Source: Saccharibacillus kuerlensis DSM 22868
GTDB lineage: Bacteria; Bacillota; Bacilli; Paenibacillales; Paenibacillaceae
Reading direction: 5' to 3'
NCBI RefSeq assembly: GCF_000378145.1
Contig: NZ_KB899286.1
Location: forward strand, 43,413 to 107,412
DNA: 64,000 bases
Under the pieces are notes generated by a model. That model did not search any database. It was not told where the DNA came from and saw nothing but the letters and a program-made list of their open reading frames with translations. The translations under genes were made by a program, and so were the position numbers. Within the stretch, counting starts at the first letter, position 1. Every line of letters starts with the position of its first letter. Below are positions 1 through 64,000 of this stretch, one piece after another.

Positions 1-446
1 TCCACTTCCACAATTGTACGCGGCGGGTACGGTCCTGCTCCCCACAGTTCCTGCTGGATCTGGTTAACGAGCGGACGGTAGCGGTACATGTCGGTTGTGT
101 ATACGACGATACGCGTCGCATCCTGCAGGCTTGCGCCTTCGGATTCTGCGATCAATTTCATGTTCAAGAATGCCTGACGAATTCGGCCTTCCGGGCTTGC
201 CACGAGTTGATTGGTCGACGGATCGATTCCCCGCATACCTGCTACATAGATGTTATCTCCCGCGCGAGTACCCAGATTCCAAGTACCTGTCGGTTGAATG
301 GCTCCTACTGGCGCCAGTGTGTGAACCCCATTCGGCGATGTAAATATCGGCTCTGCAAATGCAGTAGTGCCGTAAGCTGATACGCCTACTTGAACAGCAA
401 TGAGACCTGCCAGGACTTTAAGTGCCGGCTTTTTTGTTTTGAACAT
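1..446 (-). CDS. Secreted RidA/YjgF-family protein, 3' end outside the window
   Basis: This gene reads leftwards and is cut by the window edge. It starts with ATG at 446-444, behind an AGGAG-type site about 7 nt upstream. The first 27 or so residues (MFKTKKPALKVLAGLIAVQV..., ending near AFAEP) look like a cleavable signal peptide. The mature part follows the RidA (YER057c/UK114) plan: a GVHTLAPVGAIQPTG-type start, then VAGMRGIDP, a stretch like AFLNMKLIAESEGASL, VVYTTDM, and the signature Arg in PPRTIVEV just before the edge. Cytosolic RidA deaminates reactive enamine/imine intermediates. A secreted form is less common and its substrate is unknown. The family call is firm; export is inferred from the N-terminus. 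Confidence 0.85.
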   Translation of the reverse strand, partial: MFKTKKPALKVLAGLIAVQVGVSAYGTTAFAEPIFTSPNGVHTLAPVGAIQPTGTWNLGTRAGDNIYVAGMRGIDPSTNQLVASPEGRIRQAFLNMKLIAESEGASLQDATRIVVYTTDMYRYRPLVNQIQQELWGAGPYPPRTIVEV

Positions 447-552
447 TTCCCCACTCCTCACTTGTAATCATCTGATCCCTATCACTAAGAAGCCTTTACT
501 GGATTACGGGAAATACTCTCCCTCTTTTCTAGCCACCTAGCAAACAAGGACT

Positions 553-580
553 AATATACCACACAAAATAAAACTGTCAA
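553..580 (-). promoter_or_regulatory. Sigma-A type promoter for the RidA-like gene
   Basis: On the minus strand a perfect TTGACA (580-575) is followed after 16 nt by TATATT (558-553). The start codon lies about 105 nt downstream at 446, which leaves a fairly long leader. This is a sequence match only. Confidence 0.6.
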
Positions 581-612
581 TCCGATTTCTCTATCTTATG
601 ATTCACTTACAT

Positions 613-664
613 TTCGAAAAAACAGCCTTTTATTGATATTTAAAACGTTTTATTCGAAAAAACA
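613..664. repeat. 12-bp direct repeat in the RidA/MCP intergenic region
   Basis: TTCGAAAAAACA occurs at 613-624 and again at 653-664, exactly 40 bp apart, in AT-rich DNA between the divergent RidA-like and chemoreceptor genes. The spacing of about four helical turns would fit paired sites for a regulator of either gene, but nothing identifies the protein. The rest of 447-822 holds only the promoter noted for the RidA-like gene and no convincing gene. Confidence 0.4.
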
Positions 665-822
665 TTTTTAAAACCAGGTATTTGGAACCATCTTCAAGGA
701 AAAAGCGAATATAAAACTAAATGTTCATTCCTTACTTGCCGACATTAAGAGAGCTTACTTCATTCGCGGACCAAACAAATGACGATGCGAATGCTGCTGC
801 AAACATAACAAGGGGGAGAATC

Positions 823-2832
823 ATGAAGATCAAATCCATACAAAGTTCGAAGAAAGCAGGGAGTCGAAAACTCCGGTTGAACTTAAGCATCAGAAGCCGA
901 CTATTCGCTGCATTCCTTATTATTTTGCTCATCCCAACTGTATCTCTCGGCGTAACTTCCTACCAGAAGTCAAAAACCGAAATTACCGGACAGTTTATGA
1001 AAAATACTCGTCAAAGCGTCCAGGCCGTCGACACACAGTTAACTAATATCATTCAAACGAGCTTGGACGATCTTGACTATTTGTCGAAGACTGTAACAGG
1101 CAGCATGGTTGAAGGAGAAACAAGTCCCGAACTGCGCCGCATTCTCGATCCGGTCAAAGCAGTCAAGAAAGAATATGATCATGTTCAGTTCGCTACAACG
1201 GACGGAAAGCTGTTGAACTCTCCCCAACAGGAATTTGCCGAAGGATTTGATCCGCGCGAACGGGGATGGTACAGCGCGGCTATGGCTGAGAAAGGAACGG
1301 CCTTCGTCAACAGCCCTATCGTAGCGCAGGATGGCAAAGTCATCGTCGTACCTTCGAAAGCAAGCGCAGACGGCACGGGTGTTGTCAGCGTCGTACTCAG
1401 TCTGAGCAACCTGGCCGGACATACTAATGCTATCAAAGTTGGCGAGACCGGCTACATGACGATTCTGGATTCGTCCGGCAAGTACCTGACTCACCCGGAA
1501 ATTGCGGCAGGCAGCGAGAATGCCGAAGGGTATGTCGCCGCACTGGGCGAAAAGCCTTCCGGAGAAATCTCCTTTGCCTCGAACGGCGAAAATCACACTG
1601 CCGTTTATACGACCAACGAGTTGACCGGCTGGAAGATCGTCGGCGTTATTAATGAGTCGGAAATTGCAGCTGCCAACCGCGGTATCCTGGTGACTACAAT
1701 CAGCGTAATCGCTGCCGCTATCGTATTGGGTATGCTTCTGACCTGGTGGGTCGTACGCTCTATCAACATACCGCTCAAGCGTCTCGTTGGCGCAACGCAG
1801 CGAATCGCCAATGGTGAATTGAGCGAGGAGATCCCGGTTACTTCGAAGGACGAACTTGGTCATCTGGCCGGCTCCGTCGACGAAATGCGCCAGAATTTGC
1901 GTCATCTGATCGAGCAGATCGGCTTCCATGCCGAACAGGTTGCGGCGACTTCGGAAGAACTCTCCGCCAGCGCCGAGCAGACGAAAGTCACTTCGGAACA
2001 TATCTCTTCCTCGATTCAAGAAATCGCGGACGGATCCGAGAAGCAGGTGCGCAGCTCTGAAGCCTTCTCGCGGGCGACTCAAGAAATCTCTAACGGCATG
2101 GAAGAAGCCGCTTCGTCGATCCAATTTGTTTCCGAACTGACTGATGCGACCAACAGTAAGGCTCAGGAAGGCAATGCTGTTGTAATCAAGACGGTTGAAC
2201 AGATGTATCTGATCCAGGATTCGACAACGGGAGCCGCCGAAGTTGTTAACCAACTCGGCCGGAAAACGAATGAAATCGGTACAATTGTTGGTCTGATTAC
2301 GGAAATTGCTTCCCAGACAAATCTGCTCGCCCTGAATGCTGCTATTGAAGCTGCCCGTGCCGGCGAGCACGGACGTGGTTTCGCCATCGTAGCGGACGAA
2401 GTCCGTAAGCTGGCCGAACAGTCCGGTAACGCTGCAGGCAGCATTACCGCCTTAATTGGCGAAATTCAAAGTGAATCGGAGAAGGCGGTCCGCTCGATGC
2501 AGGAAGGCACCGCAGTCGTGCGTACCGGTATCGACATGGTATCGCAGACAGGAACAGCCTTCGAAGAGATTTTAAGCTCCATTGGCCGCGTGGCCGAGGA
2601 AGCTTCAGCTGTTTCCGCTATCGTCGAACAAGTTAATATCAGCTCGAAAAACATGGTAGACGGCGTATCGGACATGGCGGGCATCGCGGCTCAATCGGCC
2701 GGCAGCACGCACGGTGTTGCCGCTTCGACCCAGCAGCAGAGCGCATCGATGAACGAAGTTTCCTATTCCGCCGAAGAACTCAGCAGAATGTCTCAGGAAC
2801 TGCAGGAAGTTGTTGCCCGTTTCCGGGTATAA
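823..2832 (+). CDS. Methyl-accepting chemotaxis protein (dCache-HAMP-MCP)
   Basis: This is a 669-residue transmembrane chemoreceptor. I chose ATG 823 over the in-frame ATG 721 because AAGGGGGAG lies just upstream, while the extra 34 residues do not look like an N-terminus. A first membrane segment (about residues 27-47) is followed by an extracellular Cache-type sensor region (to about 280), a second membrane segment (about 287-311), HAMP and the cytoplasmic coiled-coil signalling domain. The hairpin tip ([16 protein letters not shown], then [18 protein letters not shown]) is intact and would contact CheA and CheW. No CheR-binding tail is visible at the C-terminus. The ligand cannot be told. 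It is monocistronic, with a terminator after it. Confidence 0.93.
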
Positions 2833-2880
2833 AGTACGCAGAACCGGACGTCCATGCAGAACCAGATATCTATATCGAAA

Positions 2881-2915
2881 AGCCCGCAAGAGAGCATTCT
2901 CTCTGCGGGTTTTTT
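2881..2915 (+). terminator. Terminator after the chemoreceptor gene
   Basis: A CCCGCA-AGAGAG stem pairs with CTCTCT-GCGGG (one bulge) across a short loop and is followed by a run of six T. It sits about 50 nt past the stop codon. Confidence 0.75.
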
Positions 2916-3133
2916 GCGCTTTCGCCGGCAGAAGAGCACTTCACAAGGCTGTAGGCCGGGTGCCTCACAAGACCCACCGGACGGGTGCCGCCTACCCGGC
3001 GACTACACAGATCAGGAACCCGCATTCAATTTCATAGTCGAGTTTCAAAATTTCGGACAAAACAATTGGCAGGTTCATACTTACTTCCCTTTCTTGATAT
3101 AATCGTAAAGAACCAACGGAAGGAAGTGAAGCA

Positions 3134-4096
3134 ATGCCTGATCCTTGGATCTGGAAACAACGAATTCAAGCCATACGTGCATTCAATTACAATGAAATGA
3201 TGCAAGCTGGCATTCTGCGAGAACGTCTGCTGCACAGTTCTTACTCATTGACGGAATCCCGAGTGATACTGGAAATATCTCTTGATACCCAATTGACCGC
3301 CACCGATCTAAGCCGCCGGCTTGGTCTGGATCCCGGCTATCTCAGTCGTCTGTTGAGCAGATTGGAATCCAGCGGTGTAATCGAACGTCCTCGCAGCAAA
3401 GGCGACAGTCGAAGACGGTTATTAAAGCTGACTGCACACGGTTCACGTATCGCTCAACTGCTTAATCGCAGAGTAGACGATGACGTCGCCGAATACTTGG
3501 CCGGAATACCGGAACCGGATCAAGTCCGATTGATGGAAGCGATTCGGACAATCGAAGAGATCAACGAATCCAAGATGTCCCATATCAATGAAAGTTTATA
3601 TTTCTTGCGGGAAGCGGAGCCTTCCGATAGTGAACGAATCATACGCGCTTATGAAACTCTCTACGAACAGACTTTTGGGCCCGAAGATGGATTTTGGAAT
3701 GTCTTGAACGATACCGTTAGCCGACTTTTCAATCCAAAAGCCGATGAATCCTTATATTCTCGCTGCTGGATTGCCGAAATGAACGGCGAAAGCGCCGGAT
3801 CAATTTTGTTGGAACAATTGGATGACGACCAACTGCATATCAAACTATTTATGGTCGAATCCAAACGCCGGGGACTGGGCATCGGCGGAAGTCTGCTTGA
3901 CGAAGCGATAACTTTTGCCCGTCAGACAAGCTGCCGCAAATTGATGCTGTGGACGATTCGAGGTCAGCGCCGTCTGCAAGGACTGCTGATCAAACGAAGT
4001 TTCAAGCAGACCGAGCGGCCGAGCGTTTCATATTATGGTATTCATTTCGATGTAGAACAGTGGGAGCTTCAACTGCATTCCGGCACACCTAAGTAA
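3134..4096 (+). CDS. MarR-type winged helix fused to GNAT acetyltransferase
   Basis: The 320-residue protein has two parts. Residues 1-150 are a MarR-like winged-helix unit: SYSLTESRVILEIS, then a recognition helix region LSRRLGLDPGYLSRLLSRLE and a wing ending in RRLLKLTAHG. Residues 155-320 are a GNAT fold with an acetyl-CoA loop of the form ESKRRGLGIGGSLLDEA and a late LMLWTIRGQRRLQGLL segment. This fusion is a recognised bifunctional family, usually in small-molecule or amino-acid N-acetylation, but the substrate and operator here are unknown. ATG 3134 follows GGAAGGAAG. The gene stands alone; the IR at 4158-4185 probably terminates it. Confidence 0.88.
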   Translation: MPDPWIWKQRIQAIRAFNYNEMMQAGILRERLLHSSYSLTESRVILEISLDTQLTATDLSRRLGLDPGYLSRLLSRLESSGVIERPRSKGDSRRRLLKLTAHGSRIAQLLNRRVDDDVAEYLAGIPEPDQVRLMEAIRTIEEINESKMSHINESLYFLREAEPSDSERIIRAYETLYEQTFGPEDGFWNVLNDTVSRLFNPKADESLYSRCWIAEMNGESAGSILLEQLDDDQLHIKLFMVESKRRGLGIGGSLLDEAITFARQTSCRKLMLWTIRGQRRLQGLLIKRSFKQTERPSVSYYGIHFDVEQWELQLHSGTPK

Positions 4097-4157
4097 GAGC
4101 AATGAATTTCAGTTTTAACTATCTATTTATGCAAAAGTTAATAACTTTGACCACTGC

Positions 4158-4185
4158 TATGACTTAAACAAACGTTTAAGTCATA
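4158..4185. repeat. Perfect 12-bp inverted repeat, terminator or operator
   Basis: TATGACTTAAAC and GTTTAAGTCATA are perfect 12-bp arms around the 4-nt loop AAAC. TTTATTTAC follows on the + strand, so it may end transcription of the MarR-GNAT gene 60 nt upstream. The stem is AT-rich, and a symmetrical site like this could equally be an operator. The rest of 4097-4426 is AT-rich leader for the asparaginase gene with no ORF; TTGTTA, 17 nt, TTATAT near 4323-4351 is a weak promoter candidate. Confidence 0.55.
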
Positions 4186-4426
4186 TTTATTTACATTGAT
4201 TGTTCCTTATTTTGATATATTCTCAAGCATAAATATTAGAGACTAACATGAAATAAGAAGAAAAAAGTCGAATAAAACAGAATAAACATGAATAAAGCGT
4301 TTTTTTGCTTAGTATGTAGATTTGTTAATTTTCCTTACATTGATTTATATTTATAGACATCAGAAAGCAGAGAGAGTTATCAAACTTTCCTTTTTCTGAA
4401 ATGTTGTGATCTAGAGGAGGAATTAT

Positions 4427-5611
4427 ATGTCTACTATATCCAAAAAAATGCTGAAGGTTGTACTTGCATTCGGAGTCACTACTGCGGCAGCTGCGCCTGT
4501 TCTTGAAATTCGCAGCGCTTCTGCAGCGGAAGTAACTGGGATCGTCGTTGCCAGTACTCCTGCTCCCGCCGGAGCCTCTTCAGTGGTAAGTACACTTCCA
4601 AAAGTCGAAGTCATTGCGACAGGCGGTACGATCGCCGGCCAGTCTGCCGATGCTACCAGCTTTGCCAATTACCGTGCCGGTACTCTGCTGATCGCAGACA
4701 TGGTAGCGGAACTTCCCGACAAGGATAAGATCGCACAAGTCAGTACATATCAGTTCGGCAATTCGGGTTCCAGTGCTTATAGCATCGCCGACCTGTACGA
4801 TCTCTCTCTTCGAGTAGACAAAGCACTTGAGACTCAGGATGCGGTCGTTGTGACCAGCGGTACAGACACAATGGAAGAGATTGCGTATTTCCTTGATTTG
4901 ACCGTTCGCAGTCCAAAACCGGTTGTCGTTACCGGTTCCATGCGTCCATGGACCGTTATTGGCAGCGATGCGCAGGCCAATCTCTATAACGCCATTAAGT
5001 TGGCGGCAAGCGGAAAAACCAAATATTTTGGTACTGTCCTTATGTTAAATGATGAATTTCATGCTGCTCGTGAAGTAACCAAATCCAATTCCTATCGAAC
5101 CGATACTTTCGTTACGCCGGAACTTGGCGCACTCGGATACATTGACGAAGAAAACGTTCGTGTCTACCGCGCTCCATCCCGGGCACTGCTGAGCGCTGCA
5201 AAATGGAATACGCCTTTTGATCTGTCAAAACTCGACAAAGCCGCACTTGCCAAGGTGGAAATCGCTTACTCCTATCAGGATGCCGGAGCCGGAGCCATCT
5301 CGGCATTCGTTGCCAACGGAGCAGACGGTATTGTAACTGCCGGAACCGGAGCGGGCGGTATTTCGCGAGCAATGGGCGCCGAACGTACAGCGGCAATCAA
5401 GGAACATGGAACGATCTTTGTTACAACAACGCGTACCGGATCGGGAAGCAATTATTCCAGCGGTGATCATATCATTGCTGGAGATAACCTGAACGCAGCA
5501 CATGCGCGGCTTATGCTGCTGCTGTCCCTTTCGTTCTCAAGCGATTTTGAGACCATCAAAGGTTGGTTCGAAAGCTACGGACATGCTCAGGTGAGTGTAT
5601 CGGAAAAGTAA
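4427..5611 (+). CDS. ansB: Secreted type II L-asparaginase
   Basis: This is a 394-residue asparaginase with an N-terminal export signal (MSTISKKMLKVVLAFGVTTA, cleavage probably near residue 34). It would hydrolyse asparagine to aspartate and ammonia outside the cell. The first catalytic motif is EVIATGGTIAG (residues 61-71, nucleophile Thr68). The second is VVTSGTDTMEE with Thr146-Asp147, and VVVTGSMRP follows. Its length after the signal, about 360 residues, fits the type II family. ATG 4427 is preceded by AGAGGAGG at ideal spacing. It is monocistronic with a strong terminator. The symbol is by family; ansA/ansZ naming varies among Firmicutes. Confidence 0.93.
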   Translation: MSTISKKMLKVVLAFGVTTAAAAPVLEIRSASAAEVTGIVVASTPAPAGASSVVSTLPKVEVIATGGTIAGQSADATSFANYRAGTLLIADMVAELPDKDKIAQVSTYQFGNSGSSAYSIADLYDLSLRVDKALETQDAVVVTSGTDTMEEIAYFLDLTVRSPKPVVVTGSMRPWTVIGSDAQANLYNAIKLAASGKTKYFGTVLMLNDEFHAAREVTKSNSYRTDTFVTPELGALGYIDEENVRVYRAPSRALLSAAKWNTPFDLSKLDKAALAKVEIAYSYQDAGAGAISAFVANGADGIVTAGTGAGGISRAMGAERTAAIKEHGTIFVTTTRTGSGSNYSSGDHIIAGDNLNAAHARLMLLLSLSFSSDFETIKGWFESYGHAQVSVSEK

Positions 5612-5642
5612 AGTTGCCGTGTAATGATTACTTACGAAATAC

Positions 5643-5679
5643 AAAAAGGTTCGAAGCTCTCGCAGCTTCGAACCTTTTT
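5643..5679 (+). terminator. Terminator after the asparaginase gene
   Basis: AAAAAGGTTCGAAGCT and AGCTTCGAACCTTTTT form a 16-bp stem with a short loop and terminal T run. Confidence 0.9.
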
Positions 5680-5727
5680 CCGTTCAAGCGACCGGGGCCA
5701 TCGGCAGACAGCGCTTTTCGTTTCACT

Positions 5728-5886
5728 TTACCCTCGGCTGTCTCTTTTCATTCTGCAAGCAAATTCTTCAAATCCCAATCCTCCGTAATAGGAACGGTGT
5801 TCTTCCGAGCAAAGTAGCTGAACATGCAGCTCTTTGCGCTGAGCTGTTAAACGCAGATGTTTGCTGCTCCAGCCCTTTAATTCCGT
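5728..5886 (-). pseudogene. Possible C-terminal remnant of a GNAT acetyltransferase
   Basis: The minus strand is open for 53 codons between TAG (5889-5887) and TAA (5730-5728), but has no upstream start codon or ribosome site. Its translation ends in a stretch like HRSYYGGLGFEEFACRMKR, which resembles the final beta strand of GNAT enzymes (an aromatic pair, then LGFEE). The rest of such a protein is absent. I read it as a decayed 3' end between the asparaginase terminator and the mrp promoter. Chance resemblance is possible. Nothing else is visible in 5681-5930. Confidence 0.3.
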
Positions 5887-5932
5887 CTATACCACTTTTT
5901 CCCTTCCTATTATAAACGTCGTTTTGTAAGCT

Positions 5933-5961
5933 TTGTCTTACATAAAGTTGGGTAATATAAA
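5933..5961 (+). promoter_or_regulatory. Promoter of the mrp operon
   Basis: TTGTCT (5933-5938), a 17-nt spacer and TATAAA (5956-5961) form a good sigma-A match. Transcription would start about 40 nt before mrpA. Confidence 0.6.
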
Positions 5962-6008
5962 AAAATAAAACGTTTGGTTGAAACCATGCTGCGGAAAGGA
6001 GAAACCGT

Positions 6009-8576
6009 TTGTCTCCACTTCATTTTTTGACGCTATCGCCATTTTTACTTGCCGCAGTTCTCCCGCTGCTCGGAAAAATGGCTCCGCGCCTTCATAAAGG
6101 TTGGGTTGCCGCTGTATGGTCTGCAATTCTTTTCATGACGCTGATTGGCTATTCCGCCGAAATTCAAGCCGGCTCCCCGATAAACGAATCTCTGGCCTGG
6201 ATTCCGTCTCTCGGCATATCATTTACGCTGTACCTTGACGGTCTCTCTCTTCTGTTCGCCCTTCTTATTACTGGAATGGGGACGCTGGTTTCCATCTATT
6301 CGATCGGCTATATGAACGCAGCCGAAAATTCGTTAAATCGGTTTTATGTTTGTCTGCTGATTTTCATGGGAGCGATGCTCGGCCTTGTTCTATCGGACAA
6401 CTTATTGACGTTATACGGATTCTGGGAGCTGACAAGTGTCACTTCTTTCCTCCTAATCGGTTATAACCATGCCAAACAGCGCTCTCGTTACGGCGCACTC
6501 AAGTCTCTGCTGATTACAATGACCGGCGGACTGGGTCTGCTGAGTGGGTTTATTCTACTCTACATCATGAGCGGAACCTATACGATTCGCGAATTGTTTG
6601 AGGCAGGTGCACCGCTGGCTTCGCATCCGCTGTTCCTGCCGGCCATGCTGCTGATCCTGTTTGGAGCATTCACCAAGTCGGCACAGTATCCGTTTCATAT
6701 CTGGCTGCCAGACGCGATGGAAGCCCCGACTCCGGTCAGCGCTTACCTGCATTCGGCTACCATGGTCAAAGCCGGACTATACCTTGTTGCTCGAATGAGT
6801 CCAATATTCGCAGGCGCTCCTGAATGGTTCTGGATCGTCTCACTCGGCGGATTGATTACTCTGCTGTATGGCTCGGTAACAGCGGTCAAGCAGACTGATC
6901 TCAAAGGCATTCTTGCCTATTCGACGATCAGCCAGCTCGGTCTGATTATGTGTCTACTCGGCTTGTCGTCCCTGACAGGTCTAATGGAGGGCGAAGAACG
7001 GCTGCTGTATGCCGCTGCAGGAACAGCCGCCTTGTTCCACCTGCTTAATCACGCCGTTTTTAAAGGTTCTTTATTTATGATTGCAGGAATTGTCGACCAT
7101 GAGACCGGCACCAGAGATATCCGCAAATTGGGCGGTTTGGCCCAAGTGATGCCGATCGCGTTCACCATTTCACTGTTCGGCGCGCTGTCAATGGCAGGGC
7201 TGCCGCCGTTTGGCGGATTTTTGAGCAAGGAAATGTTCCTAGAGGCTGTTATTGAACCGCTGCATGCAGGTGTATTCCGTCTTGAAACATGGGGTGTTCT
7301 ATTTCCGATTATAGCCTGGATTGCAAGCGTGTTTACTTTCGTCTATTCTGCACTGCTTGTTGCACGGACTTTTCTGGGGCCTCGTAAAAAGGAATTGCAG
7401 CACAGTAAGATCCATGATGCTCCGTTTCTCATGACATTCCCCCCTGCACTGCTGGGAGTACTGGCGCTCGTGCTGGGGCTCTTCCCGAGCTTGGCCGCTT
7501 ACTCGTTAATCGCTCCTGCGGTTGAAGCCATGATGCCCATCATTACCGCTTCGGGCGAAAGACTTTCGCCTGATATTAAGCTGTGGCACGGCTTTACGCC
7601 AGCACTGTGGATGACGATCGGCGTTGTAGCCGCAGGTACATTATTGACTTTGACTGCACGGAAATGGACTCGTGTGTATACCTTTTTCCCCAGCAAATTT
7701 TCCATTAGCGGGTTTTACGATGTAAGCTTGAATTTTTTCGAACGCCTCACCTTCCGGGTCACTTCGCTGTATATGAACGGCTCTTCACGCAGCTATATTA
7801 AATACATTTTGGGCTTTATGCTGCTGGTGCTGGGCTTTATCCTTTTCAACTCAGCAGATATCACCTTCCGGGTCGGCGCCTACGCACAGATTGCGCCTTA
7901 TGAATGGCTGATTCTGCTTGGGCTGGCCGCTGCAGCGCTCGCTGTTCCATTTACTAAATCCCGTCCGGTCGCCATTATTTTGACCGGTACGGTCGGCTAT
8001 CTGATGACGCTGATGTTCGTATTCCTGCGTGCACCGGATTTGGCCCTGACCCAAATGGTTGTCGAATCGATCTCCGTTACGCTGTACCTGCTCTGCTTCT
8101 ACCATCTGCCAAAGCTGCGGACAGAACAGAGAGCCGTCCGCTTCCAACTGCCGAATTTCCTTGTAGCGGTAGCGGTTGGGATCTTGATGACCTTGATCGC
8201 ATTGGCGGTATTGGGTACCAATCCATTCGAACCGGTATCGGATTATTATGTTCGCGAGAGCTACGAATCAGCAGGCGGAAAAAATATTGTCAATGTTATT
8301 CTTGTCGACTTCCGCGGCTTCGATACAATGCTTGAAATTATGGTACTCGGTGTCGCTTCGCTCGGTATTTATAATATGATCAAACTTCGTCGCAAAGCGA
8401 CCGATGTAGGTTCCCGCCAAGTGATGCATGAAGGGGAGTTCGCTGAAGAAGATGCGGCGGAGATGCGCAAATCCCAATACGGTTATGACGGACCTGAAGC
8501 GGACTTCAACGAGCAGGCAGAGGAAGAGACTGCCGAAAGTGACTCGCCCGCGAAAGGAGGAGAAGAAAATGCCTAA
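6009..8576 (+). CDS. mrpA: Na+/H+ antiporter subunit A (MrpA)
   Basis: The 855-residue protein is the largest Mrp subunit, related to complex I NuoL/NuoM. It has about 20 membrane segments, a proton-path region with LYGFWELTSVTSFLLIGY, a lysine helix SATMVKAGLYLVARMSP, and the C-terminal MrpA/MrpB-type section. It works only in the MrpA-G complex, exchanging Na+ for H+ for alkali and salt tolerance. The start is TTG 6009, with AAAGGAG seven nt upstream and no in-frame ATG nearby. A charged cytoplasmic tail of about 60 residues (rich in E, D and A) makes it longer than the roughly 800-residue Bacillus form. It overlaps mrpB by 8 nt. Confidence 0.95.
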   Translation: MSPLHFLTLSPFLLAAVLPLLGKMAPRLHKGWVAAVWSAILFMTLIGYSAEIQAGSPINESLAWIPSLGISFTLYLDGLSLLFALLITGMGTLVSIYSIGYMNAAENSLNRFYVCLLIFMGAMLGLVLSDNLLTLYGFWELTSVTSFLLIGYNHAKQRSRYGALKSLLITMTGGLGLLSGFILLYIMSGTYTIRELFEAGAPLASHPLFLPAMLLILFGAFTKSAQYPFHIWLPDAMEAPTPVSAYLHSATMVKAGLYLVARMSPIFAGAPEWFWIVSLGGLITLLYGSVTAVKQTDLKGILAYSTISQLGLIMCLLGLSSLTGLMEGEERLLYAAAGTAALFHLLNHAVFKGSLFMIAGIVDHETGTRDIRKLGGLAQVMPIAFTISLFGALSMAGLPPFGGFLSKEMFLEAVIEPLHAGVFRLETWGVLFPIIAWIASVFTFVYSALLVARTFLGPRKKELQHSKIHDAPFLMTFPPALLGVLALVLGLFPSLAAYSLIAPAVEAMMPIITASGERLSPDIKLWHGFTPALWMTIGVVAAGTLLTLTARKWTRVYTFFPSKFSISGFYDVSLNFFERLTFRVTSLYMNGSSRSYIKYILGFMLLVLGFILFNSADITFRVGAYAQIAPYEWLILLGLAAAALAVPFTKSRPVAIILTGTVGYLMTLMFVFLRAPDLALTQMVVESISVTLYLLCFYHLPKLRTEQRAVRFQLPNFLVAVAVGILMTLIALAVLGTNPFEPVSDYYVRESYESAGGKNIVNVILVDFRGFDTMLEIMVLGVASLGIYNMIKLRRKATDVGSRQVMHEGEFAEEDAAEMRKSQYGYDGPEADFNEQAEEETAESDSPAKGGEENA

Positions 8577-8994
8577 GGGAAGCGACATTTTTCTGCAGAA
8601 TGTCTCTAAAATTGTTGTTTTTATTATATTAGCTTTTGCTTTATATTTATTTTTTACCGGCCACGTCAGTCCCGGCGGCGGTTTCATTGCGGGACTGACC
8701 AGTGCAGGCGCACTGCTGCTGCTGGCACTTGCTTTTGATATCGATACAGTCCGCAAAGTTCTGCCGGTCGACTTCAAGCTTGTTATGGCGCTCGGTCTGC
8801 TCATTGCTCTTTGCACGGGTACGGGCGCTTTCTTCTTCGGAGAACCGTTTTTAAAGCATGCGTTCGGCTACTTTCACCTTCCTCTTCTCGGAAAAACCGA
8901 ACTCCATACCGCCTTAATCTTCGACCTTGGGGTCTATCTTGCAGTCGTGGGCGTTACAATGACGATCCTGATTACCATTGGGGAGGACAGCTGA
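8569..8994 (+). CDS. mrpB: Na+/H+ antiporter subunit B (MrpB)
   Basis: This 141-residue membrane protein starts at ATG 8569, behind AAAGGAGGAG. An in-frame upstream ATG at 8428 lies inside mrpA and was discarded. It carries the MrpB hallmark GHVSPGGGFIAGL near residue 31-43 and three further hydrophobic segments. It is a core subunit of the cation/proton antiporter. The 3' end overlaps mrpC by one base (TGATG), so translation is coupled. Confidence 0.95.
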   Translation: MPKGSDIFLQNVSKIVVFIILAFALYLFFTGHVSPGGGFIAGLTSAGALLLLALAFDIDTVRKVLPVDFKLVMALGLLIALCTGTGAFFFGEPFLKHAFGYFHLPLLGKTELHTALIFDLGVYLAVVGVTMTILITIGEDS

Positions 8995-9350
8995 TGGAAG
9001 TGATCGTAGCGATAATCGTCGGCGTTCTGTTTGCCGTCGGCATCTATCTTATTTTAACGCAGGACCTGCTGCGCATTGTACTTGGCACTTCTCTGCTGAC
9101 ACATGCCGTTCACCTGCTGCTGCTGACAATGGCTATGCTGAAGACTGGAGCGGCCCCGCTGCTGGACCGAGGCCAGGAGCAGTTTGCGGATCCTCTGCCG
9201 CAGGCTCTTATTCTGACATCAATCGTAATCAATTTCGGTATTACCGCCTTTTTCCTCGTTTTGTCTTATCGCGCTTATCAGAAGCTGGATACGACAAACA
9301 TGGATTGGCTGCGCAGCGAATCTTCAAGACATAGGGGGCACAGCCGATGA
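8994..9350 (+). CDS. mrpC: Na+/H+ antiporter subunit C (MrpC)
   Basis: MrpC has 118 residues and resembles NuoK: three membrane helices, the LLRIVLGTSLLTHAVHLLLL segment, and ADPLPQALILTSIVINFGITA. The ATG overlaps the mrpB stop. The reading frame stays open upstream into mrpB, but the family's MEVIVAIIVG-like start fixes the N-terminus. It acts in the Mrp membrane complex and ends in an ATGA overlap with mrpD. Confidence 0.95.
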   Translation: MEVIVAIIVGVLFAVGIYLILTQDLLRIVLGTSLLTHAVHLLLLTMAMLKTGAAPLLDRGQEQFADPLPQALILTSIVINFGITAFFLVLSYRAYQKLDTTNMDWLRSESSRHRGHSR

Positions 9351-10825
9351 ACAATTGGACCGCCGCCCCTATGTTGATTCCGCTGTTTACGGCGGTCATT
9401 CTGATCTTCCTGCATAATCGGCTGCAGCTGCAGCGATGGATAAGCCTGCTGAGCTCTCTGTTGAATGCAGCTGTCGCGATCTTCCTGCTGTATCGGGTGC
9501 GAACAGAAGGTATACAGACGCTCAATATGAGCGGCTGGGCTCCTCCTTATGGCATTGTACTGGTCGCCGATATGTTTGCTGTTCTGCTTGTACTCGCTGC
9601 CTCAATTGTCAGCGCCTGCTGCCTGCTGTATTCATTTCGGGGCATCGACGAAGAACGGGAAAGACATTACTTTTATTCACTCGTTCACTTTATGCTTGCC
9701 GGTGTGAACGGTTCCTTTCTAACGGGAGACTTATTCAATCTGTTCGTCTGTTTTGAGCTGATGCTGATGTCCTCCTATGCCCTCATCGTATTGGGCGGGA
9801 CGAGAAGACAGTTTCGCGAGACGCTGCATTATATTCTGATCAATGTCCTGTCTTCGACTCTCTTTGTCGCTTCGGTCGCCTATTTGTACGGAGCTACAGG
9901 TACCTTGAACTTAGCGCATCTCTCATTGCGAATCGCCGAGAGCGGACAAAGCGGTCCAATTACGGTCGTTGCCGCAATGCTGTTGGTCGTATTCAGCGTC
10001 AAGGCTGGATTGTTTCTGTTTTTCTGGCTGCCGGGATCTTACGGTGCACCGCCCGCCGCCATTTCCGCTCTATTCGGTGCGCTGCTGACCAAAGTCGGCA
10101 TGTATGCGCTGATTCGTTCATTTACATTAATTTTCTACCACGAAACGGCAGTGACTCATACGCTGATCGGAATTATGGGCATCGCCACAATTGTGCTGGG
10201 AGGATTTGGCGCCGTATCCCAAACAAATGTTAACCGGATTCTTGGTTACAACGTCATTGCCAGTATCGGATTTGTCTCGCTCGCCCTCTCGGTCTCCAAT
10301 GAAGATACGCTTAAAGGCGCCGTTTTCTATTTAGTGCACGACATGATCGTCAAGGCACTGTTGTTCTTGCTGGCCGGCATTCTTGTAGCGGAAACGGGTA
10401 CGGAGCGGATCAACAAAATGGGCGGTGTGCTTGATCATTCTCCTCTGCTGAGTTGGATGTTTCTGATTGCTTCGCTCGCTGTCGTCGGCATTCCGCCGCT
10501 TGGCGGATTTCCCGGCAAACTGCTGATTATTCAGGGCAGTCTGGAAAGCGGAGAGTATATGATCGCTGCGGCTGGCGTACTGCTCAGTCTGCTGCTGCTG
10601 TACTCGTTAATCAAAATTTTCATTTTGGGTTTCTGGGGCAAGCCTCGCAAACCGCGCGAAACAAACTGGAAACAGCATCCCAAACTGCTGTGGAGCTCTG
10701 CCCCTCTGCTGCTGCTGATCGTCCTGCTCGGCGTTTTCGCAGAGCCGGCTATGCCTTACGTATCAAGAGCGGCAGATATTTTGAGCGATCCGTCCATTTA
10801 TATACAAGCTGTATTTAAGGAGTAG
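9347..10825 (+). CDS. mrpD: Na+/H+ antiporter subunit D (MrpD)
   Basis: MrpD has 492 residues and about 14 membrane helices, and is a NuoM/N-like antiporter subunit. Visible marks are VCFELMLMSSYALIVLG with the conserved helix glutamate, SVKAGLFLFFWLPGSYGAPP with the lysine helix, and LLTKVGMYALIRS. It starts within an ATGA overlap with mrpC and is followed directly by mrpE. Confidence 0.95.
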   Translation: MNNWTAAPMLIPLFTAVILIFLHNRLQLQRWISLLSSLLNAAVAIFLLYRVRTEGIQTLNMSGWAPPYGIVLVADMFAVLLVLAASIVSACCLLYSFRGIDEERERHYFYSLVHFMLAGVNGSFLTGDLFNLFVCFELMLMSSYALIVLGGTRRQFRETLHYILINVLSSTLFVASVAYLYGATGTLNLAHLSLRIAESGQSGPITVVAAMLLVVFSVKAGLFLFFWLPGSYGAPPAAISALFGALLTKVGMYALIRSFTLIFYHETAVTHTLIGIMGIATIVLGGFGAVSQTNVNRILGYNVIASIGFVSLALSVSNEDTLKGAVFYLVHDMIVKALLFLLAGILVAETGTERINKMGGVLDHSPLLSWMFLIASLAVVGIPPLGGFPGKLLIIQGSLESGEYMIAAAGVLLSLLLLYSLIKIFILGFWGKPRKPRETNWKQHPKLLWSSAPLLLLIVLLGVFAEPAMPYVSRAADILSDPSIYIQAVFKE

Positions 10826-10831
10826 ATGCCC

Positions 10832-11311
10832 TTGGCTTTTCAACTGCTGCTCAACCTGGTCATCGCCTTCGTCTGGATGCTGCTTATGCGCGACTTGTCA
10901 TTATCCGGATTTCTTGTAGGACTGCTGATCGGACTGCTGCTGATGACATTAATGCGCCGATTTTTCCCTAGACCTTTTTATCCAAAAAAAGTCTGGGGCT
11001 GTCTCAAATTGCTTGGACTGCTGCTGAAAGAACTTGTCGTCGCCTCCTTCACCGTCATCCGCCAGATCATAAAACCGAAGTTGACACTGACGCCGGGCGT
11101 ATTCGCCTACAAAACCGAACTTCATCCCGGCTGGGAACTGACACTGCTGTGCGGACTTGTTAATCTGACACCCGGCACGCTGCTTCTGGAGATCAGTTCC
11201 GACGAAAAAACGCTGTACATTCATGCCATGGATATTCAGGAAGCCCATGGCGTGGAAACCCATATCCGAACCACGTTCGAACATGCAATCATGGAGGTGA
11301 CCCGAAGCTGA
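10832..11311 (+). CDS. mrpE: Na+/H+ antiporter subunit E (MrpE)
   Basis: This is a 159-residue MrpE. The in-frame ATG 10826 sits only 3 nt from AAGGAG and would add Met-Pro. TTG 10832 is 9 nt from it and gives MAFQLLLNLVIAFVW, which closely matches the Bacillus MrpE N-terminus, so I prefer TTG. Two N-terminal helices are followed by a soluble part with LVNLTPGTLLLEISSDEKTL and a helical end. Its role is in assembly and stability of the antiporter. It overlaps mrpF by one base. Confidence 0.9.
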   Translation: MAFQLLLNLVIAFVWMLLMRDLSLSGFLVGLLIGLLLMTLMRRFFPRPFYPKKVWGCLKLLGLLLKELVVASFTVIRQIIKPKLTLTPGVFAYKTELHPGWELTLLCGLVNLTPGTLLLEISSDEKTLYIHAMDIQEAHGVETHIRTTFEHAIMEVTRS

Positions 11312-11601
11312 TGCAAGCCGTCCTGCTGATTTCGATGATTTTGCTGGCACTAGCCATTTGCGGATGTCTTTATCGGGTGCTTAAAGGTCCTTCGATCGCT
11401 GACCGAATTGCCGCCCTTGACACAATTGGGGTCAATATTGCCGCAGAAGTTGCGGTTGCAGGCGCTTATACACGTTCGACAGCTTATTTTGAACTGGTTC
11501 TTCTGATCGGCATTCTGGCTTTCCTCGGTACGGTCGCATTGGCCCGTTATATGGAAAGGGGGCGGGTGTTCGATGCTGCAGACGATTCGATTCGTGATTG
11601 A
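11311..11601 (+). CDS. mrpF: Na+/H+ antiporter subunit F (MrpF)
   Basis: MrpF has 96 residues and three membrane helices. The RVLKGPSIADRIAALDTIGVNIAA motif after helix 1 is typical of the family, which is also implicated in cation and bile-salt efflux. Its ATG shares a base with the mrpE stop, and GGAGGTGA lies upstream. The last 29 nt overlap mrpG, the longest overlap in the operon. Confidence 0.93.
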   Translation: MQAVLLISMILLALAICGCLYRVLKGPSIADRIAALDTIGVNIAAEVAVAGAYTRSTAYFELVLLIGILAFLGTVALARYMERGRVFDAADDSIRD

Positions 11602-12070
11602 ATGGCTGAGCCTTCTGCTCATACTGACCGGTGCTCTGCTCAGCGTATTCAGTGCCTTCGGCCTGATCCGACTGCCCGACGTCTATTTGCGCTCGCATGC
11701 CGCCACTAAAAGCTCTACATTGGGAGTACTCTGTGTGCTCACCGGCGTGTTTCTGTATTTTGCTTCATCGATGCAGACCGCTAACATGAATATTTTACTG
11801 GGCATCGTCTTTTTCTTTATTACCGCACCGCTTGCCGGATACTTGAACGGCCGGGCCGCTCATCGCACCGGTGTTCCTCTGTGGACCGGCAGCATACAGG
11901 ACGAGCTTGCCGAAGCGGCGCAGGCTGCCGGCGTTCCGGATACAGGATCGTCTAAAAGCGGAGCATCCTCCGTTTCCAAACCAAGCCATATGCCCGGCAA
12001 TCCAGAATTCGCCGAAGAAGCGGAAGCAAATGCAAGCGGTCGGCAGGAACCTCCTGCATCAACAAAATGA
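11573..12070 (+). CDS. mrpG: Na+/H+ antiporter subunit G (MrpG)
   Basis: MrpG has 165 residues: three membrane helices with GLIRLPDVYLRSHAATKSSTLG between helices 1 and 2, the family signature. It closes the operon. After about residue 105 it has a hydrophilic tail rich in Ala, Ser, Pro and Glu that the compact Bacillus subunit lacks; this mirrors the tail on MrpA. The start ATG follows AAAGGGGGCGGG inside the end of mrpF. Confidence 0.93.
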   Translation: MLQTIRFVIEWLSLLLILTGALLSVFSAFGLIRLPDVYLRSHAATKSSTLGVLCVLTGVFLYFASSMQTANMNILLGIVFFFITAPLAGYLNGRAAHRTGVPLWTGSIQDELAEAAQAAGVPDTGSSKSGASSVSKPSHMPGNPEFAEEAEANASGRQEPPASTK

Positions 12071-12113
12071 TTGATTTGTGTAACTCAACCCCTTAATTCG
12101 CAGTCAACACACG

Positions 12114-12188
12114 AAAAAGCGCCTTTCGGCAGAAATTCTTTCTTCAAAAGAAAGAAGATCCCTTGCCGAAAAGCGCTTTTCTTTTTTT
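12114..12188 (+). terminator. Double-stem terminator of the mrp operon
   Basis: An outer stem (AAAAAGCGC...TTCGGC with GCCGAA-AAGCGCTTTT) encloses an inner hairpin TTCTTTCTT/AAGAAAGAA, and a T run follows. The outer stem would also work leftwards for the convergent methyltransferase gene. Confidence 0.8.
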
Positions 12189-12250
12189 ACGTTGCGAGAA
12201 TCCCGCGTCTTATGTATACATCTCTGCTGCCACCGATCCGGTAAACTTTG

Positions 12251-12967
12251 TCAAGGTTTGCGAAACGTCAACCGGTACATGTGTCCCTTGCATACCTCTT
12301 CGTAACACACATCCAACATCCCTGGCGGCAGCATCCGCAGAACGTCCGGATATGACGGATCGCTTTGTTTTGCCAACGAAATCCGAGGACGCTGCTCTCG
12401 AGATCGGCGGCCGACCTCGTCTGCGATCAACAATTTTGTTCCGCTTTTTGCAACTCGAACCATTTCCGACAGTGCCAGAGACGGATCTCCGAAATCGCGA
12501 AGACCGCCAATATGATAAACGCAGTCGAATGAATCACTTCGAAACGGCAGATGCTCCGCTTCCCCGTGAATCAGTTCCGCTTCCATCCCCCAATCTTTCA
12601 AATGGCGAGCCGCCTCGCGCAGCATAGCCGGTGAGAGATCCAGTCCGTACAGCTGTGCGCCCGCCGGCAGAATTGGCAGATTGGCTCCCGTACCTACCGA
12701 CACTTCCAGCACCCGATCGCCACTTCGGATATTCAACTCGGACAGAAATGTCCAGCGATAATGAATTTCCCCTCCAAAACGCAGCTTGAAGTAAATGCGG
12801 TTCGACTTGGCATGAAAACGGGCGATCCGATTGTATAAAACCATTGCTCGAGCATTGGCAAGCTCCATCCTCTGCGGCCAGACAGCACGAACGAATCCTT
12901 CTTTGGTACGCGGCAGCGAATAGGGTCCGGACTCTACCGTTCCCGGAATTCGCGTCGTATCGAACAT
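12251..12967 (-). CDS. Class I SAM-dependent methyltransferase
   Basis: The 238-residue protein has the class I fold: motif I VLEVSVGTGANLPIL, then GLDLSPAMLREA and DCVYHIGGLRDFGDP. It is UbiE/type-11-like. The substrate is not evident. ATG 12967 has GGGAGGG upstream; an in-frame start 48 nt earlier (13015) lacks one. It converges on the mrp operon and shares its terminator region. A lone methyltransferase of this type could act on a lipid, quinone or small metabolite. Confidence 0.85.
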   Translation of the reverse strand: MFDTTRIPGTVESGPYSLPRTKEGFVRAVWPQRMELANARAMVLYNRIARFHAKSNRIYFKLRFGGEIHYRWTFLSELNIRSGDRVLEVSVGTGANLPILPAGAQLYGLDLSPAMLREAARHLKDWGMEAELIHGEAEHLPFRSDSFDCVYHIGGLRDFGDPSLALSEMVRVAKSGTKLLIADEVGRRSREQRPRISLAKQSDPSYPDVLRMLPPGMLDVCYEEVCKGHMYRLTFRKP

Positions 12968-13094
12968 GGGTATCCCTCCCGTTTTGTTCAAACCGGTATC
13001 CGTCTTCTCTTCCATTCTATCGCAGCGGCTGTCAAAGCGGCTCCATCTGGCGATTGAACTTGTGCTCGGTCCCAGGACCGAATTTCATCAGACG

Positions 13095-13123
13095 AAAAAA
13101 CCGCAGACGACAGCCGCGGCTTT
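13095..13123 (-). terminator. Terminator for the L7/L12-like gene
   Basis: Read leftwards, GCCGCGG pairs with CTGCGG across a short loop and runs into TTTTTT. It lies just past the stop of the 13147-13458 gene. Confidence 0.55.
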
Positions 13124-13146
13124 CCACCTAAAAATTTGGGCGAATC

Positions 13147-13458
13147 TTATAAGGCTTCCACGTAATCTTTGGCATCTTTAAGCGACAAGTTGTAAAGCTC
13201 TCGCGCTTCCTTAATTGCCTGAATCTTATTACCTTTTGCCATCAAGACTCGCAGTCTTTCGTCACCTTCTCTGGAAAGATGCGAAGAAGGATCTTGATTC
13301 TGCGCGCCCCCCGCAAAAGAACGGTAAGGCCGGGGAGCTGCAGTGATTCGATCAATCTCGTCGCGCAGCTGCTTCACTTCAAAGCGCAGTCTTATAACCA
13401 TCAGCATTAGCGAAAACACGATAACGGCCAGGACAATAGTCTCGTAGTCGAATTCCAT
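13147..13458 (-). CDS. Membrane-anchored protein with L7/L12 C-terminal-like domain
   Basis: This 103-residue protein has one N-terminal membrane helix (YETIVLAVIVFSLMLMVI), a short coiled-coil stretch (FEVKQLRDEIDRI) and a low-complexity linker. It ends in KIQAIKEARELYNLSLKDAKD, which matches the ribosomal L7/L12 C-terminal helix pair (KVAVIKAVRxxTGLGLKEAKD). In the ribosome that region recruits translation GTPases. Here the domain is tethered to the membrane and is short, and its role is not known. AAAGGAGG precedes the ATG. It probably shares a transcript with the 51-residue gene upstream. Confidence 0.8.
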   Translation of the reverse strand: MEFDYETIVLAVIVFSLMLMVIRLRFEVKQLRDEIDRITAAPRPYRSFAGGAQNQDPSSHLSREGDERLRVLMAKGNKIQAIKEARELYNLSLKDAKDYVEAL

Positions 13459-13512
13459 GTACTCCGCCTCCTTTTAAAACAATGATCCGATATCAAGCCG
13501 CAAATCAATGTT

Positions 13513-13668
13513 TTATGATTTCTGTGTAGGCCGGTCCATTTTCTCTTTGAGAATTTCATGGAAGCTCTTCTCTTTATCTCCGTCTGCGTTTTTCTGGGCA
13601 GATACTGCCGGCTGCGGTCTAAAATATTGCGAATGAAAAGCCATCAAATTATGTACACTCATGTTCAT
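13513..13668 (-). CDS. Small 51-residue protein upstream of the L7/L12-like gene
   Basis: This is an ORF of 51 codons: MNMSVHNLMAFHSQYF at the N-terminus, then a KNADGDKEKSFHEILKEKM segment. AAAGGAG lies 12 nt before the ATG (13668); the second Met at 13662 is an alternative start. Codon use and a charged amphipathic C-terminal helix look coding, and it sits 54 nt before the L7/L12-like gene on the same strand. I do not recognise a family. It has no signal peptide and no membrane segment. It could be a cytoplasmic partner of its neighbour. Confidence 0.55.
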   Translation of the reverse strand: MNMSVHNLMAFHSQYFRPQPAVSAQKNADGDKEKSFHEILKEKMDRPTQKS

Positions 13669-13690
13669 TTTTATGCCGTTCTCCTTTTAT

Positions 13691-13775
13691 ATGTATATGC
13701 AGCGTTAAGTCTATGTATGCAGCATTAAATGTGTATGGATACTATTAAATATGTATGTAGAACGTTAAGCCGCTC
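13691..13775. repeat. Four degenerate tandem copies of a ~21-bp unit
   Basis: The core TATGCAGCGTTAA is repeated as TATGCAGCATTAA, TATGGATACTATTAA and TATGTAGAACGTTAA, at intervals of about 20 bp. The array ends at the ribosome site of the 51-residue gene. It could bind a regulator of that transcript or be neutral slippage. The remaining DNA to 14149 holds the promoter listed next and no gene. Confidence 0.5.
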
Positions 13776-13950
13776 AGTTATCTAATACGACTATATAACC
13801 GGAGCTCGTTAAAAATAAACCGCTTTTCCGATTTTCAGGGACAAAGTTGCACCCTTTGAAAGCAAATCACAACCGAAGCCATGGCATATGAGCCTCAGCG
13901 ACTAAGCAAGCAATTACAATCCTTTTTTTGTCATACTATCTATAAAAAAG

Positions 13951-13978
13951 TTGAATTCAAGTCTAATGACCGTATAAA
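13951..13978 (+). promoter_or_regulatory. Promoter candidate for the PQQ-like propeller gene
   Basis: TTGAAT (13951-13956), 16 nt, TATAAA (13973-13978). This would leave a leader of about 165 nt containing loosely paired CCTAT/ATAGG arms. No known riboswitch was recognised. Confidence 0.45.
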
Positions 13979-14149
13979 AAGATAAAAAGCCCTACCTATC
14001 GAACCACTAAGCGGAATAGGTAACGAATATTGTAAGGGCAGGATAAAAGGAAACGTAAACTTCTGGTAAATACAGCATCCTGCGTGTATAATCAGCATTG
14101 TCGAATTACACCGGACGTTAAATTTACAGAGAGGAATGGAAAATTTTCA

Positions 14150-15376
14150 ATGAAATCAACTGAAAAATGGGGAGCGATTGTACTCAGCGCAGCCGTGCTG
14201 CTGAGCGCCCCCAGTTATGCGGGTGCTTCCGTCAGCGAGGCTAAAACCGCACTTCCTCAACCTTCCTGGATTTCCGCTTCCGTTTACGATGCATCATCCG
14301 CCTCTGCACATGACATTCACTTCGTTAAATCTCGCGGACTTGTCTATGCTCATACCGTTCAACATGTTAACAAAACTTCTTCAAAAACCTCATATGATTG
14401 GTATTTAGAGACGGTGACCGCATTCGATGCAGCTACCGGTACCCAAAAATGGTCCTATACCTTCCACGAAAAGAGCGGACCCTATACGATCGCAAGTTCC
14501 ATTTTGTACACTGAAGACGGAACGATCTATTTCACAGGCACTTTTTCGAACAGCACTCAAAAAATTTATGCACTGAGACCGGACGGCCAAGAAGCTTGGA
14601 CCCGGATCATTCCTTACGGAAGCGATGTTTACCTGCTTAACGACGGAGGCCTACTGATCGCCTCGCCGCAAGGACCAGATCAAAGCGGCCTTGTCAAAAC
14701 GTCAGTGTCCCGTTGTAATTCTTTTGGGAAAACATTGTCTTCGCACATATTGCCAGGCCGTATTCTCAGTACGGAAAATGATCGAATCGTAACAGATACC
14801 AGCCGTCTTGTTCGAATCGGCAGCACATGGGAACGCTCCTCTAGTCCGTCGGTCGAAGTATACACGACGGATTTGAAGCGCCTCTACAGCTATAAATTTC
14901 CCAACAGCGTAAATCTGCTTAGAGACGGCGGTGGAATGCCCATTCTGGTACAGGACGACGGTACCATCATCTTCCGCGGTTCGGTGGCTGGAACGGTCAA
15001 TAAACTGTTTGCGATATCTCCGCAGGGCAGACTGCTGTGGGGACGCGTTATTCCCGCCGACTCTGTCATCACTTCGACCGGAAACGGGTACGTTACGTAT
15101 TCAAATCGTACGGTAACTTCTTTCAATCTCAGCGGCAAACAGGCCGAGCAGAAGCTAATGGACGAGCCCGGTCAGATTGTCGTTTTGGAGCGAACCAACG
15201 ATAAAGATCTGCAGATCGATATGGCCGATACGCTTTATATTTTTGATCCCAATACACTTAACGTCGTTCAGGCCGTTTCAAATTTACCGCTTCGATCGGA
15301 TTATGCTTTTGCTTATGCCGACGGCTTTTTGTATGCAGCTAAGTCCGGTTCTCTCGTCAAATATGTCTTGAATTAA
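14150..15376 (+). CDS. Secreted PQQ-like beta-propeller protein
   Basis: The 408-residue protein starts at ATG 14150, whose product begins with a clear signal peptide (KWGAIVLSAAVLLSAPSYAGA). The ORF is open 22 codons further upstream but those residues are not signal-like. Repeats of the form FDAATGTQKWSYTF, RPDGQEAWTRIIP and SPQGRLLWGRVIP are PQQ-type propeller blades (residues about 90-300). Such folds in Gram-positives are usually structural or scaffold proteins at the cell surface and need not bind PQQ. No catalytic site is seen. The only ribosome site, GAGAGGA, lies rather far (about 14 nt) upstream. Confidence 0.8.
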   Translation: MKSTEKWGAIVLSAAVLLSAPSYAGASVSEAKTALPQPSWISASVYDASSASAHDIHFVKSRGLVYAHTVQHVNKTSSKTSYDWYLETVTAFDAATGTQKWSYTFHEKSGPYTIASSILYTEDGTIYFTGTFSNSTQKIYALRPDGQEAWTRIIPYGSDVYLLNDGGLLIASPQGPDQSGLVKTSVSRCNSFGKTLSSHILPGRILSTENDRIVTDTSRLVRIGSTWERSSSPSVEVYTTDLKRLYSYKFPNSVNLLRDGGGMPILVQDDGTIIFRGSVAGTVNKLFAISPQGRLLWGRVIPADSVITSTGNGYVTYSNRTVTSFNLSGKQAEQKLMDEPGQIVVLERTNDKDLQIDMADTLYIFDPNTLNVVQAVSNLPLRSDYAFAYADGFLYAAKSGSLVKYVLN

Positions 15377-15435
15377 AATGATAAATTATAGTTGGGCTGT
15401 GGCTGCTTTATTAGAAAGAACACATTTATAGTTCA

Positions 15436-15475
15436 AACAAAAGGACGCTGCGGCAGACCGCAGCGTCCTTTTGTT
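15436..15475 (+). terminator. Strong terminator after the propeller gene
   Basis: Perfect 18-bp arms (AACAAAAGGACGCTGCGG and its complement) enclose the loop CAGA. The arms' own T-rich end supplies the tract. Confidence 0.85.
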
Positions 15476-15644
15476 ATGCTGTATTTGTGCGCTGAAAATC
15501 GCGTGTTAAGCCTATCTATAATCGCTCGAAAATTTTACGATTCCAAGGTGTTTCAAAATTAAATTTTCGACTTCTTATTCAAATGCTTGCTAGAAGGTTA
15601 AGTTGTAGTTGAGCAAACAAAACATAAAACGGAGGCGATAGAAA

Positions 15645-15905
15645 ATGAGTATTATTTGGTCGTTGATTGTAGGCGGCATAATCGGTTGGTTGGCCGGACT
15701 CATTGTAGGCAAAGATATTCCTGGAGGCATTATCGGGAACATTATCGCCGGTTTCATTGGCGGTTGGCTCGGTAGAGTAATCCTTGGTGAACTTGGTCCT
15801 GAAATCGGAGGATTCTATATTATTCCGGCATTGATTGGCGCTATCGTACTGGTTGCGATTGTCAGCCTGATCATGCGTTCGGTTGGTCGCAGAAATCGCG
15901 CCTAA
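15645..15905 (+). CDS. GlsB/YeaQ/YmgE family membrane protein
   Basis: This 86-residue protein has three glycine-rich membrane helices (LIVGGIIGWLAGLIVG, IIGNIIAGFIGGWLG and PALIGAIVLVAIVSLIM) and a short basic tail. It matches the transglycosylase-associated / GlsB stress-response family. The family is induced by general stress in many Firmicutes, but no convincing SigB promoter was seen here. CGGAGGCGA precedes the ATG. It is monocistronic. Confidence 0.9.
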   Translation: MSIIWSLIVGGIIGWLAGLIVGKDIPGGIIGNIIAGFIGGWLGRVILGELGPEIGGFYIIPALIGAIVLVAIVSLIMRSVGRRNRA

Positions 15906-15976
15906 TCGAATACGGGTAATATAGAATATCGGGTACGCCGCACGTTTTCGCAAGAAAACGCGCACGCGCACCGCTA

Positions 15977-16019
15977 GAAAAGAGCGCATCCCGCCATGGC
16001 GAAGATGCGCTCTTTTTTG
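15977..16019 (+). terminator. Terminator after the GlsB-like gene
   Basis: AAAAGAGCGCATC pairs with GATGCGCTCTTTT, with CGCC/GGCG near the loop, and is followed by T residues. It could serve both strands. Confidence 0.85.
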
Positions 16020-16082
16020 TGTGCAATTTTAATCTGCATAAACAGCCTTATTCTACTGCACGATCTGTGACAGTGTCAGACC

Positions 16083-16427
16083 TTAGCTATTCAGGTAAGC
16101 TTCTGCATCGTCAAGCTTTTCGAACGAAACAACGATATCGCCGAACATACGCTTCATCTGCATTTTCGACACGGCAGAACCTGTATAATAAGCCCATTTT
16201 GTCAGGCCTTTCTCTACAGACAGTTCACCTAGCGGAGCTAATGCCACCGCGACTTCCTGTGTGAACAATTTTCCTTTGCTCAGATCTGTCAGACCTGTAA
16301 AACCTGGTTTCACTTTAGTCAGCGCCGCTTTGTATTCTCTGTTATACGCCTCGACTTCATCCATAGTAATACTTTCTACCGTGCAGATCAGGCGATTTTG
16401 CGCTGGCAGGTATTCAATTTTGAACAT
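16083..16427 (-). CDS. Small STAS/SpoIIAA-like protein
   Basis: The 114-residue cytoplasmic protein has the alternating strand-helix pattern of the SpoIIAA-like/STAS fold (FKIEYLPAQNRLICTVESI, then GFTGLTDLSKGKL and VALAPLGEL). No phosphorylatable Ser of the classical anti-anti-sigma motif is obvious. The function is unknown. It lies downstream of the NRPS on the same strand, but a promoter and a 116-nt gap separate them, so it is probably independent. GGAGGGG precedes the ATG. Confidence 0.55.
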   Translation of the reverse strand: MFKIEYLPAQNRLICTVESITMDEVEAYNREYKAALTKVKPGFTGLTDLSKGKLFTQEVAVALAPLGELSVEKGLTKWAYYTGSAVSKMQMKRMFGDIVVSFEKLDDAEAYLNS

Positions 16428-16466
16428 TTAAAATCCCCTCCAATTGAATGTGTGGCCTCATTCATC

Positions 16467-16494
16467 AGTGTACTAAAAAATTTGTCGAATTCAA
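16467..16494 (-). promoter_or_regulatory. Promoter candidate for the STAS-like gene
   Basis: On the minus strand TTGAAT (16494-16489), 16 nt, TACACT (16472-16467). An 8-bp AT-rich hairpin at 16497-16517 (AAGAAAAT/ATTTTCTT) just upstream may weakly end the NRPS transcript. Confidence 0.45.
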
Positions 16495-16543
16495 ACAAGA
16501 AAATTACATATTTTCTTAAAAAGCCCTTGCTTTCTTTTGCGAA

Positions 16544-19500
16544 TTATTCCAAAAATCCTGTTTGCTTGGCATAGGCCAGCATTCGTGCCACCATCGTATC
16601 GTCCATCTTCTTCCACTGGAACCCGAGCCCTTCCAAGTAAGCAGTGGTGCGCTCTGAAGCAATTTCGAAACGAGTTTGAATCTGAGCACTTTCCAACCAT
16701 CCATAGTGCAGCATAATCTTATCGATTTCCGTACGCGACTCGCCTGCTAAAAATTTACTCATAATTTCGTCGACAAATTCCGCGAATTCCAGCGTTTTAA
16801 TCGGACGTCCTACGTGCTTATCCGTCAAAATTCGATACATGCTCTCCAAGTTCGGATTCAGCAGATGAAAGATTTCGTTCTGCAAATTCTCGGGTCTCAT
16901 CAGCAGCAGGATAGCCTGGCTTATTCCATCCACGTAGGAAAAATCCGTGTCCGGTTCAAGCTTGGGAACTATGCCGAGACGAACAAACGACTGCAGCATC
17001 GTATAGAACGCATTTTCCCCAATATTTTCTTGGAAGCGTCCTGTTTCCGAATGAAACACAACATTGCCCAGACGATAAATGCTTGTCCGCAGCCCTCGCT
17101 GTCTCGCCTCCACGACCATTTCCTCGGCTTCAAACTTGGTCTTGGCATAATAATTTTCATATTCCTGACCCAAATTGAGATCGTACTCGCTGAAGAATGC
17201 CTCTTCACACTGCGGAATGATTCCGGTAGCGACGCCTAACGTCGAAATATGATGGAAGTCTTTCCGACGATCGGACTCCGCTAGGCGAAGCAGCATTTCC
17301 GTTGCTTCGACGTTATGACGCTTGAAGTCTTCGTAACTGCCATAGTGCTTGACTGTAGCAGCTGCGTGAACAATTGCGTCCGTCTCACTTGCTAACCGAA
17401 TATAAGTCTCATCCGACAGACCCATGCGATCTTCCGACAGGTCGCCGCTCAATACTTGAAGACGGGACTGTTCCTCGACAAGCGACCCTTCGCCGAAGTA
17501 GAAATCAAGCTTTGCACGAATACGCCGGAAAGCCTGAGCGTCGTTGTCTCCACGTACAATTGCATAAACGTTCCAGTTGGTGTGCATCAGCATGTCACGC
17601 AGCATATGCACGCCAACATAACCGGTCGCGCCGGTCAGCAGAACTCCCCGATAATTTCGAAGTTGTTCGAAATCGACGGAAGCGGCATCGGCTGTAGACC
17701 GGCGGAGGTACGTCTCGCGAGCTTCGAACAACGTATCTTCACTCTGCTTGCGGCTGGCTTCCTTCAATTCTTCCAACTTTTCTACAATACGATTGGATGC
17801 AGGCTTTACGACGCCGGCAAGCTCTGCGAGCGTCTGATGTTCGAATACGTCATTGATGCTGAGTTCGAACTGCTCTTGAAGACGCGCTACCATGACCGCC
17901 GCCTTCAGCGAATGACCGCCGAGTTCAAAGAAATTATCACTGCGGCCGATTCGCTCTGCGCCCAGCACAGCCTGCCATACTTCCGCTATCTTCCGCTCGG
18001 TCTCGTCCTGCGGCGCTGCATATTCGCTTTCGGACATTCTTTCGCCCGGCTGCGGCTCCGGAAGTGCACGACGATCAATCTTGCCGTTCGGTGTCAGCGG
18101 CATGGCATCCAATTGTACGAAGTACGAAGGAACCATGTAATCCGGCAGACGATCGGCCAGATGGTCGCGCAGCTCACGCTGGGAGACCGGAGACGAAGAA
18201 GCGGTATACGCACACAGATATTTGCCGCCTGTCTTGTCTTCCTTCGCCAATACGATCGTTTCTTTGACTGAATCATGCTCCAGCAGTGCCGTTTCGATCT
18301 CGCCCAATTCGATACGGAATCCGCGAATCTTGACCTGATGGTCCAAGCGTCCGAGGAATTCCAACTCCCCATCTGCGTTCCATCTCGCCAAGTCTCCTGT
18401 TTTGTACATACGTTCATTTTCGACAAATGGATCGGGCAAATAGCGTTCCTGCGTCAGCTGAGGCTGATTGTAATAACCTCGTCCTACGCATTCGCCTGCA
18501 ATATACAGTTCGCCGGCTGTTCCTCTCGGCTGCAAATTCAGCTTGTCGTTCAGGATATAGATCCTTGTATTGGTAATTGGTCTGCCAATTGGAGGCAGCT
18601 CAGGAATTAAGCCAACCGGGTCAATCGTATATGCAGTTGCCACATGCGTCTCCGAAGGCCCGTAATGGTTGTGCAGGAAAATACCGTGACGGCGAAGATG
18701 CTCTTGGAATTTCTCCGGTACAACCAATTGTTCACCCGCCGTAACGATATGACGGATACAGGTCGGGAAGCGTTCCTCGTATTGTTTTTCGCTCAAAATA
18801 AATTTCAAGAACGACACCGGCATAAACAAGACACTAATCTGTTGTTCTTCGATTAATTGAAGCAGACGGCCGACTTCGCGCCGCATCTCACTGCGAATCA
18901 AGCACAACGTGCCGCCTGCCAAAAGTGTCGACCAAATCTCCTGCGAGCAAACATCAAAGCTGAGTGTTGTGAACTGCAGAACCCGTCCGGTGTAATCGAC
19001 ATTCGTTTGCGTGTATTCGTAATGAAGCAGGTTGATCATATTGCGATGCTCCAGCATAACCCCCTTCGGTCGTCCTGTCGTACCTGAAGTGTAGATTACA
19101 TAGAGCAGATCTTCCGCACTGCTTCGGGCAGGAGGATTCTCTGTCTGCTGTGAGTAGGCTTCCTCTTCGTCCAGATACAGTCGTTCCCCATCAAATCTGA
19201 ACTTGTCTCCCAAATGGCGCTGAGTCAACAACAGATCCGATCCGCTGTTCTCCATCATATACAGAATACGATCTTCCGGATACTCCGGGTCGATAGGTAC
19301 ATAAGCTCCACCCGCTTTGAGAACAGCAAGCAGACCGACAATCATCTCTAGCGAGCGATCGAGCATAAGCCCAACCAATTTATCGGCAGTTATGCCCTTT
19401 TCCATAAGTGTATGCGCAAGGCAGTTGGCCCGCTCATTCAATTCTGCATAGGTAAGGGACTTCCCTTCGAACGTGATCGCTGTATGATGCGGGATCTCTG

Positions 19501-22500
19501 CGGCACGGCGCTCAAACGCCTGCTGAATCGTTAGGCTCCGATCGTAATCCGAAGCCGTGTCATTCAGGTCATATATAAGCGATTCCTGCTCTTCGCTGGC
19601 CAGCATCGGCAGCGCGTGCAGTGTGCAATGCTCATTGTCGGCCGCAGCTTCAAGCAAACGGATATAATGATCGGCCATAGCCCGAATCGTGCTCTGTTCG
19701 AACAGATCAGTGCCGTACTGAAAGTCGACGCGGATGCCGTCTTCATGTTCCGTAATATCAGCCATCAGATCGTACTTGGCAATTTTCGGCGCATACGGTT
19801 GAGTTCTTGTTTGGGCACCTGCAAAATCGGGAGCCAGACTGCCTGTATTTTGCATGACGAATAAAGTATCGAACAACGGGCTGCGTCCCGCGTTACGCGG
19901 TACGTTCAGCTCGTTCACCAACTCGCCGAGCTCATACTCCTGATGATCGAATGCACTCAACAGCTGTGCTTTAACTTCTTGAAGATACTCGGCGAACGTC
20001 TTCTTTTTATCCGGGTATGTCCGCAGCGGTAGTGTATTGACGAACATGCCGATTACATGGTGCAGCTCTTCGCGGCCTCGATTGGCAACAGGAACCCCGA
20101 CGACGAGATCTTCCTGTCCCGCGTAGCGGCTGAGCAGTGTACCGTACGCCGCCAGCATGACCATAAACAAAGTTGTGCCGGTACGATCAGCCAACTTTTT
20201 CAATTCTTGCTGCAGTTCTGCGCCAATTTCGCTGTGCAGTGTATCGCCGTCGAAGCTCTGTTTTTCGGGACGAGGCTTGTCGAGCGGCAGTTGAAGCATC
20301 GGCAGCTCGCCGGCCAGCTGTTCACGCCAATAACCAAGCTGCGCTTCGCGAATAGAAGCTGCGGCTTCGCGATCGTACCAAACCGAGAAATCTTTGAACT
20401 GAATTCTTAAAGGTTCAAGAGATTCCCCTCGGTAAAGCTGGGACCATTCTTCAAAGAAGACATGCATCGATATGCCGTCGACCGCAATATGATGGAAGTC
20501 GAGCATGACGAAATGAAGCTCTGCTCCGCAGGATACAAGACCTGCGCGCATAAGCGGTGCGCGGCTTAAGTCGAATGGCCGGACGAAATTATCCATCAAA
20601 CGCGAGACATCCTCTTCCTGCGCCTGCAAAAGTGCAAGGCGCAGTTCGGCGTGATCATGTACGCGCTGCACGATGCGTTCGCCCAGCAGTTCAAATGAAG
20701 TTCGCAGCGATTCATGCCGCCGGATTAACTGCTGCAGCGAGCTCTCCAAACGTTCAGGATCCACTGCGCCTTCAATACGCAGCAGCATAGGCGCGTTATA
20801 CGCCTTGTTCGCGCCCTCCATCTGTTCGATGAAGAACAAGCGGCTCTGTGCAGGATAAGCGGGATAGTGGTCAGTCGGCAGCACAGCCGGAATCGACAAG
20901 TGCTGTGGGAGCGAAGCGTTTCGCATGCCGGCACGCTCGGCAATTACCGCAGCTTGGGTCCGGACTGTTGTATATTCAAACAGTTCGCGGATCGACAAGT
21001 TCACACCAAAATCGCGTTCGATTCGAGCCCGCAGAACAGCCGCCTGCAGGGAATGGCCTCCAATATCAAAGAAACGATCGAGCACTCCGAAGCGGTCGTG
21101 TCCCAATACTTCTCTCCAGAGAATATGCAGCCGCCCTTCTTCCTCTCCAGCTGCTGGCTCGTAGGCGGCGGTCTCCCTAGCCTGCGGTTCCGGAAGCGAA
21201 CGCCGATCGATCTTGCCGTTGGCGTTGACCGGAAGTTTCGTCATCGTCACAAAGTGAGCCGGGACCATATAATCCGGCAGACTCCGCCCCAATTCGGCGG
21301 CCCATTCGGCATAAGTCAATTCCGTATCTGACTCGACGTAAGCACAGAGATAGGAATCGCCGGATGAGTCTTTCAAAGCCGCAACAATACAATCGCGTAC
21401 GTCTTCCCGCTCCAGAATGCGCTGCTCGATCTCTCCGATCTCGATACGGAACCCCCGGATCTTGACTTGATGATCCAAGCGGCCCAAGAATTCGATCGTC
21501 CCGTCTCGTTTCCAACGCGCCAAATCTCCCGTACGGTACATGCGAACGCCTTCGCGGTAAGGATGCGAAGAGAACTTTTCCGCCGTAAGCTCTGGGCGGT
21601 TGAGATAGCCGCGGGCCAGTCCGGCCCCTGCTACGCAGAGTTCGCCTGCCACTTCGACCGGCTGCAGACTGCCGTAAGCGTCCAAAATCATAATTTGCGA
21701 TCCGCGAACCGGCTTGCCGATTGGAATATTGTCCTCCATTTCGGTAACGAGATGGGAGCTGGTCACGATTGTGTTTTCCGTTGGACCGTAACAGTTATGC
21801 AGTTCATAAGGACGGGGACGGAACGTCTTGAGCTTATCGCCGCCGGTCAGCAGCACTCGCAGCGAATAGTTATCGTACTCCATGAATTGTTCGCAGAGTT
21901 GAGTCGGCAAAAATGCGATCGTGATGCCTTTTTCATTAAAATGCCTGTTCAGTCCTAACGGATCCAGTCTCAAATCTTCGGGAATCATATGAATGGAGGC
22001 TCCACAGAGCAGGTAAGGGAAGATTTCCCACACCGAAGCATCGAACCCAAAGCCCGCGTATTTGACAGTCCGATCTTCCGATGTCACCCGGAAATGGTCG
22101 ATATGCCACTGTGCCAAATTCACAAGCGAGCGATGTTCAATGATCACACCTTTCGGCGTACCGGTAGAACCCGAGGTGTAGATAATATAAGCAGGTTCAT
22201 CCGATGTTCCAACATATTCTTCCTCGACTTCCATTCCCCAGTCTCGATTGTTGTCGATGTGCAGCTTTTTGCCAGCATAGCCTGCTGGAGCTTCAAGTCC
22301 CGGAGTTAGCAGCAGCAGATCGGACCCGCTGTCTTCCAGCATAAATTGAACCCGCTCTTGCGGATATTCGGGATCGATCGGCAGGTAAGCGGCTCCGGCT
22401 TTCAAGACAGCCAATACGGACAAGATCATTTCAATTGACGGCTTTGCCATTATGCCTACGATCTCTCCGCCAACCAATCCGGATTTGCGCAATTCGTACG

Positions 22501-23386
22501 CCAACACATCCGTACGGCGGTCGAGCTCTCCGTAACTGAGTGTGCCGTCTTCGCACACAACCGCATCGCGTTCCGAAATTTGCAGCGCTGTTTCTTTGAT
22601 CATCCGGTGAATGGGAAGGTTCGCTTCAAGCGAAGCCGCCCCGTTCCCCCAAAGATTCAGCAGAACCTCCCGCTCCTGTTCGCCCAGTAGATCCTCTTCG
22701 CCGATCCTTGAATCCGGAACGGTAGTCATACGAATGACAATACCTTGCAGATGGGCCAGTGCCGCCTGCACGAATTGACTGTTGTAAGCGGATTTGCGAA
22801 AAGCGGCCTGGGCTTGAATTCGCTCCTTGCCGGAGAAAGTGATAAACAAATCGCAGCCCGACGACTCCAGCGCTTCGGACGCAGTCTCGGTCAAATTGAA
22901 TCCGATCCCCGTATTGTAAGGACAATCTACGGTCCCGGATGCGTACCACTCGGCAAAGTCCGACGGTTCGAGCGACAGCTCGGCCGCCTCGCGAAGATGC
23001 TTGGATATTTCTTCCGTGCGAATCCGAAATGAATGCTGTCCGCTGCTTTTCAACAGCATAGGAATCATTCCTTCGGAGGCCGGCATATAGACCGCAAATG
23101 CCAAATTTTCAGTACGCAGATAACGCTGCAGCAGGACTGACCAAGCCGCACATACGATTTCATGGCATAACGAAGCGGAATCGACTGCGGGAAACTCACG
23201 TTCTACCGTGTCGATTCCTTGCGCAGGGATTATCGTTTCACCGGTCAGCAGCGTTTTCTCCTCCACATTCCGCAGCTGCTCCAGCCAGTAGGCTTTTATA
23301 TCCGGTACATTTTTCAATTCAGTATTCATCGTTTGTATTTTTCCCCTTCCGCATGTTGACTGCCCTCTGTAATTCGTAACGTTCAT
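16544..23386 (-). CDS. Dimodular NRPS with terminal reductase (pyrazinone/aureusimine-type)
   Basis: A 2280-residue nonribosomal peptide synthetase. Order: a degenerate condensation-like N-terminus (20-235, no HHxxxDG); A1 (about 255-740; YIIYTSGSTG at 400-409); carrier T1 (GGHS, Ser779); C domain (840-1270; HHIAVDG at 965-971); A2 (1285-1775; YTSGTTG near 1432); T2 (GGHS, Ser1826); NADPH reductase (1910-2280; LLTGATGYVG, YAKTK with Tyr2080/Lys2084). It should make a dipeptide and release it reductively as an aldehyde, which can cyclise to an imine and oxidise to a pyrazinone. Specificity residues by GrsA alignment: A1 DAWFLGCIVK (Leu-like), A2 DVQFVAHVAK (nearest remembered code proline). 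AusA of Staphylococcus shares the plan. An alternative start is Met20. The PPTase gene is 3 nt upstream. Confidence 0.92.
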   Translation of the reverse strand: MNVTNYRGQSTCGRGKIQTMNTELKNVPDIKAYWLEQLRNVEEKTLLTGETIIPAQGIDTVEREFPAVDSASLCHEIVCAAWSVLLQRYLRTENLAFAVYMPASEGMIPMLLKSSGQHSFRIRTEEISKHLREAAELSLEPSDFAEWYASGTVDCPYNTGIGFNLTETASEALESSGCDLFITFSGKERIQAQAAFRKSAYNSQFVQAALAHLQGIVIRMTTVPDSRIGEEDLLGEQEREVLLNLWGNGAASLEANLPIHRMIKETALQISERDAVVCEDGTLSYGELDRRTDVLAYELRKSGLVGGEIVGIMAKPSIEMILSVLAVLKAGAAYLPIDPEYPQERVQFMLEDSGSDLLLLTPGLEAPAGYAGKKLHIDNNRDWGMEVEEEYVGTSDEPAYIIYTSGSTGTPKGVIIEHRSLVNLAQWHIDHFRVTSEDRTVKYAGFGFDASVWEIFPYLLCGASIHMIPEDLRLDPLGLNRHFNEKGITIAFLPTQLCEQFMEYDNYSLRVLLTGGDKLKTFRPRPYELHNCYGPTENTIVTSSHLVTEMEDNIPIGKPVRGSQIMILDAYGSLQPVEVAGELCVAGAGLARGYLNRPELTAEKFSSHPYREGVRMYRTGDLARWKRDGTIEFLGRLDHQVKIRGFRIEIGEIEQRILEREDVRDCIVAALKDSSGDSYLCAYVESDTELTYAEWAAELGRSLPDYMVPAHFVTMTKLPVNANGKIDRRSLPEPQARETAAYEPAAGEEEGRLHILWREVLGHDRFGVLDRFFDIGGHSLQAAVLRARIERDFGVNLSIRELFEYTTVRTQAAVIAERAGMRNASLPQHLSIPAVLPTDHYPAYPAQSRLFFIEQMEGANKAYNAPMLLRIEGAVDPERLESSLQQLIRRHESLRTSFELLGERIVQRVHDHAELRLALLQAQEEDVSRLMDNFVRPFDLSRAPLMRAGLVSCGAELHFVMLDFHHIAVDGISMHVFFEEWSQLYRGESLEPLRIQFKDFSVWYDREAAASIREAQLGYWREQLAGELPMLQLPLDKPRPEKQSFDGDTLHSEIGAELQQELKKLADRTGTTLFMVMLAAYGTLLSRYAGQEDLVVGVPVANRGREELHHVIGMFVNTLPLRTYPDKKKTFAEYLQEVKAQLLSAFDHQEYELGELVNELNVPRNAGRSPLFDTLFVMQNTGSLAPDFAGAQTRTQPYAPKIAKYDLMADITEHEDGIRVDFQYGTDLFEQSTIRAMADHYIRLLEAAADNEHCTLHALPMLASEEQESLIYDLNDTASDYDRSLTIQQAFERRAAEIPHHTAITFEGKSLTYAELNERANCLAHTLMEKGITADKLVGLMLDRSLEMIVGLLAVLKAGGAYVPIDPEYPEDRILYMMENSGSDLLLTQRHLGDKFRFDGERLYLDEEEAYSQQTENPPARSSAEDLLYVIYTSGTTGRPKGVMLEHRNMINLLHYEYTQTNVDYTGRVLQFTTLSFDVCSQEIWSTLLAGGTLCLIRSEMRREVGRLLQLIEEQQISVLFMPVSFLKFILSEKQYEERFPTCIRHIVTAGEQLVVPEKFQEHLRRHGIFLHNHYGPSETHVATAYTIDPVGLIPELPPIGRPITNTRIYILNDKLNLQPRGTAGELYIAGECVGRGYYNQPQLTQERYLPDPFVENERMYKTGDLARWNADGELEFLGRLDHQVKIRGFRIELGEIETALLEHDSVKETIVLAKEDKTGGKYLCAYTASSSPVSQRELRDHLADRLPDYMVPSYFVQLDAMPLTPNGKIDRRALPEPQPGERMSESEYAAPQDETERKIAEVWQAVLGAERIGRSDNFFELGGHSLKAAVMVARLQEQFELSINDVFEHQTLAELAGVVKPASNRIVEKLEELKEASRKQSEDTLFEARETYLRRSTADAASVDFEQLRNYRGVLLTGATGYVGVHMLRDMLMHTNWNVYAIVRGDNDAQAFRRIRAKLDFYFGEGSLVEEQSRLQVLSGDLSEDRMGLSDETYIRLASETDAIVHAAATVKHYGSYEDFKRHNVEATEMLLRLAESDRRKDFHHISTLGVATGIIPQCEEAFFSEYDLNLGQEYENYYAKTKFEAEEMVVEARQRGLRTSIYRLGNVVFHSETGRFQENIGENAFYTMLQSFVRLGIVPKLEPDTDFSYVDGISQAILLLMRPENLQNEIFHLLNPNLESMYRILTDKHVGRPIKTLEFAEFVDEIMSKFLAGESRTEIDKIMLHYGWLESAQIQTRFEIASERTTAYLEGLGFQWKKMDDTMVARMLAYAKQTGFLE

Positions 23387-23389
23387 AAC

Positions 23390-24214
23390 TTAGATTAACC
23401 TGCAAAATCGCTGTGCCAGGCTGCTTGCGTCAAGCATGTTGATTTCCGACGCCGGACGTTCTTCAGGTCTGCGACAGACAGATAATACATAAGGCTCGGA
23501 AATCGGAAGGCCAAGGGACAACCGTTCAATTATCCATGGCTTGCTGTCACAATCGCTTGCCTCTGCACGAAAAAGCTGCCCTTCGCAGCGAGGATTGAAC
23601 GACGCCAACATACAATCGCCGCTTAATCCTGTTCCCTCCGCTTTAAGCCAACTTTCCAACATCGTCCAGCGCTCATAAAAAGATTGTAGTTCTTCCGGCT
23701 CTGCCAACCCGCCTATGGCGGCAGGGGAAGTTTCGCCAAGCAGCGTCCGAATCACTGCCGCATCAAGCGGATCGCTGCGCTCAACATCGACACCGACTTC
23801 CAGATCTGCCAGCGCACACACCACAAGCTTGCCTGAGTGAGAGAGGTTGAATGAGGGCGCATATTCGTAATCTAGATACGGTTTGCCGTATTTCCCCCGA
23901 CGAAACACCAGTTCCCGGTAGCCAATGCCTAGACGCTCGCCGAGCAGCACGGATACAAGCATATGTGAAGCGGCTTTCAGCAGGCGGTCTTCTTTCCGAA
24001 CCTGACGGATCACACGCTCTCTTTCTTGAGGAGCAAAAGTGGAAATCAGACGATTCCACTCCCATTCGTCAAGAGAAAAATCAAGGTAAAAGGCATATAC
24101 TTCGATAGGTATACGTCCCCTTTCTATACTTTTGCATAAACCGTATGTGACGGTCTCAACTTGCTCTTCCTGCCGTCGATACCAAAAAAACTCACTTAAA
24201 GAATATCGGAACAT
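23390..24214 (-). CDS. Sfp-type 4'-phosphopantetheinyl transferase
   Basis: It transfers phosphopantetheine from CoA to the carrier serines of the adjacent NRPS. Sfp motifs are present: SFNLSHSGK, GVDVERSD (Asp143, Glu145), and FYERWTMLESWLKAEGTGL (Glu187, Lys191). Leu186 stands where Sfp has the conserved Lys of WxxKE. The protein aligns with Sfp from about residue 37 (IEVYAFYLD). The 36 preceding residues look non-homologous, and ATG 24214 has almost no ribosome site. AAAGGGGA lies before codons 35-37 (ATA, CCT, ATC), so a rare start near 24112 is possible. The gene is first in the NRPS operon and is the counterpart of ausB. Confidence 0.88.
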   Translation of the reverse strand: MFRYSLSEFFWYRRQEEQVETVTYGLCKSIERGRIPIEVYAFYLDFSLDEWEWNRLISTFAPQERERVIRQVRKEDRLLKAASHMLVSVLLGERLGIGYRELVFRRGKYGKPYLDYEYAPSFNLSHSGKLVVCALADLEVGVDVERSDPLDAAVIRTLLGETSPAAIGGLAEPEELQSFYERWTMLESWLKAEGTGLSGDCMLASFNPRCEGQLFRAEASDCDSKPWIIERLSLGLPISEPYVLSVCRRPEERPASEINMLDASSLAQRFCRLI

Positions 24215-24349
24215 AGACCTAAAAATACAATACTTTTAAGGAAAAAGTCGCATTTTAGCCTTTAATCTTATTTTCTACAGCGCTATACTTTGAACTTTGT
24301 ATTTTAGACTCTTTTTTATGCGCTTCTCTCTCCCTGGCCTTCCATTGAT

Positions 24350-24378
24350 TTGAAGACCTGCTGCAAGGCACGTATAAT
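24350..24378 (+). promoter_or_regulatory. Promoter of deoR
   Basis: TTGAAG (24350-24355), 17 nt, TATAAT (24373-24378), ending 27 nt before the deoR ATG. The same 190-nt gap must hold the divergent PPTase/NRPS promoter, which I could not place with confidence. Confidence 0.7.
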
Positions 24379-24404
24379 GAGCGTAAAAAATCAAGGGGAC
24401 GACC

Positions 24405-25355
24405 ATGACGGAAAAAATCGATCTGGACAGACAACGGCTCAGTATTGAAGCTGCCCGGCTGTATTACCTGTCTGATTACAGCCAGCAGGACATCGCGGTT
24501 CGACTCGGCGTCTCGCGCCCGACTGTCTCGCGGCTGCTTCAGTACGCCAAAGAAAATGGATTTGTTCGCATCAGCATTTCCGATCCGCTTGAAGATCTCG
24601 ACGCATTGGGGGCGGAACTGGCTCGCCGCTTCGGACTCCAAGCTGCCCGAGTCTGCTATTCGCCGCAGAACGAGTACCGTGAAATTCGCCAGAGCGTTGC
24701 AGCTGCAGCCGCGGAATATTTAGAAGAAACCATTCAAGATGGAGACATTATCGGAATCACCTGGGGAACGACTATGCATGCACTGGCCCTATCGTTAAAG
24801 CACAAGCCCGTACGGGGTGTCGAAATCGTTCAGCTCAAAGGCGGAGTCAGCCACTCGCAAGTTCCTACTTATGCTGCAGAAACGGCCAATCTGTTTGCGG
24901 AAGCATTCGGCACCATTGCCCGTTATCTGCCTCTACCCGTGATTTTCGACAGTTTCGAGTTAAAACGAATGGTGGAGGAAGACCGCCATATCCAGCGCAT
25001 TATCGAACTGGGCCGACAGGCCAACGTTGCCGTCTTTACTGTCGGAACCGTCGAGGAAGATGCCCTGCTGTTTAAACTGGGGTATTTTGACGACAAGCAG
25101 CGGCGGATGCTGCAGGCGGCAGGCGCGGGAGATATCTGTTCCCGTTTCTTCGACGACCAAGGAAAGATTTGCAGCGAGGAAGTGAATGCGCGAACCGTAG
25201 GCATCGACCTGGAGGAATTGCGGAGAAAAGAAAAAGCAATTCTGGTTGCGGGAGGACCGCGTAAGATTCGGGCCATACGCGCTGCACTCACTGGACGCTA
25301 CGCGAATATTTTAGTAACGGACCAATTTACCGCTATTTCTCTGCTGGCGGATTGA
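24405..25355 (+). CDS. deoR: SorC-family deoxyribonucleoside regulator DeoR
   Basis: The 316-residue repressor has an N-terminal helix-turn-helix (YSQQDIAVRLGVSRPTVSRLLQYA, about residues 25-48) and a SorC sugar-phosphate-binding domain (DIIGITWGTTMHAL, then VEIVQLKGGVSHSQ, VFTVGTVEED, and a terminal ILVTDQFTAISLL). In B. subtilis this protein represses dra-nupC-pdp and is released by deoxyribose 5-phosphate. The whole deo gene set lies 1.5 kb downstream behind a matching palindrome, so the same role is likely. AAGGGGA precedes ATG 24405. It is divergent from the PPTase-NRPS operon, with no evident functional link. Confidence 0.92.
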   Translation: MTEKIDLDRQRLSIEAARLYYLSDYSQQDIAVRLGVSRPTVSRLLQYAKENGFVRISISDPLEDLDALGAELARRFGLQAARVCYSPQNEYREIRQSVAAAAAEYLEETIQDGDIIGITWGTTMHALALSLKHKPVRGVEIVQLKGGVSHSQVPTYAAETANLFAEAFGTIARYLPLPVIFDSFELKRMVEEDRHIQRIIELGRQANVAVFTVGTVEEDALLFKLGYFDDKQRRMLQAAGAGDICSRFFDDQGKICSEEVNARTVGIDLEELRRKEKAILVAGGPRKIRAIRAALTGRYANILVTDQFTAISLLAD

Positions 25356-25377
25356 ATCTGACGACCCCTCTGCCGAT

Positions 25378-25413
25378 ATAAAGCGTGTGCAGATTAAATT
25401 GCACACGCTTTAT
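25378..25413 (+). terminator. 14-bp palindrome after deoR, probable terminator
   Basis: ATAAAGCGTGTGCA and TGCACACGCTTTAT are perfect arms around an 8-nt loop, 22 nt past the deoR stop. The T tract is short, so a regulatory role for the riboswitch gene's promoter remains possible. Confidence 0.6.
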
Positions 25414-25459
25414 CAAATTGGCGAACGGAAAACGCTTCCTGCCGCCCACTTCTTATCCT

Positions 25460-25547
25460 GCTCAGGGCAAACTCGCCGAAAGACGAGGACGCAAAGCCAC
25501 GGGCCTACAGCCGACCTCCGGGCGGCCAAGGCAGCCGGGCCGCCGAT
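25460..25547 (+). ncRNA. Cyclic di-GMP-I (GEMM) riboswitch
   Basis: The conserved GEMM-I core is present in order: AGGGCAAAC, a CGAAAG tetraloop-type hairpin, GACGCAAAGCC, GGGCCTA, and a second stem formed by CGGGCGGC with GCCGGGCCGCC around CAAGGCA. This matches the Vc2-type aptamer pattern closely. It lies 27 nt before the ribosome site of the 25590 gene. No clear terminator follows, so translational control is likelier than attenuation, but the expression platform is not resolved. The promoter was not located. Confidence 0.85.
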
Positions 25548-25589
25548 TCCGGACCTGATTTGCGGATGAATCGAAAGGTGAAGAATACG

Positions 25590-26576
25590 ATGATAAATAC
25601 AAGCTTCAAGTTCTCCCGCTGCCTTATTTTGGTCCTGCTTCTGGCATTTACTGCAGGTTCGTTCGGTACGACAAGCACTTATGCGCGTGAACAAGGCGGA
25701 TACTCTACATGGCTCTGGAATCCTTGGCTGCTTCGCACTTCTTCCGATGATGTGCTGCGTTTTGCGGCTGCGAACAACGTAACGACGCTGTACCTCCAAA
25801 TTGACCGAGACATGGTTAAATCGGATTATGCTTCTTTTATTGCCCGCGCTTCAGCGCAGGGCATTCGCGTTTACGCGCTGGACGGTGCGCCTCGCTGGGC
25901 ACTGGATCGCAGTCCGTCGGAGGCCTTGATCGCTTGGCTGGCCGATTATCAATCTTCTGCGGCAGCCAACGAAGCTTTCTCGGGCATTCATATCGACGTG
26001 GAACCGTATCTGCTCCCTGAATGGACAAGCGGACGCGAGGCTCTGCTGACTTCCTGGAAAGAAAACATCGATTCGTTGATCGCCGGCGCAAGGAATCTCG
26101 GTCTGACCATTGAAGCGGATATTCCGTTTTGGTTCGATGAACATACGATGCCTGGCGAATCGGGAACGCTCAGCTCTTGGATGATCGGTCGTTTCGATGG
26201 CATCACGATTATGGCTTATCGCGATTCCGCCGAGCAGATTGCCGAAGTAGCAAAGAATGAACTTGCGGAAGGCGAACAACTCGGTAAGCCTGTTCGGATC
26301 GCAGTCGAAACAAATCCGTCGTCGGAAACGCCCCAAGTCACTTTTTACGAAGAAGGCGCATCTTACCTGAACAGCCAGATTGCAGCCGTCAAGCAGCTCG
26401 TGAGCGGCAGCTCCTCTTTTGCCGGAATTGCCGTACATGACTATGACGGTTGGAAAAAAATGCAGGACAAAGAAGAGGCAGCGGCGATCCTGCCCGCTCC
26501 TCTGCCAAGCACAGGACAAACCGAGACGGCTGTAAAAGCTCCCAAACCGACTCCGCCCGGCAAGAAACAAAAATAA
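25590..26576 (+). CDS. Secreted TIM-barrel-like protein under c-di-GMP riboswitch
   Basis: A 328-residue exported protein: signal peptide to about residue 31 (CLILVLLLAFTAGSFGTTSTYA). The mature part shows an alpha/beta-barrel rhythm: NNVTTLYLQIDRD, then GIRVYALDGAPRW, FSGIHIDVEPYLLPEW, LGLTIEADIPFW, FDGITIMAYRDSAEQ and FAGIAVHDYDGW. Acidic residues at strand ends (HIDVEP, EADIPFW) are where glycoside hydrolases keep catalytic carboxylates, so an extracellular polysaccharide-active enzyme is plausible but unproven. The tail is Pro/Lys-rich. ATG 25590 follows AAAGGTGA; the frame is open 10 codons upstream into the riboswitch-proximal leader. Control by c-di-GMP suggests a role in biofilm or motility switching. 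Confidence 0.75.
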   Translation: MINTSFKFSRCLILVLLLAFTAGSFGTTSTYAREQGGYSTWLWNPWLLRTSSDDVLRFAAANNVTTLYLQIDRDMVKSDYASFIARASAQGIRVYALDGAPRWALDRSPSEALIAWLADYQSSAAANEAFSGIHIDVEPYLLPEWTSGREALLTSWKENIDSLIAGARNLGLTIEADIPFWFDEHTMPGESGTLSSWMIGRFDGITIMAYRDSAEQIAEVAKNELAEGEQLGKPVRIAVETNPSSETPQVTFYEEGASYLNSQIAAVKQLVSGSSSFAGIAVHDYDGWKKMQDKEEAAAILPAPLPSTGQTETAVKAPKPTPPGKKQK

Positions 26577-26637
26577 AACGTTTACTCGGCCGGTCTGTCG
26601 ACCGGAGCGAACGATCGGCCAACATCCTCATTTTTTC

Positions 26638-26693
26638 GCCCGCTGCGACTTTTTTGTCTTCCCTGACAAAAAGTCTGCAAGCGGGCTTTTTTT
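26638..26693 (+). terminator. Terminator after the riboswitch-controlled gene
   Basis: GCCCGCT-GC-GACTTTTT-GTC pairs with GAC-AAAAAGTC-TGC-AAGCGGGC, followed by seven T. It also isolates the deo operon from upstream transcription. Confidence 0.85.
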
Positions 26694-26723
26694 GTTCGTG
26701 CATGCATTCAAAAAACATACGTC

Positions 26724-26775
26724 CATCTTTATGAACAAAATTTCAATAACCCTTTTGCATTTGTTCATAAAGATG
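26724..26775. promoter_or_regulatory. DeoR operator: perfect 16-bp inverted repeat
   Basis: CATCTTTATGAACAAA (26724-26739) and TTTGTTCATAAAGATG (26760-26775) are perfect complements separated by 20 bp. The right arm occupies the spacer between -35 and -10 of the deoC promoter, so a bound repressor would exclude RNA polymerase. The B. subtilis DeoR operator likewise contains a GAACAAA-type palindrome. The arms are far enough apart to bind separate dimers of a tetramer. Assignment to the DeoR at 24405 is inference from context. Confidence 0.8.
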
Positions 26776-26782
26776 TTATGAT
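26755..26782 (+). promoter_or_regulatory. Promoter of the deo operon
   Basis: TTGCAT (26755-26760), 16 nt, TATGAT (26777-26782), overlapped by the right half of the operator. The ATG of deoC is 33 nt further on. Confidence 0.65.
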
Positions 26783-26815
26783 GAGATTAAACCGAACTTG
26801 AAGGAGAGATCCAAG

Positions 26816-27481
26816 ATGAATCTTGCATCCATGATCGATCATACGCTGCTGCGCGCCGACGCTGTAGAAGCGGAGATCGCTAAATTGATTGAGGAAGCAA
26901 AAACGTACAAATTCGCTTCTGTCTGCGTTAACCCGACTTGGGTATCTTACTCGGCTGAGCGCCTTGCCGGAACCGAAGTTAAAGTCTGCACCGTTATCGG
27001 CTTCCCGCTGGGAGCATCAACGCCGGAAACAAAAGCGTTCGAAACTCGCGACGCGATCGAAAAAGGAGCCGGTGAGATCGATATGGTTCTTAACATCGGC
27101 GCGCTGAAAAGCGGCAATGCCGAACTTGCGGAACGCGATATTCGCGCGGTCGTTGAGGCAGCTTCGGGCAAAGCGATCGTTAAAGTGATCATCGAGACCT
27201 GCCTGCTGACCGATGACGAAAAAGTGCTGGCCTGCGAACTGGCGGTTCGTGCGGGAGCCGACTTTGTCAAAACGTCCACAGGATTCTCGACAGGCGGCGC
27301 TACAGCTGAAGACATCGCTCTGATGCGCAAGACCGTCGGTCCTGACCTCGGCGTCAAAGCTTCCGGCGGCGTACGCAGCCGTGAAGATATGGAGAAGATG
27401 ATCGAAGCCGGCGCTACACGCATCGGCGCAAGCTCCGGCGTGAAAATTATGCAGGGCGGGCAATCCGATTCTTCGTACTAA
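26816..27481 (+). CDS. deoC: Deoxyribose-phosphate aldolase
   Basis: DeoC (221 residues) splits deoxyribose 5-phosphate into glyceraldehyde 3-phosphate and acetaldehyde. It is a TIM barrel with [10 protein letters not shown] at the start, [30 protein letters not shown], the Schiff-base lysine in [14 protein letters not shown], and [17 protein letters not shown] 26816 has AAGGAGAG 7 nt upstream; a TTG in frame at 26798 lies inside that leader and was rejected. It is the first gene behind the operator. Confidence 0.96.
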
Positions 27482-27539
27482 TTCACAGCATTAAACTTGC
27501 CAATCTTGCTTTCCGAATCCGATTGAAGGAGGCCACTCA

Positions 27540-27950
27540 ATGAGCCACCCTATGAAAGACAGCCTGATTGAAGCCGCTATACAAGCACGATCTTCCGCAT
27601 ACGTTCCGTACTCGCATTTTCAAGTCGGCGCAGCTCTGCTGGCGGACGGCACCGTATACTCCGGCTGCAATATTGAGAATGCGTCGTTTGGTCTGACGAA
27701 CTGCGCAGAACGTACCGCCATTTTCAAAGCCGCTTCCGAAGGCATTCGCCGTATCGAAGCGATCGCGGTTGTTGCCGATACGAAAGGCCCGGTCTCCCCA
27801 TGCGGAGCCTGCCGCCAAGTGATCGCCGAATTCGCTGACGAGCATACGCTCATTTACCTGACCAATCTGAGCGGTGACACGGAGGAATGGACGATGGATC
27901 GTCTGCTTCCAGGCTATTTTCAGGCCAAGGATATGGACAAGTCGAACTAA
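27540..27950 (+). CDS. cdd: Cytidine/deoxycytidine deaminase
   Basis: The 136-residue zinc enzyme deaminates (deoxy)cytidine to (deoxy)uridine, feeding Pdp. Zinc and catalytic motifs are complete: NCAERTAIF (Cys and the catalytic Glu) and SPCGACRQV (two Cys), with NIENASFG for substrate binding. The length is that of the tetrameric class. GAAGGAGG precedes ATG 27540, 58 nt after deoC, so it is co-transcribed. Confidence 0.96.
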   Translation: MSHPMKDSLIEAAIQARSSAYVPYSHFQVGAALLADGTVYSGCNIENASFGLTNCAERTAIFKAASEGIRRIEAIAVVADTKGPVSPCGACRQVIAEFADEHTLIYLTNLSGDTEEWTMDRLLPGYFQAKDMDKSN

Positions 27951-27957
27951 AACAACT

Positions 27958-28043
27958 GCCCTGCCGTTCTTCGGATTCGGTCGGGCAAGTTTTCTTCGTT
28001 TGTTCCCCCTTGCCTGCTTACTCAATTTTTGTAAACGCTTCAA
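27958..28043 (+). promoter_or_regulatory. Imperfect hairpin and cre-like sequence between cdd and nupC
   Basis: After cdd, AACTGCCC..CCG pairs imperfectly with CGG..GGGCA-AGTT and is followed by TTTTCTT, which resembles a leaky terminator. Further on, TTGTAAACGCTTCAA (28029-28043) is similar to a CcpA cre site but one base short of the usual spacing. Both are tentative. Together they could lower nupC and later genes relative to deoC-cdd. Confidence 0.35.
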
Positions 28044-28086
28044 TAATATTAAAAATTAAAAACTAATTTTCGGGAGATCTCTATCT

Positions 28087-29292
28087 ATGAATATTCTTAT
28101 CGCGCTGCTCGGTCTGGCCGTTGTATTCGGCCTCGCTTTTATTGTCAGCAGCAACAAAAAAGCTATTCGCTACCGTCCGCTGGCCGTGATGATCGTGCTG
28201 CAGCTGCTTCTCGCCTTCCTGCTGCTTAATACGGTGTTTGGCAACTTTCTAATCCTTGGTATATCAGAAACATTCAATACGCTGCTCGAATATGCGGCCG
28301 AGGGTGTCAATTTCGTATTCGGCGGGCTTCTTGTCGCTGAAGGCGCATCCGTCTTTTTCTTAAACGTTCTGCTGCCGATTGTCTTCATTTCGGCATTGAT
28401 CGGCATTTTGCAGTATACGCGGATTCTGCCTCTTTTCATTAATGTTGTCGGATTGGTACTGAGCAAGATCAACGGAATGGGCAAGCTGGAATCGTACAAT
28501 GCGGCTGCATCCGTAATTCTTGGACAGTCCGAAGTCTTCATCTCCATCAAAAAGCAGATCGGCTTGCTGCCGAAGGAGCGGCTGTACACGCTCTGCGCTG
28601 CGGCCATGTCTACCGTATCCATGTCCATTGTGGGCGCCTACATGACACTGATTCCACCGCAGTATGTCGTTACTGCAATCGCGCTCAACGTATTCGGCGG
28701 ATTTATTATCGCTTCGATCATTAACCCTTATAAAGTATCGCCGGAAGAAGATATACTGGAAATGCCGGATGAGGAGAAAGAGAAGGAGGAAAAACAATCC
28801 TTCTTCGAAATGCTCGGCGAATACATCATAGACGGCTTTAAAGTCGCAATTATTGTAGCCGCCATGCTGATCGGTTTTATCGCTCTGATTGCTATGCTTA
28901 ACGGCATCTTCGCCGCGATCTTCGGCATCTCGTTCCAGACTATGCTCGGTTACGTGTTCTCGCCGCTCGCTTTTGTTATGGGTGTTCCTTGGAGCGACGC
29001 TGTTACGGCAGGCGGTATCATGGCCATCAAACTGATGACGAACGAATTTGCCGCAATGCTCAACCTGAAAACACTGATCGATGCCGGAACCTTGAGCGAC
29101 CGTACGATCGGTATTGTCTCCGTATTCCTCGTCTCGTTCGCCAACTTCTCCTCGATCGGCATCATTGCCGGCGCGGTCAAAGGCTTGAACGAAAAGCAGG
29201 GCAACGTTGTCGCTAGATTCGGTCTCAAATTGCTGTACGGCGCGACACTAGTCAGCATGCTGTCCGCCATCATCGTCGGATTGTTCATTTAA
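28087..29292 (+). CDS. nupC: Concentrative nucleoside transporter (CNT family)
   Basis: NupC (401 residues) is a proton- or sodium-coupled nucleoside importer. It has about ten hydrophobic segments, the family motif region [32 protein letters not shown] and [15 protein letters not shown]. It brings in the nucleosides that the surrounding enzymes degrade. A GGGAGAT site precedes ATG 28087. A charged loop of about 20 residues ([10 protein letters not shown]) lies mid-protein. Confidence 0.94.
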
Positions 29293-29335
29293 TCGTTAGG
29301 GTGTAAAATAAGATTTTTCGAAAGGAGCATAAACC

Positions 29336-30517
29336 ATGTCTACATTTAAACGGATTCACCTGATCGTGATGGACTCGGTTGGCATCGGCGAAGCGCCGGA
29401 TGCCGCGGAGTTCGATGATTTCGGAGTCAACACATTCGGCCACATCGCTCGCGAAATGGGCGGTCTGAACATGCCGAACATGGCCAAACTTGGCCTGTCC
29501 AACATTGAAGAGGTCCAAGGCGTACCGAAAGCCGAAGCGCCGCTCGCCTACTATACGAAAATGCAGGAAGCTTCCCGCGGCAAAGACACGATGACCGGCC
29601 ACTGGGAAATCATGGGCCTGTATATCGACACGCCGTTCCGCGTCTTCGAGAACGGCTTCCCGGACGAGCTGATTCAGCGTATCGAAGAGCATACGGGACG
29701 TAAGGTCATCGGCAACAAGCCGGCCAGCGGTACGGAAATTCTCGATGAGCTGGGCGAAGAACATATGAAGACCGGCGCGCTGATTGTGTATACGTCGGCC
29801 GACTCCGTGCTTCAAGTCGCTGCCCACGAAGAAATCGTTCCTTTGAAAGAACTGTACGAAATCTGCGAGTTCTGCCGTGAGATTACGCTGGAAGATCCGT
29901 ACATGCTCGGTCGCATCATCGCTCGTCCGTTCCTTGGCGAACCTGGGGCGTTCAAGCGTACGGCAAACCGTCACGATTACGCGCTCAAACCGTTCGGTCG
30001 TACAACGATGAATGAACTGCAGGACGGCGGCTTCGACGTGATCGCTCTCGGCAAGATTGCCGACATCTACGACGGCGAAGGCGTTACCCGTTCCGTGCGC
30101 ACTGTGTCCAATATGGACGGTATGGACAAACTGGTCGAGGAACTCGACAAGCCGTTCAACGGCCTCAGCTTCCTGAACCTGGTCGACTTCGACGCTCTCT
30201 TCGGCCACCGCCGCGATCCTCAGGGTTACGGTCAGGCGCTCGAAGAATACGACGCCCGTCTGCCGGAAGTATTTGCGAAAATGCAGGAAGACGATCTGCT
30301 GCTCATCACAGCCGATCACGGCAACGACCCAACCTACCGCGGTACCGATCATACGCGCGAATATGTACCTCTGCTCGCCTACTCGCCGCGCTTCACAGCC
30401 GGCGGCAAGCAGCTGCCTCTGCGCAGCACATTCGCCGATATCGCCGCTACTGTGGCCGAGAACTTTGGCGTTAAGATGCCGGAATACGGCACCAGCTTCT
30501 TGGGTGATCTGAAGTAA
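29336..30517 (+). CDS. deoB: Phosphopentomutase
   Basis: DeoB (393 residues) interconverts (deoxy)ribose 1- and 5-phosphate, linking the phosphorylases to DeoC. It is an alkaline-phosphatase-superfamily metalloenzyme: [15 protein letters not shown] holds an N-terminal metal ligand, [12 protein letters not shown] the phosphate-acceptor Thr, and [12 protein letters not shown] with [14 protein letters not shown] the C-terminal metal ligands. GAAAGGAG precedes the ATG, 43 nt after nupC. Confidence 0.96.
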
Positions 30518-30609
30518 GAAGCTTGCAGTCATCCTGCAGCCAAAATATTCTAATCGAATGATTTTCAAACAGGCGGTATGGAAAAGTGTCTGCTAAAGAA
30601 AGTATCCAA

Positions 30610-30687
30610 GTTGTAAAAACTACAGTATTAATACACATTGAACTGCATTTCATAAGATCAAGCTGCAGCTTTTACAACATTTTTTCT
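30610..30687 (+). terminator. Possible terminator after deoB
   Basis: GTTGTAAAAACTACAG (30610-30625) pairs at 14 of 16 positions with CTGCAGCTTTTACAAC (30663-30678), and ATTTTTTC follows. The 37-nt loop is long, so efficiency is uncertain. If real, deoD-pdp need their own promoter within the 543-nt gap before deoD. No ORF is seen in that gap. Confidence 0.45.
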
Positions 30688-30934
30688 CTACCTGCTCCAA
30701 AAAGCTTTGATACATCTCAAAATCCTGCATAAACTACAACTTTTCCTTTTCAAAGCCTTGTTTCAGAGGAAAATGCTTGTAGAAAGTACAAGATGCTTGA
30801 CACGAAACCGACCTATCTGCTCCACCGCGTAAATCTTTCTTCTGCTCAAAAAGGAATGCGACTGCAAAAACCGACCTTTTCCGCATCGTACCAGCGGAGA
30901 AGCGGAAAGAGCCGATGGAGCGAAGCGTTCGCAT

Positions 30935-30986
30935 CTGTATTCCTGTTTTCCCCTTATAAAAATTAAATCGAAAAACAGGAATACAG
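30935..30986. repeat. Perfect 15-bp inverted repeat upstream of deoD
   Basis: CTGTATTCCTGTTTT (30935-30949) and AAAACAGGAATACAG (30972-30986) flank 22 bp that contain an AT-rich TTATAAAAATTAAAT. The geometry, arms around a -10-like box, recalls the operator before deoC, although the sequence differs. It may be an operator for deoD-pdp or part of a dispersed intergenic repeat; ACCGACCT occurs twice in the preceding 100 bp. Confidence 0.5.
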
Positions 30987-31060
30987 CGGCGATCGCAGGC
31001 CCGACCGCTTCGCAGCGCCTCTCAAACACCCACATATCCAAAAACGGAGGTTTTAATCCA

Positions 31061-31768
31061 ATGAGTGTTCATATCGAAGCCAAAGTCGGCGATATCGCCG
31101 AAACCATCCTGCTCCCGGGCGACCCACTGAGAGCAAAATTCATCGCCGATACTTATCTTGAAGATGTTGTCTGCTACAACCAGGTCCGCGGCATGCTCGG
31201 TTTCACCGGCACTTACAAAGGCAAGCGCATTTCCGTTCAAGGTTCGGGCATGGGTATCCCTTCGTTTGCCATCTACGCCAATGAACTGATCAGCGAGTAC
31301 GGCGTCAAAAACTTGATCCGCGTCGGCACATGCGGCGGTATGCAGGAAAGTGTCCGCGTCCGCGACGTCATTCTGGCACAAGCAGCTTGTACCGACTCCA
31401 GCATGAACCGCAACACGTTCCCGGGCTTTGACTTTGCTCCGATCGCAAGCTTCGGTCTGCTGAAGGAAGCTTACGAACGTGCCGTAGAAAAAGGACTGAA
31501 CGTCCATGTCGGCAACATTCTCAGCTCCGACATCTTCTATCGCGATGATAAGACAGTTACGACCAAGCTGATGCAGCACGGCGTACTCGGCGTTGAGATG
31601 GAAACGACGGCCCTCTACTCGCTCGCCGCGAAATTCGGTGTGAACGCGCTGACCATCCTGACGGTCAGCGATCACCTCCTAACCGGTGAAGAAACGACTT
31701 CGGCCGAGCGTCAATCCACTTTCAACGACATGATGGAAGTCGCGCTCGAAACGGCTCTGACTCTGTAA
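31061..31768 (+). CDS. deoD: Purine-nucleoside phosphorylase (DeoD type)
   Basis: The 235-residue hexameric-type enzyme phosphorolyses purine (deoxy)nucleosides. Family marks are [36 protein letters not shown], and the active-site segment [18 protein letters not shown], with [10 protein letters not shown] near the end. ACGGAGG precedes ATG 31061. It complements Pdp, which handles pyrimidines. Confidence 0.96.
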
Positions 31769-31889
31769 GATCACGGAGCGGGAGCCAGGCGGCTCCTCGT
31801 TTCTCTTACTATACCTATCAACAAACACCGGTCGGGTTCACGCACTGTGCGAGTCCGGCCGGATTCATTTGACGAAAGCGAGGCATACA

Positions 31890-33194
31890 ATGATGAGAAT
31901 GGTAGATTTGATTGAGAAAAAACGCGACGGTAAAGAACTGAGCACCGAGGAAATCAACTTCATTATCGAAGGCTATACCAAGGGAGATATTCCGGACTAT
32001 CAAGTAAGCGCATTCGCAATGGCTGTCTTCTTCAAAGACATGACGGATCGCGAACGTGCCGATCTGACGATGGCTATGGTTAATTCCGGCGATACGATTG
32101 ACCTGTCGGCTATTGAAGGTGTCAAAGTCGACAAGCACTCTACAGGCGGCGTTGGCGATACTACGACACTTGTACTGGCTCCGCTGGTCGCGGCGCTGGA
32201 CGTGCCGGTTGCCAAAATGTCGGGCCGCGGTCTCGGCCATACAGGCGGAACCGTGGATAAGCTGGAAGCGGTAGCTGGCTTCCACGTTGAGATTACAAAT
32301 GAAGAATTCGTTAAGCTCGTCAACGAGCACAAGATCGCGGTTATCGGTCAGAGCGGCAACCTGACGCCGGCCGACAAGAAGCTCTATGCGCTGCGCGATG
32401 TAACGGCAACCGTCAATTCGATTCCGATGATCGCAAGCTCCATCATGAGCAAGAAGATCGCGGCGGGAGCTGACGCAATCGTACTTGACGTCAAAACGGG
32501 CGCTGGCGCGTTCATGAAGACGCTGGAAGGCTCCAAAGATCTGGCCCATGCGATGGTATCGATCGGCAACAATGTCGGCCGCCGCACGATGGCTGTAATC
32601 TCCGATATGAGCCAACCGCTTGGCGCGGCGATCGGCAATGCACTTGAAGTGCAGGAAGCGATTGATACGCTCAAAGGACAAGGCCCGAAAGATCTCGAAG
32701 ACCTCTGTATGGCTCTTGGCAGCCAGATGGTCTTCCTCGCAGGCAAAGCTTCTTCGCTCGAAGACGCCGAAGTCAAGCTGCGCGAAGTGATTGCGAATGG
32801 CAAAGCACTGGAGAAGTTCCGCGACTTCCTCGCGAATCAGGGCGGCGATGCTTCGGTAGTCGACCATCCGGAAAGACTGCCGCAGGCGGCTTACAAGATC
32901 GAAGTTCCGGCTCCCCGCTCGGGTGTCGTCTCGCAAATTGTTGCCGACGAGATCGGTGTGGCCGCTATGCTGCTCGGCGCAGGCCGTGCGACTAAGGAAT
33001 CGGAGATCGACCTTGCAGTCGGTCTGATGCTGAACAAAAAAGTCGGCGAAGCCGTTCAGGAAGGTGAATCGCTCGTTACGATTCATGCCAACAGCGAAGA
33101 CGTGGCAAATGTGCGTGAGAAGATTCTCGCGGCAATCTCTATCGCGGACACCGCAGAAGCACCTACGCTGATTTACGGTACGATTACGGAGTAA
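31890..33194 (+). CDS. pdp: Pyrimidine-nucleoside phosphorylase
   Basis: Pdp (434 residues) phosphorolyses uridine, deoxyuridine and thymidine. The signature [16 protein letters not shown] is intact, and [17 protein letters not shown] and [22 protein letters not shown] follow B. subtilis Pdp closely. I placed the start at ATG 31890 ([11 protein letters not shown]), behind GCGAGG. An in-frame TTG 21 nt earlier has no site and the family begins at MRMVD. It is the last gene of the deo set. Confidence 0.96.
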
Positions 33195-33214
33195 TTTAAC
33201 CGAGTAATTTATAA

Positions 33215-33249
33215 GAGAAGGAGCAGGATAATCCCTGCTCCTTCTTTTT
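33215..33249 (+). terminator. Terminator of the deo gene set
   Basis: AGAAGGAGCAGG pairs with CCTGCTCCTTCT and runs into TTTTT. Confidence 0.9.
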
Positions 33250-33295
33250 ATTTGACTGCTGAACGATTTCAATTCTAAATGATTTCACTTCCAAA

Positions 33296-33988
33296 TCATT
33301 TGACTTCTAAACTTTTGATTGGATTCTCTTCCTGCATTAGAGTCATCAATTCATTGACGGATTTTCCCTTCGGCAGACGGACGACCATATCGAGCAGCAG
33401 CCGGTTCCCTTCCTTTGCTTCACCCATATTGAAGTTAACGATAGTCAGCTCGTGCTTCTCCAGCACCTTCCTCAGTTCCTGTACGGCTTCGGGTACATTC
33501 TGGACCGTGACGACGAGACGTTGGGTAGAAGATATCCATTTCCCCTTTATATTGCTGTGCAGAACAAGCTGCGTTAAATAAATAATCAGCGTAACCGCAA
33601 TACCGAGTATATAAAGTCCCGCACCAAGTGCCATTCCGACTCCGGCCGTTGCCCAGATTCCCGCTGCCGTAGTCAAGCCGTTAATGGTCTGCTTGCGCAT
33701 AAAGATCATTCCTGCTCCCAGAAAACCTACCCCGCTTACGATTCCTGAAGCGACCTTTGTCGGATCGATCTGCACGCCGTCCCTTCCCTCAAGATCCATA
33801 AAGCCGTATTTGGAAACGATCATGATCAGCGCCGCACCTACCGCAACGATAAAATGCGTACGCGTTCCAGCTTCCTTGCGTCTGCTTTTGCGCTCATAAC
33901 CGATCAATCCACCGCAGATTCCGGCCAGCAGCACTCTGAACAAATGCTCCAGTTCCATTGGCAGATTAATCATATCGATATATCCCAT
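33296..33988 (-). CDS. MgtC/SapB family membrane protein
   Basis: The 230-residue protein has four to five membrane helices with the MgtC marks LLAGICGGLIGYERKSRRKEAGTR and VASGIVSGVGFLGAGMIF, then TINGLTTAAGIWATAGVGMALG. A cytoplasmic ACT-like tail (about 150-230) follows: QRLVVTVQNVPEAVQELRKVL. MgtC proteins modulate Mg2+ homeostasis and ATP synthase; the group with this C-terminal domain is common in soil Firmicutes. GGGGGAG precedes ATG. It converges with pdp. Confidence 0.9.
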   Translation of the reverse strand: MGYIDMINLPMELEHLFRVLLAGICGGLIGYERKSRRKEAGTRTHFIVAVGAALIMIVSKYGFMDLEGRDGVQIDPTKVASGIVSGVGFLGAGMIFMRKQTINGLTTAAGIWATAGVGMALGAGLYILGIAVTLIIYLTQLVLHSNIKGKWISSTQRLVVTVQNVPEAVQELRKVLEKHELTIVNFNMGEAKEGNRLLLDMVVRLPKGKSVNELMTLMQEENPIKSLEVK

Positions 33989-34113
33989 TTGTCTCCCCCT
34001 CTCTTCCGCAGAACCTTCTAATGACGCGGAAGCTTTGATCCTTTTTACCCAGAGTTTACGTAATCACGATCTTCTTTTTACACTTTTTTGGATTTCCCTT
34101 AAACCGATCCATA

Positions 34114-34150
34114 TAAAAAAGAGACACTGCAGATACAGCGTCTCTTTTTA
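34114..34150 (-). terminator. Terminator after the 34218-35522 gene
   Basis: AAAAAGAGAC(A)CTG and CAG(C)GTCTCTTTTT form a symmetric stem usable leftwards. The remaining DNA to 33989 shows no gene. Confidence 0.8.
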
Positions 34151-34217
34151 TAAACACAGTTCTTTTTATAAATAGGGTTCTAGGAAAATGTAATTTTGAA
34201 CACACGCTCATTCTCCC

Positions 34218-35522
34218 TTACTTCTTCGCGATCAGCACAATATCCGATACTTTCCCATTCGTCAGCTTAACGCTCTTGGTTCCGGCTTCATTCATCCAGT
34301 ACAATCGGCCGCCGTCTGCTGCGTTCACATAGAAGATCCCTGCCACATCATCTTCATATTGGCACAGATCCCATTCGACGCCGACCATTTTTTTGAGAGT
34401 CAGCGATGCCGGGTTGAGTAAGTAAGCGCCGTTTTCGGCAAATACCATTGTTGAACGCACAGCACCCTGGTTTGTCAGGTTACGTACATATCCGACACTG
34501 TTTATAGAAAGCTTTTTCGTTTTGGTCACTTTCCCATTGGCTAGAGTGACCACGTAAGCGTTCCCTGCTGCATCGTTGAAAGCCAAGCTGCTTTTGCCTA
34601 CATTTGCAATTTCGTATATGCCCGTGCTGTGCAGTTTCGTTATTTTTCCTGTCGCCGCGCTGATCACATAACCTTGACCTTGGGTATAGTCGTAATCGCC
34701 GTTGGAATCGAGCCGAATGCCTTTATTAAAAGCGTAATAACCGTTAGCCCATCCGCCGGAATATACGGCGTTGGCATCGATGGGAGCCTTGGCGTTCAAC
34801 GCTTTTGCCGTCCCGCCTTTTTTCGGCAGCGAGTACAGCACCATGCAGTCTTTCGAATATATCTGCTCCTGCGGACCTGTGTTGACCATCAGGTATAAGC
34901 GAGTGCTGTCCGTACGGGCGTAATACGAATGGTCCAGGGCACCTTTAGCGATCCACTGTACCGATCCCGTGCCGTCGATTTTTTTGGAAGCCACCCAAGT
35001 TGTACGGCCGTCTTTCAGAGCATTGAAGTAAATCCGATTCTCTACAATCTTGAAAGCCGGGAAATTCGGATCGGCCATCTCAGTGATCTTAATTCCATCA
35101 GTCAGCTTCACTGCCTTGGTCGACGCTGCATAAAGGACCCCGGAATCGTCCATGGCATAGACCGTACTTCCTTTGGTATCGAAATGAATAATGCGCTTGC
35201 CTTTGCCGAAATTGGAAGGTTTTGCACCGGAATCCGTCAGCGACAGCCGAAGCAGAGTCGTCGAATTCTCGTCGTACATGTAATACATGTAGCTGCCGGC
35301 CGCTTTCAATTCCTCACCGTCGAAGTTCTGACGCAGAAGCTGCGAAGCACCTCCGTCAGTGCCGACCCGGTATAGATTTCTGTCCGATATATAGTAAACA
35401 TCCGCCTTCTGCGAAGCCGCTGCGTTTGTCGAAGGTGCAGCTGCAGCCGATCCCGCAGCAACCAGCAGTGCGGTCATTGCAGAAAGTGCGAATCTTTGGG
35501 CCCATTTCCATCCTTTTGTCAT
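34218..35522 (-). CDS. Secreted beta-propeller-like protein
   Basis: This is a 434-residue exported protein. ATG 35522 has AAAGAGGG upstream and yields a signal peptide (RFALSAMTALLVAAGSAAAAP); the frame is open 20 codons further but these are hydrophilic. The body has repeated blades of the type VYYISDRNLYRVGTDGG, GSYMYYMYDENSTTLLRL and AGIFYVNAADGGRLYWMNEAG, similar to the DUF5050/TolB-like propellers of Paenibacilli. No catalytic residues are recognised. It is likely a surface sensor or scaffold. It stands alone between terminators. Confidence 0.75.
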   Translation of the reverse strand: MTKGWKWAQRFALSAMTALLVAAGSAAAAPSTNAAASQKADVYYISDRNLYRVGTDGGASQLLRQNFDGEELKAAGSYMYYMYDENSTTLLRLSLTDSGAKPSNFGKGKRIIHFDTKGSTVYAMDDSGVLYAASTKAVKLTDGIKITEMADPNFPAFKIVENRIYFNALKDGRTTWVASKKIDGTGSVQWIAKGALDHSYYARTDSTRLYLMVNTGPQEQIYSKDCMVLYSLPKKGGTAKALNAKAPIDANAVYSGGWANGYYAFNKGIRLDSNGDYDYTQGQGYVISAATGKITKLHSTGIYEIANVGKSSLAFNDAAGNAYVVTLANGKVTKTKKLSINSVGYVRNLTNQGAVRSTMVFAENGAYLLNPASLTLKKMVGVEWDLCQYEDDVAGIFYVNAADGGRLYWMNEAGTKSVKLTNGKVSDIVLIAKK

Positions 35523-35651
35523 TCCGTATTCCCTCTTTCTTCTATCGTGAGTTTCCGCTTGCATATGCAATATTTCTTCCATATGCTCGCTCTCCTCATG
35601 TTATTAGCTTACCATGTCGAGGTCTACAAAAAACAGGGAAATACGAGAATT

Positions 35652-35683
35652 CAATAAAAAGACCAGCCCAAGGCTGGTCTTCG
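35652..35683 (-). terminator. Terminator after the PepSY gene at 35762
   Basis: AAGACCAGCC and GGCTGGTCTT enclose CAA; the leftward reading ends in TTTTTATTG. Confidence 0.85.
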
Positions 35684-35761
35684 AAGCTATCGTGAAAGTC
35701 CTATTTGCTCCGGATGCTAAAGCTTTACTTTGGATCAGACATTCATGTATTCTCGCTTCGA

Positions 35762-36439
35762 TCAGTCGTCGTCTTGATCATCCTCATAGTCATTGTCGTC
35801 ATTGTCGTCGTTGTCGCCGTTATCGTCGAAGTCTTCCTCGTACGACAGCACTTTGCCGGTTGCCGCATCAACTTCGACATCCGCTTCGCCTTTGGCCGTC
35901 TTGACTTCAATTTCGTAAATATAACGTCCATTGTCCTTGTCGAGGTCGATATCCGTAACCTTGCCGCCGCCGGCTTGATCCACTGCAATTTCACCCGCCT
36001 GAGCCGAAGTAATCTTCACTGCCGACGACACAGTGGATTTCTGCTTGCCGCTCCGTGCCTGATCCCCGTCGTCGTCATTATCATCGTTCACAACTTTCAA
36101 AATGGAAGCCGTGTACGCGTCGACCCAAACGTCTACGTCGCTGCCTTGGGTCCGATCAATTTCGACTTTGTAATAGCTCTTTCCGTTTTTGGTCTTCAGC
36201 TCGATATCATCCACTATGCCCTTCTGGGCTTTGAGCGCAGCTTCCTTGGCTTGTTCCGGCGAGATCATTGCAGCTTTGGACACATTTTGAGTCTGTACAC
36301 CCGCTGTACCTGCCGACAAGTTCGCCTGATTAGAGACAGATCCGCTCGTTCCAGTCCCGTTTGCCAGTGCTGCCGTACCTCCAAGCGTTAATGCGGCTGC
36401 TACCGCGCCAATCATCAATTTGCGTTTTACCATGTTCAT
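35762..36439 (-). CDS. Exported PepSY-domain protein with Asp-rich tail
   Basis: This 225-residue protein has a signal peptide (LMIGAVAAALTLGGTAALA) and two PepSY units (about 58-115 and 140-200), each with the helix-then-DIELKTKNGKSYYKVEID or DIDLDKDNGRYIYEIEVK strand pattern and the WVDAYTASIL / DVDAATGKVL ending. A final 25 residues are almost all Asp and Asn. PepSY domains bind or inhibit secreted peptidases or affect cell-wall assembly. AGAGGAGGAG precedes ATG 36439. It follows the 36594 PepSY gene by 154 nt, so it may be co-regulated by the RR/HK pair upstream. Confidence 0.88.
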   Translation of the reverse strand: MNMVKRKLMIGAVAAALTLGGTAALANGTGTSGSVSNQANLSAGTAGVQTQNVSKAAMISPEQAKEAALKAQKGIVDDIELKTKNGKSYYKVEIDRTQGSDVDVWVDAYTASILKVVNDDNDDDGDQARSGKQKSTVSSAVKITSAQAGEIAVDQAGGGKVTDIDLDKDNGRYIYEIEVKTAKGEADVEVDAATGKVLSYEEDFDDNGDNDDNDDNDYEDDQDDD

Positions 36440-36593
36440 TCTCCTCCTCTGGGTTCTCTACGGTTTTGCAGAGCCTTCCGCCCCGCTACATGTATAGATT
36501 AACCCCGCAATCTGAGAACCCGAAGAGAGCTTCATTAGAATTTGATGAGAAAACGAATAGGGTTCGTTCATCATGTCGGGACACTTGGCGAAA

Positions 36594-37565
36594 TTAAGAA
36601 TCGTCGCTGTCGCTGTCGCCGTCTTCTTCGTCGTCTTTATCATCTTGATCATCGCCGCTATCTTCGTCATCAATATTGTTACTTTTGTCGTCTTTGTTAT
36701 CGTCTTCATTCCAGGTAGTCGACAGCACAGTGCCTGAAACCGCATTAATCTGCACCGCGGCTTCTCGTCCATTCGCCAATTCAACTTCAACCAGGTAGTA
36801 CGCTTGTCCATCATCTTGGGTGCGCAGGTCTGCATCACTGTCTTCGATTGTGGAGCCTGTATTTGCCAGCGATTGTTCCGCAATCCGCTGCGCTTCCTGC
36901 TCGGTAAGCAGCCTTGCAGGTTCGTCCGATCGACCTGGCTGCTTATCTCCAGCTGCGGAACTACCAGATGGCGGCTTAGGCTGTTGGATTACAGGTTCCT
37001 TGTCCGGTTCGCTTGGAGAATCTGAAGGAGATTCAGGATTGGGTGCGGCTTCGCCGCCTTCGACAGCTGCCGGTTGAGACACTTTTTCCGATAAAATGTC
37101 TCCGCTGTATGCGTCGATTTCCACGATCAAGCGGCGGCCCTGCGCATCCGTCAGTTCGGCTGCATAGATAGGACGGCTTCCGTCTGCCGGAGTTTGCAAT
37201 TCGAGCTTCTGAATTTCCGTATCGGATTGCCGACTCTCCAGCTCTTCCTTCACCTGCATGCGATCCAGAATCTCGGGAATCTGTTCCGTCGTCTCCAGTC
37301 TTCGAATAGATTCGATTCGTCCGTCCGAGGCGGAAAGTGCCACCGTATATAAGCCTGCTTCGGTACGCAGCAGCATGTTGTAATGTCCGTCCTCCAATTC
37401 GGCAGACTCTACTTGTCCGCTGTAGCGTGTCAGCAGCTGCTGCTTCGCCTGCTCCTGCGTCAGGGCGGAGGATGTCTCGTCCCAGGGACTCCATAGAATC
37501 AGCGCTGCTGCAGCTGCTGACGCGACCGCTGCAGCGGCTGCTGTTCTGCCCGTTATACGTTTCAT
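36594..37565 (-). CDS. PepSY-repeat protein with acidic tail, in a TCS operon
   Basis: The 323-residue protein is anchored or exported by an Ala-rich N-terminal segment (AAAAAVASAAAAALILWSP). PepSY-like units lie near 35-95, 100-165 and 218-285 (AQRIAEQSLANTGSTIEDSD, then YYLVEVELANGREAAVQINAVSG). A Pro/Ser linker lies between and the last 35 residues are nearly all Asp, Glu, Asn and Lys. The ATG is inside the kinase stop (4-nt overlap), so translation is coupled to the RR/HK pair. It may feed back on the kinase or guard wall enzymes. Confidence 0.85.
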   Translation of the reverse strand: MKRITGRTAAAAAVASAAAAALILWSPWDETSSALTQEQAKQQLLTRYSGQVESAELEDGHYNMLLRTEAGLYTVALSASDGRIESIRRLETTEQIPEILDRMQVKEELESRQSDTEIQKLELQTPADGSRPIYAAELTDAQGRRLIVEIDAYSGDILSEKVSQPAAVEGGEAAPNPESPSDSPSEPDKEPVIQQPKPPSGSSAAGDKQPGRSDEPARLLTEQEAQRIAEQSLANTGSTIEDSDADLRTQDDGQAYYLVEVELANGREAAVQINAVSGTVLSTTWNEDDNKDDKSNNIDDEDSGDDQDDKDDEEDGDSDSDDS

Positions 37566-39019
37566 TCTTCCTCCTCCTTCCGCTGTTCGAGGCGTCCATC
37601 ATGACGTGCACTTCGGCGTAGAAGTCCATATCGCCCGGCTTCCTTCTCGGAAACCCGCGGCGGTATGCCTTCTGGAGCGAAAGTTAGCGTTACTGTCGTT
37701 CCTCTGCCGACTTCGCTGTCGATCCTGATTGCAATATTCAGCACATCGGCAATATCTTTCGCCAGCGACAGGCCCAGACCCGAACCTCCGGTCTGGCGGG
37801 TCCGGGAAGAATCAACGCGATAGAAACGGTCGAATACTTTCGGCAGCTCGGCTTCCGGAATACCGACTCCGCGGTCCTTCACACGAATGACAGCAGGCAG
37901 CCCTTTTCCTCCGAGTGTTTCCACCTCAATTTTTTCCTCGCTGTATTTGCGCGCATTATCCAACAGGATAAAAAGCAGCTGACGAACTTTAGCTTCATCG
38001 GTTGTCACCGTCACAAATTCTGCCGATTCCACCTCAACTTTGCGTCCATATGCCTTCGAGATTACAGAAGCGGATTCGCGTACACACTTGGCCAAATCCG
38101 CTTCCGTCAGCTGCAGAGTGTCCGCTTCCGGACGCCGAGCCGACTGCAGCAGCCGCTCGGTCAGCTCTCTCATTCGCACCGATTCGGACAAAATTGCATC
38201 TACCGCCTCGTCGAACACCTCCGGACGTTCGCGTCCTCGGCGGCGAAGCAGATTGGCGTAACTCTCAATAATAGTGAGCGGTGTCTTCAGCTCGTGCGAC
38301 GCATCCGAAACAAAGCGCTCCTGGCGTTCGAAATTCGTTTCCAACAGCGCAATCATTTCATTGAAAGTCCGTTCCATCTCGGCCAGTTCATCGCCCGGCT
38401 TCTGACCCGTCTCGATCTGTCGAAACGTACCGCTCTGCCGAATATCGCTCATAGTACCCGTAAGCGCCGAGATCGGCCTGATAATCCGGTTGGCCAGAAC
38501 GCCGCTGGCCAGAATGGCTGGAACCATAGCGAGCAGAGCGACCAGAGCCAGTACAGTGCGCAGTACGGCCAGCCTTCCTTCCGTATCGGCAATGCTTCGG
38601 CTGATCTGCACACTCCGTACCTCGCCATCCGACCAAATGACGGGAACCGACACGCGGATATATCCGTGACCTCCTCCGCTTAGATGTTCATTATTCAGAT
38701 CTTCCCGATATTCATAAGCTTCCGTAATAAAAGGATCGCCGTCACCGTTAGTAACTGCAGGAAGACTTGTGCCGTCCGGCCTTACGACTCTGAGCATTCC
38801 ATCCGCCGGCACATAGGCGCGCAGCAGATCGTCCGGCGCGATCTCGGAAGCCGAGCTTGCGACTCGATCGGCAATGAGCAGCGCTTCCGCTTCGATTCGC
38901 CGAGTCTCGTCGCCGATCGCCATACGTCCAAACAGCATATAGACCGATATGCAGACCGCAGTCAGCAGGATGGCAAACAGCACCGAAGTATACAGATAGA
39001 TTTTGCTTTTCAATCGCAT
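37562..39019 (-). CDS. Sensor histidine kinase, OmpR-partner type
   Basis: The 485-residue membrane kinase has a first helix (about 8-30), an extracytoplasmic region of about 120 residues, a second helix (152-175) and HAMP. Next come HisKA with FVSDASHELKTPLTII (phosphoacceptor His242) and HATPase_c with LLDNARKYS (N box), VKDRGVGIPEAEL and GGSGLGLSLAKDIA. It faces the OmpR regulator 1 nt upstream and the PepSY protein downstream. The signal is unknown. AAGGAG lies 10 nt before the ATG. Confidence 0.93.
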   Translation of the reverse strand: MRLKSKIYLYTSVLFAILLTAVCISVYMLFGRMAIGDETRRIEAEALLIADRVASSASEIAPDDLLRAYVPADGMLRVVRPDGTSLPAVTNGDGDPFITEAYEYREDLNNEHLSGGGHGYIRVSVPVIWSDGEVRSVQISRSIADTEGRLAVLRTVLALVALLAMVPAILASGVLANRIIRPISALTGTMSDIRQSGTFRQIETGQKPGDELAEMERTFNEMIALLETNFERQERFVSDASHELKTPLTIIESYANLLRRRGRERPEVFDEAVDAILSESVRMRELTERLLQSARRPEADTLQLTEADLAKCVRESASVISKAYGRKVEVESAEFVTVTTDEAKVRQLLFILLDNARKYSEEKIEVETLGGKGLPAVIRVKDRGVGIPEAELPKVFDRFYRVDSSRTRQTGGSGLGLSLAKDIADVLNIAIRIDSEVGRGTTVTLTFAPEGIPPRVSEKEAGRYGLLRRSARHDGRLEQRKEEEE

Positions 39020-39020
39020 T

Positions 39021-39731
39021 TCAAGAAGACTCCTTCAATACATAACCAACACCTCGAACCGTATGGATAAGCTCAGGTTGTTCTTCGCTGTCGATCTTTC
39101 GGCGTACATAACGGATATATACGTCGACCACGTTCGTATCGCCAGCGTAATCATATCCCCATACCTCCCGGATAATCTGTTCCCGACCCAGTACCTGCCG
39201 CTTATTGCGCAGAAGGAAGACAAGCAGGTCGAACTCCCTCGGCGTGAGATCGATGCGGCGTTCTCCCCGTAAGACTTCGCGGGTCTGTTCGTTCAGCCTC
39301 AAATTACCGGCGCTCAGCACCTGTTCCATCAGTTCTTCTTGAGCACGAACTCGAGCGCCAGCAGCCATGCGAACACGCAGTGACGAGCGGATCCGTGCCA
39401 GAAGCTCCTCGATCTCGAACGGCTTGGTCACATAATCGCTTGCCCCAAGATCCAATCCCGATACTTTATCTTCAATAGAGTCTTTCGCCGTCAGCAGAAT
39501 GACCGGCGTCAGCGGATCGGCGGCCCGAATTCTGCGCAGTACCTCGATACCGCTGAGTCCAGGCAGCATGACGTCAAGCAAAATCAGGTCCCAGCTTCCT
39601 TCCCTGTATTTTTCAAGCCCTTCGGTCCCCGAAACCGCCCGTCCTGTTTGATAACCTTCATAACCCAACTCAATCTCCAGCAGCCGGGCAATTTTTTCTT
39701 CGTCTTCGACAATCAGTATCCTTCCGTTCAA
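39021..39731 (-). CDS. OmpR/PhoB-family response regulator
   Basis: This is a 236-residue regulator: receiver domain (ILIVEDEE, phosphoacceptor Asp53 in LILLDVMLPG, LTAKDS, YVTKPF) and a C-terminal winged helix (RRIDLTPREFDLLVFLLRN, with REVWGYDYAGDTNVVDVYI). The start is probably TTG 39731, 8 nt after AAGGAG. The GTG at 39740 overlaps that site and is less likely. It is first in the RR-kinase-PepSY operon. Confidence 0.93.
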   Translation of the reverse strand: MNGRILIVEDEEKIARLLEIELGYEGYQTGRAVSGTEGLEKYREGSWDLILLDVMLPGLSGIEVLRRIRAADPLTPVILLTAKDSIEDKVSGLDLGASDYVTKPFEIEELLARIRSSLRVRMAAGARVRAQEELMEQVLSAGNLRLNEQTREVLRGERRIDLTPREFDLLVFLLRNKRQVLGREQIIREVWGYDYAGDTNVVDVYIRYVRRKIDSEEQPELIHTVRGVGYVLKESS

Positions 39732-39861
39732 CCGTGCCACTCCTTTTTACGGGCCGCTTGTTCCATACTTTGGGCGACTTCCGTTCCATTCGTTTTCCTC
39801 ATATTCTAAGCGATGCTCTGATAGTCCGCCAGAAGCGATTGTGCCGCCGGATCATTTCAGC

Positions 39862-39898
39862 GCAAAAAAAGAGAAGTGCATATTTCCGCACTCCTCTT
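39862..39898 (-). terminator. Terminator upstream of the OmpR operon
   Basis: On the minus strand AAGAGGAGTGC pairs with GCACTTCTCTT (one mismatch) and ends in TTTTTTT, 60 nt past the 39960-40391 gene. Confidence 0.7.
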
Positions 39899-39959
39899 GA
39901 TCAGCTTTATCCACAGCCAAACTGGCTGTTCCAATCCTCATCACTTCTTAGGCTTGTCT

Positions 39960-40391
39960 TCAAATTCTCATCGTGTCCGGACGAAACTTTCGAATCGAAG
40001 AACGGATACGTTTGGCGTCCCAATTCTCGTCAGCTGCGCGGGTACACAGTGCAGGGAACTCTTTGTCGCTCGCATTGCGCAGAGCAATGATCTGTGCAGG
40101 GGTTAAGCGGCTGTCCAGTTCACGACCGGTTAACCGATAATAGCGAAAACTTTCTTCGGCCCGCACGATCCGGTCCTGAGTCTTCGTCGCATATACCCGG
40201 ATGATCGTCACGGCCAGAAACAAGCACAGAGCCAGCCCCATTAATACCCAGGCGGGCAGCGGTTCTTCTCCTTCACGCGAAGTCCGTACCAGATTGACGA
40301 TTGAAGCGATCAGTACTGCGATTGACAGAGGCAGCGTGACGAAATGATAAGGCCAATCAAAGCGCAGATTTAACTTTTTCGACGGTTTCAT
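39960..40391 (-). CDS. DUF6526-like membrane protein
   Basis: The 143-residue protein has two membrane helices (FVTLPLSIAVLIASIVNLV and AWVLMGLALCLFLAVTIIRVYA). A cytoplasmic part follows with TQDRIVRAEESFRYY, then LTPAQIIALRNASDKEFPAL and IRSSIRKFRPDTMRI. This pattern fits DUF6526, a family of unknown function. It stands alone between the two regulatory blocks. Confidence 0.75.
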   Translation of the reverse strand: MKPSKKLNLRFDWPYHFVTLPLSIAVLIASIVNLVRTSREGEEPLPAWVLMGLALCLFLAVTIIRVYATKTQDRIVRAEESFRYYRLTGRELDSRLTPAQIIALRNASDKEFPALCTRAADENWDAKRIRSSIRKFRPDTMRI

Positions 40392-40490
40392 CCGAGTCCC
40401 CCCTTCTTCCCTCTGCTATGAAGCCGGTTATTCGCCCGGCTGCTAAGCTCTATTACACCGTTCGGCATATCGACAACCATGATCCGTTTT

Positions 40491-41720
40491 CTAGACGCCG
40501 GCTGGACGATCAGAGAAGGCCGCTCCTTTGCGATACTGGTTGGGAGAGACACCCATCACTTTTTTGAATGCGGTACTGAAGTAATGCTGACTGTCGTAAC
40601 CGGTCTGTTCTGCAATTTCGTAAATGGACAAATCGGTCGCGTTCAGCAGCTGAATCGCTTTGCGAATTCGCATATGAGTCAGCAGCGCCACGAACGAATC
40701 GCCCAGTTCTCTTTTCAAAACACGGCTTAGATAGACAGGCGAAACCTGCAGGCTGCGGGCGAACGTTTCCAATGTCAAATCCGGATCGCTGTAGTAATCC
40801 TGAATATGCTGCCGGGCTCTGCGCACGAGAGGAGACAGCTGGGTTTCCCGATATATCGATTCCCGGCATTTCTTGTAAATGTCAGGCAGACAGCCCCAGC
40901 CTTCGGAAATCTTTTCGATATGCGCGTTAACCGCGATTTTGAGAAACTGCCTCACATTACGCTCAATCTGCGATGTGATTCCTTCCTCGGCTTCATCCCA
41001 CAGCAGCAGCAGAATAAGTTCCGAAGTATCCCGAAACAGCATGCTGCGTCTGCCCTCTGCCAATTCAGATACAATGTTCTCGACTGCAAACAGATACAGC
41101 TGCCGGTCGCTTTCCCGGATGCCCGGCTGTGCAGCATCGATTTCCGGCCAACGTACAGCGCAGAGCTGAATCAGATTGTCTGTCGGGAGCTCCAGAAATT
41201 TCAGTCGATCTTCGATTTCTTCCGGACTCAGCAGTCCATCGATCCATTCCTGACCGAAGCGGGCTTTCAGAAGCGGAATATTTTTCTGAATCTGTTCGGA
41301 AGCCAGCTTCAAGTATTCGTGCTGCTTAAACTGACTGTCCAAATTTTCTTTCACCTTAGCCAATACTTGATGCAGATGCTCGGAGTTCACGGGCTTCAAA
41401 ATGTAATCCTCTACGCCCAACCGAATTCCTTCCTGGGCATACGCAAATTCATCATGCCCTGTAATGATAATAAATCGGCAGTCCGGAAGCCGTTCCCGCA
41501 GCTTCTTCATCAGCTCGATTCCATTGACAAACGGCATATTCATATCGACAAGCGCAAGCTGAATTTCCAGCTCAAGCGCCAGTTCCAGTGCTTCCTCGCC
41601 GTCTTCGGCCTCCCCGACCACTTCCATGCCGAGCTCTGTCCAATTTACGGATTCCCGAAGACCTTCCCGGATAATCGGCTCGTCATCCGCAATCAGCACC
41701 TTATACAGCGGCTCTCTCAT
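40491..41720 (-). CDS. YesN-type AraC response regulator
   Basis: The 409-residue regulator has an N-terminal receiver (KVLIADDEPIIREGL, Asp59 in LALVDMNMPFVNG, YILKPV), a middle region of about 150 residues and a C-terminal AraC domain with two HTH motifs (LTLETFARSLQVSPVYLSRV and IYEIAEQTGYDSQHYFSTAF). ATG 41720 overlaps the kinase stop (ATGA). The frame is open about 98 codons further upstream, but that part is antisense-like and antedates the receiver start. It probably activates the ABC transporter genes upstream. Confidence 0.92.
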   Translation of the reverse strand: MREPLYKVLIADDEPIIREGLRESVNWTELGMEVVGEAEDGEEALELALELEIQLALVDMNMPFVNGIELMKKLRERLPDCRFIIITGHDEFAYAQEGIRLGVEDYILKPVNSEHLHQVLAKVKENLDSQFKQHEYLKLASEQIQKNIPLLKARFGQEWIDGLLSPEEIEDRLKFLELPTDNLIQLCAVRWPEIDAAQPGIRESDRQLYLFAVENIVSELAEGRRSMLFRDTSELILLLLWDEAEEGITSQIERNVRQFLKIAVNAHIEKISEGWGCLPDIYKKCRESIYRETQLSPLVRRARQHIQDYYSDPDLTLETFARSLQVSPVYLSRVLKRELGDSFVALLTHMRIRKAIQLLNATDLSIYEIAEQTGYDSQHYFSTAFKKVMGVSPNQYRKGAAFSDRPAGV

Positions 41721-43636
41721 TTCTTCTCCTCCTCTTTGGCAGCCATAGCGGAATACTGCGTCAGCAGCGGATGGCACACTTCGACTTTCGTTCCTTCTCC
41801 TTCGATACTGTCGATCTTTAAGCCATATCGCTCCCCAAAAGCAAGTCGGAGTCTCGCCTGCACGTTCAGCATGCCATAGCTTCTGACGCTTGTTTCTGCC
41901 CCGGCTCCCTGGCGTTCGATCGCGTCCAGCGGGTTTTCCAATTTCCTGCGCAGCTCGGCCAGACGTTTTTCGTCCATACCTGCGCCATTGTCGATTACGC
42001 TGAGCACCAGACAATCTTCTCTTACAGCCACGTCAATCGTGATCGTTCCCGGACCTCTCCGCGCCTTGATCCCGTGATAGATGGCGTTCTCCACAAGCGG
42101 CTGCAGCAGCAGCTTCAACACATGGAATTCGGCGGCTTCCGCATCGATTCGCATGTCGACTGTTAAGCGTCCCTGATAACGGGTTTTCTGGATTCGCACA
42201 TAGCTGCGGATATGTTCGATCTCGTCCGTCAGCGGAATAATGTCTCCTCCTTTACTGAGGCCGATACGGAACAGCTTCGACAAAGACTCCACCATCTCCG
42301 AGACCTCATCCGCTCCTTTTTTGCGGGCCATCCAGTGAATCGTATCCAATGTATTGTACAAAAAATGCGGCTTGATGTTGTCCTGCAGACTTCTCAGCTC
42401 GGCTTCCCGCTTCTGCCGCTCTTTACGTTCATTCAGACGAATCAGGTGACGAATCTCGACCAACATTCGATTAAAGCTTCGCCCCAGCATCCCGATCTCG
42501 TCACTTCGGCTGCCTTCGTATCGCACGGATAGATCGCCCGATTCCGTCTGCCGCATGAAGGCCATCAATTGGGCGATCGGATTGGAGATGGAACGCGACA
42601 GCAGAAGAGAAGCCGTGAGGGCGGATAGACAGACGAGAAAGAGGAAGCAGATCACGTAAAAATGAATCTGCCGAGCTTCGAATACCGATTCGTGAGTCAG
42701 AAACACACCTACCGTCTTCCAGCCTGTAAACGGCGAAGCCGCATAGATCAGCTGAAGCTCGCGGCCGTCGACCTTACGTGTGACTGCCCCCGATTCTTCG
42801 TTGTCAAACCATTCGGCAGGCAGTTTGCGTGTGTAAGGCTCATCCGGCACATAAATTTCTCGCCCGTCCCGGTCCAATACCATCAGATAACCTGTGCGGC
42901 CCAGCTTGACGTCACGCGCCGATTTCGAAATGGTCCACAGCTTGAGATCGATCAGCACAACTCCAATCGCACGGCCGTTATTCGGATCCATTACGGCGCG
43001 GACAACCGTTACCACTTCGTCATCCTGATAATGAACATGGGACGTCAACTGCCGACCGGATGGCTGTCCCAGAATAGTAAACAGACCTTCATTGTCGACA
43101 GCAGCCTCATACCAAGCTTCATGTGTCAGATCGGCCGTTTCGTTCGCATACATCTCGTTGCTGACATATTGTCCGTTCGCTCCGACTACCAGAATCCCAG
43201 CAATTTCAGGATACAGCGTCGTGAAATCTTGAAGGTACTGCTTAATCTCATACGATTCCTGATCCGACAGTGTCCCGCTGCCGGTCATGAGCGATCGGAC
43301 CCGATTGTCGAAACCGATTAGGTAAGTCGTATTCTGCAAATTTTCCATGTCATTATCCAACGCTTGATTGACCTTGCCGATCAGTTGGATCGTATGGTCG
43401 ACAGCCTGCTGCTCAAGCACGCGGCTTACTGTCCAGTTGACCAAATAACCAAGTCCGATCGACGGAAGCAGACTGACCAGCAGAAACAAAATCATTAATT
43501 GATAACGAAGCTGCAGACGGTTCAGACGAAAACGGTTGGAAAGCTTCTTTATTCGATTTGTTTGATTTGTTTGATTAGTTTGATTTGTCCGAACTTCTGA
43601 TTCCGAAGTTTCATTTCGCATAATAATCATCCACAT
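41717..43636 (-). CDS. LytS/YesM-type sensor histidine kinase
   Basis: The 639-residue kinase has a membrane helix (about 47-67), an extracellular dCache-like region (70-322), a second helix (325-347), HAMP, and the His_kinase family domain with LQDNIKPHFLYNTLDTI (His424), then LLQPLVENAIYHGI and VIDNGAGMDEKRL. The N-terminus has a TNQ repeat from an imperfect 9-nt DNA repeat. Starts at 43636, 43630 or 43621 are all possible, and any of them overlaps the binding-protein gene by 11-26 nt. It likely receives the sugar signal through that protein. Confidence 0.9.
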   Translation of the reverse strand: MWMIIMRNETSESEVRTNQTNQTNQTNRIKKLSNRFRLNRLQLRYQLMILFLLVSLLPSIGLGYLVNWTVSRVLEQQAVDHTIQLIGKVNQALDNDMENLQNTTYLIGFDNRVRSLMTGSGTLSDQESYEIKQYLQDFTTLYPEIAGILVVGANGQYVSNEMYANETADLTHEAWYEAAVDNEGLFTILGQPSGRQLTSHVHYQDDEVVTVVRAVMDPNNGRAIGVVLIDLKLWTISKSARDVKLGRTGYLMVLDRDGREIYVPDEPYTRKLPAEWFDNEESGAVTRKVDGRELQLIYAASPFTGWKTVGVFLTHESVFEARQIHFYVICFLFLVCLSALTASLLLSRSISNPIAQLMAFMRQTESGDLSVRYEGSRSDEIGMLGRSFNRMLVEIRHLIRLNERKERQKREAELRSLQDNIKPHFLYNTLDTIHWMARKKGADEVSEMVESLSKLFRIGLSKGGDIIPLTDEIEHIRSYVRIQKTRYQGRLTVDMRIDAEAAEFHVLKLLLQPLVENAIYHGIKARRGPGTITIDVAVREDCLVLSVIDNGAGMDEKRLAELRRKLENPLDAIERQGAGAETSVRSYGMLNVQARLRLAFGERYGLKIDSIEGEGTKVEVCHPLLTQYSAMAAKEEEKK

Positions 43637-44621
43637 TTTCCGGTGTTACAATCGAGATCCCCGTATCAACCTCTACTGGAACAGGCGACACGACTCCTGA
43701 AGCGGCAGGCGACGGAATAGTCAGATCATGATGCAGATGGAAGAGATATTGAAGCGACCAGTATCCCATATTCCATGTTCCCTGGGCAATCGAGGCCGAG
43801 ATATTCCCCTCCTTGATTCTGTCGAGCGTATCTTTGTTCGTATCGAAAGCAACGACATGCAGCTGTTCGGTTCTGCCCAGCTCCTTGGCGGCTTCCGCTG
43901 CCCCTGCTCCGCCAACCGCTTCCGTTACGAATACTCCGGCAAGATCCGGTTCTTTTTCCAGCAGAGAGCGGGTCAGATCTTTGGCTACCATGGCATCGCC
44001 TTTGTCATCTTCTACAGCTACAACCTGCATATCGGGGTAGGCCCGATCAATTGTTTCCTGAAACCCCCGGGTGCGCTCTTCGTGGTTCTGCTGAGAATAC
44101 AAAGTGATAACGGCAACTTTGCCTTTCCCGCCTACAAGCTGCCCCATTTTCCTGGCCGCTGCGGCTCCCGCTTCGTAGTTGTCTGTTCCGAGAAACGAAT
44201 AAGCGCGGCTTCCCGGAGCGTCGGAATCAAACAGTACGACGGGAATACCTGCGTCTACCGCTTTGTCGATCGTTCCTGCCAACGAAGCGGGATCGATCGC
44301 GGAAATCGCGATGCCTGCCGGCTTTTTAGCAATGATTTGTTCCAATACGGTAATCTGCTCTCTTGTGTCGTAACGGGTTGCTCCCCGATATTCGATTGAG
44401 ACGTTCAACGTTTCCGCCGCATCTTCAAATCCTTTCAAGCAGCTTTTCCAATATTCGATCCCTGATAAAAAGGTAACCATCACATAATTCTCACCGAGCT
44501 CACCGCGAAGACGTTCCGAATGGAAAGGGTCTTCTTCGTTCGCTCCGGTCTGGTAATGCTGAACGGCATAGACGAGAAAAGCGCCGATCAGCAGGACATA
44601 GAGCAAAATTATTTTTTTCAC
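43611..44621 (-). CDS. Membrane-anchored sugar-binding protein, likely kinase partner
   Basis: The 336-residue Peripl_BP_4 protein has one N-terminal membrane anchor (IILLYVLLIGAFLVYAV) and no lipobox Cys. The periplasmic-binding fold is clear: VMVTFLSGIEYWKSCLKGFEDAA, IAISAIDPASLAGTI, GIPVVLFDSDAPGS, GTDNYEAGAAAARKM, GVFVTEAVGGAGAAEAA and VVAFDTNKDTLD. It starts with GTG at 44621, with AAGGAGG 9 nt upstream. Its position directly before a LytS/YesM kinase matches the XylFII-LytS pair of Clostridium, where the binding protein is a sensor rather than a transporter part. Confidence 0.88.
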   Translation of the reverse strand: MKKIILLYVLLIGAFLVYAVQHYQTGANEEDPFHSERLRGELGENYVMVTFLSGIEYWKSCLKGFEDAAETLNVSIEYRGATRYDTREQITVLEQIIAKKPAGIAISAIDPASLAGTIDKAVDAGIPVVLFDSDAPGSRAYSFLGTDNYEAGAAAARKMGQLVGGKGKVAVITLYSQQNHEERTRGFQETIDRAYPDMQVVAVEDDKGDAMVAKDLTRSLLEKEPDLAGVFVTEAVGGAGAAEAAKELGRTEQLHVVAFDTNKDTLDRIKEGNISASIAQGTWNMGYWSLQYLFHLHHDLTIPSPAASGVVSPVPVEVDTGISIVTPENVDDYYAK

Positions 44622-44764
44622 AACTGCTTTCCTCCTTAGAGCGGTGACAATGAAACAGTAACATGGGCAGCAAACGCCGCCTTCTCAATCGCGCTTCCGC
44701 TTATTCCCCCTCTAAATGTACAAAAAACACGCAGAGAAAAAAAGAGCGGAGAGCAGCAGGCGCA

Positions 44765-44818
44765 AAGAAAGCCGTACCCTTCCGCATAGTTGGATCATGC
44801 GACGGATACGGCTTTCTT
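44765..44818 (-). terminator. Terminator after the sugar transporter operon
   Basis: Long arms AAGAAAGCCGTA.CC.TCGCAT and ATGCGGAAGGGTACGGCTTTCTT with few mismatches. It separates the transporter genes from the sensor genes. Confidence 0.75.
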
Positions 44819-44835
44819 GATGAAACATTCGGTAA

Positions 44836-45999
44836 TTATGCGGATCTCTTGTTTTTGTTGTAGATATCGAAGGCTACAGCGAGCAGCAGGACAAGACCTT
44901 TGATTCCCTGCTGCCAGTCGATACCGAGACCGATCAGCGACATCCCGTTGTTGAGCACACCCATAACAAGACCGCCGATAATGGCGCCGAATACGGTACC
45001 GATGCCGCCGGCAGCGGAAGCTCCGCCGATGAAGCAGGCTGCGATAGCATCAAGTTCAAAGTTGGTACCGGCTCTAGGCGTTGCCGCATTCAGACGAGCC
45101 GCGAAGATCAGGCCGCTGACCGCTGCAAGCACGCCCATGTTGACGAATACCCAGAACGTAACTTTTTTCGTTTTGACGCCGGACAATCCAGCTGCCTTCT
45201 CATTGCCGCCCAATGCATAAATGTGACGGCCCATAATCGTTTTGTTCATGACGAAAGAGTACGCGAGAATCAGTACGAGCAGCAGAACAAGAATGTTCGG
45301 AATACCTGCATAACTGGCCAGCATGAAGGTGAACAGGTTCAAAATAACCGCAACCAATACCAGCTTAAGTACGAATAATGTAGAAGAAGTCACTTCAAAG
45401 TTGTATTTGAGCTGTTCGCGGCGTCCGCGCAGCTCGTTAAGTACGTACAGCACAGTAAATGCGATACCTGCCAGAATGGCGATCATATTCGTAGCTGTGT
45501 TGGCCAGATCCGGTACAAATCCGGCACTGATCTGAGTGAATCCTCCAGGGAATGGAGAGATGGACTGCCCTTCCAGTACGATCATGGTCAATCCCCGGAA
45601 CAGCAGCATGCCTGCAAGGGTAACAATAAACGCCGGAATCTTTACGTAGGCAATCCAGAAGCCCTGCCAAGCACCGATCAGACCTCCGACAACCAGGGAA
45701 GCAATAACCGCGATCCAAGCCGGCAGACCCCAGTCAACCATCATAACCGCGGAAATCGCGCCGACAAACGCAGCGATTGAGCCGACTGACAGATCGATAT
45801 GACCGGTAATGATAACCAGCACCATTCCGATTGCCAGGACGAGAATATAACTGTTCTGCAAAATAAGATTCGTAATATTAATTGGTTTGACCAGCAATCC
45901 GCCCGTCAATACAGTAAACAGAATCATGATCGCTATAAGAGCGATGATCATGCCGTACTGCCGGACATTGCTTTTAAACAGTTTGCTTATCGCTTCCAT
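44836..45999 (-). CDS. mmsB: Multiple-monosaccharide ABC transporter permease
   Basis: This permease has 387 residues and about ten membrane helices. Family marks are [19 protein letters not shown] near the N-terminus, [13 protein letters not shown] (the ATPase-contact loop) and [19 protein letters not shown]. It is of the GguB/MmsB-XylH class, for glucose, xylose, arabinose or galactose. Its start lies 26 nt inside the ATPase gene, so the two are coupled. The symbol is by family and xylH naming is equally possible. Confidence 0.9.
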
Positions 46000-47533
46000 C
46001 CTTAACCCCTCCAGTTTTGGTCATGTATTTCATCAGCGTCTCTTGGGAAGCCTGCTCACGGTTTACTTCTCCCGTGATTTGTCCAGCGTTCATCACGTAG
46101 ATGCGATCGCTCAGTCCGATGACTTCCGGCAGTTCCGAAGAGATCACGAGAATCGCCTTGCCCTGCGCAGCCAGCTGATGAATGATTGTATAGATCTCGT
46201 ACTTGGCTCCCACGTCGATTCCGCGCGTTGGTTCATCGAGAATCAGAATGTCCGGCTCCGAAAAAATCCATTTGCCGAGTACAACTTTCTGCTGATTGCC
46301 CCCGCTTAGGTTGCCTGTCTGCTGCAGAATGCTTGGGGATTTGATATTCATCCGTTTGCGCATATCTTCCGCTACAAGCACTTCTTCATGTTCGTTTACG
46401 ACCGCCCGCTTGGTAATCTTTCCGATGCCGGTCAGCGAAATATTGCGCTTGATATCGTCCATCAGAATCAGTCCGTACTCTTTGCGATCCTCTGTCACAT
46501 AAGCAAATCCGTTGTCGATCGCCTGACTGATCGTATTGTTGCGAATTTCCTTGCCGTCCTTGATCAGGGTGCCGCTAATATTCCGTCCGTAAGCTTTGCC
46601 GAAAATGCTCATGGCAAGCTCTGTGCGGCCCGCCCCCATCAATCCGGCAATGCCTACGATTTCCCCATGCCGAAGATTGATATTGATCCCATCGAGCACT
46701 TTGCGATCTGCGTGATGTTCGTGATAGACGGTCCAATCCCGCACTTCAAGCGCAACGTCGCCGATCTGCGGATGCCGCTCCGGGAAGCGATGGGTCATAT
46801 CACGTCCTACCATGCCGCTAATGATTCGGTCTTCCGTCACTTCGTCGCGATGCATATCCAGCGTCTCGATCGTCTGACCGTCCCGCAAAATCGTAATCGA
46901 ATCCGAGACTTTCGACACTTCATTCAGCTTGTGGGAAATCAGGATGCAGGTAATGCCCTGGCGTTTGAATTCCAGCATCAGCTGCAGCAGGTTCTCGCTG
47001 TCGTTTTCATTCAACGCCGCGGTCGGTTCGTCCAAAATGAGCAGCTTTACTTTTTTGGAGAGCGCTTTCGCAATTTCGACCAACTGCTGCTTGCCGACGC
47101 CGATATTGGTCACCCGCGTATTCGGATTTTCGCTCAGTCCGACTTTTTTCAGCAGTTCATTCGTCTTGACGATCGTTTCGTTCCAATCGATTACGCCTTT
47201 GCGGGCTCTCTCATTACCAAGAAAAATATTTTCCGCGATCGACAGCTCCGGGATCAGCGCCAATTCCTGGTGAATAATAACGATCCCTTTTTGCTCGCTT
47301 TCTTTGATATCCCGAAATTGGCAGGTCTGTCCATCGAACAAAATATCGCCTTCATAGCTGCCGAACGGATAGACGCCGCTCAATACTTTCATCAGCGTCG
47401 ACTTGCCCGCACCGTTCTCTCCGCAGAGGGAATGGATCTCGCCCCGGCGCACCTTGATGTTCACGTTGTTCAGCGCTTTGACGCCGGGAAACGTCTTGAC
47501 GATTCCCCGCATTTCTAAAAGGTATTCCGACAT
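45974..47533 (-). CDS. mmsA: Multiple-monosaccharide ABC transporter ATP-binding protein
   Basis: The 519-residue ATPase has two fused ABC domains, as usual for the sugar (CUT2) family. Domain 1 has [17 protein letters not shown] and [13 protein letters not shown]. Domain 2 has a degenerate Walker [13 protein letters not shown], with [14 protein letters not shown] and [14 protein letters not shown]. It energises import with the permease and the lipoprotein upstream. The 5' end follows the binding-protein gene by 23 nt, and the 3' end overlaps the permease. Confidence 0.93.
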
Positions 47534-47556
47534 GACTCTCCTCTCCCTTCGCCGTT

Positions 47557-48642
47557 TTATTTAAGACCGATTTCGTCTTTTGTGTAGTAACCCTGATCTA
47601 CGATTTCCTGCTGTACATTGTTTTTGTCGACCGAGACAGGATCAAGCAGATAAGCCGGAACGACTTTGATGCCGTTATCATAAGATTCCGTATCGTTGAC
47701 TTCGGCTTCTTCGCCCCTTAGTACGCTTTCAACCATCGAAACAGTCTGTTCGGCCAGCTTGCGGGTATCTTTGAACACGGTTTGTGTCTGTTCACCGGCT
47801 ACAATCGACTTGATCGAAGCGAGTTCCGCGTCCTGACCCGTAATGACCGGAAGCGGTCTGGTAGACGAACCGTACCCGATCCCTTTGAGCGAGGACAAGA
47901 TTCCGATACTGATACCGTCATACGGCGACAGAACAGCGTCAAGATTCTCACTGGAGTAATAAGCACTTAGCAGATTATCCATTCGCGATTGTGCAAGTGC
48001 TCCATCCCAGCGCAGTGTTGCGATCTGCGCCATCGTCGTCTGATTGCTTCGCACGACCAGATCGCCGGAGTCGATATACGGCTGCAGAACCGACATAGCC
48101 CCGTCATAGAAGAAATAGGCGTTGTTATCGTCCGGCGAGCCGCCGAACAGCTCAATGTTGAACGGACCTTTGCCTTCTTTAAGACCAAGCGCCTGCTCGA
48201 TATAAGAAGCCTGCAGTACGCCAACCTTAAAGTTATCGAATGTTGCGTAATAACCGGTATGAGGCGTGTTGCGAATCAGTCGGTCATAAGCAATGACTTC
48301 AATCCCACGGTCATGGGCTTTGCCGATGACATCGGTCAGCGTGTTGCCGTCTACCGCTGCAATCACGATAACGTCGACACCTTTCGTAATCATGTTCTCG
48401 ATCTGCGAAATCTGATTTTCCACTACGTCTTCCGCATATTGAAGATCTGTCTTATAGCCTTTTTCCTGGAACAAACGCGCCATATTTTGACCATCCGCTA
48501 CCCAGCGTTCCGACGATTTGGTCGGCATAGCCAGCCCGACATATCCCTTCTCCGCGCTCCCTGCGCTGCTCTCTGCAAGATTACAGCCCGTCACGGCGAG
48601 CATTAACAGGATGGCCAGCAGAAGCGCCGCATATCTTTTCAT
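47557..48642 (-). CDS. chvE: ChvE-family multiple sugar-binding lipoprotein
   Basis: This 361-residue lipoprotein has lipobox LAVTGC (Cys20) and a periplasmic-binding fold. It agrees with the ChvE group in [98 protein letters not shown] and [13 protein letters not shown]. ChvE-like proteins bind several aldoses (glucose, galactose, arabinose, xylose). It is first in the transporter operon. Two cre-like sites upstream suggest CcpA repression. Confidence 0.93.
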
Positions 48643-48668
48643 TCCGAGTCCTCCCCGTCTTCCGTTAT

Positions 48669-48774
48669 AGATAGCGCTTTCAAGTTATTCGCGCTACCTT
48701 GTTTTTTTGTCGAACTCAGCATAACACCGCTTTCAATAGGGGGTCTTTATACGAAACCGCATCTTTTTTATAAA
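48669..48774 (-). promoter_or_regulatory. Promoter and two cre-like sites before chvE
   Basis: On the minus strand TTTATA (48774-48769), 17 nt and TATAAA (48751-48746) make a plausible promoter. Downstream, TGAAAGCGGTGTTA (48735-48722) and TGAAAGCGCTATCT (48682-48669) each match the cre consensus TGWAANCGNTNWCA at 13 of 14 positions. Both lie after the likely start of transcription, where CcpA would act as a roadblock. A site for the YesN regulator could not be named. Confidence 0.55.
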
Positions 48775-48812
48775 AATCGGACTTTCCTGCTTGATCTCTC
48801 TTGCTCATACGA

Positions 48813-48844
48813 AAAAAGGCGCTCCGCATACGCGGAACGCCTTA
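48813..48844 (-). terminator. Terminator after the NSS transporter gene
   Basis: AAGGCGTTCCGC and GCGGAGCGCCTT form the stem on the minus strand, followed by TTTTTTC. Confidence 0.85.
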
Positions 48845-48857
48845 AAGTTGGCTGCAA

Positions 48858-50240
48858 TCATTTGAAATCGAGCAGTCCGATCGAATGAAGGAAGATCAGG
48901 ATGATCAGCAGCGGACACACATAACGCAGCAGGAACATCCAAGCCCGATAGAGCCCTCCCGTAAGACCTGCTTCTTCACCGGCACGCTTCCAGGCATATC
49001 CCGTGAACAGCGTAATAATCAAGCCGCCGATCGGCATCAGGATATATGAAGTCGAAAAATCGAACAGGTCGAAAATTGTTTTGCCGAACAGGTAGAAGCT
49101 GCTCAGCGGGCCGCTCGTTCCTTCCACCGACAGCGCCGACGGCACGCCGAGCAGGAAAGCGAGTGACGCCATAATGATTGCTGTCTTTTTCCGGCTCCAG
49201 TTCCACTGCTCTCTTGCATAGGCAACCGGCACTTCGAGAATCGATACGGCAGAGGTCAGCGCCGCAATGGCGAGCAGCAGGAAGAACAATCCGCCGAACA
49301 GGAAGCCCAGCGGCATTTGTGCAAAAGCGGCCGGAAGCGCAATAAACGCAAGACCGACACCGCTTGCCGGCTCCATACCAAACGCGAATACGGTCGGGAA
49401 GATGACCAGACCCGCGACAAAAGCGTACAGCAGGTCACCGAATCCGATCGCCAGCGCCGCCTTGCCGAGCGACTGACTCTTCTGTACATAAGAACCATAA
49501 GTCAGCATACAGCCCATACCCAGAGACAACGAGAAGAACGCGTGTCCAAGCGCAATCAATACCGATTCCTCACTCAATTTGGAGAAATCTGGTCTCAAGA
49601 AAAATTCCACGCCTTCCATCGCGCCAGGCAGAGTCAGCGCACGGACCATTAGAATCAGCAGAATGATCATGAAGCCGGGAATCAATATCTTGTTGAATTT
49701 CTCAATACCGCTGGATACGCCTCTCGCGATAACGAACCCAGTGATCGTCATGATGACCGCACTCCAGAATACCGGCATATAGCCGCCCGCGAATCCGAGA
49801 AACGCCGCCGCATAATCCGTTCCAGAATCCGACAGGGCTCCAGCGAACGACTGAATCATATAATGTACTGTCCAGCCTGCTACTACGCTGTAGTACGACA
49901 TAATCAGGAATGCCGTAATGATCGAGATCAGACCGAACCATTTCCAATGCTTTTTGTTTGTGAGATTGAAGAGCGATGCGGAAGCATTGCCGCGTCCTCC
50001 GCGCCCGATCGTCATTTCCGCCAGCAGGATCGGAAGACCAACAATGACCAGACAGAGAATAAACAGCAGGAAAAAGGCCGCCCCGCCGTGCGCTCCTGTA
50101 ATATAAGGGAATTTCCACATGTTGCCGAGCCCGACAGAACTGCCGATCGCCGCCAAGATGAATCCGCCTTTGGAAAAGCCGACTCCTCCTTCACCGGGTC
50201 TTTCACCACTGCTTCCCGCCTTTTTGTCTAAACCTTTCAT
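48858..50240 (-). CDS. Sodium-dependent transporter, NSS family
   Basis: The 460-residue transporter has about 11-12 helices and the family N-terminus FILAAIGSSVGLGNMWKFPY (Na+ and substrate sites) and GGAAFFLLFILCLVIVGLPILLAEMTIG. It would import amino acids or related solutes with sodium. ATG 50240 follows GAGAGG; a GTG in frame 18 nt upstream overlaps that site. It is monocistronic, flanked by terminators. Confidence 0.93.
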   Translation of the reverse strand: MKGLDKKAGSSGERPGEGGVGFSKGGFILAAIGSSVGLGNMWKFPYITGAHGGAAFFLLFILCLVIVGLPILLAEMTIGRGGRGNASASLFNLTNKKHWKWFGLISIITAFLIMSYYSVVAGWTVHYMIQSFAGALSDSGTDYAAAFLGFAGGYMPVFWSAVIMTITGFVIARGVSSGIEKFNKILIPGFMIILLILMVRALTLPGAMEGVEFFLRPDFSKLSEESVLIALGHAFFSLSLGMGCMLTYGSYVQKSQSLGKAALAIGFGDLLYAFVAGLVIFPTVFAFGMEPASGVGLAFIALPAAFAQMPLGFLFGGLFFLLLAIAALTSAVSILEVPVAYAREQWNWSRKKTAIIMASLAFLLGVPSALSVEGTSGPLSSFYLFGKTIFDLFDFSTSYILMPIGGLIITLFTGYAWKRAGEEAGLTGGLYRAWMFLLRYVCPLLIILIFLHSIGLLDFK

Positions 50241-50469
50241 ACGCCAACCTCTCTTCACTCGATTTCTATAATTCGGATTTTTATTTCCTCATGTTAGCGA
50301 ATCGACATCGGGTTGTCCACAGTTTTTATTTTCCATAGTCAATAGCAAAACGAAAATATAACAATATCGATTCCTTCTTTTTGAAGGAACGTAAGCTTGA
50401 TTTCAATCTTTTTGATAAACCATAAAGAAGGGAGCGCGAAGTTGAATCAGGCAGCGCTAAGAACAAAGC

Positions 50470-50502
50470 AAAAAGGAGCGGAAAGTTTTCCGCTCCTTTT
50501 TC
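50470..50502 (-). terminator. Terminator after the DUF4188 gene
   Basis: A perfect AAAAAGGAGCGGAAA/TTTCCGCTCCTTTTT hairpin. The rest of 50259-50547 holds no gene. Confidence 0.9.
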
Positions 50503-50547
50503 TTTCAAATTGAAGTAGACAGTTTGTAATTAGGGAACAGGGATCGC

Positions 50548-51066
50548 TTATTCTTCTGCAGCTCTGCCTGCTTCTGTTCTGCCGCCTGCTGCACTGCCAA
50601 GCCCTGCCCGCTCGCGCGACGTTTCGCGTCCTGCACCAACCGGATGCAGACTGCCGGCAAGTCCAAGTCCCATCGCCGGCATATTGACATAAATCGACTC
50701 GCAAGCTCCGCTCTCTACCAAGTAGGTCTCGTGATAAATTCCGACCGCTTCGCCGGCTCTTGCCTTGCGATTGAAATCTTTCCAGGCTTTCAGATGGTTT
50801 GCCCCGCCCCGTGCATACTGCTCCAGCTGATCATACGAGCGCCAGTACTGTACGATCGAGACTCCTCTTCCCGACATAAAATACATCGCATCGAGAAAAC
50901 CCAACTCCTTATTTGCGTACAGCTCCTTAAGCATAGGACCCATAGCCTGAAGAACCGGCAGCCATTGGCGCACCGCCAACCACTTATTGATACGAACCCC
51001 AATAATAAATACGACAAATGGACCTTCAATCTCCGCCGCCATACGACCTGGTATTACTTTCCCCAT
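50548..51066 (-). CDS. DUF4188 family protein
   Basis: This is a 172-residue protein whose ATG 51066 follows GAGGAGG. It matches DUF4188: PGRMAAEIEGPFVVFIIGVRINKW, LKELYANKELGFLDAMYFM, VSIVQYWRSYDQLEQYARG and VGIYHETYLVESGACESIYVNMPAMGLG. The fold resembles dimeric alpha-beta barrel monooxygenase-like proteins. The function is unknown. The Glu/Ala/Arg-rich last 25 residues exceed the usual family end. A TetR gene lies upstream on the same strand, a common pairing for this family. Confidence 0.85.
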   Translation of the reverse strand: MGKVIPGRMAAEIEGPFVVFIIGVRINKWLAVRQWLPVLQAMGPMLKELYANKELGFLDAMYFMSGRGVSIVQYWRSYDQLEQYARGGANHLKAWKDFNRKARAGEAVGIYHETYLVESGACESIYVNMPAMGLGLAGSLHPVGAGRETSRERAGLGSAAGGRTEAGRAAEE

Positions 51067-51250
51067 TCTTGTCGCCTCCTCGAAACATGTCTTCAAATTT
51101 GAAGAAATACTGTAGGATCGGTACGCAAACTCATCGTTTTTTGAAAAAGGAGCTGCTTCGACGTTCAAGCCCAGTTTGGTTCTCAATAAAGCGGCCCAGC
51201 GTTAGAGATAAAGTCTGAAGTCGATTGGCAGTTTCCGCATATGCTGCAGT

Positions 51251-51886
51251 TCAGTCTTTTTCCAAGCGACTCAGATGCAGTTCATAGAAACCTTGGATAT
51301 CGCGGGAAGCGTATAATCTTGCTGTCAAAAAAGCTCCGTAAAATACGGTCGACAACAGCTTGACGGCGTCATCTACCGCAAGACTTGGATCAAGCGTTCC
51401 GTCCTGCTCCGCTTCCTTCATACAGCGGTGAAATAAAAAAGGCAGTACAGGCGTCTCGCTTCCCTGTTCTTCATTTCCGGAAAACAGCAGATGAACCTCA
51501 GCTTCACTGAGCTCCGGCATGAGCGGATGCATGTCTTTCTCTGCCAAAAAAGCAATCAGACTCGGCATAACGCCAGGCACGATCTCGTTCCATTCCGCCA
51601 CGCTGTTCAGCAGATGACGGATTCCGTTAAACCCTCTCTTACCGGCCTCGTCAATTTCCAATATGCGATTAGTCAGCCAAACACGCATAAAATAGACCAG
51701 CAGCGCCTCCTTTTGCGGAAAACACTTGAAAAATGTTACTTTCGAAACTTCCGCTTTCCGGCAAATTTCATCCACCATAATTTCGCTAAATTTGCGTTCC
51801 TTCATCAATGACAGTCCCGCTTCATAGAGAGCAATCTTCGTTCTTGCTTTTTTGACCTCTCGCAGCGAGTAAGAACTTTTCTCCAA
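51251..51886 (-). CDS. TetR-family transcriptional regulator
   Basis: The 211-residue regulator has an N-terminal HTH (FSEIMVDEICRKAEVSKVTFFKCFPQKEALLVYF, about residues 34-67) and a helical ligand-binding region with FYGAFLTARLYASRD near the end. TTG 51886 is 9 nt from AAAGGA and gives a typical MEKSSYSLREVKKARTKIAL start. The upstream ATG at 51907 has no site. It probably controls itself and the DUF4188 gene 184 nt downstream. Confidence 0.88.
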   Translation of the reverse strand: MEKSSYSLREVKKARTKIALYEAGLSLMKERKFSEIMVDEICRKAEVSKVTFFKCFPQKEALLVYFMRVWLTNRILEIDEAGKRGFNGIRHLLNSVAEWNEIVPGVMPSLIAFLAEKDMHPLMPELSEAEVHLLFSGNEEQGSETPVLPFLFHRCMKEAEQDGTLDPSLAVDDAVKLLSTVFYGAFLTARLYASRDIQGFYELHLSRLEKD

Positions 51887-51913
51887 CCTTGCTCTTCCTT
51901 TCCACATCGAAAA

Positions 51914-51952
51914 ATTAACTTAACTCTTATTCATTAGTTTACTCAAGTTAAT
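51914..51952. promoter_or_regulatory. Candidate TetR operator/promoter
   Basis: ATTAACTT (51914-51921) and AAGTTAAT (51945-51952) are inverted 8-bp arms. On the minus strand TTGAGT and a TTAAGT-like box 17 nt on lie between them. The arrangement fits an autoregulatory site just before the TetR start. Confidence 0.45.
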
Positions 51953-52109
51953 CTAATATGCAAGACTTTTATTTCTGTTTTGAATTTTTATTATTGCTGC
52001 TGCAGTATACGGCAATTAAAATAAAAAGACTGCAAAGATCGTTGTATGGCTTTGCCACTGCCATTGCAGGCACTTGTTTGGATCAACAACGAAAGCGAGG
52101 CTGCATAGT

Positions 52110-52835
52110 ATGCCAAAAAGAACACTGGCGATCAGCGACATTCATGGCGAACTCGATTTGCTGGATCGCCTGTTGGATCATATCGAATATGATCCGGTAT
52201 CCGACCAGCTCGTTCTGCTTGGAGATTACGTCGATCGGGGACCCAAATCCATGCAGACGCTGGAGCGAGTAATCGAACTTCGTGCCAAAGGTGCCATTGC
52301 GCTAATGGGCAATCATGAAGATCTGATGCTTCGTGCTCTAGTAAGCGGGGGCGAAGAGGATTGGAAACGCTGGGTCGTCCGCAATGGGGGCTGTGCCACG
52401 CTCCAAAGCTATGGCTTCTCCGATCATGAACTGCGTATTGAAACGGGCGAAGCCTATAAGCGTCCGGCATTGAAATCCGCAGCGCTGGAACGACACCTGG
52501 ACTTCGTTCGCAGCTTAGATCGTTATTATGAAACGGATGATTGCCTGTATGTCCACGCCGGCATCCAACCCGGCCGGACCGCTGCCCAATCCGATCCGAT
52601 GGAACTTCTCTGGATTCGCGAGGAATTCCATCGGGGTTACGACGGCACCAAGACGGTCGTATTCGGGCATACCCCAACCCGGAGCCTGCACCGTGATCCC
52701 GATAATGACGGCATCTATTACGGAGCCAACCGGATTATCGGGATTGATGGCGGTGCAGCGTTCGGCGGCCAACTGAATGCAATCGACATGCAAAGCGGTA
52801 AAGTTTTTTACGTTAAGGCCGATCTACTGCATTAA
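52110..52835 (+). CDS. Metallophosphoesterase, serine/threonine phosphatase-like
   Basis: The 241-residue protein carries the metallophosphoesterase set: ISDIHGELDLLDRLL, LVLLGDYVDRGPKS, ALMGNHEDLMLRAL, YVHAGIQPG and VFGHTPTRSL. This is the PrpA/PP1-like bacterial branch, which cleaves phosphoproteins or dinucleoside polyphosphates (ApaH-like). Its physiological substrate is not evident. ATG 52110 is 9 nt past GCGAGG; the frame is open 12 codons upstream without a site. Confidence 0.9.
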   Translation: MPKRTLAISDIHGELDLLDRLLDHIEYDPVSDQLVLLGDYVDRGPKSMQTLERVIELRAKGAIALMGNHEDLMLRALVSGGEEDWKRWVVRNGGCATLQSYGFSDHELRIETGEAYKRPALKSAALERHLDFVRSLDRYYETDDCLYVHAGIQPGRTAAQSDPMELLWIREEFHRGYDGTKTVVFGHTPTRSLHRDPDNDGIYYGANRIIGIDGGAAFGGQLNAIDMQSGKVFYVKADLLH

Positions 52836-52893
52836 ATACAAAAAGAGAAACAGAACAAGGGCAAAGCATTTCTCCTCGCTCCTTACACATCAA

Positions 52894-52929
52894 AAACCCT
52901 CTCCGCCAATAAAGGCAGAGAGGGTTTAA
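52894..52929. terminator. Bidirectional terminator
   Basis: AAACCCTCT-CCGCC and GGC-AGAGAGGGTTT flank AATAAA. It serves the phosphoesterase gene on the right-going side and possibly the repeat-protein gene from the left-going side. Confidence 0.8.
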
Positions 52930-52945
52930 ACATGTCAAGTTTGAT

Positions 52946-52987
52946 AAACGATCTACTGACAAACGATCTACTGACAAACGATCTATT
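52946..52987. repeat. 15-bp tandem repeat, 2.7 copies
   Basis: AAACGATCTACTGAC repeats directly, the third copy being AAACGATCTATTC. It lies just past the 3' end of the Pro-rich gene and is non-coding. Confidence 0.75.
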
Positions 52988-52991
52988 CGAA

Positions 52992-53426
52992 CTAAAACTC
53001 CCGCGGCTGACTAGGCTGTACATCCGGCGGATTCACCGGTTGGATCTCGGGCATATGACCCGGCTGAATGTCCGGTGGATTCATTGGCTGGATCTCGGGC
53101 ATATGTCCGGGCTGGACACCGGGAATTTCACCCGGTGTGACTTCAGGCCGATTCGGCTGAACACCGGGCATATCATCAGGATCAAATTCCGGCGTTTGAC
53201 CAGGTTGTACGCCCGGCGGCTCAGCAGGAATGATCTCCGGTTCTCTGGTGGGCTCTACGCCCGGTGGCTCGTTCGGCGTTATTTCCGGAGAAGTTCCCGG
53301 AACGAAGCCCGGCGGCTCCTCCGGCTGAATTTCCGGCTCAGAAGCCTGCTGCATACTTGACGGTGCTGGAGCGTTAGACGCGCGAACAATATAGTAATCT
53401 CCATGCTCACCAATATCCTGTCTCAT
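52992..53426 (-). CDS. Proline-rich PPGVxPG-repeat protein
   Basis: This 144-residue protein starts at ATG 53426 behind AGGGAGG. The first 35 residues (RQDIGEHGDYYIVRASNAPAPS) are not a signal peptide. The rest is about nine degenerate 11-13-residue repeats of the form PEIxPxxPPGVxPG, rich in Pro, Glu and Gly. No known family is recognised. It could be a spacer or surface-adhesion segment, but export is not evident. The opposite-strand ORF (52932-53360) is a shadow of the repeat. An 88-residue gene lies upstream on the same strand. Confidence 0.6.
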   Translation of the reverse strand: MRQDIGEHGDYYIVRASNAPAPSSMQQASEPEIQPEEPPGFVPGTSPEITPNEPPGVEPTREPEIIPAEPPGVQPGQTPEFDPDDMPGVQPNRPEVTPGEIPGVQPGHMPEIQPMNPPDIQPGHMPEIQPVNPPDVQPSQPREF

Positions 53427-53564
53427 TGTGTCAGCCTCCCTGTTTATCGAAATGGCATTTCCTGAAATCAGCATTCGGTGATCTGCAAATGGAAAGTCTT
53501 TTCAATTGACAAATCTTATAAAAAGTCCTGCAAGGCTTATTACCCGTTTGCATTCCTCACGCAC

Positions 53565-53831
53565 TTACCATTCATGCCAAACTCCAGGGCCATCGACCTG
53601 AACGATCGATTTTTTTTGCGTGCGACCGTGGTTGAAGCTCATCGTACGCAGCTCATAGCCCGGAGTCTCGAGCGGCAGCAGCTTTTTCCATTTCGATACG
53701 GGATGAGTCGGCTTGCCTGGACGTGACATATCGACGAGAACCAAGTCTTTGTGCAGCATATTTAAGCATTGTCCCAATGTCAACGAAGATGGAGTCGGGA
53801 TGTCGGAAGGAAATTCTGGTTGGATACTCAT
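53565..53831 (-). CDS. Small protein of unknown function
   Basis: This is an 88-residue protein whose ATG 53831 has AAAGGAG upstream. Sequence features: SIQPEFPSDIPTPSSLTLGQ at the start, an amphipathic LNMLHKDLVLVDMSRPGK, and an aromatic end VDGPGVWHEW. No signal, membrane segment or family is recognised. It is followed leftwards by the Pro-rich gene after a 138-nt gap. Confidence 0.6.
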   Translation of the reverse strand: MSIQPEFPSDIPTPSSLTLGQCLNMLHKDLVLVDMSRPGKPTHPVSKWKKLLPLETPGYELRTMSFNHGRTQKKSIVQVDGPGVWHEW

Positions 53832-54022
53832 GATGATTTCTCCTTTATTTATAAAATGAAACTGACGAACAGTTAATCTGTCTACCATGGTAATACAGAC
53901 CTAAATTATACCATTCAATAACAAAAATTACGAAAGAAACCGATACGTTTGCTCTTAAAGCTGACGGGTTAATGAACGTTCAGGAAGACCCATTGTGTAA
54001 ATTTAGACACAGCGCCAAAAAA

Positions 54023-54058
54023 GGAAAATTGGTCAAGGAGGAAAATTGGTCGAGGAGG
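54023..54058 (+). repeat. Duplicated 17-bp unit carrying the ribosome binding site
   Basis: GGAAAATTGGTCAAGGA and GGAAAATTGGTCGAGGA lie head to tail, so AGGAGG occurs twice, the second about 7 nt before the ZIP start. The nearer copy suffices for initiation. It looks like a recent tandem duplication. Confidence 0.7.
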
Positions 54059-54065
54059 AAAGATT

Positions 54066-54818
54066 ATGTGGAATGCCTTGATGTGGGGCGCAATCTCCGC
54101 TTCCGCCGTAGTATTAGGCGCATTAGCGGCTTTGTTTTTGAATATTAAGAAAAGGTACATCGGCTGGATCATGGCTTTTGGCGTCGGTACACTGATCGGA
54201 GCGGCGGCTTTTGAATTGCTCGGCGACGCTCTGGAAGACGGCGGACTAATGGCGACCGCGATCGGCTTTGCCGCCGGCTCACTCGTTTATACCGTCTTCG
54301 ACCTACTGATCTCCCGGCGCGGCGGATCAAACCGTAAGCGCTCGGGCAAAGACACTTCAGGCTCGCAGGCAGCTGGCGAAGCGGACCAAAGCGGCCTCGG
54401 CATTTTTGCCGGAACCGTAATGGACGCTATTCCGGAGTCGATCATGCTGGGAGCAAGCTTACTTGCCGGCAAGGGGGTCAGCGTAGTTCTTGTTGTATCA
54501 ATCTTCGTCAGCAACATTCCGGAAGGATTATCGAGCACAGTCGGATTGCAGAAAAACAATTACTCGCGCGGTAAAATTTTCGTGATGTGGGGTTCCGTCC
54601 TGCTGGTCTCGGCTCTCGCTTCGATGGGCGGTTATCTGTTCCTCGAGCAGCTGCCCCTCGAAATGAAAGCGGCGATCGGCGCTTTTGCCGGCGGAGGCAT
54701 TATCGCGATGCTCTGCTCCACTATGATGCCCGAAGCATTCGAAGAAGGCGGACCGCTTGTCGGCTTCATCGCTTCCATGGGACTGCTGACCGCAATCCTG
54801 CTTGATACGCTCTCATAA
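54066..54818 (+). CDS. ZIP family divalent metal transporter
   Basis: This is a 250-residue transporter with about eight helices. The family's metal-site helices are present: FAGTVMDAIPESIMLGASLL in helix 4 and VVSIFVSNIPEGLSSTVGL in helix 5. The loop between helices 3 and 4 is Ser/Gly/Lys/Asp-rich and lacks the multiple His typical of eukaryotic ZIPs. It would import zinc, iron or manganese. ATG 54066 is preceded by the duplicated AGGAGG. Confidence 0.9.
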   Translation: MWNALMWGAISASAVVLGALAALFLNIKKRYIGWIMAFGVGTLIGAAAFELLGDALEDGGLMATAIGFAAGSLVYTVFDLLISRRGGSNRKRSGKDTSGSQAAGEADQSGLGIFAGTVMDAIPESIMLGASLLAGKGVSVVLVVSIFVSNIPEGLSSTVGLQKNNYSRGKIFVMWGSVLLVSALASMGGYLFLEQLPLEMKAAIGAFAGGGIIAMLCSTMMPEAFEEGGPLVGFIASMGLLTAILLDTLS

Positions 54819-54885
54819 GATAACGAGAGGCGTTCAAGCTTGCTTGATCCGTTCTCGGTTGTACGTTATATTACTGTCACTCTGC

Positions 54886-54910
54886 CTTTCCTCCGGGAAA
54901 GGTTTTTTCT
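54886..54910 (+). terminator. Terminator after the ZIP gene
   Basis: CCTTTCC and GGAAAGG enclose a short loop, followed by TTTTTT. Confidence 0.75.
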
Positions 54911-55004
54911 TTCCACAAATTCAGATACTCAAGGTAAGTGTACATTTCAGAACTCATTCGGTTTACTTTTTTCAAAAATGATGATACCATTCATTTCATC
55001 AATC

Positions 55005-55055
55005 TGGAATCCAGATCGTTTTGATTCCAGATTGATTTGAATCCAGATTGATTTG
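55005..55055. repeat. Three ~16-bp tandem copies before the ArsR gene
   Basis: TGGAATCCAGATCGTT, TGATTCCAGATTGATT and TGAATCCAGATTGATT follow each other at 16-17-bp steps, and AATCTGGAAT/ATTCCAGATT (55001-55010, 55024-55033) form a 10-bp inverted repeat. They sit 50-100 nt before the ArsR ATG and could be its operator. Confidence 0.5.
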
Positions 55056-55102
55056 TTTATAGATCATTTCTCAAAATTTAAACAGAAGCGGGGGGAACAG
55101 TT

Positions 55103-55612
55103 ATGACTTCAGGTCAGGAACCTAGCAACAAAGTTCTGATTATCAATGAAAAACAGAATAAGCTCCTGCAGAGCGCCCTGCGTATCAAGATTATGCACGC
55201 ACTGTCCAAGGAAGCGATGACGTCGAAGCAGGTTGCCGATCTGCTGCGCAAAACGCCGGGAAACGTCCATTATCATATTCAGCGGCTGTACGAAGGCGGA
55301 CTGCTTGAATTGACGGATACCCGTAACGTTGCCGGCATCGTAGAGAAGTATTATTTTGCTACAGCATCGCAGTTTCATTTCCCCGGATCTGCCGAGGGTG
55401 AAGCTTGGGAAAAAGACGATGAGGCTTGGACGGGAGGCGGTTCTTTTTCCGAGTATCATGCCACTCGCCTCGACCTGTCCGAGGAGGAAGCCGTGCAGTT
55501 TTCCGAGGAGCTAAAATCCTTGTTTGATAAATGGGAACGCAATACGGTAGGCGGGCAGGAATACGGCGTCACCGTTCGTCTTGGACGAATCGATGAAAGA
55601 GAGGGCGGCTGA
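55103..55612 (+). CDS. ArsR-like winged-helix regulator
   Basis: The 169-residue protein has a winged helix at about 20-90: LLQSALRIKIMHALSKEAMT, the recognition part SKQVADLLRKTPGNVHYHIQRLYEGGL, and the wing VEKYYFATA. A helical, acidic C-terminal half follows. There are no Cys-rich metal sites, so the inducer is probably organic. It is two bases upstream of the MFS gene on the same strand; it likely controls that exporter. GGGGGGA precedes the ATG. Confidence 0.88.
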   Translation: MTSGQEPSNKVLIINEKQNKLLQSALRIKIMHALSKEAMTSKQVADLLRKTPGNVHYHIQRLYEGGLLELTDTRNVAGIVEKYYFATASQFHFPGSAEGEAWEKDDEAWTGGGSFSEYHATRLDLSEEEAVQFSEELKSLFDKWERNTVGGQEYGVTVRLGRIDEREGG

Positions 55613-55614
55613 GC

Positions 55615-57162
55615 ATGCTATCCGATATTGATAAAAATCCGGCAGTCGAAAATTCGATCGAGTCCCGGCTGTCCGTCTTTCTGTCTCCGATCCGAAAATC
55701 GAAAGCTTTTACCTATCTCTGGCTCGGTCAATGGATTGCTATGCTCGGCAGTTCGGTGTCCGTACTGATTCTGCCGCTTGTCGTCTATTCCCTTACAGAT
55801 TCGTCGACGGCGCTTGGACTGGCTATGACCTGCTATATGCTGCCGAACATTCTCGCTCTGCCTTTTGCCGGGTGGATTGTGGATAAGACCGACCGATTGA
55901 AACTTGTGATGCTCAGCAACGGAGTACGATTGTTCATTATGCTGCTGGCCGCCATTTCTATTTTCAACGGGAGCATTACACTTGAGCGGTTGTATGTTGG
56001 TCTGGTGTTTTACGGGATGATGGAAGGTGTGTTCAATCCCGCTTATTCTGCTCTGCGCGCCGAAATTTTCACGCCGGACATTCGCAATGCCGCCAACGCG
56101 CTGAGTCAGCTCAGTATTCAGGGCGTTCGGCTGCTCGGTCCGGCTCTCGGCGGTATGCTGGTCACTGCCGCTTCTCCGGGAGCCGGTTTTGCACTTGATT
56201 CCATTACATATCTTCTTTCGCTGTGCTGCTTTATGATGCTGGGACGAGTTCTTGCCGCTCAACGAAGACATCGTCAAGCTGGCTCCCCGACTCTTGACGG
56301 CGCTGCGATTACTGGTGAAGCGGCAGCGCTGATCGGCGCGGACAGTGCCGCTAAGACGTCGATCGAACCGATGGCAGGAACGATGATGACCGAAGACTCC
56401 GTAATCAACCATAGACCTGGCGCAGACCACAGCAGTTCCATCGACAGTTCCTCCAGAACTTCTGCCGACGCTTCTGCTGGTGCTTCTGGCGGTGCTTCTG
56501 CTGGCGGTGCCTCTGCTGGTGCTTCGCTCAACGATGCTGGCGCATCTTCGGTCCGTACAGGCTTTGCCGCCGAGATTATGGAAGGCGTTCATGTGCTCCG
56601 GGGACTGCCTTGGCTGTGGATTACAATCATCGCCTTCTCCCTGCTGAATATTTGCTATACCGGCATCGTCGCCGTCATGGTGCCTTGGTTGTTCAAAGTT
56701 CATCACGGTTTATCGCCATCTGTCTACGGCATCGCCATGGCGGGTACGGCGGTCGGTGCCATCGCGGCTGCACTCCTGTTCGGATCAAAACGCAGCTGGA
56801 AACGCCGCGGTCTTGTCGCCTACGGCGGCGCGCTGCTGGGCGGAGTTGCCCTCCTGCTGCTATCGGTAATTAACTGGGTACCAGGACTGGTTATGGCTAT
56901 GATGCTTGAAGGCTTCGGCATGATGATGTTCATGATTATCTGGGAGATCAGTCTGCAAGAGCTGGTTCCTGCCGAAAGCTTCGGCCGGGTCGCAAGCCTT
57001 GATCTGCTCGGCTCATTCGCTCTGCTTCCGGTCGGCTACTTGATTGTCGGATACCTCGCCGATACAATCGGTGGTATTCCAACAATCGCAATCTTTGCCT
57101 GTGCCGGTATTGTCATCCTGCTAACGGCACTGTGTTCACCACATATTCGGAAATTCGAATAG
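55615..57162 (+). CDS. MFS transporter with long low-complexity loop
   Basis: The 515-residue MFS protein has 12 helices, with the motif FAGWIVDKTDRLKLVMLSNG after helix 2. Between helices 6 and 7 (about residues 215-305) the loop is unusually long. It contains a Ser/Ala/Gly tract (ADASAGASGGASAGGASAGA), encoded by imperfect GCTTCTGCTGGT-type repeats that probably expanded by slippage. It resembles the MFS_3/Bcr type of multidrug or macrolide exporter. It is in an operon with the ArsR-like gene. Confidence 0.9.
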   Translation: MLSDIDKNPAVENSIESRLSVFLSPIRKSKAFTYLWLGQWIAMLGSSVSVLILPLVVYSLTDSSTALGLAMTCYMLPNILALPFAGWIVDKTDRLKLVMLSNGVRLFIMLLAAISIFNGSITLERLYVGLVFYGMMEGVFNPAYSALRAEIFTPDIRNAANALSQLSIQGVRLLGPALGGMLVTAASPGAGFALDSITYLLSLCCFMMLGRVLAAQRRHRQAGSPTLDGAAITGEAAALIGADSAAKTSIEPMAGTMMTEDSVINHRPGADHSSSIDSSSRTSADASAGASGGASAGGASAGASLNDAGASSVRTGFAAEIMEGVHVLRGLPWLWITIIAFSLLNICYTGIVAVMVPWLFKVHHGLSPSVYGIAMAGTAVGAIAAALLFGSKRSWKRRGLVAYGGALLGGVALLLLSVINWVPGLVMAMMLEGFGMMMFMIIWEISLQELVPAESFGRVASLDLLGSFALLPVGYLIVGYLADTIGGIPTIAIFACAGIVILLTALCSPHIRKFE

Positions 57163-57210
57163 AGACAGGGCTTCCAGCAGCTAAACAAGCATTTAAAGGA
57201 TGGATCGACT

Positions 57211-57286
57211 GTGAACAGTGAGCAGTGCACAGTGAACAATCTGCAATCTGCAATCTGCAATCTGCAATCTGCAATCTGCAATCTGC
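57211..57286. repeat. Two adjacent heptamer tandem arrays
   Basis: GTGAACA, GTGAGCA, GTGCACA, GTGAACA (57211-57238) run directly into seven exact copies of AATCTGC (57238-57286). Both arrays have a 7-bp period. They lie in gene-free DNA after the MFS stop; no ORF uses them convincingly. Confidence 0.9.
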
Positions 57287-57306
57287 AGGCTAATTATCGG
57301 GCTGCT

Positions 57307-57343
57307 CAGTTATTCAGTTATTCAGAGATTTAGAGATTTAGAG
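57307..57343. repeat. Two short octamer duplications
   Basis: CAGTTATT is repeated at 57307-57322 and AGAGATTT at 57324-57339, continuing the tandem-repeat character of the region. Confidence 0.7.
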
Positions 57344-57410
57344 CCTATACATAAACCTATTTCAGCTAGATCCGAAAGAGTTTATTGAAGGTGGAAGAAG
57401 AACAAAAGAA

Positions 57411-57596
57411 AAATAAGTGCGCCCTTACACTTATTTTTCTCAAATTTTTAACTTTCGCTGAAATAAGTGCTCCCATACACTTATTTCAGCGTTTTTCTGT
57501 TTTTAACGGTACTTTCATGTTAAATAGTTGCACCTGTGCACTTATTGTACGATTTAGCGAGCTTTTGCAGAAAATAATTGCATATAAGCACTTATT
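57411..57596. repeat. Cluster of four related palindromic repeats
   Basis: Four 25-26-bp palindromes start at 57411, 57461, 57522 and 57572 (steps 50, 61, 50). Copies 1 and 2 are AAATAAGTGC, six to eight bases, CACTTATTT; copies 3 and 4 are AAATAGTTGC and AAATAATTGC with GCACTTATT. The spacers (24, 35 and 25 bp) share no sequence. The arms conserve pairing in the first two. It resembles a REP/BIME-type dispersed palindrome cluster. No gene is visible in 57287-57768. Confidence 0.8.
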
Positions 57597-57666
57597 GGGC
57601 TTTACATTGAATCTTATTGATCGGATTTTATTAATCAAATCTTATTAGGATTCAAGGGTTCCATAC

Positions 57667-57706
57667 AAAAAACGTTCCGCCGGCATCGCCGAATGGAACG
57701 TTTTTT
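57667..57706 (-). terminator. Terminator after the ABC permease gene
   Basis: AAAAAACGTTCC...CGGC pairs with GCCG...GGAACGTTTTTT. It can act in either direction. Confidence 0.85.
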
Positions 57707-57768
57707 CGTACAGCCCAAAGCCGCATTCACATTCAAAACCGAGTTCATATCCGAATCGGCATAACCAG

Positions 57769-58689
57769 TCAGATTTCTCTGCGATCGAACAGCAGAATCT
57801 GGGCTGTTGTCAGCACGGTTCCACAGCCGAGCAGAATGCCGACGCCCATTGCCAACTGAGCGTAAGCAATTTCCGATCCGATCACCGTCTTATACAGCAC
57901 TGTATACTCGGTCAGCAGCATCGGCGCCGCTGCCGGAAACAGCAGACCGGCTCCATTCAGTACCAGCAGAAGCAGAACACCCAACAGGAAGCCGGAAGTC
58001 GCGCTTCGGGCAAGTGTCGAAGCGAAAGCGGCAGCCGCACTGATGGCGGCAGCCGGCAGCAGCGTTACCGCATAAGCGCCAAGCACGGTAAGCAGGCTCA
58101 GATCGCCAAGCCCGGCACCCGACAGCAGCGCCGCCGCAAGCGACAGTACCAGCAGCAGAGCCAGAAGACCTACCTGATAAATGAGTATGGCAGCGATCTT
58201 GCCGACTGCCAATGCGGGACGGCTTACCGGACGAGTGAGCGGGATCTTCAGCTCGCCGCGCTCCCGCTCTCCGGCAAACAGATCAGCCGCAAGCATACAG
58301 GCTGTCAGAGGAAGCAGCACGTAAGCCGCAAGTGACAACAGCGTATACGGCAGATTTTCCGGCGAGAAGCGGATCACGCCGCCTGAACGATTCGTAAGCA
58401 GAACAATCAGAGGCAGCAGAGCCACAAGTACCGGAACGGCTCGATACTTGAATTGGGCGATAATCTTTCGCAGTTCAACTTCTGTCGTACGAGCGACCAT
58501 TGTTCCCCAAGAAGGTTCGGTACCGCTTTTGTTCTGAGCATTGGCATCGACATAATCAGAAGCGGAATTTCCTATCCCATAAGGCTTCTTCGCATTTGTC
58601 TTGGCAGTCGTTTCGATGACGCTCCCTGTTCCCGATCCGGCGTCCGACTCCATATAAGATTCGGCCGTTCCGTTTCGCTGCTTATTCAT
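57769..58689 (-). CDS. ABC-2 type transporter permease
   Basis: This permease has 306 residues. A hydrophilic N-terminal 70 residues (Ser/Thr/Asn-rich, AKKPYGIGNSASDYV) precede six membrane segments, with GERERGELKIPLTRPVSRPALAVGK between the second and third, a mark of ABC-2 exporters. Its ATG overlaps the ATPase stop by 4 nt. The long soluble N-terminus is unusual for the family. The exported substrate is unknown. Confidence 0.9.
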   Translation of the reverse strand: MNKQRNGTAESYMESDAGSGTGSVIETTAKTNAKKPYGIGNSASDYVDANAQNKSGTEPSWGTMVARTTEVELRKIIAQFKYRAVPVLVALLPLIVLLTNRSGGVIRFSPENLPYTLLSLAAYVLLPLTACMLAADLFAGERERGELKIPLTRPVSRPALAVGKIAAILIYQVGLLALLLVLSLAAALLSGAGLGDLSLLTVLGAYAVTLLPAAAISAAAAFASTLARSATSGFLLGVLLLLVLNGAGLLFPAAAPMLLTEYTVLYKTVIGSEIAYAQLAMGVGILLGCGTVLTTAQILLFDRREI

Positions 58690-59411
58690 ATCGCCTCTCT
58701 CCCTTCTCCATTTGTCATTCTTAAGTAATAGCGTTCGAGACTGCCGTAACGCTCCAACACTTCGGCTACCGGCATTCCACCTTGCAGCGTACCTTCCCGC
58801 AGCACAACCACATGTGTGCAGAGCTGCTCCATTTCATGCGCAAGATGGCTGGACAGCAGCACCGCGCATCCTCTAGCTCTCTCCTCGAGCAGCAGTTCCC
58901 GGAACAAAGCTGCACCTTCGATATCCATGCCGTTTGTCGGTTCATCCAGTACGAGCAGGTCCGGCCGGGGAAGCAGTGCGGCCGCCAAGGCCAAACGCTG
59001 CTTCATGCCCATCGAGAATTTCCGGACTTTATCACGGCGGTAAGGCAGCAGCCCTACCCGTTCCAACAACGGCTCCACCGTTTTCGCATCGAACCTGGGA
59101 TAGAAGCGGCCGGTCAGCAGTAAGTTCTGTTCCGCCGTTAAGTAGGGATACAGGCCGGGCGTCTCGATCATACAGCCTGTCCGGGCCAAAATGGCAGGCA
59201 GTTCCTCCAACGGATTCAGACCAAACAGCGAAATTTCTCCGGCATCCGGTCTGATTAAGCCCGTCATCGCCTTCATGGCGGTCGTCTTGCCGCTGCCGTT
59301 CGGGCCCAGCAGGCCGAGAACCTGACCCGCTTCAACTTCCACACTTAAGTTCTCTACACCACGGCGGCCGGCATACTTCTTCGTCAGGTTTTCGATACGA
59401 ACGATGGTCAT
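58686..59411 (-). CDS. ABC transporter ATP-binding protein
   Basis: The 241-residue ATPase has Walker A GPNGSGKTTAMKAM, Q-loop GCMIETPGLYPYLT, signature FSMGMKQRLALAAAL, Walker B LLVLDEPTNGMD and H-loop LSSHLAHEME. AAGGAGGAG precedes ATG 59411. It pairs with the permease, with which it overlaps, and the secreted protein gene is 12 nt upstream. Confidence 0.94.
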   Translation of the reverse strand: MTIVRIENLTKKYAGRRGVENLSVEVEAGQVLGLLGPNGSGKTTAMKAMTGLIRPDAGEISLFGLNPLEELPAILARTGCMIETPGLYPYLTAEQNLLLTGRFYPRFDAKTVEPLLERVGLLPYRRDKVRKFSMGMKQRLALAAALLPRPDLLVLDEPTNGMDIEGAALFRELLLEERARGCAVLLSSHLAHEMEQLCTHVVVLREGTLQGGMPVAEVLERYGSLERYYLRMTNGEGREAI

Positions 59412-59423
59412 GTTATCTCCTCC

Positions 59424-60329
59424 TTATTCGAATCGGTCGCTGTCCAAGCCGCCGTGACCGAACCCATGAGATCCTGCCATTTCTTCAAGCTCCTTGACTG
59501 TTTGTCCCGTCACATCGATATCCTGAGGTACTGTCGTGCCCAGCTCGCCGATTATACTGTCCATCGAAGCTTCAAGTTCTACCTTTTGACCATTCTCGTC
59601 CAGGCCCGATACAACGATTGTCGTAGTTAACGTGCTGATCGCTCCATTCTGCACACCAGCATCAAGGCGGACACTTTCCACACGGCTGTCAGAGACGATC
59701 GGGAACAGCGCTTTGGAATCGAAATCTTTCCATTCCGACTGCCACTCAGCTTCTTCGTTCAGACGATTCTGCCCTTGGTGCGCTCCCGCTTCCAGCACTG
59801 CGTTCATAGCCAGGTTTGCCAATTCCGGAATTTGTGCACCTGTCAGACTGAGCGTGATCGTGTCTCCGTTTTGTGTAAAGCGATTCTTAATGTCACCCAA
59901 CAGCAGGTCGCTTGCCGCTTCTGCAAGACGTACCGCGCTCGGTGACGAATCAAAGCGCTCCTCTTCCAACTCTTCCGGGTTTATCGCTGCGGAGTAATAC
60001 TGATCGCCTTTGCGCAGAATCACTTTACCGTCTTCTGTTGCCTGCTCCACTTCAAGCTTTTGTCCGCCGACTTCAAATTGTCCCAGCGAGTAGCTTTCTT
60101 CGCCCGATTTCTGCACTTCAAACTGCCCGCTCGCCGTTACCTTGCCATTCTGCCGAATTTCGATCGTCGAATTCATTGTCGAGTTGTCGATTTCCATAGT
60201 TTGAACTGCAGCGCTGCGGAAGTGCTCGTAAGCATTTCCGTTCGCATAAGCTGCCGCGCCGAGGCTTCCTGTTACAATCATGCCTGCCGCCATGACTCCG
60301 ATCGTTTTGCTGCGCATGCTTTTTTTCAT
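59424..60329 (-). CDS. Secreted protein upstream of an ABC exporter
   Basis: The 301-residue protein has a signal peptide (KTIGVMAAGMIVTGSLGAAAYA) and a largely beta-strand body: NSTIEIRQNGKVTASGQFEVQ, SYSLGQFEVGGQKLEVEQ and NGDTITLSLTGAQIPELANLA. A His/Gly end (GSHGFGHGGLDSD) follows. Strand-rich lipid-binding folds (LolA/DUF-like) have this look, but I cannot name a family. It is co-transcribed with the ABC pair and could be its partner or the sensor of its substrate. Confidence 0.75.
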   Translation of the reverse strand: MKKSMRSKTIGVMAAGMIVTGSLGAAAYANGNAYEHFRSAAVQTMEIDNSTMNSTIEIRQNGKVTASGQFEVQKSGEESYSLGQFEVGGQKLEVEQATEDGKVILRKGDQYYSAAINPEELEEERFDSSPSAVRLAEAASDLLLGDIKNRFTQNGDTITLSLTGAQIPELANLAMNAVLEAGAHQGQNRLNEEAEWQSEWKDFDSKALFPIVSDSRVESVRLDAGVQNGAISTLTTTIVVSGLDENGQKVELEASMDSIIGELGTTVPQDIDVTGQTVKELEEMAGSHGFGHGGLDSDRFE

Positions 60330-60507
60330 CGTTCATCTCTCCCTGTTTTCGATTTAGTTTCTGATGCCGCTAGCTTTTGTTGAACGCTTTTTATTACTGT
60401 TTCCTTGGTACACCCTTATCCTACAGCCGTGAAATAAACTGCCCGCGCATACTTTCTAAACAAAAGTTAAACCGTTCCTAAATATTCCATATATCCAATA
60501 AAAACGA

Positions 60508-60543
60508 AAAGAGCCCGACGCATTTTCTGCGCCGAGCTCTTTA
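60508..60543 (-). terminator. Terminator after the OmpR/kinase operon
   Basis: AAAGAGCTCGGCGC and GCGTCGGGCTCTTT form the stem with two mismatches; TTTTC follows on the minus strand. Confidence 0.75.
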
Positions 60544-60557
60544 ATCTAATCTGCTTG

Positions 60558-60620
60558 GATACTGCTACCGATACTGCTATTGCTATTGATACTGCTATTG
60601 ATACTGCTATTGATACTGAT
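60558..60620. repeat. 12-bp tandem repeat GATACTGCTATT, about five copies
   Basis: Copies of GATACTGCTATT, one truncated to GCTATT and end copies degenerate, lie between the OmpR stop and the terminator, in its 3' untranslated region. Exactness suggests recent expansion. Confidence 0.85.
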
Positions 60621-60634
60621 AGCGATGCCAATAC

Positions 60635-61345
60635 TCACGCCTTCAACCGGTATCCCGCTCCCCACACCGTCTGAATGACTTTCGGATCACCGGGGTTGTC
60701 TTCGATCTTTTCACGCAGCCGATTGATATGTACAGCTACCGTCGCACTGTCGCCGACGGCATCATATCCCCAAATTTTCTCATATAATGTCTCTTTGCTG
60801 AGCACCATATCGACATGCTCGACGAGAAACAGCAGCAGCTCATACTCCTTGTTTTTGAGCGACAGCTCCTCATCTCGAACATACACACGGCGGGACTGCG
60901 GACGGATCGTGATCTGGCCGACTTTCAATTCGCTGTTTACCGCCGAGGCTCCACCGCTTCGGCTGCGCAGACGCTCATACTGGGCAAGATTGGCTTTGAC
61001 ACGCGCCACCAATTCTCCCGGCGAAAAAGGTTTGACAATATAGTCGTCTGCGCCCAATCCCAGTCCACGCACTTTGTCGATATCTTCCTGGCGCGCTGTC
61101 ACCATCAGAATGGGAATGTCCACGGTCTCTCTCAGTTTGCGGCATACAGCGAATCCGTCTGCGCCCGGCAGCATGACATCCAGCAGAATCAGATTGAACT
61201 CTCCGCTGCCTCCGCGCTGAATCCCTGCCGGTCCGTTGTCGACGATCTCTACCTCGTATCCGTTAATTTCCAAGTAATCCCGTTCAATTTCCGCAATAGC
61301 ACTGTCATCTTCAACGATCAATATTTTTGAGTTTGTCGTATCCAA
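60635..61345 (-). CDS. OmpR/PhoB-family response regulator
   Basis: This is a 236-residue regulator: receiver (ILIVEDDSAIAEIE, Asp56 in LILLDVMLPGADG, VTARQEDI, YIVKPFSPGE) and winged-helix DNA-binding domain (LSLKNKEYELLLFLVEHVD, WGYDAVGDSATVAVHI). The start is TTG 61345, behind AAGGAGGAG; an in-frame ATG 39 nt upstream lies inside the kinase gene. It follows the kinase by 4 nt. Confidence 0.93.
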   Translation of the reverse strand: MDTTNSKILIVEDDSAIAEIERDYLEINGYEVEIVDNGPAGIQRGGSGEFNLILLDVMLPGADGFAVCRKLRETVDIPILMVTARQEDIDKVRGLGLGADDYIVKPFSPGELVARVKANLAQYERLRSRSGGASAVNSELKVGQITIRPQSRRVYVRDEELSLKNKEYELLLFLVEHVDMVLSKETLYEKIWGYDAVGDSATVAVHINRLREKIEDNPGDPKVIQTVWGAGYRLKA

Positions 61346-61349
61346 TCTC

Positions 61350-62882
61350 TTACTCCTCCTTCTTCTTTTGAACAGGCAGTTCAATCACAATTCGCAGACC
61401 GCCGCCCGTCCCATGTTCCGCTCTGATGCTTCCGTCCATAAAAGCAATCGCCTTCTCCGAGATCGCGAGACCCAGGCCGCTTCCCCGGTCCGGACTGCTG
61501 CGCGAGGCGTCGCCCCGGTAAAAGACATCGAACAGCTTCGGCAGCGCTTCATCGGTAACACCGGGACCGTCGTCTTCCACTTTAATCCGCAATCTGCCGC
61601 CGGCCTCTCTCGCTTCGACCGACACGGTAACGTCTTCGCGTTCTTTGTATTTCATACTGTTCTCGACAATGTTGGCCAGCACCCGCCGGAACTGAACAGG
61701 ATCGGCATACAGCATCAGTCCTTCTTCAAGTTCGCCAAACGATACCCGCAGTCCCTGTTCCGCATGCTCTTCGGCTGCCGCAAGGAAGAAAGTTTCCAGC
61801 TGTTCGCGCGGATCGAAGTATTCGGGATAATTCGGATAGTCGCCCAGATCCATTTTTGAAAAAAGGAACAGCCGGGACACCATATGGTCGATATCCTCTG
61901 CCTTGGTCTTGATCATTGTCACGTAGCGGCGCTGCGACTCCGGGTTGCTTGCGACTCCATCCAAGAGCCCCTCGGCATATGCCTTGATTGAAGTCAGCGG
62001 AGAACGCAGATCATGTGAGATGCCTGCCATTAACTCTTTGCGGTTCAGTTCCTGCTTCTGTACGGCCCAGACCGACTCCTTCAGCCGGCCCGCCATCTCA
62101 TTGAAAGCTTCACATACCGGCCGGAATTCGTCTTTGCGTGTATATTGAATGCGGTAATCCAGATTGCCATCCCTGATCTGCGTCACACCATCTGCCAGAA
62201 TCTGCAGCGGATGCCGAATCTTCTGGAAAACAAAACGAGTCAGAAAACGGCTGGTGAAAAAGACGACCGTGAACATTCCAAGCAGCAGGCTCAGTGGAAT
62301 CCAGCCGCTTCCCCTGTCATCCTGATCCGCCGGACTGGACGTCTCTCTCGTACTGAACAGCTCAATCCGGTAAGTCTTATTTGTAACCGAATCGCTTACT
62401 TTTTTCACATACAGTTCGTGCCCGTCCTTTCCTACGATTCCCGTTCCGCCGAGCGCCTCCAGCGCTTGAGTCAATTGAGGATCGACAAAAACCTTTTTCC
62501 CGAGCGAGTAACGGAGGGAGCCGGTTTGATTGTCGATATCCGTCTCCGAAGCCGATTCAGAAGCGGAACCGCCTGAAGGAGTCGTGACTGTGTCCGTTTC
62601 GTAGATTCTCAACGCCATATCGTTTTTTTGCAGCAGGCGTTCAATGCGTTCGACCAGAAAGTCCAACTGCATGACTTCGGAAGCGTCGGAATTTTGGAGA
62701 AGCTCTTGAGACGCTGCCATAACGGTATCTCGTCCCTCGTAATAATCGTTGCTGTTTCTAAACTCATAGCCGAAATTCATCCAGAGCAGAAACGTGCCAA
62801 GAATTGACAGCATGATAGCAAGCACGATAGGAATAACAATCATCAGAATATTAGATATGAACAGCCTTCTTTTAATCGTCAT
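61350..62882 (-). CDS. Sensor histidine kinase
   Basis: This kinase has 510 residues. ATG 62882 follows AGGAGAT; the frame is open 37 codons upstream without a site. A first membrane helix (about 9-35) is followed by an extracellular region (to 192) with a Ser/Glu/Thr-rich stretch (SGGSASESASETD), a second helix (194-216) and HAMP. HisKA has MAGISHDLRSPLTSIK (His290). HATPase_c has IVENSMKYKE, VEDDGPGV and GSGLGLAISEKAI. Unlike the other OmpR pair, the kinase gene comes first. The adjacent ABC export operon may be its target. Confidence 0.92.
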   Translation of the reverse strand: MTIKRRLFISNILMIVIPIVLAIMLSILGTFLLWMNFGYEFRNSNDYYEGRDTVMAASQELLQNSDASEVMQLDFLVERIERLLQKNDMALRIYETDTVTTPSGGSASESASETDIDNQTGSLRYSLGKKVFVDPQLTQALEALGGTGIVGKDGHELYVKKVSDSVTNKTYRIELFSTRETSSPADQDDRGSGWIPLSLLLGMFTVVFFTSRFLTRFVFQKIRHPLQILADGVTQIRDGNLDYRIQYTRKDEFRPVCEAFNEMAGRLKESVWAVQKQELNRKELMAGISHDLRSPLTSIKAYAEGLLDGVASNPESQRRYVTMIKTKAEDIDHMVSRLFLFSKMDLGDYPNYPEYFDPREQLETFFLAAAEEHAEQGLRVSFGELEEGLMLYADPVQFRRVLANIVENSMKYKEREDVTVSVEAREAGGRLRIKVEDDGPGVTDEALPKLFDVFYRGDASRSSPDRGSGLGLAISEKAIAFMDGSIRAEHGTGGGLRIVIELPVQKKKEE

Positions 62883-63206
62883 GGGTGATCTCCTGTGTGG
62901 GTTGGGTACGATGCATGCCGATGTTCCGATACCGCGGCCGCTTCCGATCGGATCACAGACGCGCGGATCAGGCAAATCGGGTAAACGGAACAAATCGGCA
63001 GATAGGACTAATCAGTAAATAGGACTAATTGGATAGATCGTTATGGTCAGATAGGCTTCGTGCGTTTTCGTTACTTGAATGATAGCATGCGGGGATAACG
63101 CTGGGGTAAACAGGATTTTAACAAAACATAAACTGGGTGAAAGAATGCGGTGGAAGAAAGCGACAGAAAAAGATTCGGCAGCGGATTTCCAGCAAATGGC
63201 GGCCTA

Positions 63207-63215
63207 TGCTATACT
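63207..63215 (+). promoter_or_regulatory. Extended -10 promoter for the DUF559-like gene
   Basis: TG-C-TATACT is an extended -10 element. A poor TTCCAG box stands 17 nt before TATACT. The predicted leader is about 95 nt. The remaining DNA between 62883 and this site holds no gene; ATAGGACTAAT is repeated at 63002 and 63019. Confidence 0.45.
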
Positions 63216-63246
63216 TTTTTTATTTACAAGTGACCGAGCGACGAAG

Positions 63247-63284
63247 AACGTCCTTTTGGCTTTTGGCCGAGAGGGCGTTTTTTT
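63247..63284 (+). terminator. Attenuator-like hairpin in the DUF559-like leader
   Basis: AACGTCCT pairs with AGGGCGTT (one G-U), with GGCTTTTGGCC-type inner pairing, followed by seven T. It lies between the extended -10 promoter and the gene, so it would stop transcription before the coding region unless prevented. Confidence 0.6.
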
Positions 63285-63318
63285 GCGTTCAGTCTAATTA
63301 AGGGTGGGAAATGATTGA

Positions 63319-64000
63319 ATGGATAAAAAGGGAACTACGACTGCTGCCGAACCGCTGTCCGAATTCGAAACTGCCCACGCGATCTTCTTGGAGCAGCATC
63401 TAAGCCGTCGTTCCGGCGAACGCCGGGGAAGATTGGAGCGAGGGCATCAGTATGCTGAAAAACTGTTTTTACAAAACGTTTGGTGGCCGCTGTTTGGCAG
63501 CCTGAAGCATTTGCATCCCGAGTATGAAATTTACGATTGGAACCGTCGCTCGCAGTTTCTCGACTTTGCTTTTCTTCCGGAAAGCGGCGGGCGGATCGGC
63601 ATCGAATGCGACGGATTTCAAAGCCATATTAAAGACATGGATCGCGAGAAATTCAGTTATGCGCTGAATCGCGATTCGTTTCTCACCGGTCTGGGTTGGA
63701 AAATGCTGCACTTTGCTTTCGATGATATTCAGCGCCGCCCCGAGGTATGCCGAATGCTGCTGCAAATGAGCGCGATGCCGATGATAGTGGGTACGTCTGC
63801 GTCAAAAAGCCCGGGAGTGAGAGGAAACGAGGTGCTGACGCCCATGCAAAAGGATGTGCTTCGATTCGCCTGGCGTCTGGGCAGAGCGATTCGGCCGAAA
63901 GATGTGATCGAGACCTATCGGATAAATTTCCGCACAGCTCGCTCCCTTTTGAACAGCTTAGTCGAGCAGAGCCTAATGAAACCTGTAGGCAGCGGTAAAT
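63319..64000 (+). CDS. DUF559/Vsr-like nuclease-fold protein, cut by the window edge
   Basis: Residues 1-227 are visible. After a charged N-terminus comes the PD-(D/E)XK-like core: DWNRRSQFLDFAFLPESG, GRIGIECDGFQSH with the Glu-x-Asp pair, a helix KDMDREKFSYALNRDSFL, then GWKMLHFAFDDIQRRPEVC. This is the DUF559/Vsr pattern, in which these residues bind metal at the catalytic site. A winged-helix-like region follows (LTPMQKDVLRFAWRLGR, then VIETYRINFRTARSLLNSLV). ATG 63319 is 11 nt after GGGTGG. The target, DNA or RNA, is unknown. Confidence 0.75.
   Translation, partial: MDKKGTTTAAEPLSEFETAHAIFLEQHLSRRSGERRGRLERGHQYAEKLFLQNVWWPLFGSLKHLHPEYEIYDWNRRSQFLDFAFLPESGGRIGIECDGFQSHIKDMDREKFSYALNRDSFLTGLGWKMLHFAFDDIQRRPEVCRMLLQMSAMPMIVGTSASKSPGVRGNEVLTPMQKDVLRFAWRLGRAIRPKDVIETYRINFRTARSLLNSLVEQSLMKPVGSGK

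Follow-up and report, generated by a model that had tools for sequence, protein, structure and literature searches.

A predicted Leu-Pro reductive peptide synthetase with a conserved STAS-fold neighbour in Saccharibacillus kuerlensis

What is made by a two-module non-ribosomal peptide synthetase (NRPS) that has the domain order of AusA from Staphylococcus but other substrate pockets, and what might its product be used for? The question is raised by a locus of the soil bacterium Saccharibacillus kuerlensis DSM 22868, situated in a stretch of 64,000 nucleotides that is called the window here and numbered from its first letter.

Genes, domains and predicted building blocks

On the minus strand, the gene of a phosphopantetheinyl transferase (PPTase) is followed by the NRPS gene and, after a gap of 116 nt, by the gene of a small STAS-fold protein (Table 1). 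The first two reading frames are found exactly where a preliminary description had placed them, with the PPTase gene leading. The same description saw no transporter or regulator attached, which is correct for the known types within the window but overlooks the co-directional STAS gene. According to Pfam the NRPS comprises two AMP-binding, two PP-binding and one Condensation domain as well as one NAD_binding_4 domain, the terminal reductase (R); with two adenylation (A) domains, one condensation (C) domain and an intact terminal R domain it belongs to the broad class of reductive dipeptide (monoketopiperazine/pyrazinone) synthetases. Broken carrier or reductase motifs had been named as what would speak against this assignment. 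All of them are intact, i.e. both carrier motifs (Table 1) and the R motifs GATGYxG, ST and YxxxK, the latter being invariant in all 16 aligned R domains. The ATG at 23329, with GGAAGGGG upstream, is the likelier start of the NRPS, and the product beginning there is similar in length to the 2259-2260-residue frames of three related loci (L033, L034, L039). The closest named relative loci are those of S. alkalitolerans, S. endophyticus, S. deserti and S. sacchari.

Table 1. Features of the NRPS locus (positions in the window)
Feature	Position	Strand	Remarks
PPTase gene	23390..24214	minus	Sfp-type 4'-phosphopantetheinyl transferase, start uncertain; Pfam AASDHPPT_N and ACPS
Dimodular NRPS, A-T-C-A-T-R	16544..23386	minus	2280 aa (2261 aa from ATG at 23329)
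Adenylation domain 1 (A1)	21191..22591	minus	code DAWFLGCIVK, leucine-like
Carrier domain T1	20912..21124 (limits approximate)	minus	DIGGHSL
Condensation domain	19577..20872	minus	HHIAVDG
Adenylation domain 2 (A2)	18059..19510	minus	code DVQFVAHVAK, predicted proline
Carrier domain T2	17810..17992	minus	ELGGHSL
Terminal thioester reductase (R) domain	16547..17650 (start approximate)	minus	
STAS-fold protein gene	16083..16427	minus	114 aa; third gene in line, conserved alongside the NRPS
Hairpin with U-rich foot	15978..16016	minus	behind the STAS gene; probably an intrinsic terminator

The 61-nt stretch with the hairpin behind the STAS gene folds at -26.7 kcal/mol (z -5.1), a value equalled by none of 200 shuffles; it is missing from our terminator consensus scan, which covers loops of 3-8 only and which also gave no terminator in the interval between the NRPS and STAS genes. 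Co-transcription of the PPTase, NRPS and STAS genes as one operon appears probable. Searching the strain's own genome, we found the condensation family in a single place, namely this NRPS, and PF01648 in two, the PPTase gene and a 154-aa AcpS-sized frame on contig C25.

The specificity codes of the A domains were extracted in two ways, by global alignment and with a domain HMM. Both gave the same codes for A1 and A2, and these are identical, letter for letter, to those of the preliminary description, which had been read by eye; for some distant relatives (loci L047-L062) the methods disagree at two A2 positions, and there the domain HMM reading was used. As a check of the extractor, three AusA-type loci gave DAFWLGGTFK/DAWSVGAVIK (L167), DAFWLGGTFK/DAMSVGAVIK (L169) and DAFLIGATIK/DAWSVGAVIK (L168), of which we take the L167 pair to stand for Val followed by an aromatic residue.

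Among solved structures, the pocket region of A2 matches tyrocidine synthase 2 with 186.6 bits and gramicidin S synthase 2 with 186.1 bits, while the last of the three distinct sequences reaches 51.2 bits; the two leading chains are presumably Pro modules. A2 has V236 and Q239 in a pocket resembling those of TycB1 and GrsB1, and the pattern DVQF[VIL]AHV[AV]K is kept in all 33 rows of the reductase-tree clade that contains the window NRPS. V236 together with Q239 is given as a mark of many Pro domains in a passage of PMC12283262, and the iturin Pro code is printed as DVQFIAHVXK in PMC2866473. Judged by its pocket residues, A2 is a proline domain; that it lies closest to proline codes, as had been proposed, is borne out by the pocket match, the printed code and the conservation in the clade. 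The code of A1 agrees at eight of ten positions with DAWFLGNVVK, which a passage of PMC12283262 puts first when listing the most frequent codes for Leu, Ile and Val, and the earlier label 'leucine-like' holds to this extent. In 23 of the 33 rows of the Pro clade, module 1 has the code DAWF[LV]GC[IV]VK. The best solved-structure match of the A1 pocket is A1 of LgrA, which we take not to be a Leu domain. A1 is leucine-like by code only, and it most likely loads an aliphatic residue, L-Leu. Of the Leu-Pro dipeptide with reductive release that had been suggested at the outset, the Pro part is well supported and the Leu part fairly so.

Position among reductive synthetases

The preliminary description had ascribed the aureusimine plan to this locus. 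What stands of it is the identical domain order A-T-C-A-T-R with an adjoining PPTase gene, and AusA and AusB are indeed the top NCBIfam matches of the NRPS and the PPTase. Both curated cut-offs are, however, missed by far: the NRPS scores 1383 bits against the AusA model NF047350 (cut-off 2500) and the PPTase 54 bits against the AusB model NF047349 (cut-off 225). In 348 genomes of the class, 13 pass NF047350; three of these are single chains of 2388-2402 residues with 3261-3932 bits, and the other listed ones reach the score only by summing the modules of longer frames. In a reductase tree of 90 rows (bootstrap not fully settled; several long branches and joins flagged), the 33 Pro-code enzymes form one clade with no other row inside (99/96; clade I), separate from the three AusA-type rows, with a branch of 1.7 leading to AusA. 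The comparison with ausA trees that had been recommended for this locus thus shows no clustering of its R domain with AusA-type rows, and places it in a separate clade of Paenibacillaceae instead. Nor do the codes correspond to Val and Tyr/Phe when set against those of L167; building blocks differing from the Val-Tyr/Phe of Staphylococcus had been expected, and code extraction from the AusA-type loci agrees with this. In addition, neither a STAS match nor a match to a chemotaxis-type transducer (MCP) was found in the three AusA-type loci of about 10 kb each. Because the cut-offs are missed, the R domains are far apart and the codes differ, we ruled out AusA orthology, and consider it extremely improbable that an AusA orthologue makes Val-Tyr/Phe pyrazinones here.

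R-domain matches at 1e-30 occur in 142 of 295 genomes of the family; many of them lie in frames of other lengths and hence in other architectures. The clade neighbouring clade I consists of nine enzymes with DAFF[LF]GITFK codes (clade II) plus L108 (100/97). Within clade I, ten rows (from ehimensis, elgii, tyrfis, tianmuensis and kin) have module-1 codes of the DALFMGV type or, once, DAVLVGAIFK; they form one branch (100/100), so that the change of the module-1 code counts as one event. Three of the six Saccharibacillus genomes without this NRPS contain another dimodular reductive NRPS with the codes DAWFLGNVVK/DGF, and no STAS match was found in its examined flanking DNA. The family of X-Pro reductive dipeptide synthetases predicted from these codes spans Saccharibacillus and many Paenibacillus.

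Genes accompanying the synthetase

For the 114-aa protein encoded behind the NRPS gene, Pfam gave no family above cut-off. PF11964 (SpoIIAA-like, gathering 25 bits) does not list it at E up to 10, and the distant member L101 reaches 20.0 bits. The AlphaFold model has a pLDDT of 94.2, and its 15 Foldseek matches at E up to 0.001 are STAS proteins and STAS-bearing transporters with 11-16% identity; RsbS is matched with E 2.8e-4 and TM 0.70. Going by this confident model, the protein has a STAS fold. Helix 2 starts with T (21) or S (2) in all 23 clade I sequences and in none of five from clade II, a position that we take to be the phospho-site of anti-sigma antagonists. Within the genus, median dN/dS is 0.086 for the STAS gene and 0.146 for R (28 pairs each), compared to 0.123 for the MCP gene (15 pairs), indicating stronger constraint on the STAS gene than on R.

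The STAS gene lies within 1.2 kb and on the same strand in 31 of the 32 best R matches (E up to 2.1e-98; 295 family genomes). The exception, G059:C443, lies where a contig of 6.9 kb begins, and in the 5.3 kb downstream no STAS gene was detected. All ten Saccharibacillus genomes with this NRPS have the STAS gene, and none of the six without it. Every one of the 24 Leu-code loci (the 23 tree rows and G124, a shortened locus) has it behind the NRPS gene, whereas none of the ten loci in the changed-code branch does. For the ten NRPSs of this ehimensis/elgii/tyrfis branch, STAS and MCP genes are both absent from the examined DNA, and in eight of the ten loci a DinB-type gene (Pfam checked on L080) occupies the place of the STAS gene. 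In clade II, a STAS gene comes after the NRPS gene in 9 of 9 loci, five of them detected with the clade I query at 23-31% identity and four with a clade II query only. At 1e-8, STAS matches are present in 78 of the 295 family genomes, many of them weaker and unlinked; of 40 STAS places examined, 33 adjoin an R match, and the seven away from any are relatives with 28-48% identity. Among 348 genomes of the phylum, four have STAS matches, all of them Paenibacillaceae. At L157, the STAS gene stands behind a frame of 652 aa that contains an AMP-binding domain and, below threshold, part of a condensation domain; this frame is probably the remnant of an NRPS.

After the STAS gene, 22 of the 24 Leu-code loci carry an MCP-type gene (protein of 347-434 aa), and all 19 aligned members contain the MCPsignal domain. 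The window locus and L075 lack this gene, which is therefore dispensable. A cassette MCP elsewhere in the strain's own genome was ruled out, the best of 32 matches (239.5 bits) lying within a 577-aa frame. A strict bond between STAS and MCP genes was likewise ruled out: in 13 regions around unlinked STAS places, the STAS gene itself was tagged in nine, while an MCP match was found in none. The six Saccharibacillus MCPs tested have two hydrophobic helices only about 10-15 residues apart, and so would have almost no outer ligand domain; of eight other clade I MCPs, five have a single helix by the same simple rule, and the remaining three have two or three windows. In clade II, an MCP gene of 552-568 aa follows the STAS gene in four of nine loci, with a matching stretch in a fifth, and the helices of the L105 protein are about 130 residues apart.

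The PPTase gene lies upstream of the NRPS gene in nine of ten Saccharibacillus loci (none found at L036) as well as in four of the 14 remaining Leu-code loci; in three further Leu-code loci outside Saccharibacillus it lies downstream on the opposite strand. The same four non-Saccharibacillus loci that have it upstream (L092, L095, L096, L097) also have an MFS-type transporter gene ahead of it (Pfam checked on L092 only), which speaks for export in these four; an MFS gene there would fit an exported antibiotic, too. The statement that no transporter or regulator is attached does not, then, carry over to the relatives, most of which have an MCP-like gene after the STAS gene. Clustering of the flanks revealed no further gene family common to most loci. 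A SorC-type regulator gene at 24405-25355 was rejected as the regulator of the cluster, since it is divergent and heads genes for DeoC, cytidine deaminase, a nucleoside transporter, a metalloenzyme and two phosphorylases.

Predicted product, possible function and known systems

We consider it probable that the locus encodes a self-sufficient Leu-Pro reductive assembly line with an imine product that has a signalling or regulatory role, partnered by the STAS protein and, in most relatives, by a membrane-anchored chemotaxis-type transducer. The PPTase would arm both carrier domains, A1 would load an aliphatic residue (L-Leu is the likeliest) and A2 L-Pro, and the C domain would build Leu-Pro on T2. 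The NAD(P)H-dependent R domain would then free Leu-prolinal by two-electron reduction, and the free amine would close on the aldehyde to give the bicyclic imine 3-isobutyl-tetrahydropyrrolo[1,2-a]pyrazin-4-one (C11H18N2O, [M+H]+ 195.149); oxidation of this imine may lead on to the fused pyrazinone ([M+H]+ 193.134). A corresponding route from dipeptidyl-T2 through the aldehyde to the imine is described for AusA in a passage of PMC12153313. Most likely the STAS protein is a binder or reporter of the product or a regulator of the pathway, and with two neighbours of signalling type we favour a signal or regulator over an antibiotic. Points against this explanation are the match of A1 to LgrA, the first place of MxaA among the R matches, the absence of the MCP gene here and at L075, the ten relatives without STAS or MCP genes, the R match of G059:C443 with no STAS gene detected behind it, the STAS relatives away from any R match, the MFS genes of four relatives, and the PPTase gene being upstream in only a minority of Leu-code loci outside Saccharibacillus.

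The fate of the dipeptide could nonetheless be a different one. MxaA, presumably alcohol-forming, is the best solved match of the R domain (136 bits; AusA 117 bits), so that an alcohol product is conceivable, and the MxcG model matches as well. A twofold reduction to leucyl-prolinol instead of the aldehyde still seems unlikely to us, as imine-forming enzymes have this same layout of two modules and a free N-terminal amine, even though sequence by itself does not tell two- from four-electron reduction. Release might also bypass the R domain, for aminoacyl-Pro thioesters on TycB1 close spontaneously to diketopiperazines, and TycB1 (tyrocidine synthase 2) matches C-A-T of the second module in one stretch over its whole length with 816 bits. 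Cyclo(Leu-Pro) is therefore an expected side product; that most of the Leu-Pro-thioester leaves in this way, making it a main product, we regard as improbable, since the intact and conserved R domain would be needless. The open-chain dipeptide aldehyde could itself be the active form, a protease inhibitor, with the STAS protein protecting or regulating the producer. A passage of PMC12153313 states that, in gut species, phevalin has been credited with protease-inhibitory functions in its aldehyde form. Leu-prolinal should, however, close readily because prolyl amides adopt the cis form, and the flanks offer no additional common gene family, which leaves this reading slightly less likely than the alcohol.

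It is possible, if on the whole unlikely, that the STAS protein has no part in signalling and instead takes charge of the reactive intermediate or works on the NRPS itself, be it as a carrier, cyclisation helper or stabiliser. Because its gene stands behind NRPS genes of differing codes in two clades, the protein may be of use to the synthetase and not to one particular product. What speaks against such a role is that the STAS fold is chiefly known from stressosomes and anti-sigma antagonists, that T or S at the start of helix 2 is found in all 23 clade I sequences (though in none of the five from clade II), and that ten NRPSs manage without a STAS protein. Returning to the signalling role that we prefer, we would extend it only tentatively to a self-contained unit, in which an aliphatic-Pro pyrrolopyrazinone-type signal would be read by the cytosolic STAS protein and relayed by the chemoreceptor-like protein to chemotaxis or a related pathway, the changed-code branch having lost both partners together.

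In searches of open-licence PMC literature we recognised no paper on the product of this cluster or its STAS partner and found no metabolite or assay for any family member. The exact function of natural monoketopiperazines is called elusive in a passage of PMC12153313; with a STAS protein and a transducer genetically linked to the synthetase, it could be tested directly whether such molecules are signals, and the predicted X-Pro family supplies exact masses for product searches. The locus represents a dipeptide reductive NRPS with new features and possibly a self-sensing cassette.

Among known systems, region 4 of the antiSMASH analysis of Saccharibacillus brassicae ATSA2 (PMC9867790) is very probably this same cluster, because the R-domain match of our genome G108 falls inside its coordinates. 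It is listed there as an NRPS without a similar known cluster, with no discussion of domains, codes, product or partner genes in the passages on it. The 114-aa protein shares the STAS fold with RsbS, SpoIIAA and the SpoIIAA-like DUF3478, but no Pfam family passes its cut-off, and its identity to the 15 Foldseek matches is only 11-16%. The proline pocket seen in A2 is also that of the Pro modules TycB1 of tyrocidine synthase 2 and GrsB1 of gramicidin S synthase 2; these proteins belong to multi-enzyme decapeptide lines that are not known to include a reductase. With AusA/AusB of Staphylococcus, the locus has in common the A-T-C-A-T-R order, the partner PPTase and the predicted aldehyde release with ring closure; it is set apart from them by the missed model cut-offs, the Pro pocket of module 2, the Leu-like module 1, the distant R domain and the extra gene for a STAS-fold protein.

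Specificity codes and partner genes in neighbouring branches

The Pro code, i.e. the second A-domain specificity code DVQF[VIL]AHV[AV]K, is kept in the fetched loci of the ehimensis/elgii/tyrfis branch (L079-L087 and L103), while the codes of the first A domain (module 1) differ. Neither the STAS-fold gene nor the cassette MCP gene was found in the fetched DNA of this branch, and a DinB-type gene lies behind the NRPS in 8 of its 10 loci. The clade neighbouring the window-type NRPSs (L098-L102 and L104-L107) is made up of dimodular reductive NRPSs with the codes DAFF[LF]GITFK and, mostly, DAFWLGGTFK; two of them, L101 and L106, carry DAFFFGITFK in both A domains. A diverged STAS gene is present in this clade, and an MCP gene in part of it.

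Flanking genes, copy number and shortened loci

Upstream of the PPTase gene, four Paenibacillus loci (L092, L095, L096 and L097) contain an MFS-type transporter gene. The genes that follow the SorC-type regulator in the window encode DeoC, a cytidine deaminase, a nucleoside transporter, a metalloenzyme and two phosphorylases.

Coordinates of features in the window and in two loci of relatives
Feature	Location	Remark
SorC-type regulator gene, then deoxynucleoside catabolism genes	window 24405-33194	divergent from PPTase gene
MCP-type signalling stretch inside longer frame	window about 1699-2838	~30% identity to cassette MCP
STAS-fold genes in tandem	L089:11208-12434	Paenibacillus popilliae
Frame with AMP-binding domain, then STAS-fold gene	L157:5975-8332	genome G096

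In P. popilliae, three copies of the STAS-fold gene stand behind the NRPS, as opposed to the usual single copy. The NRPS of one Saccharibacillus locus (L048, genome G124) is truncated, with the first A domain in a frame of 1237 aa and the end of the reductase domain in a separate frame of 233 aa; the short form would be due to a deletion or, perhaps, to an assembly collapse between both A repeats. The L157 frame (652 aa) also holds a condensation domain fragment, and the locus looks as if an NRPS had decayed there with its STAS partner retained.

Pro-like codes in Chitinophaga

A Pro-like code, DVQF.AQVVK, in which H is replaced by Q, occurs in Chitinophaga (L132, L135-L138, L141 and L144), where the NRPSs carrying it are multi-module and reductase-bearing.
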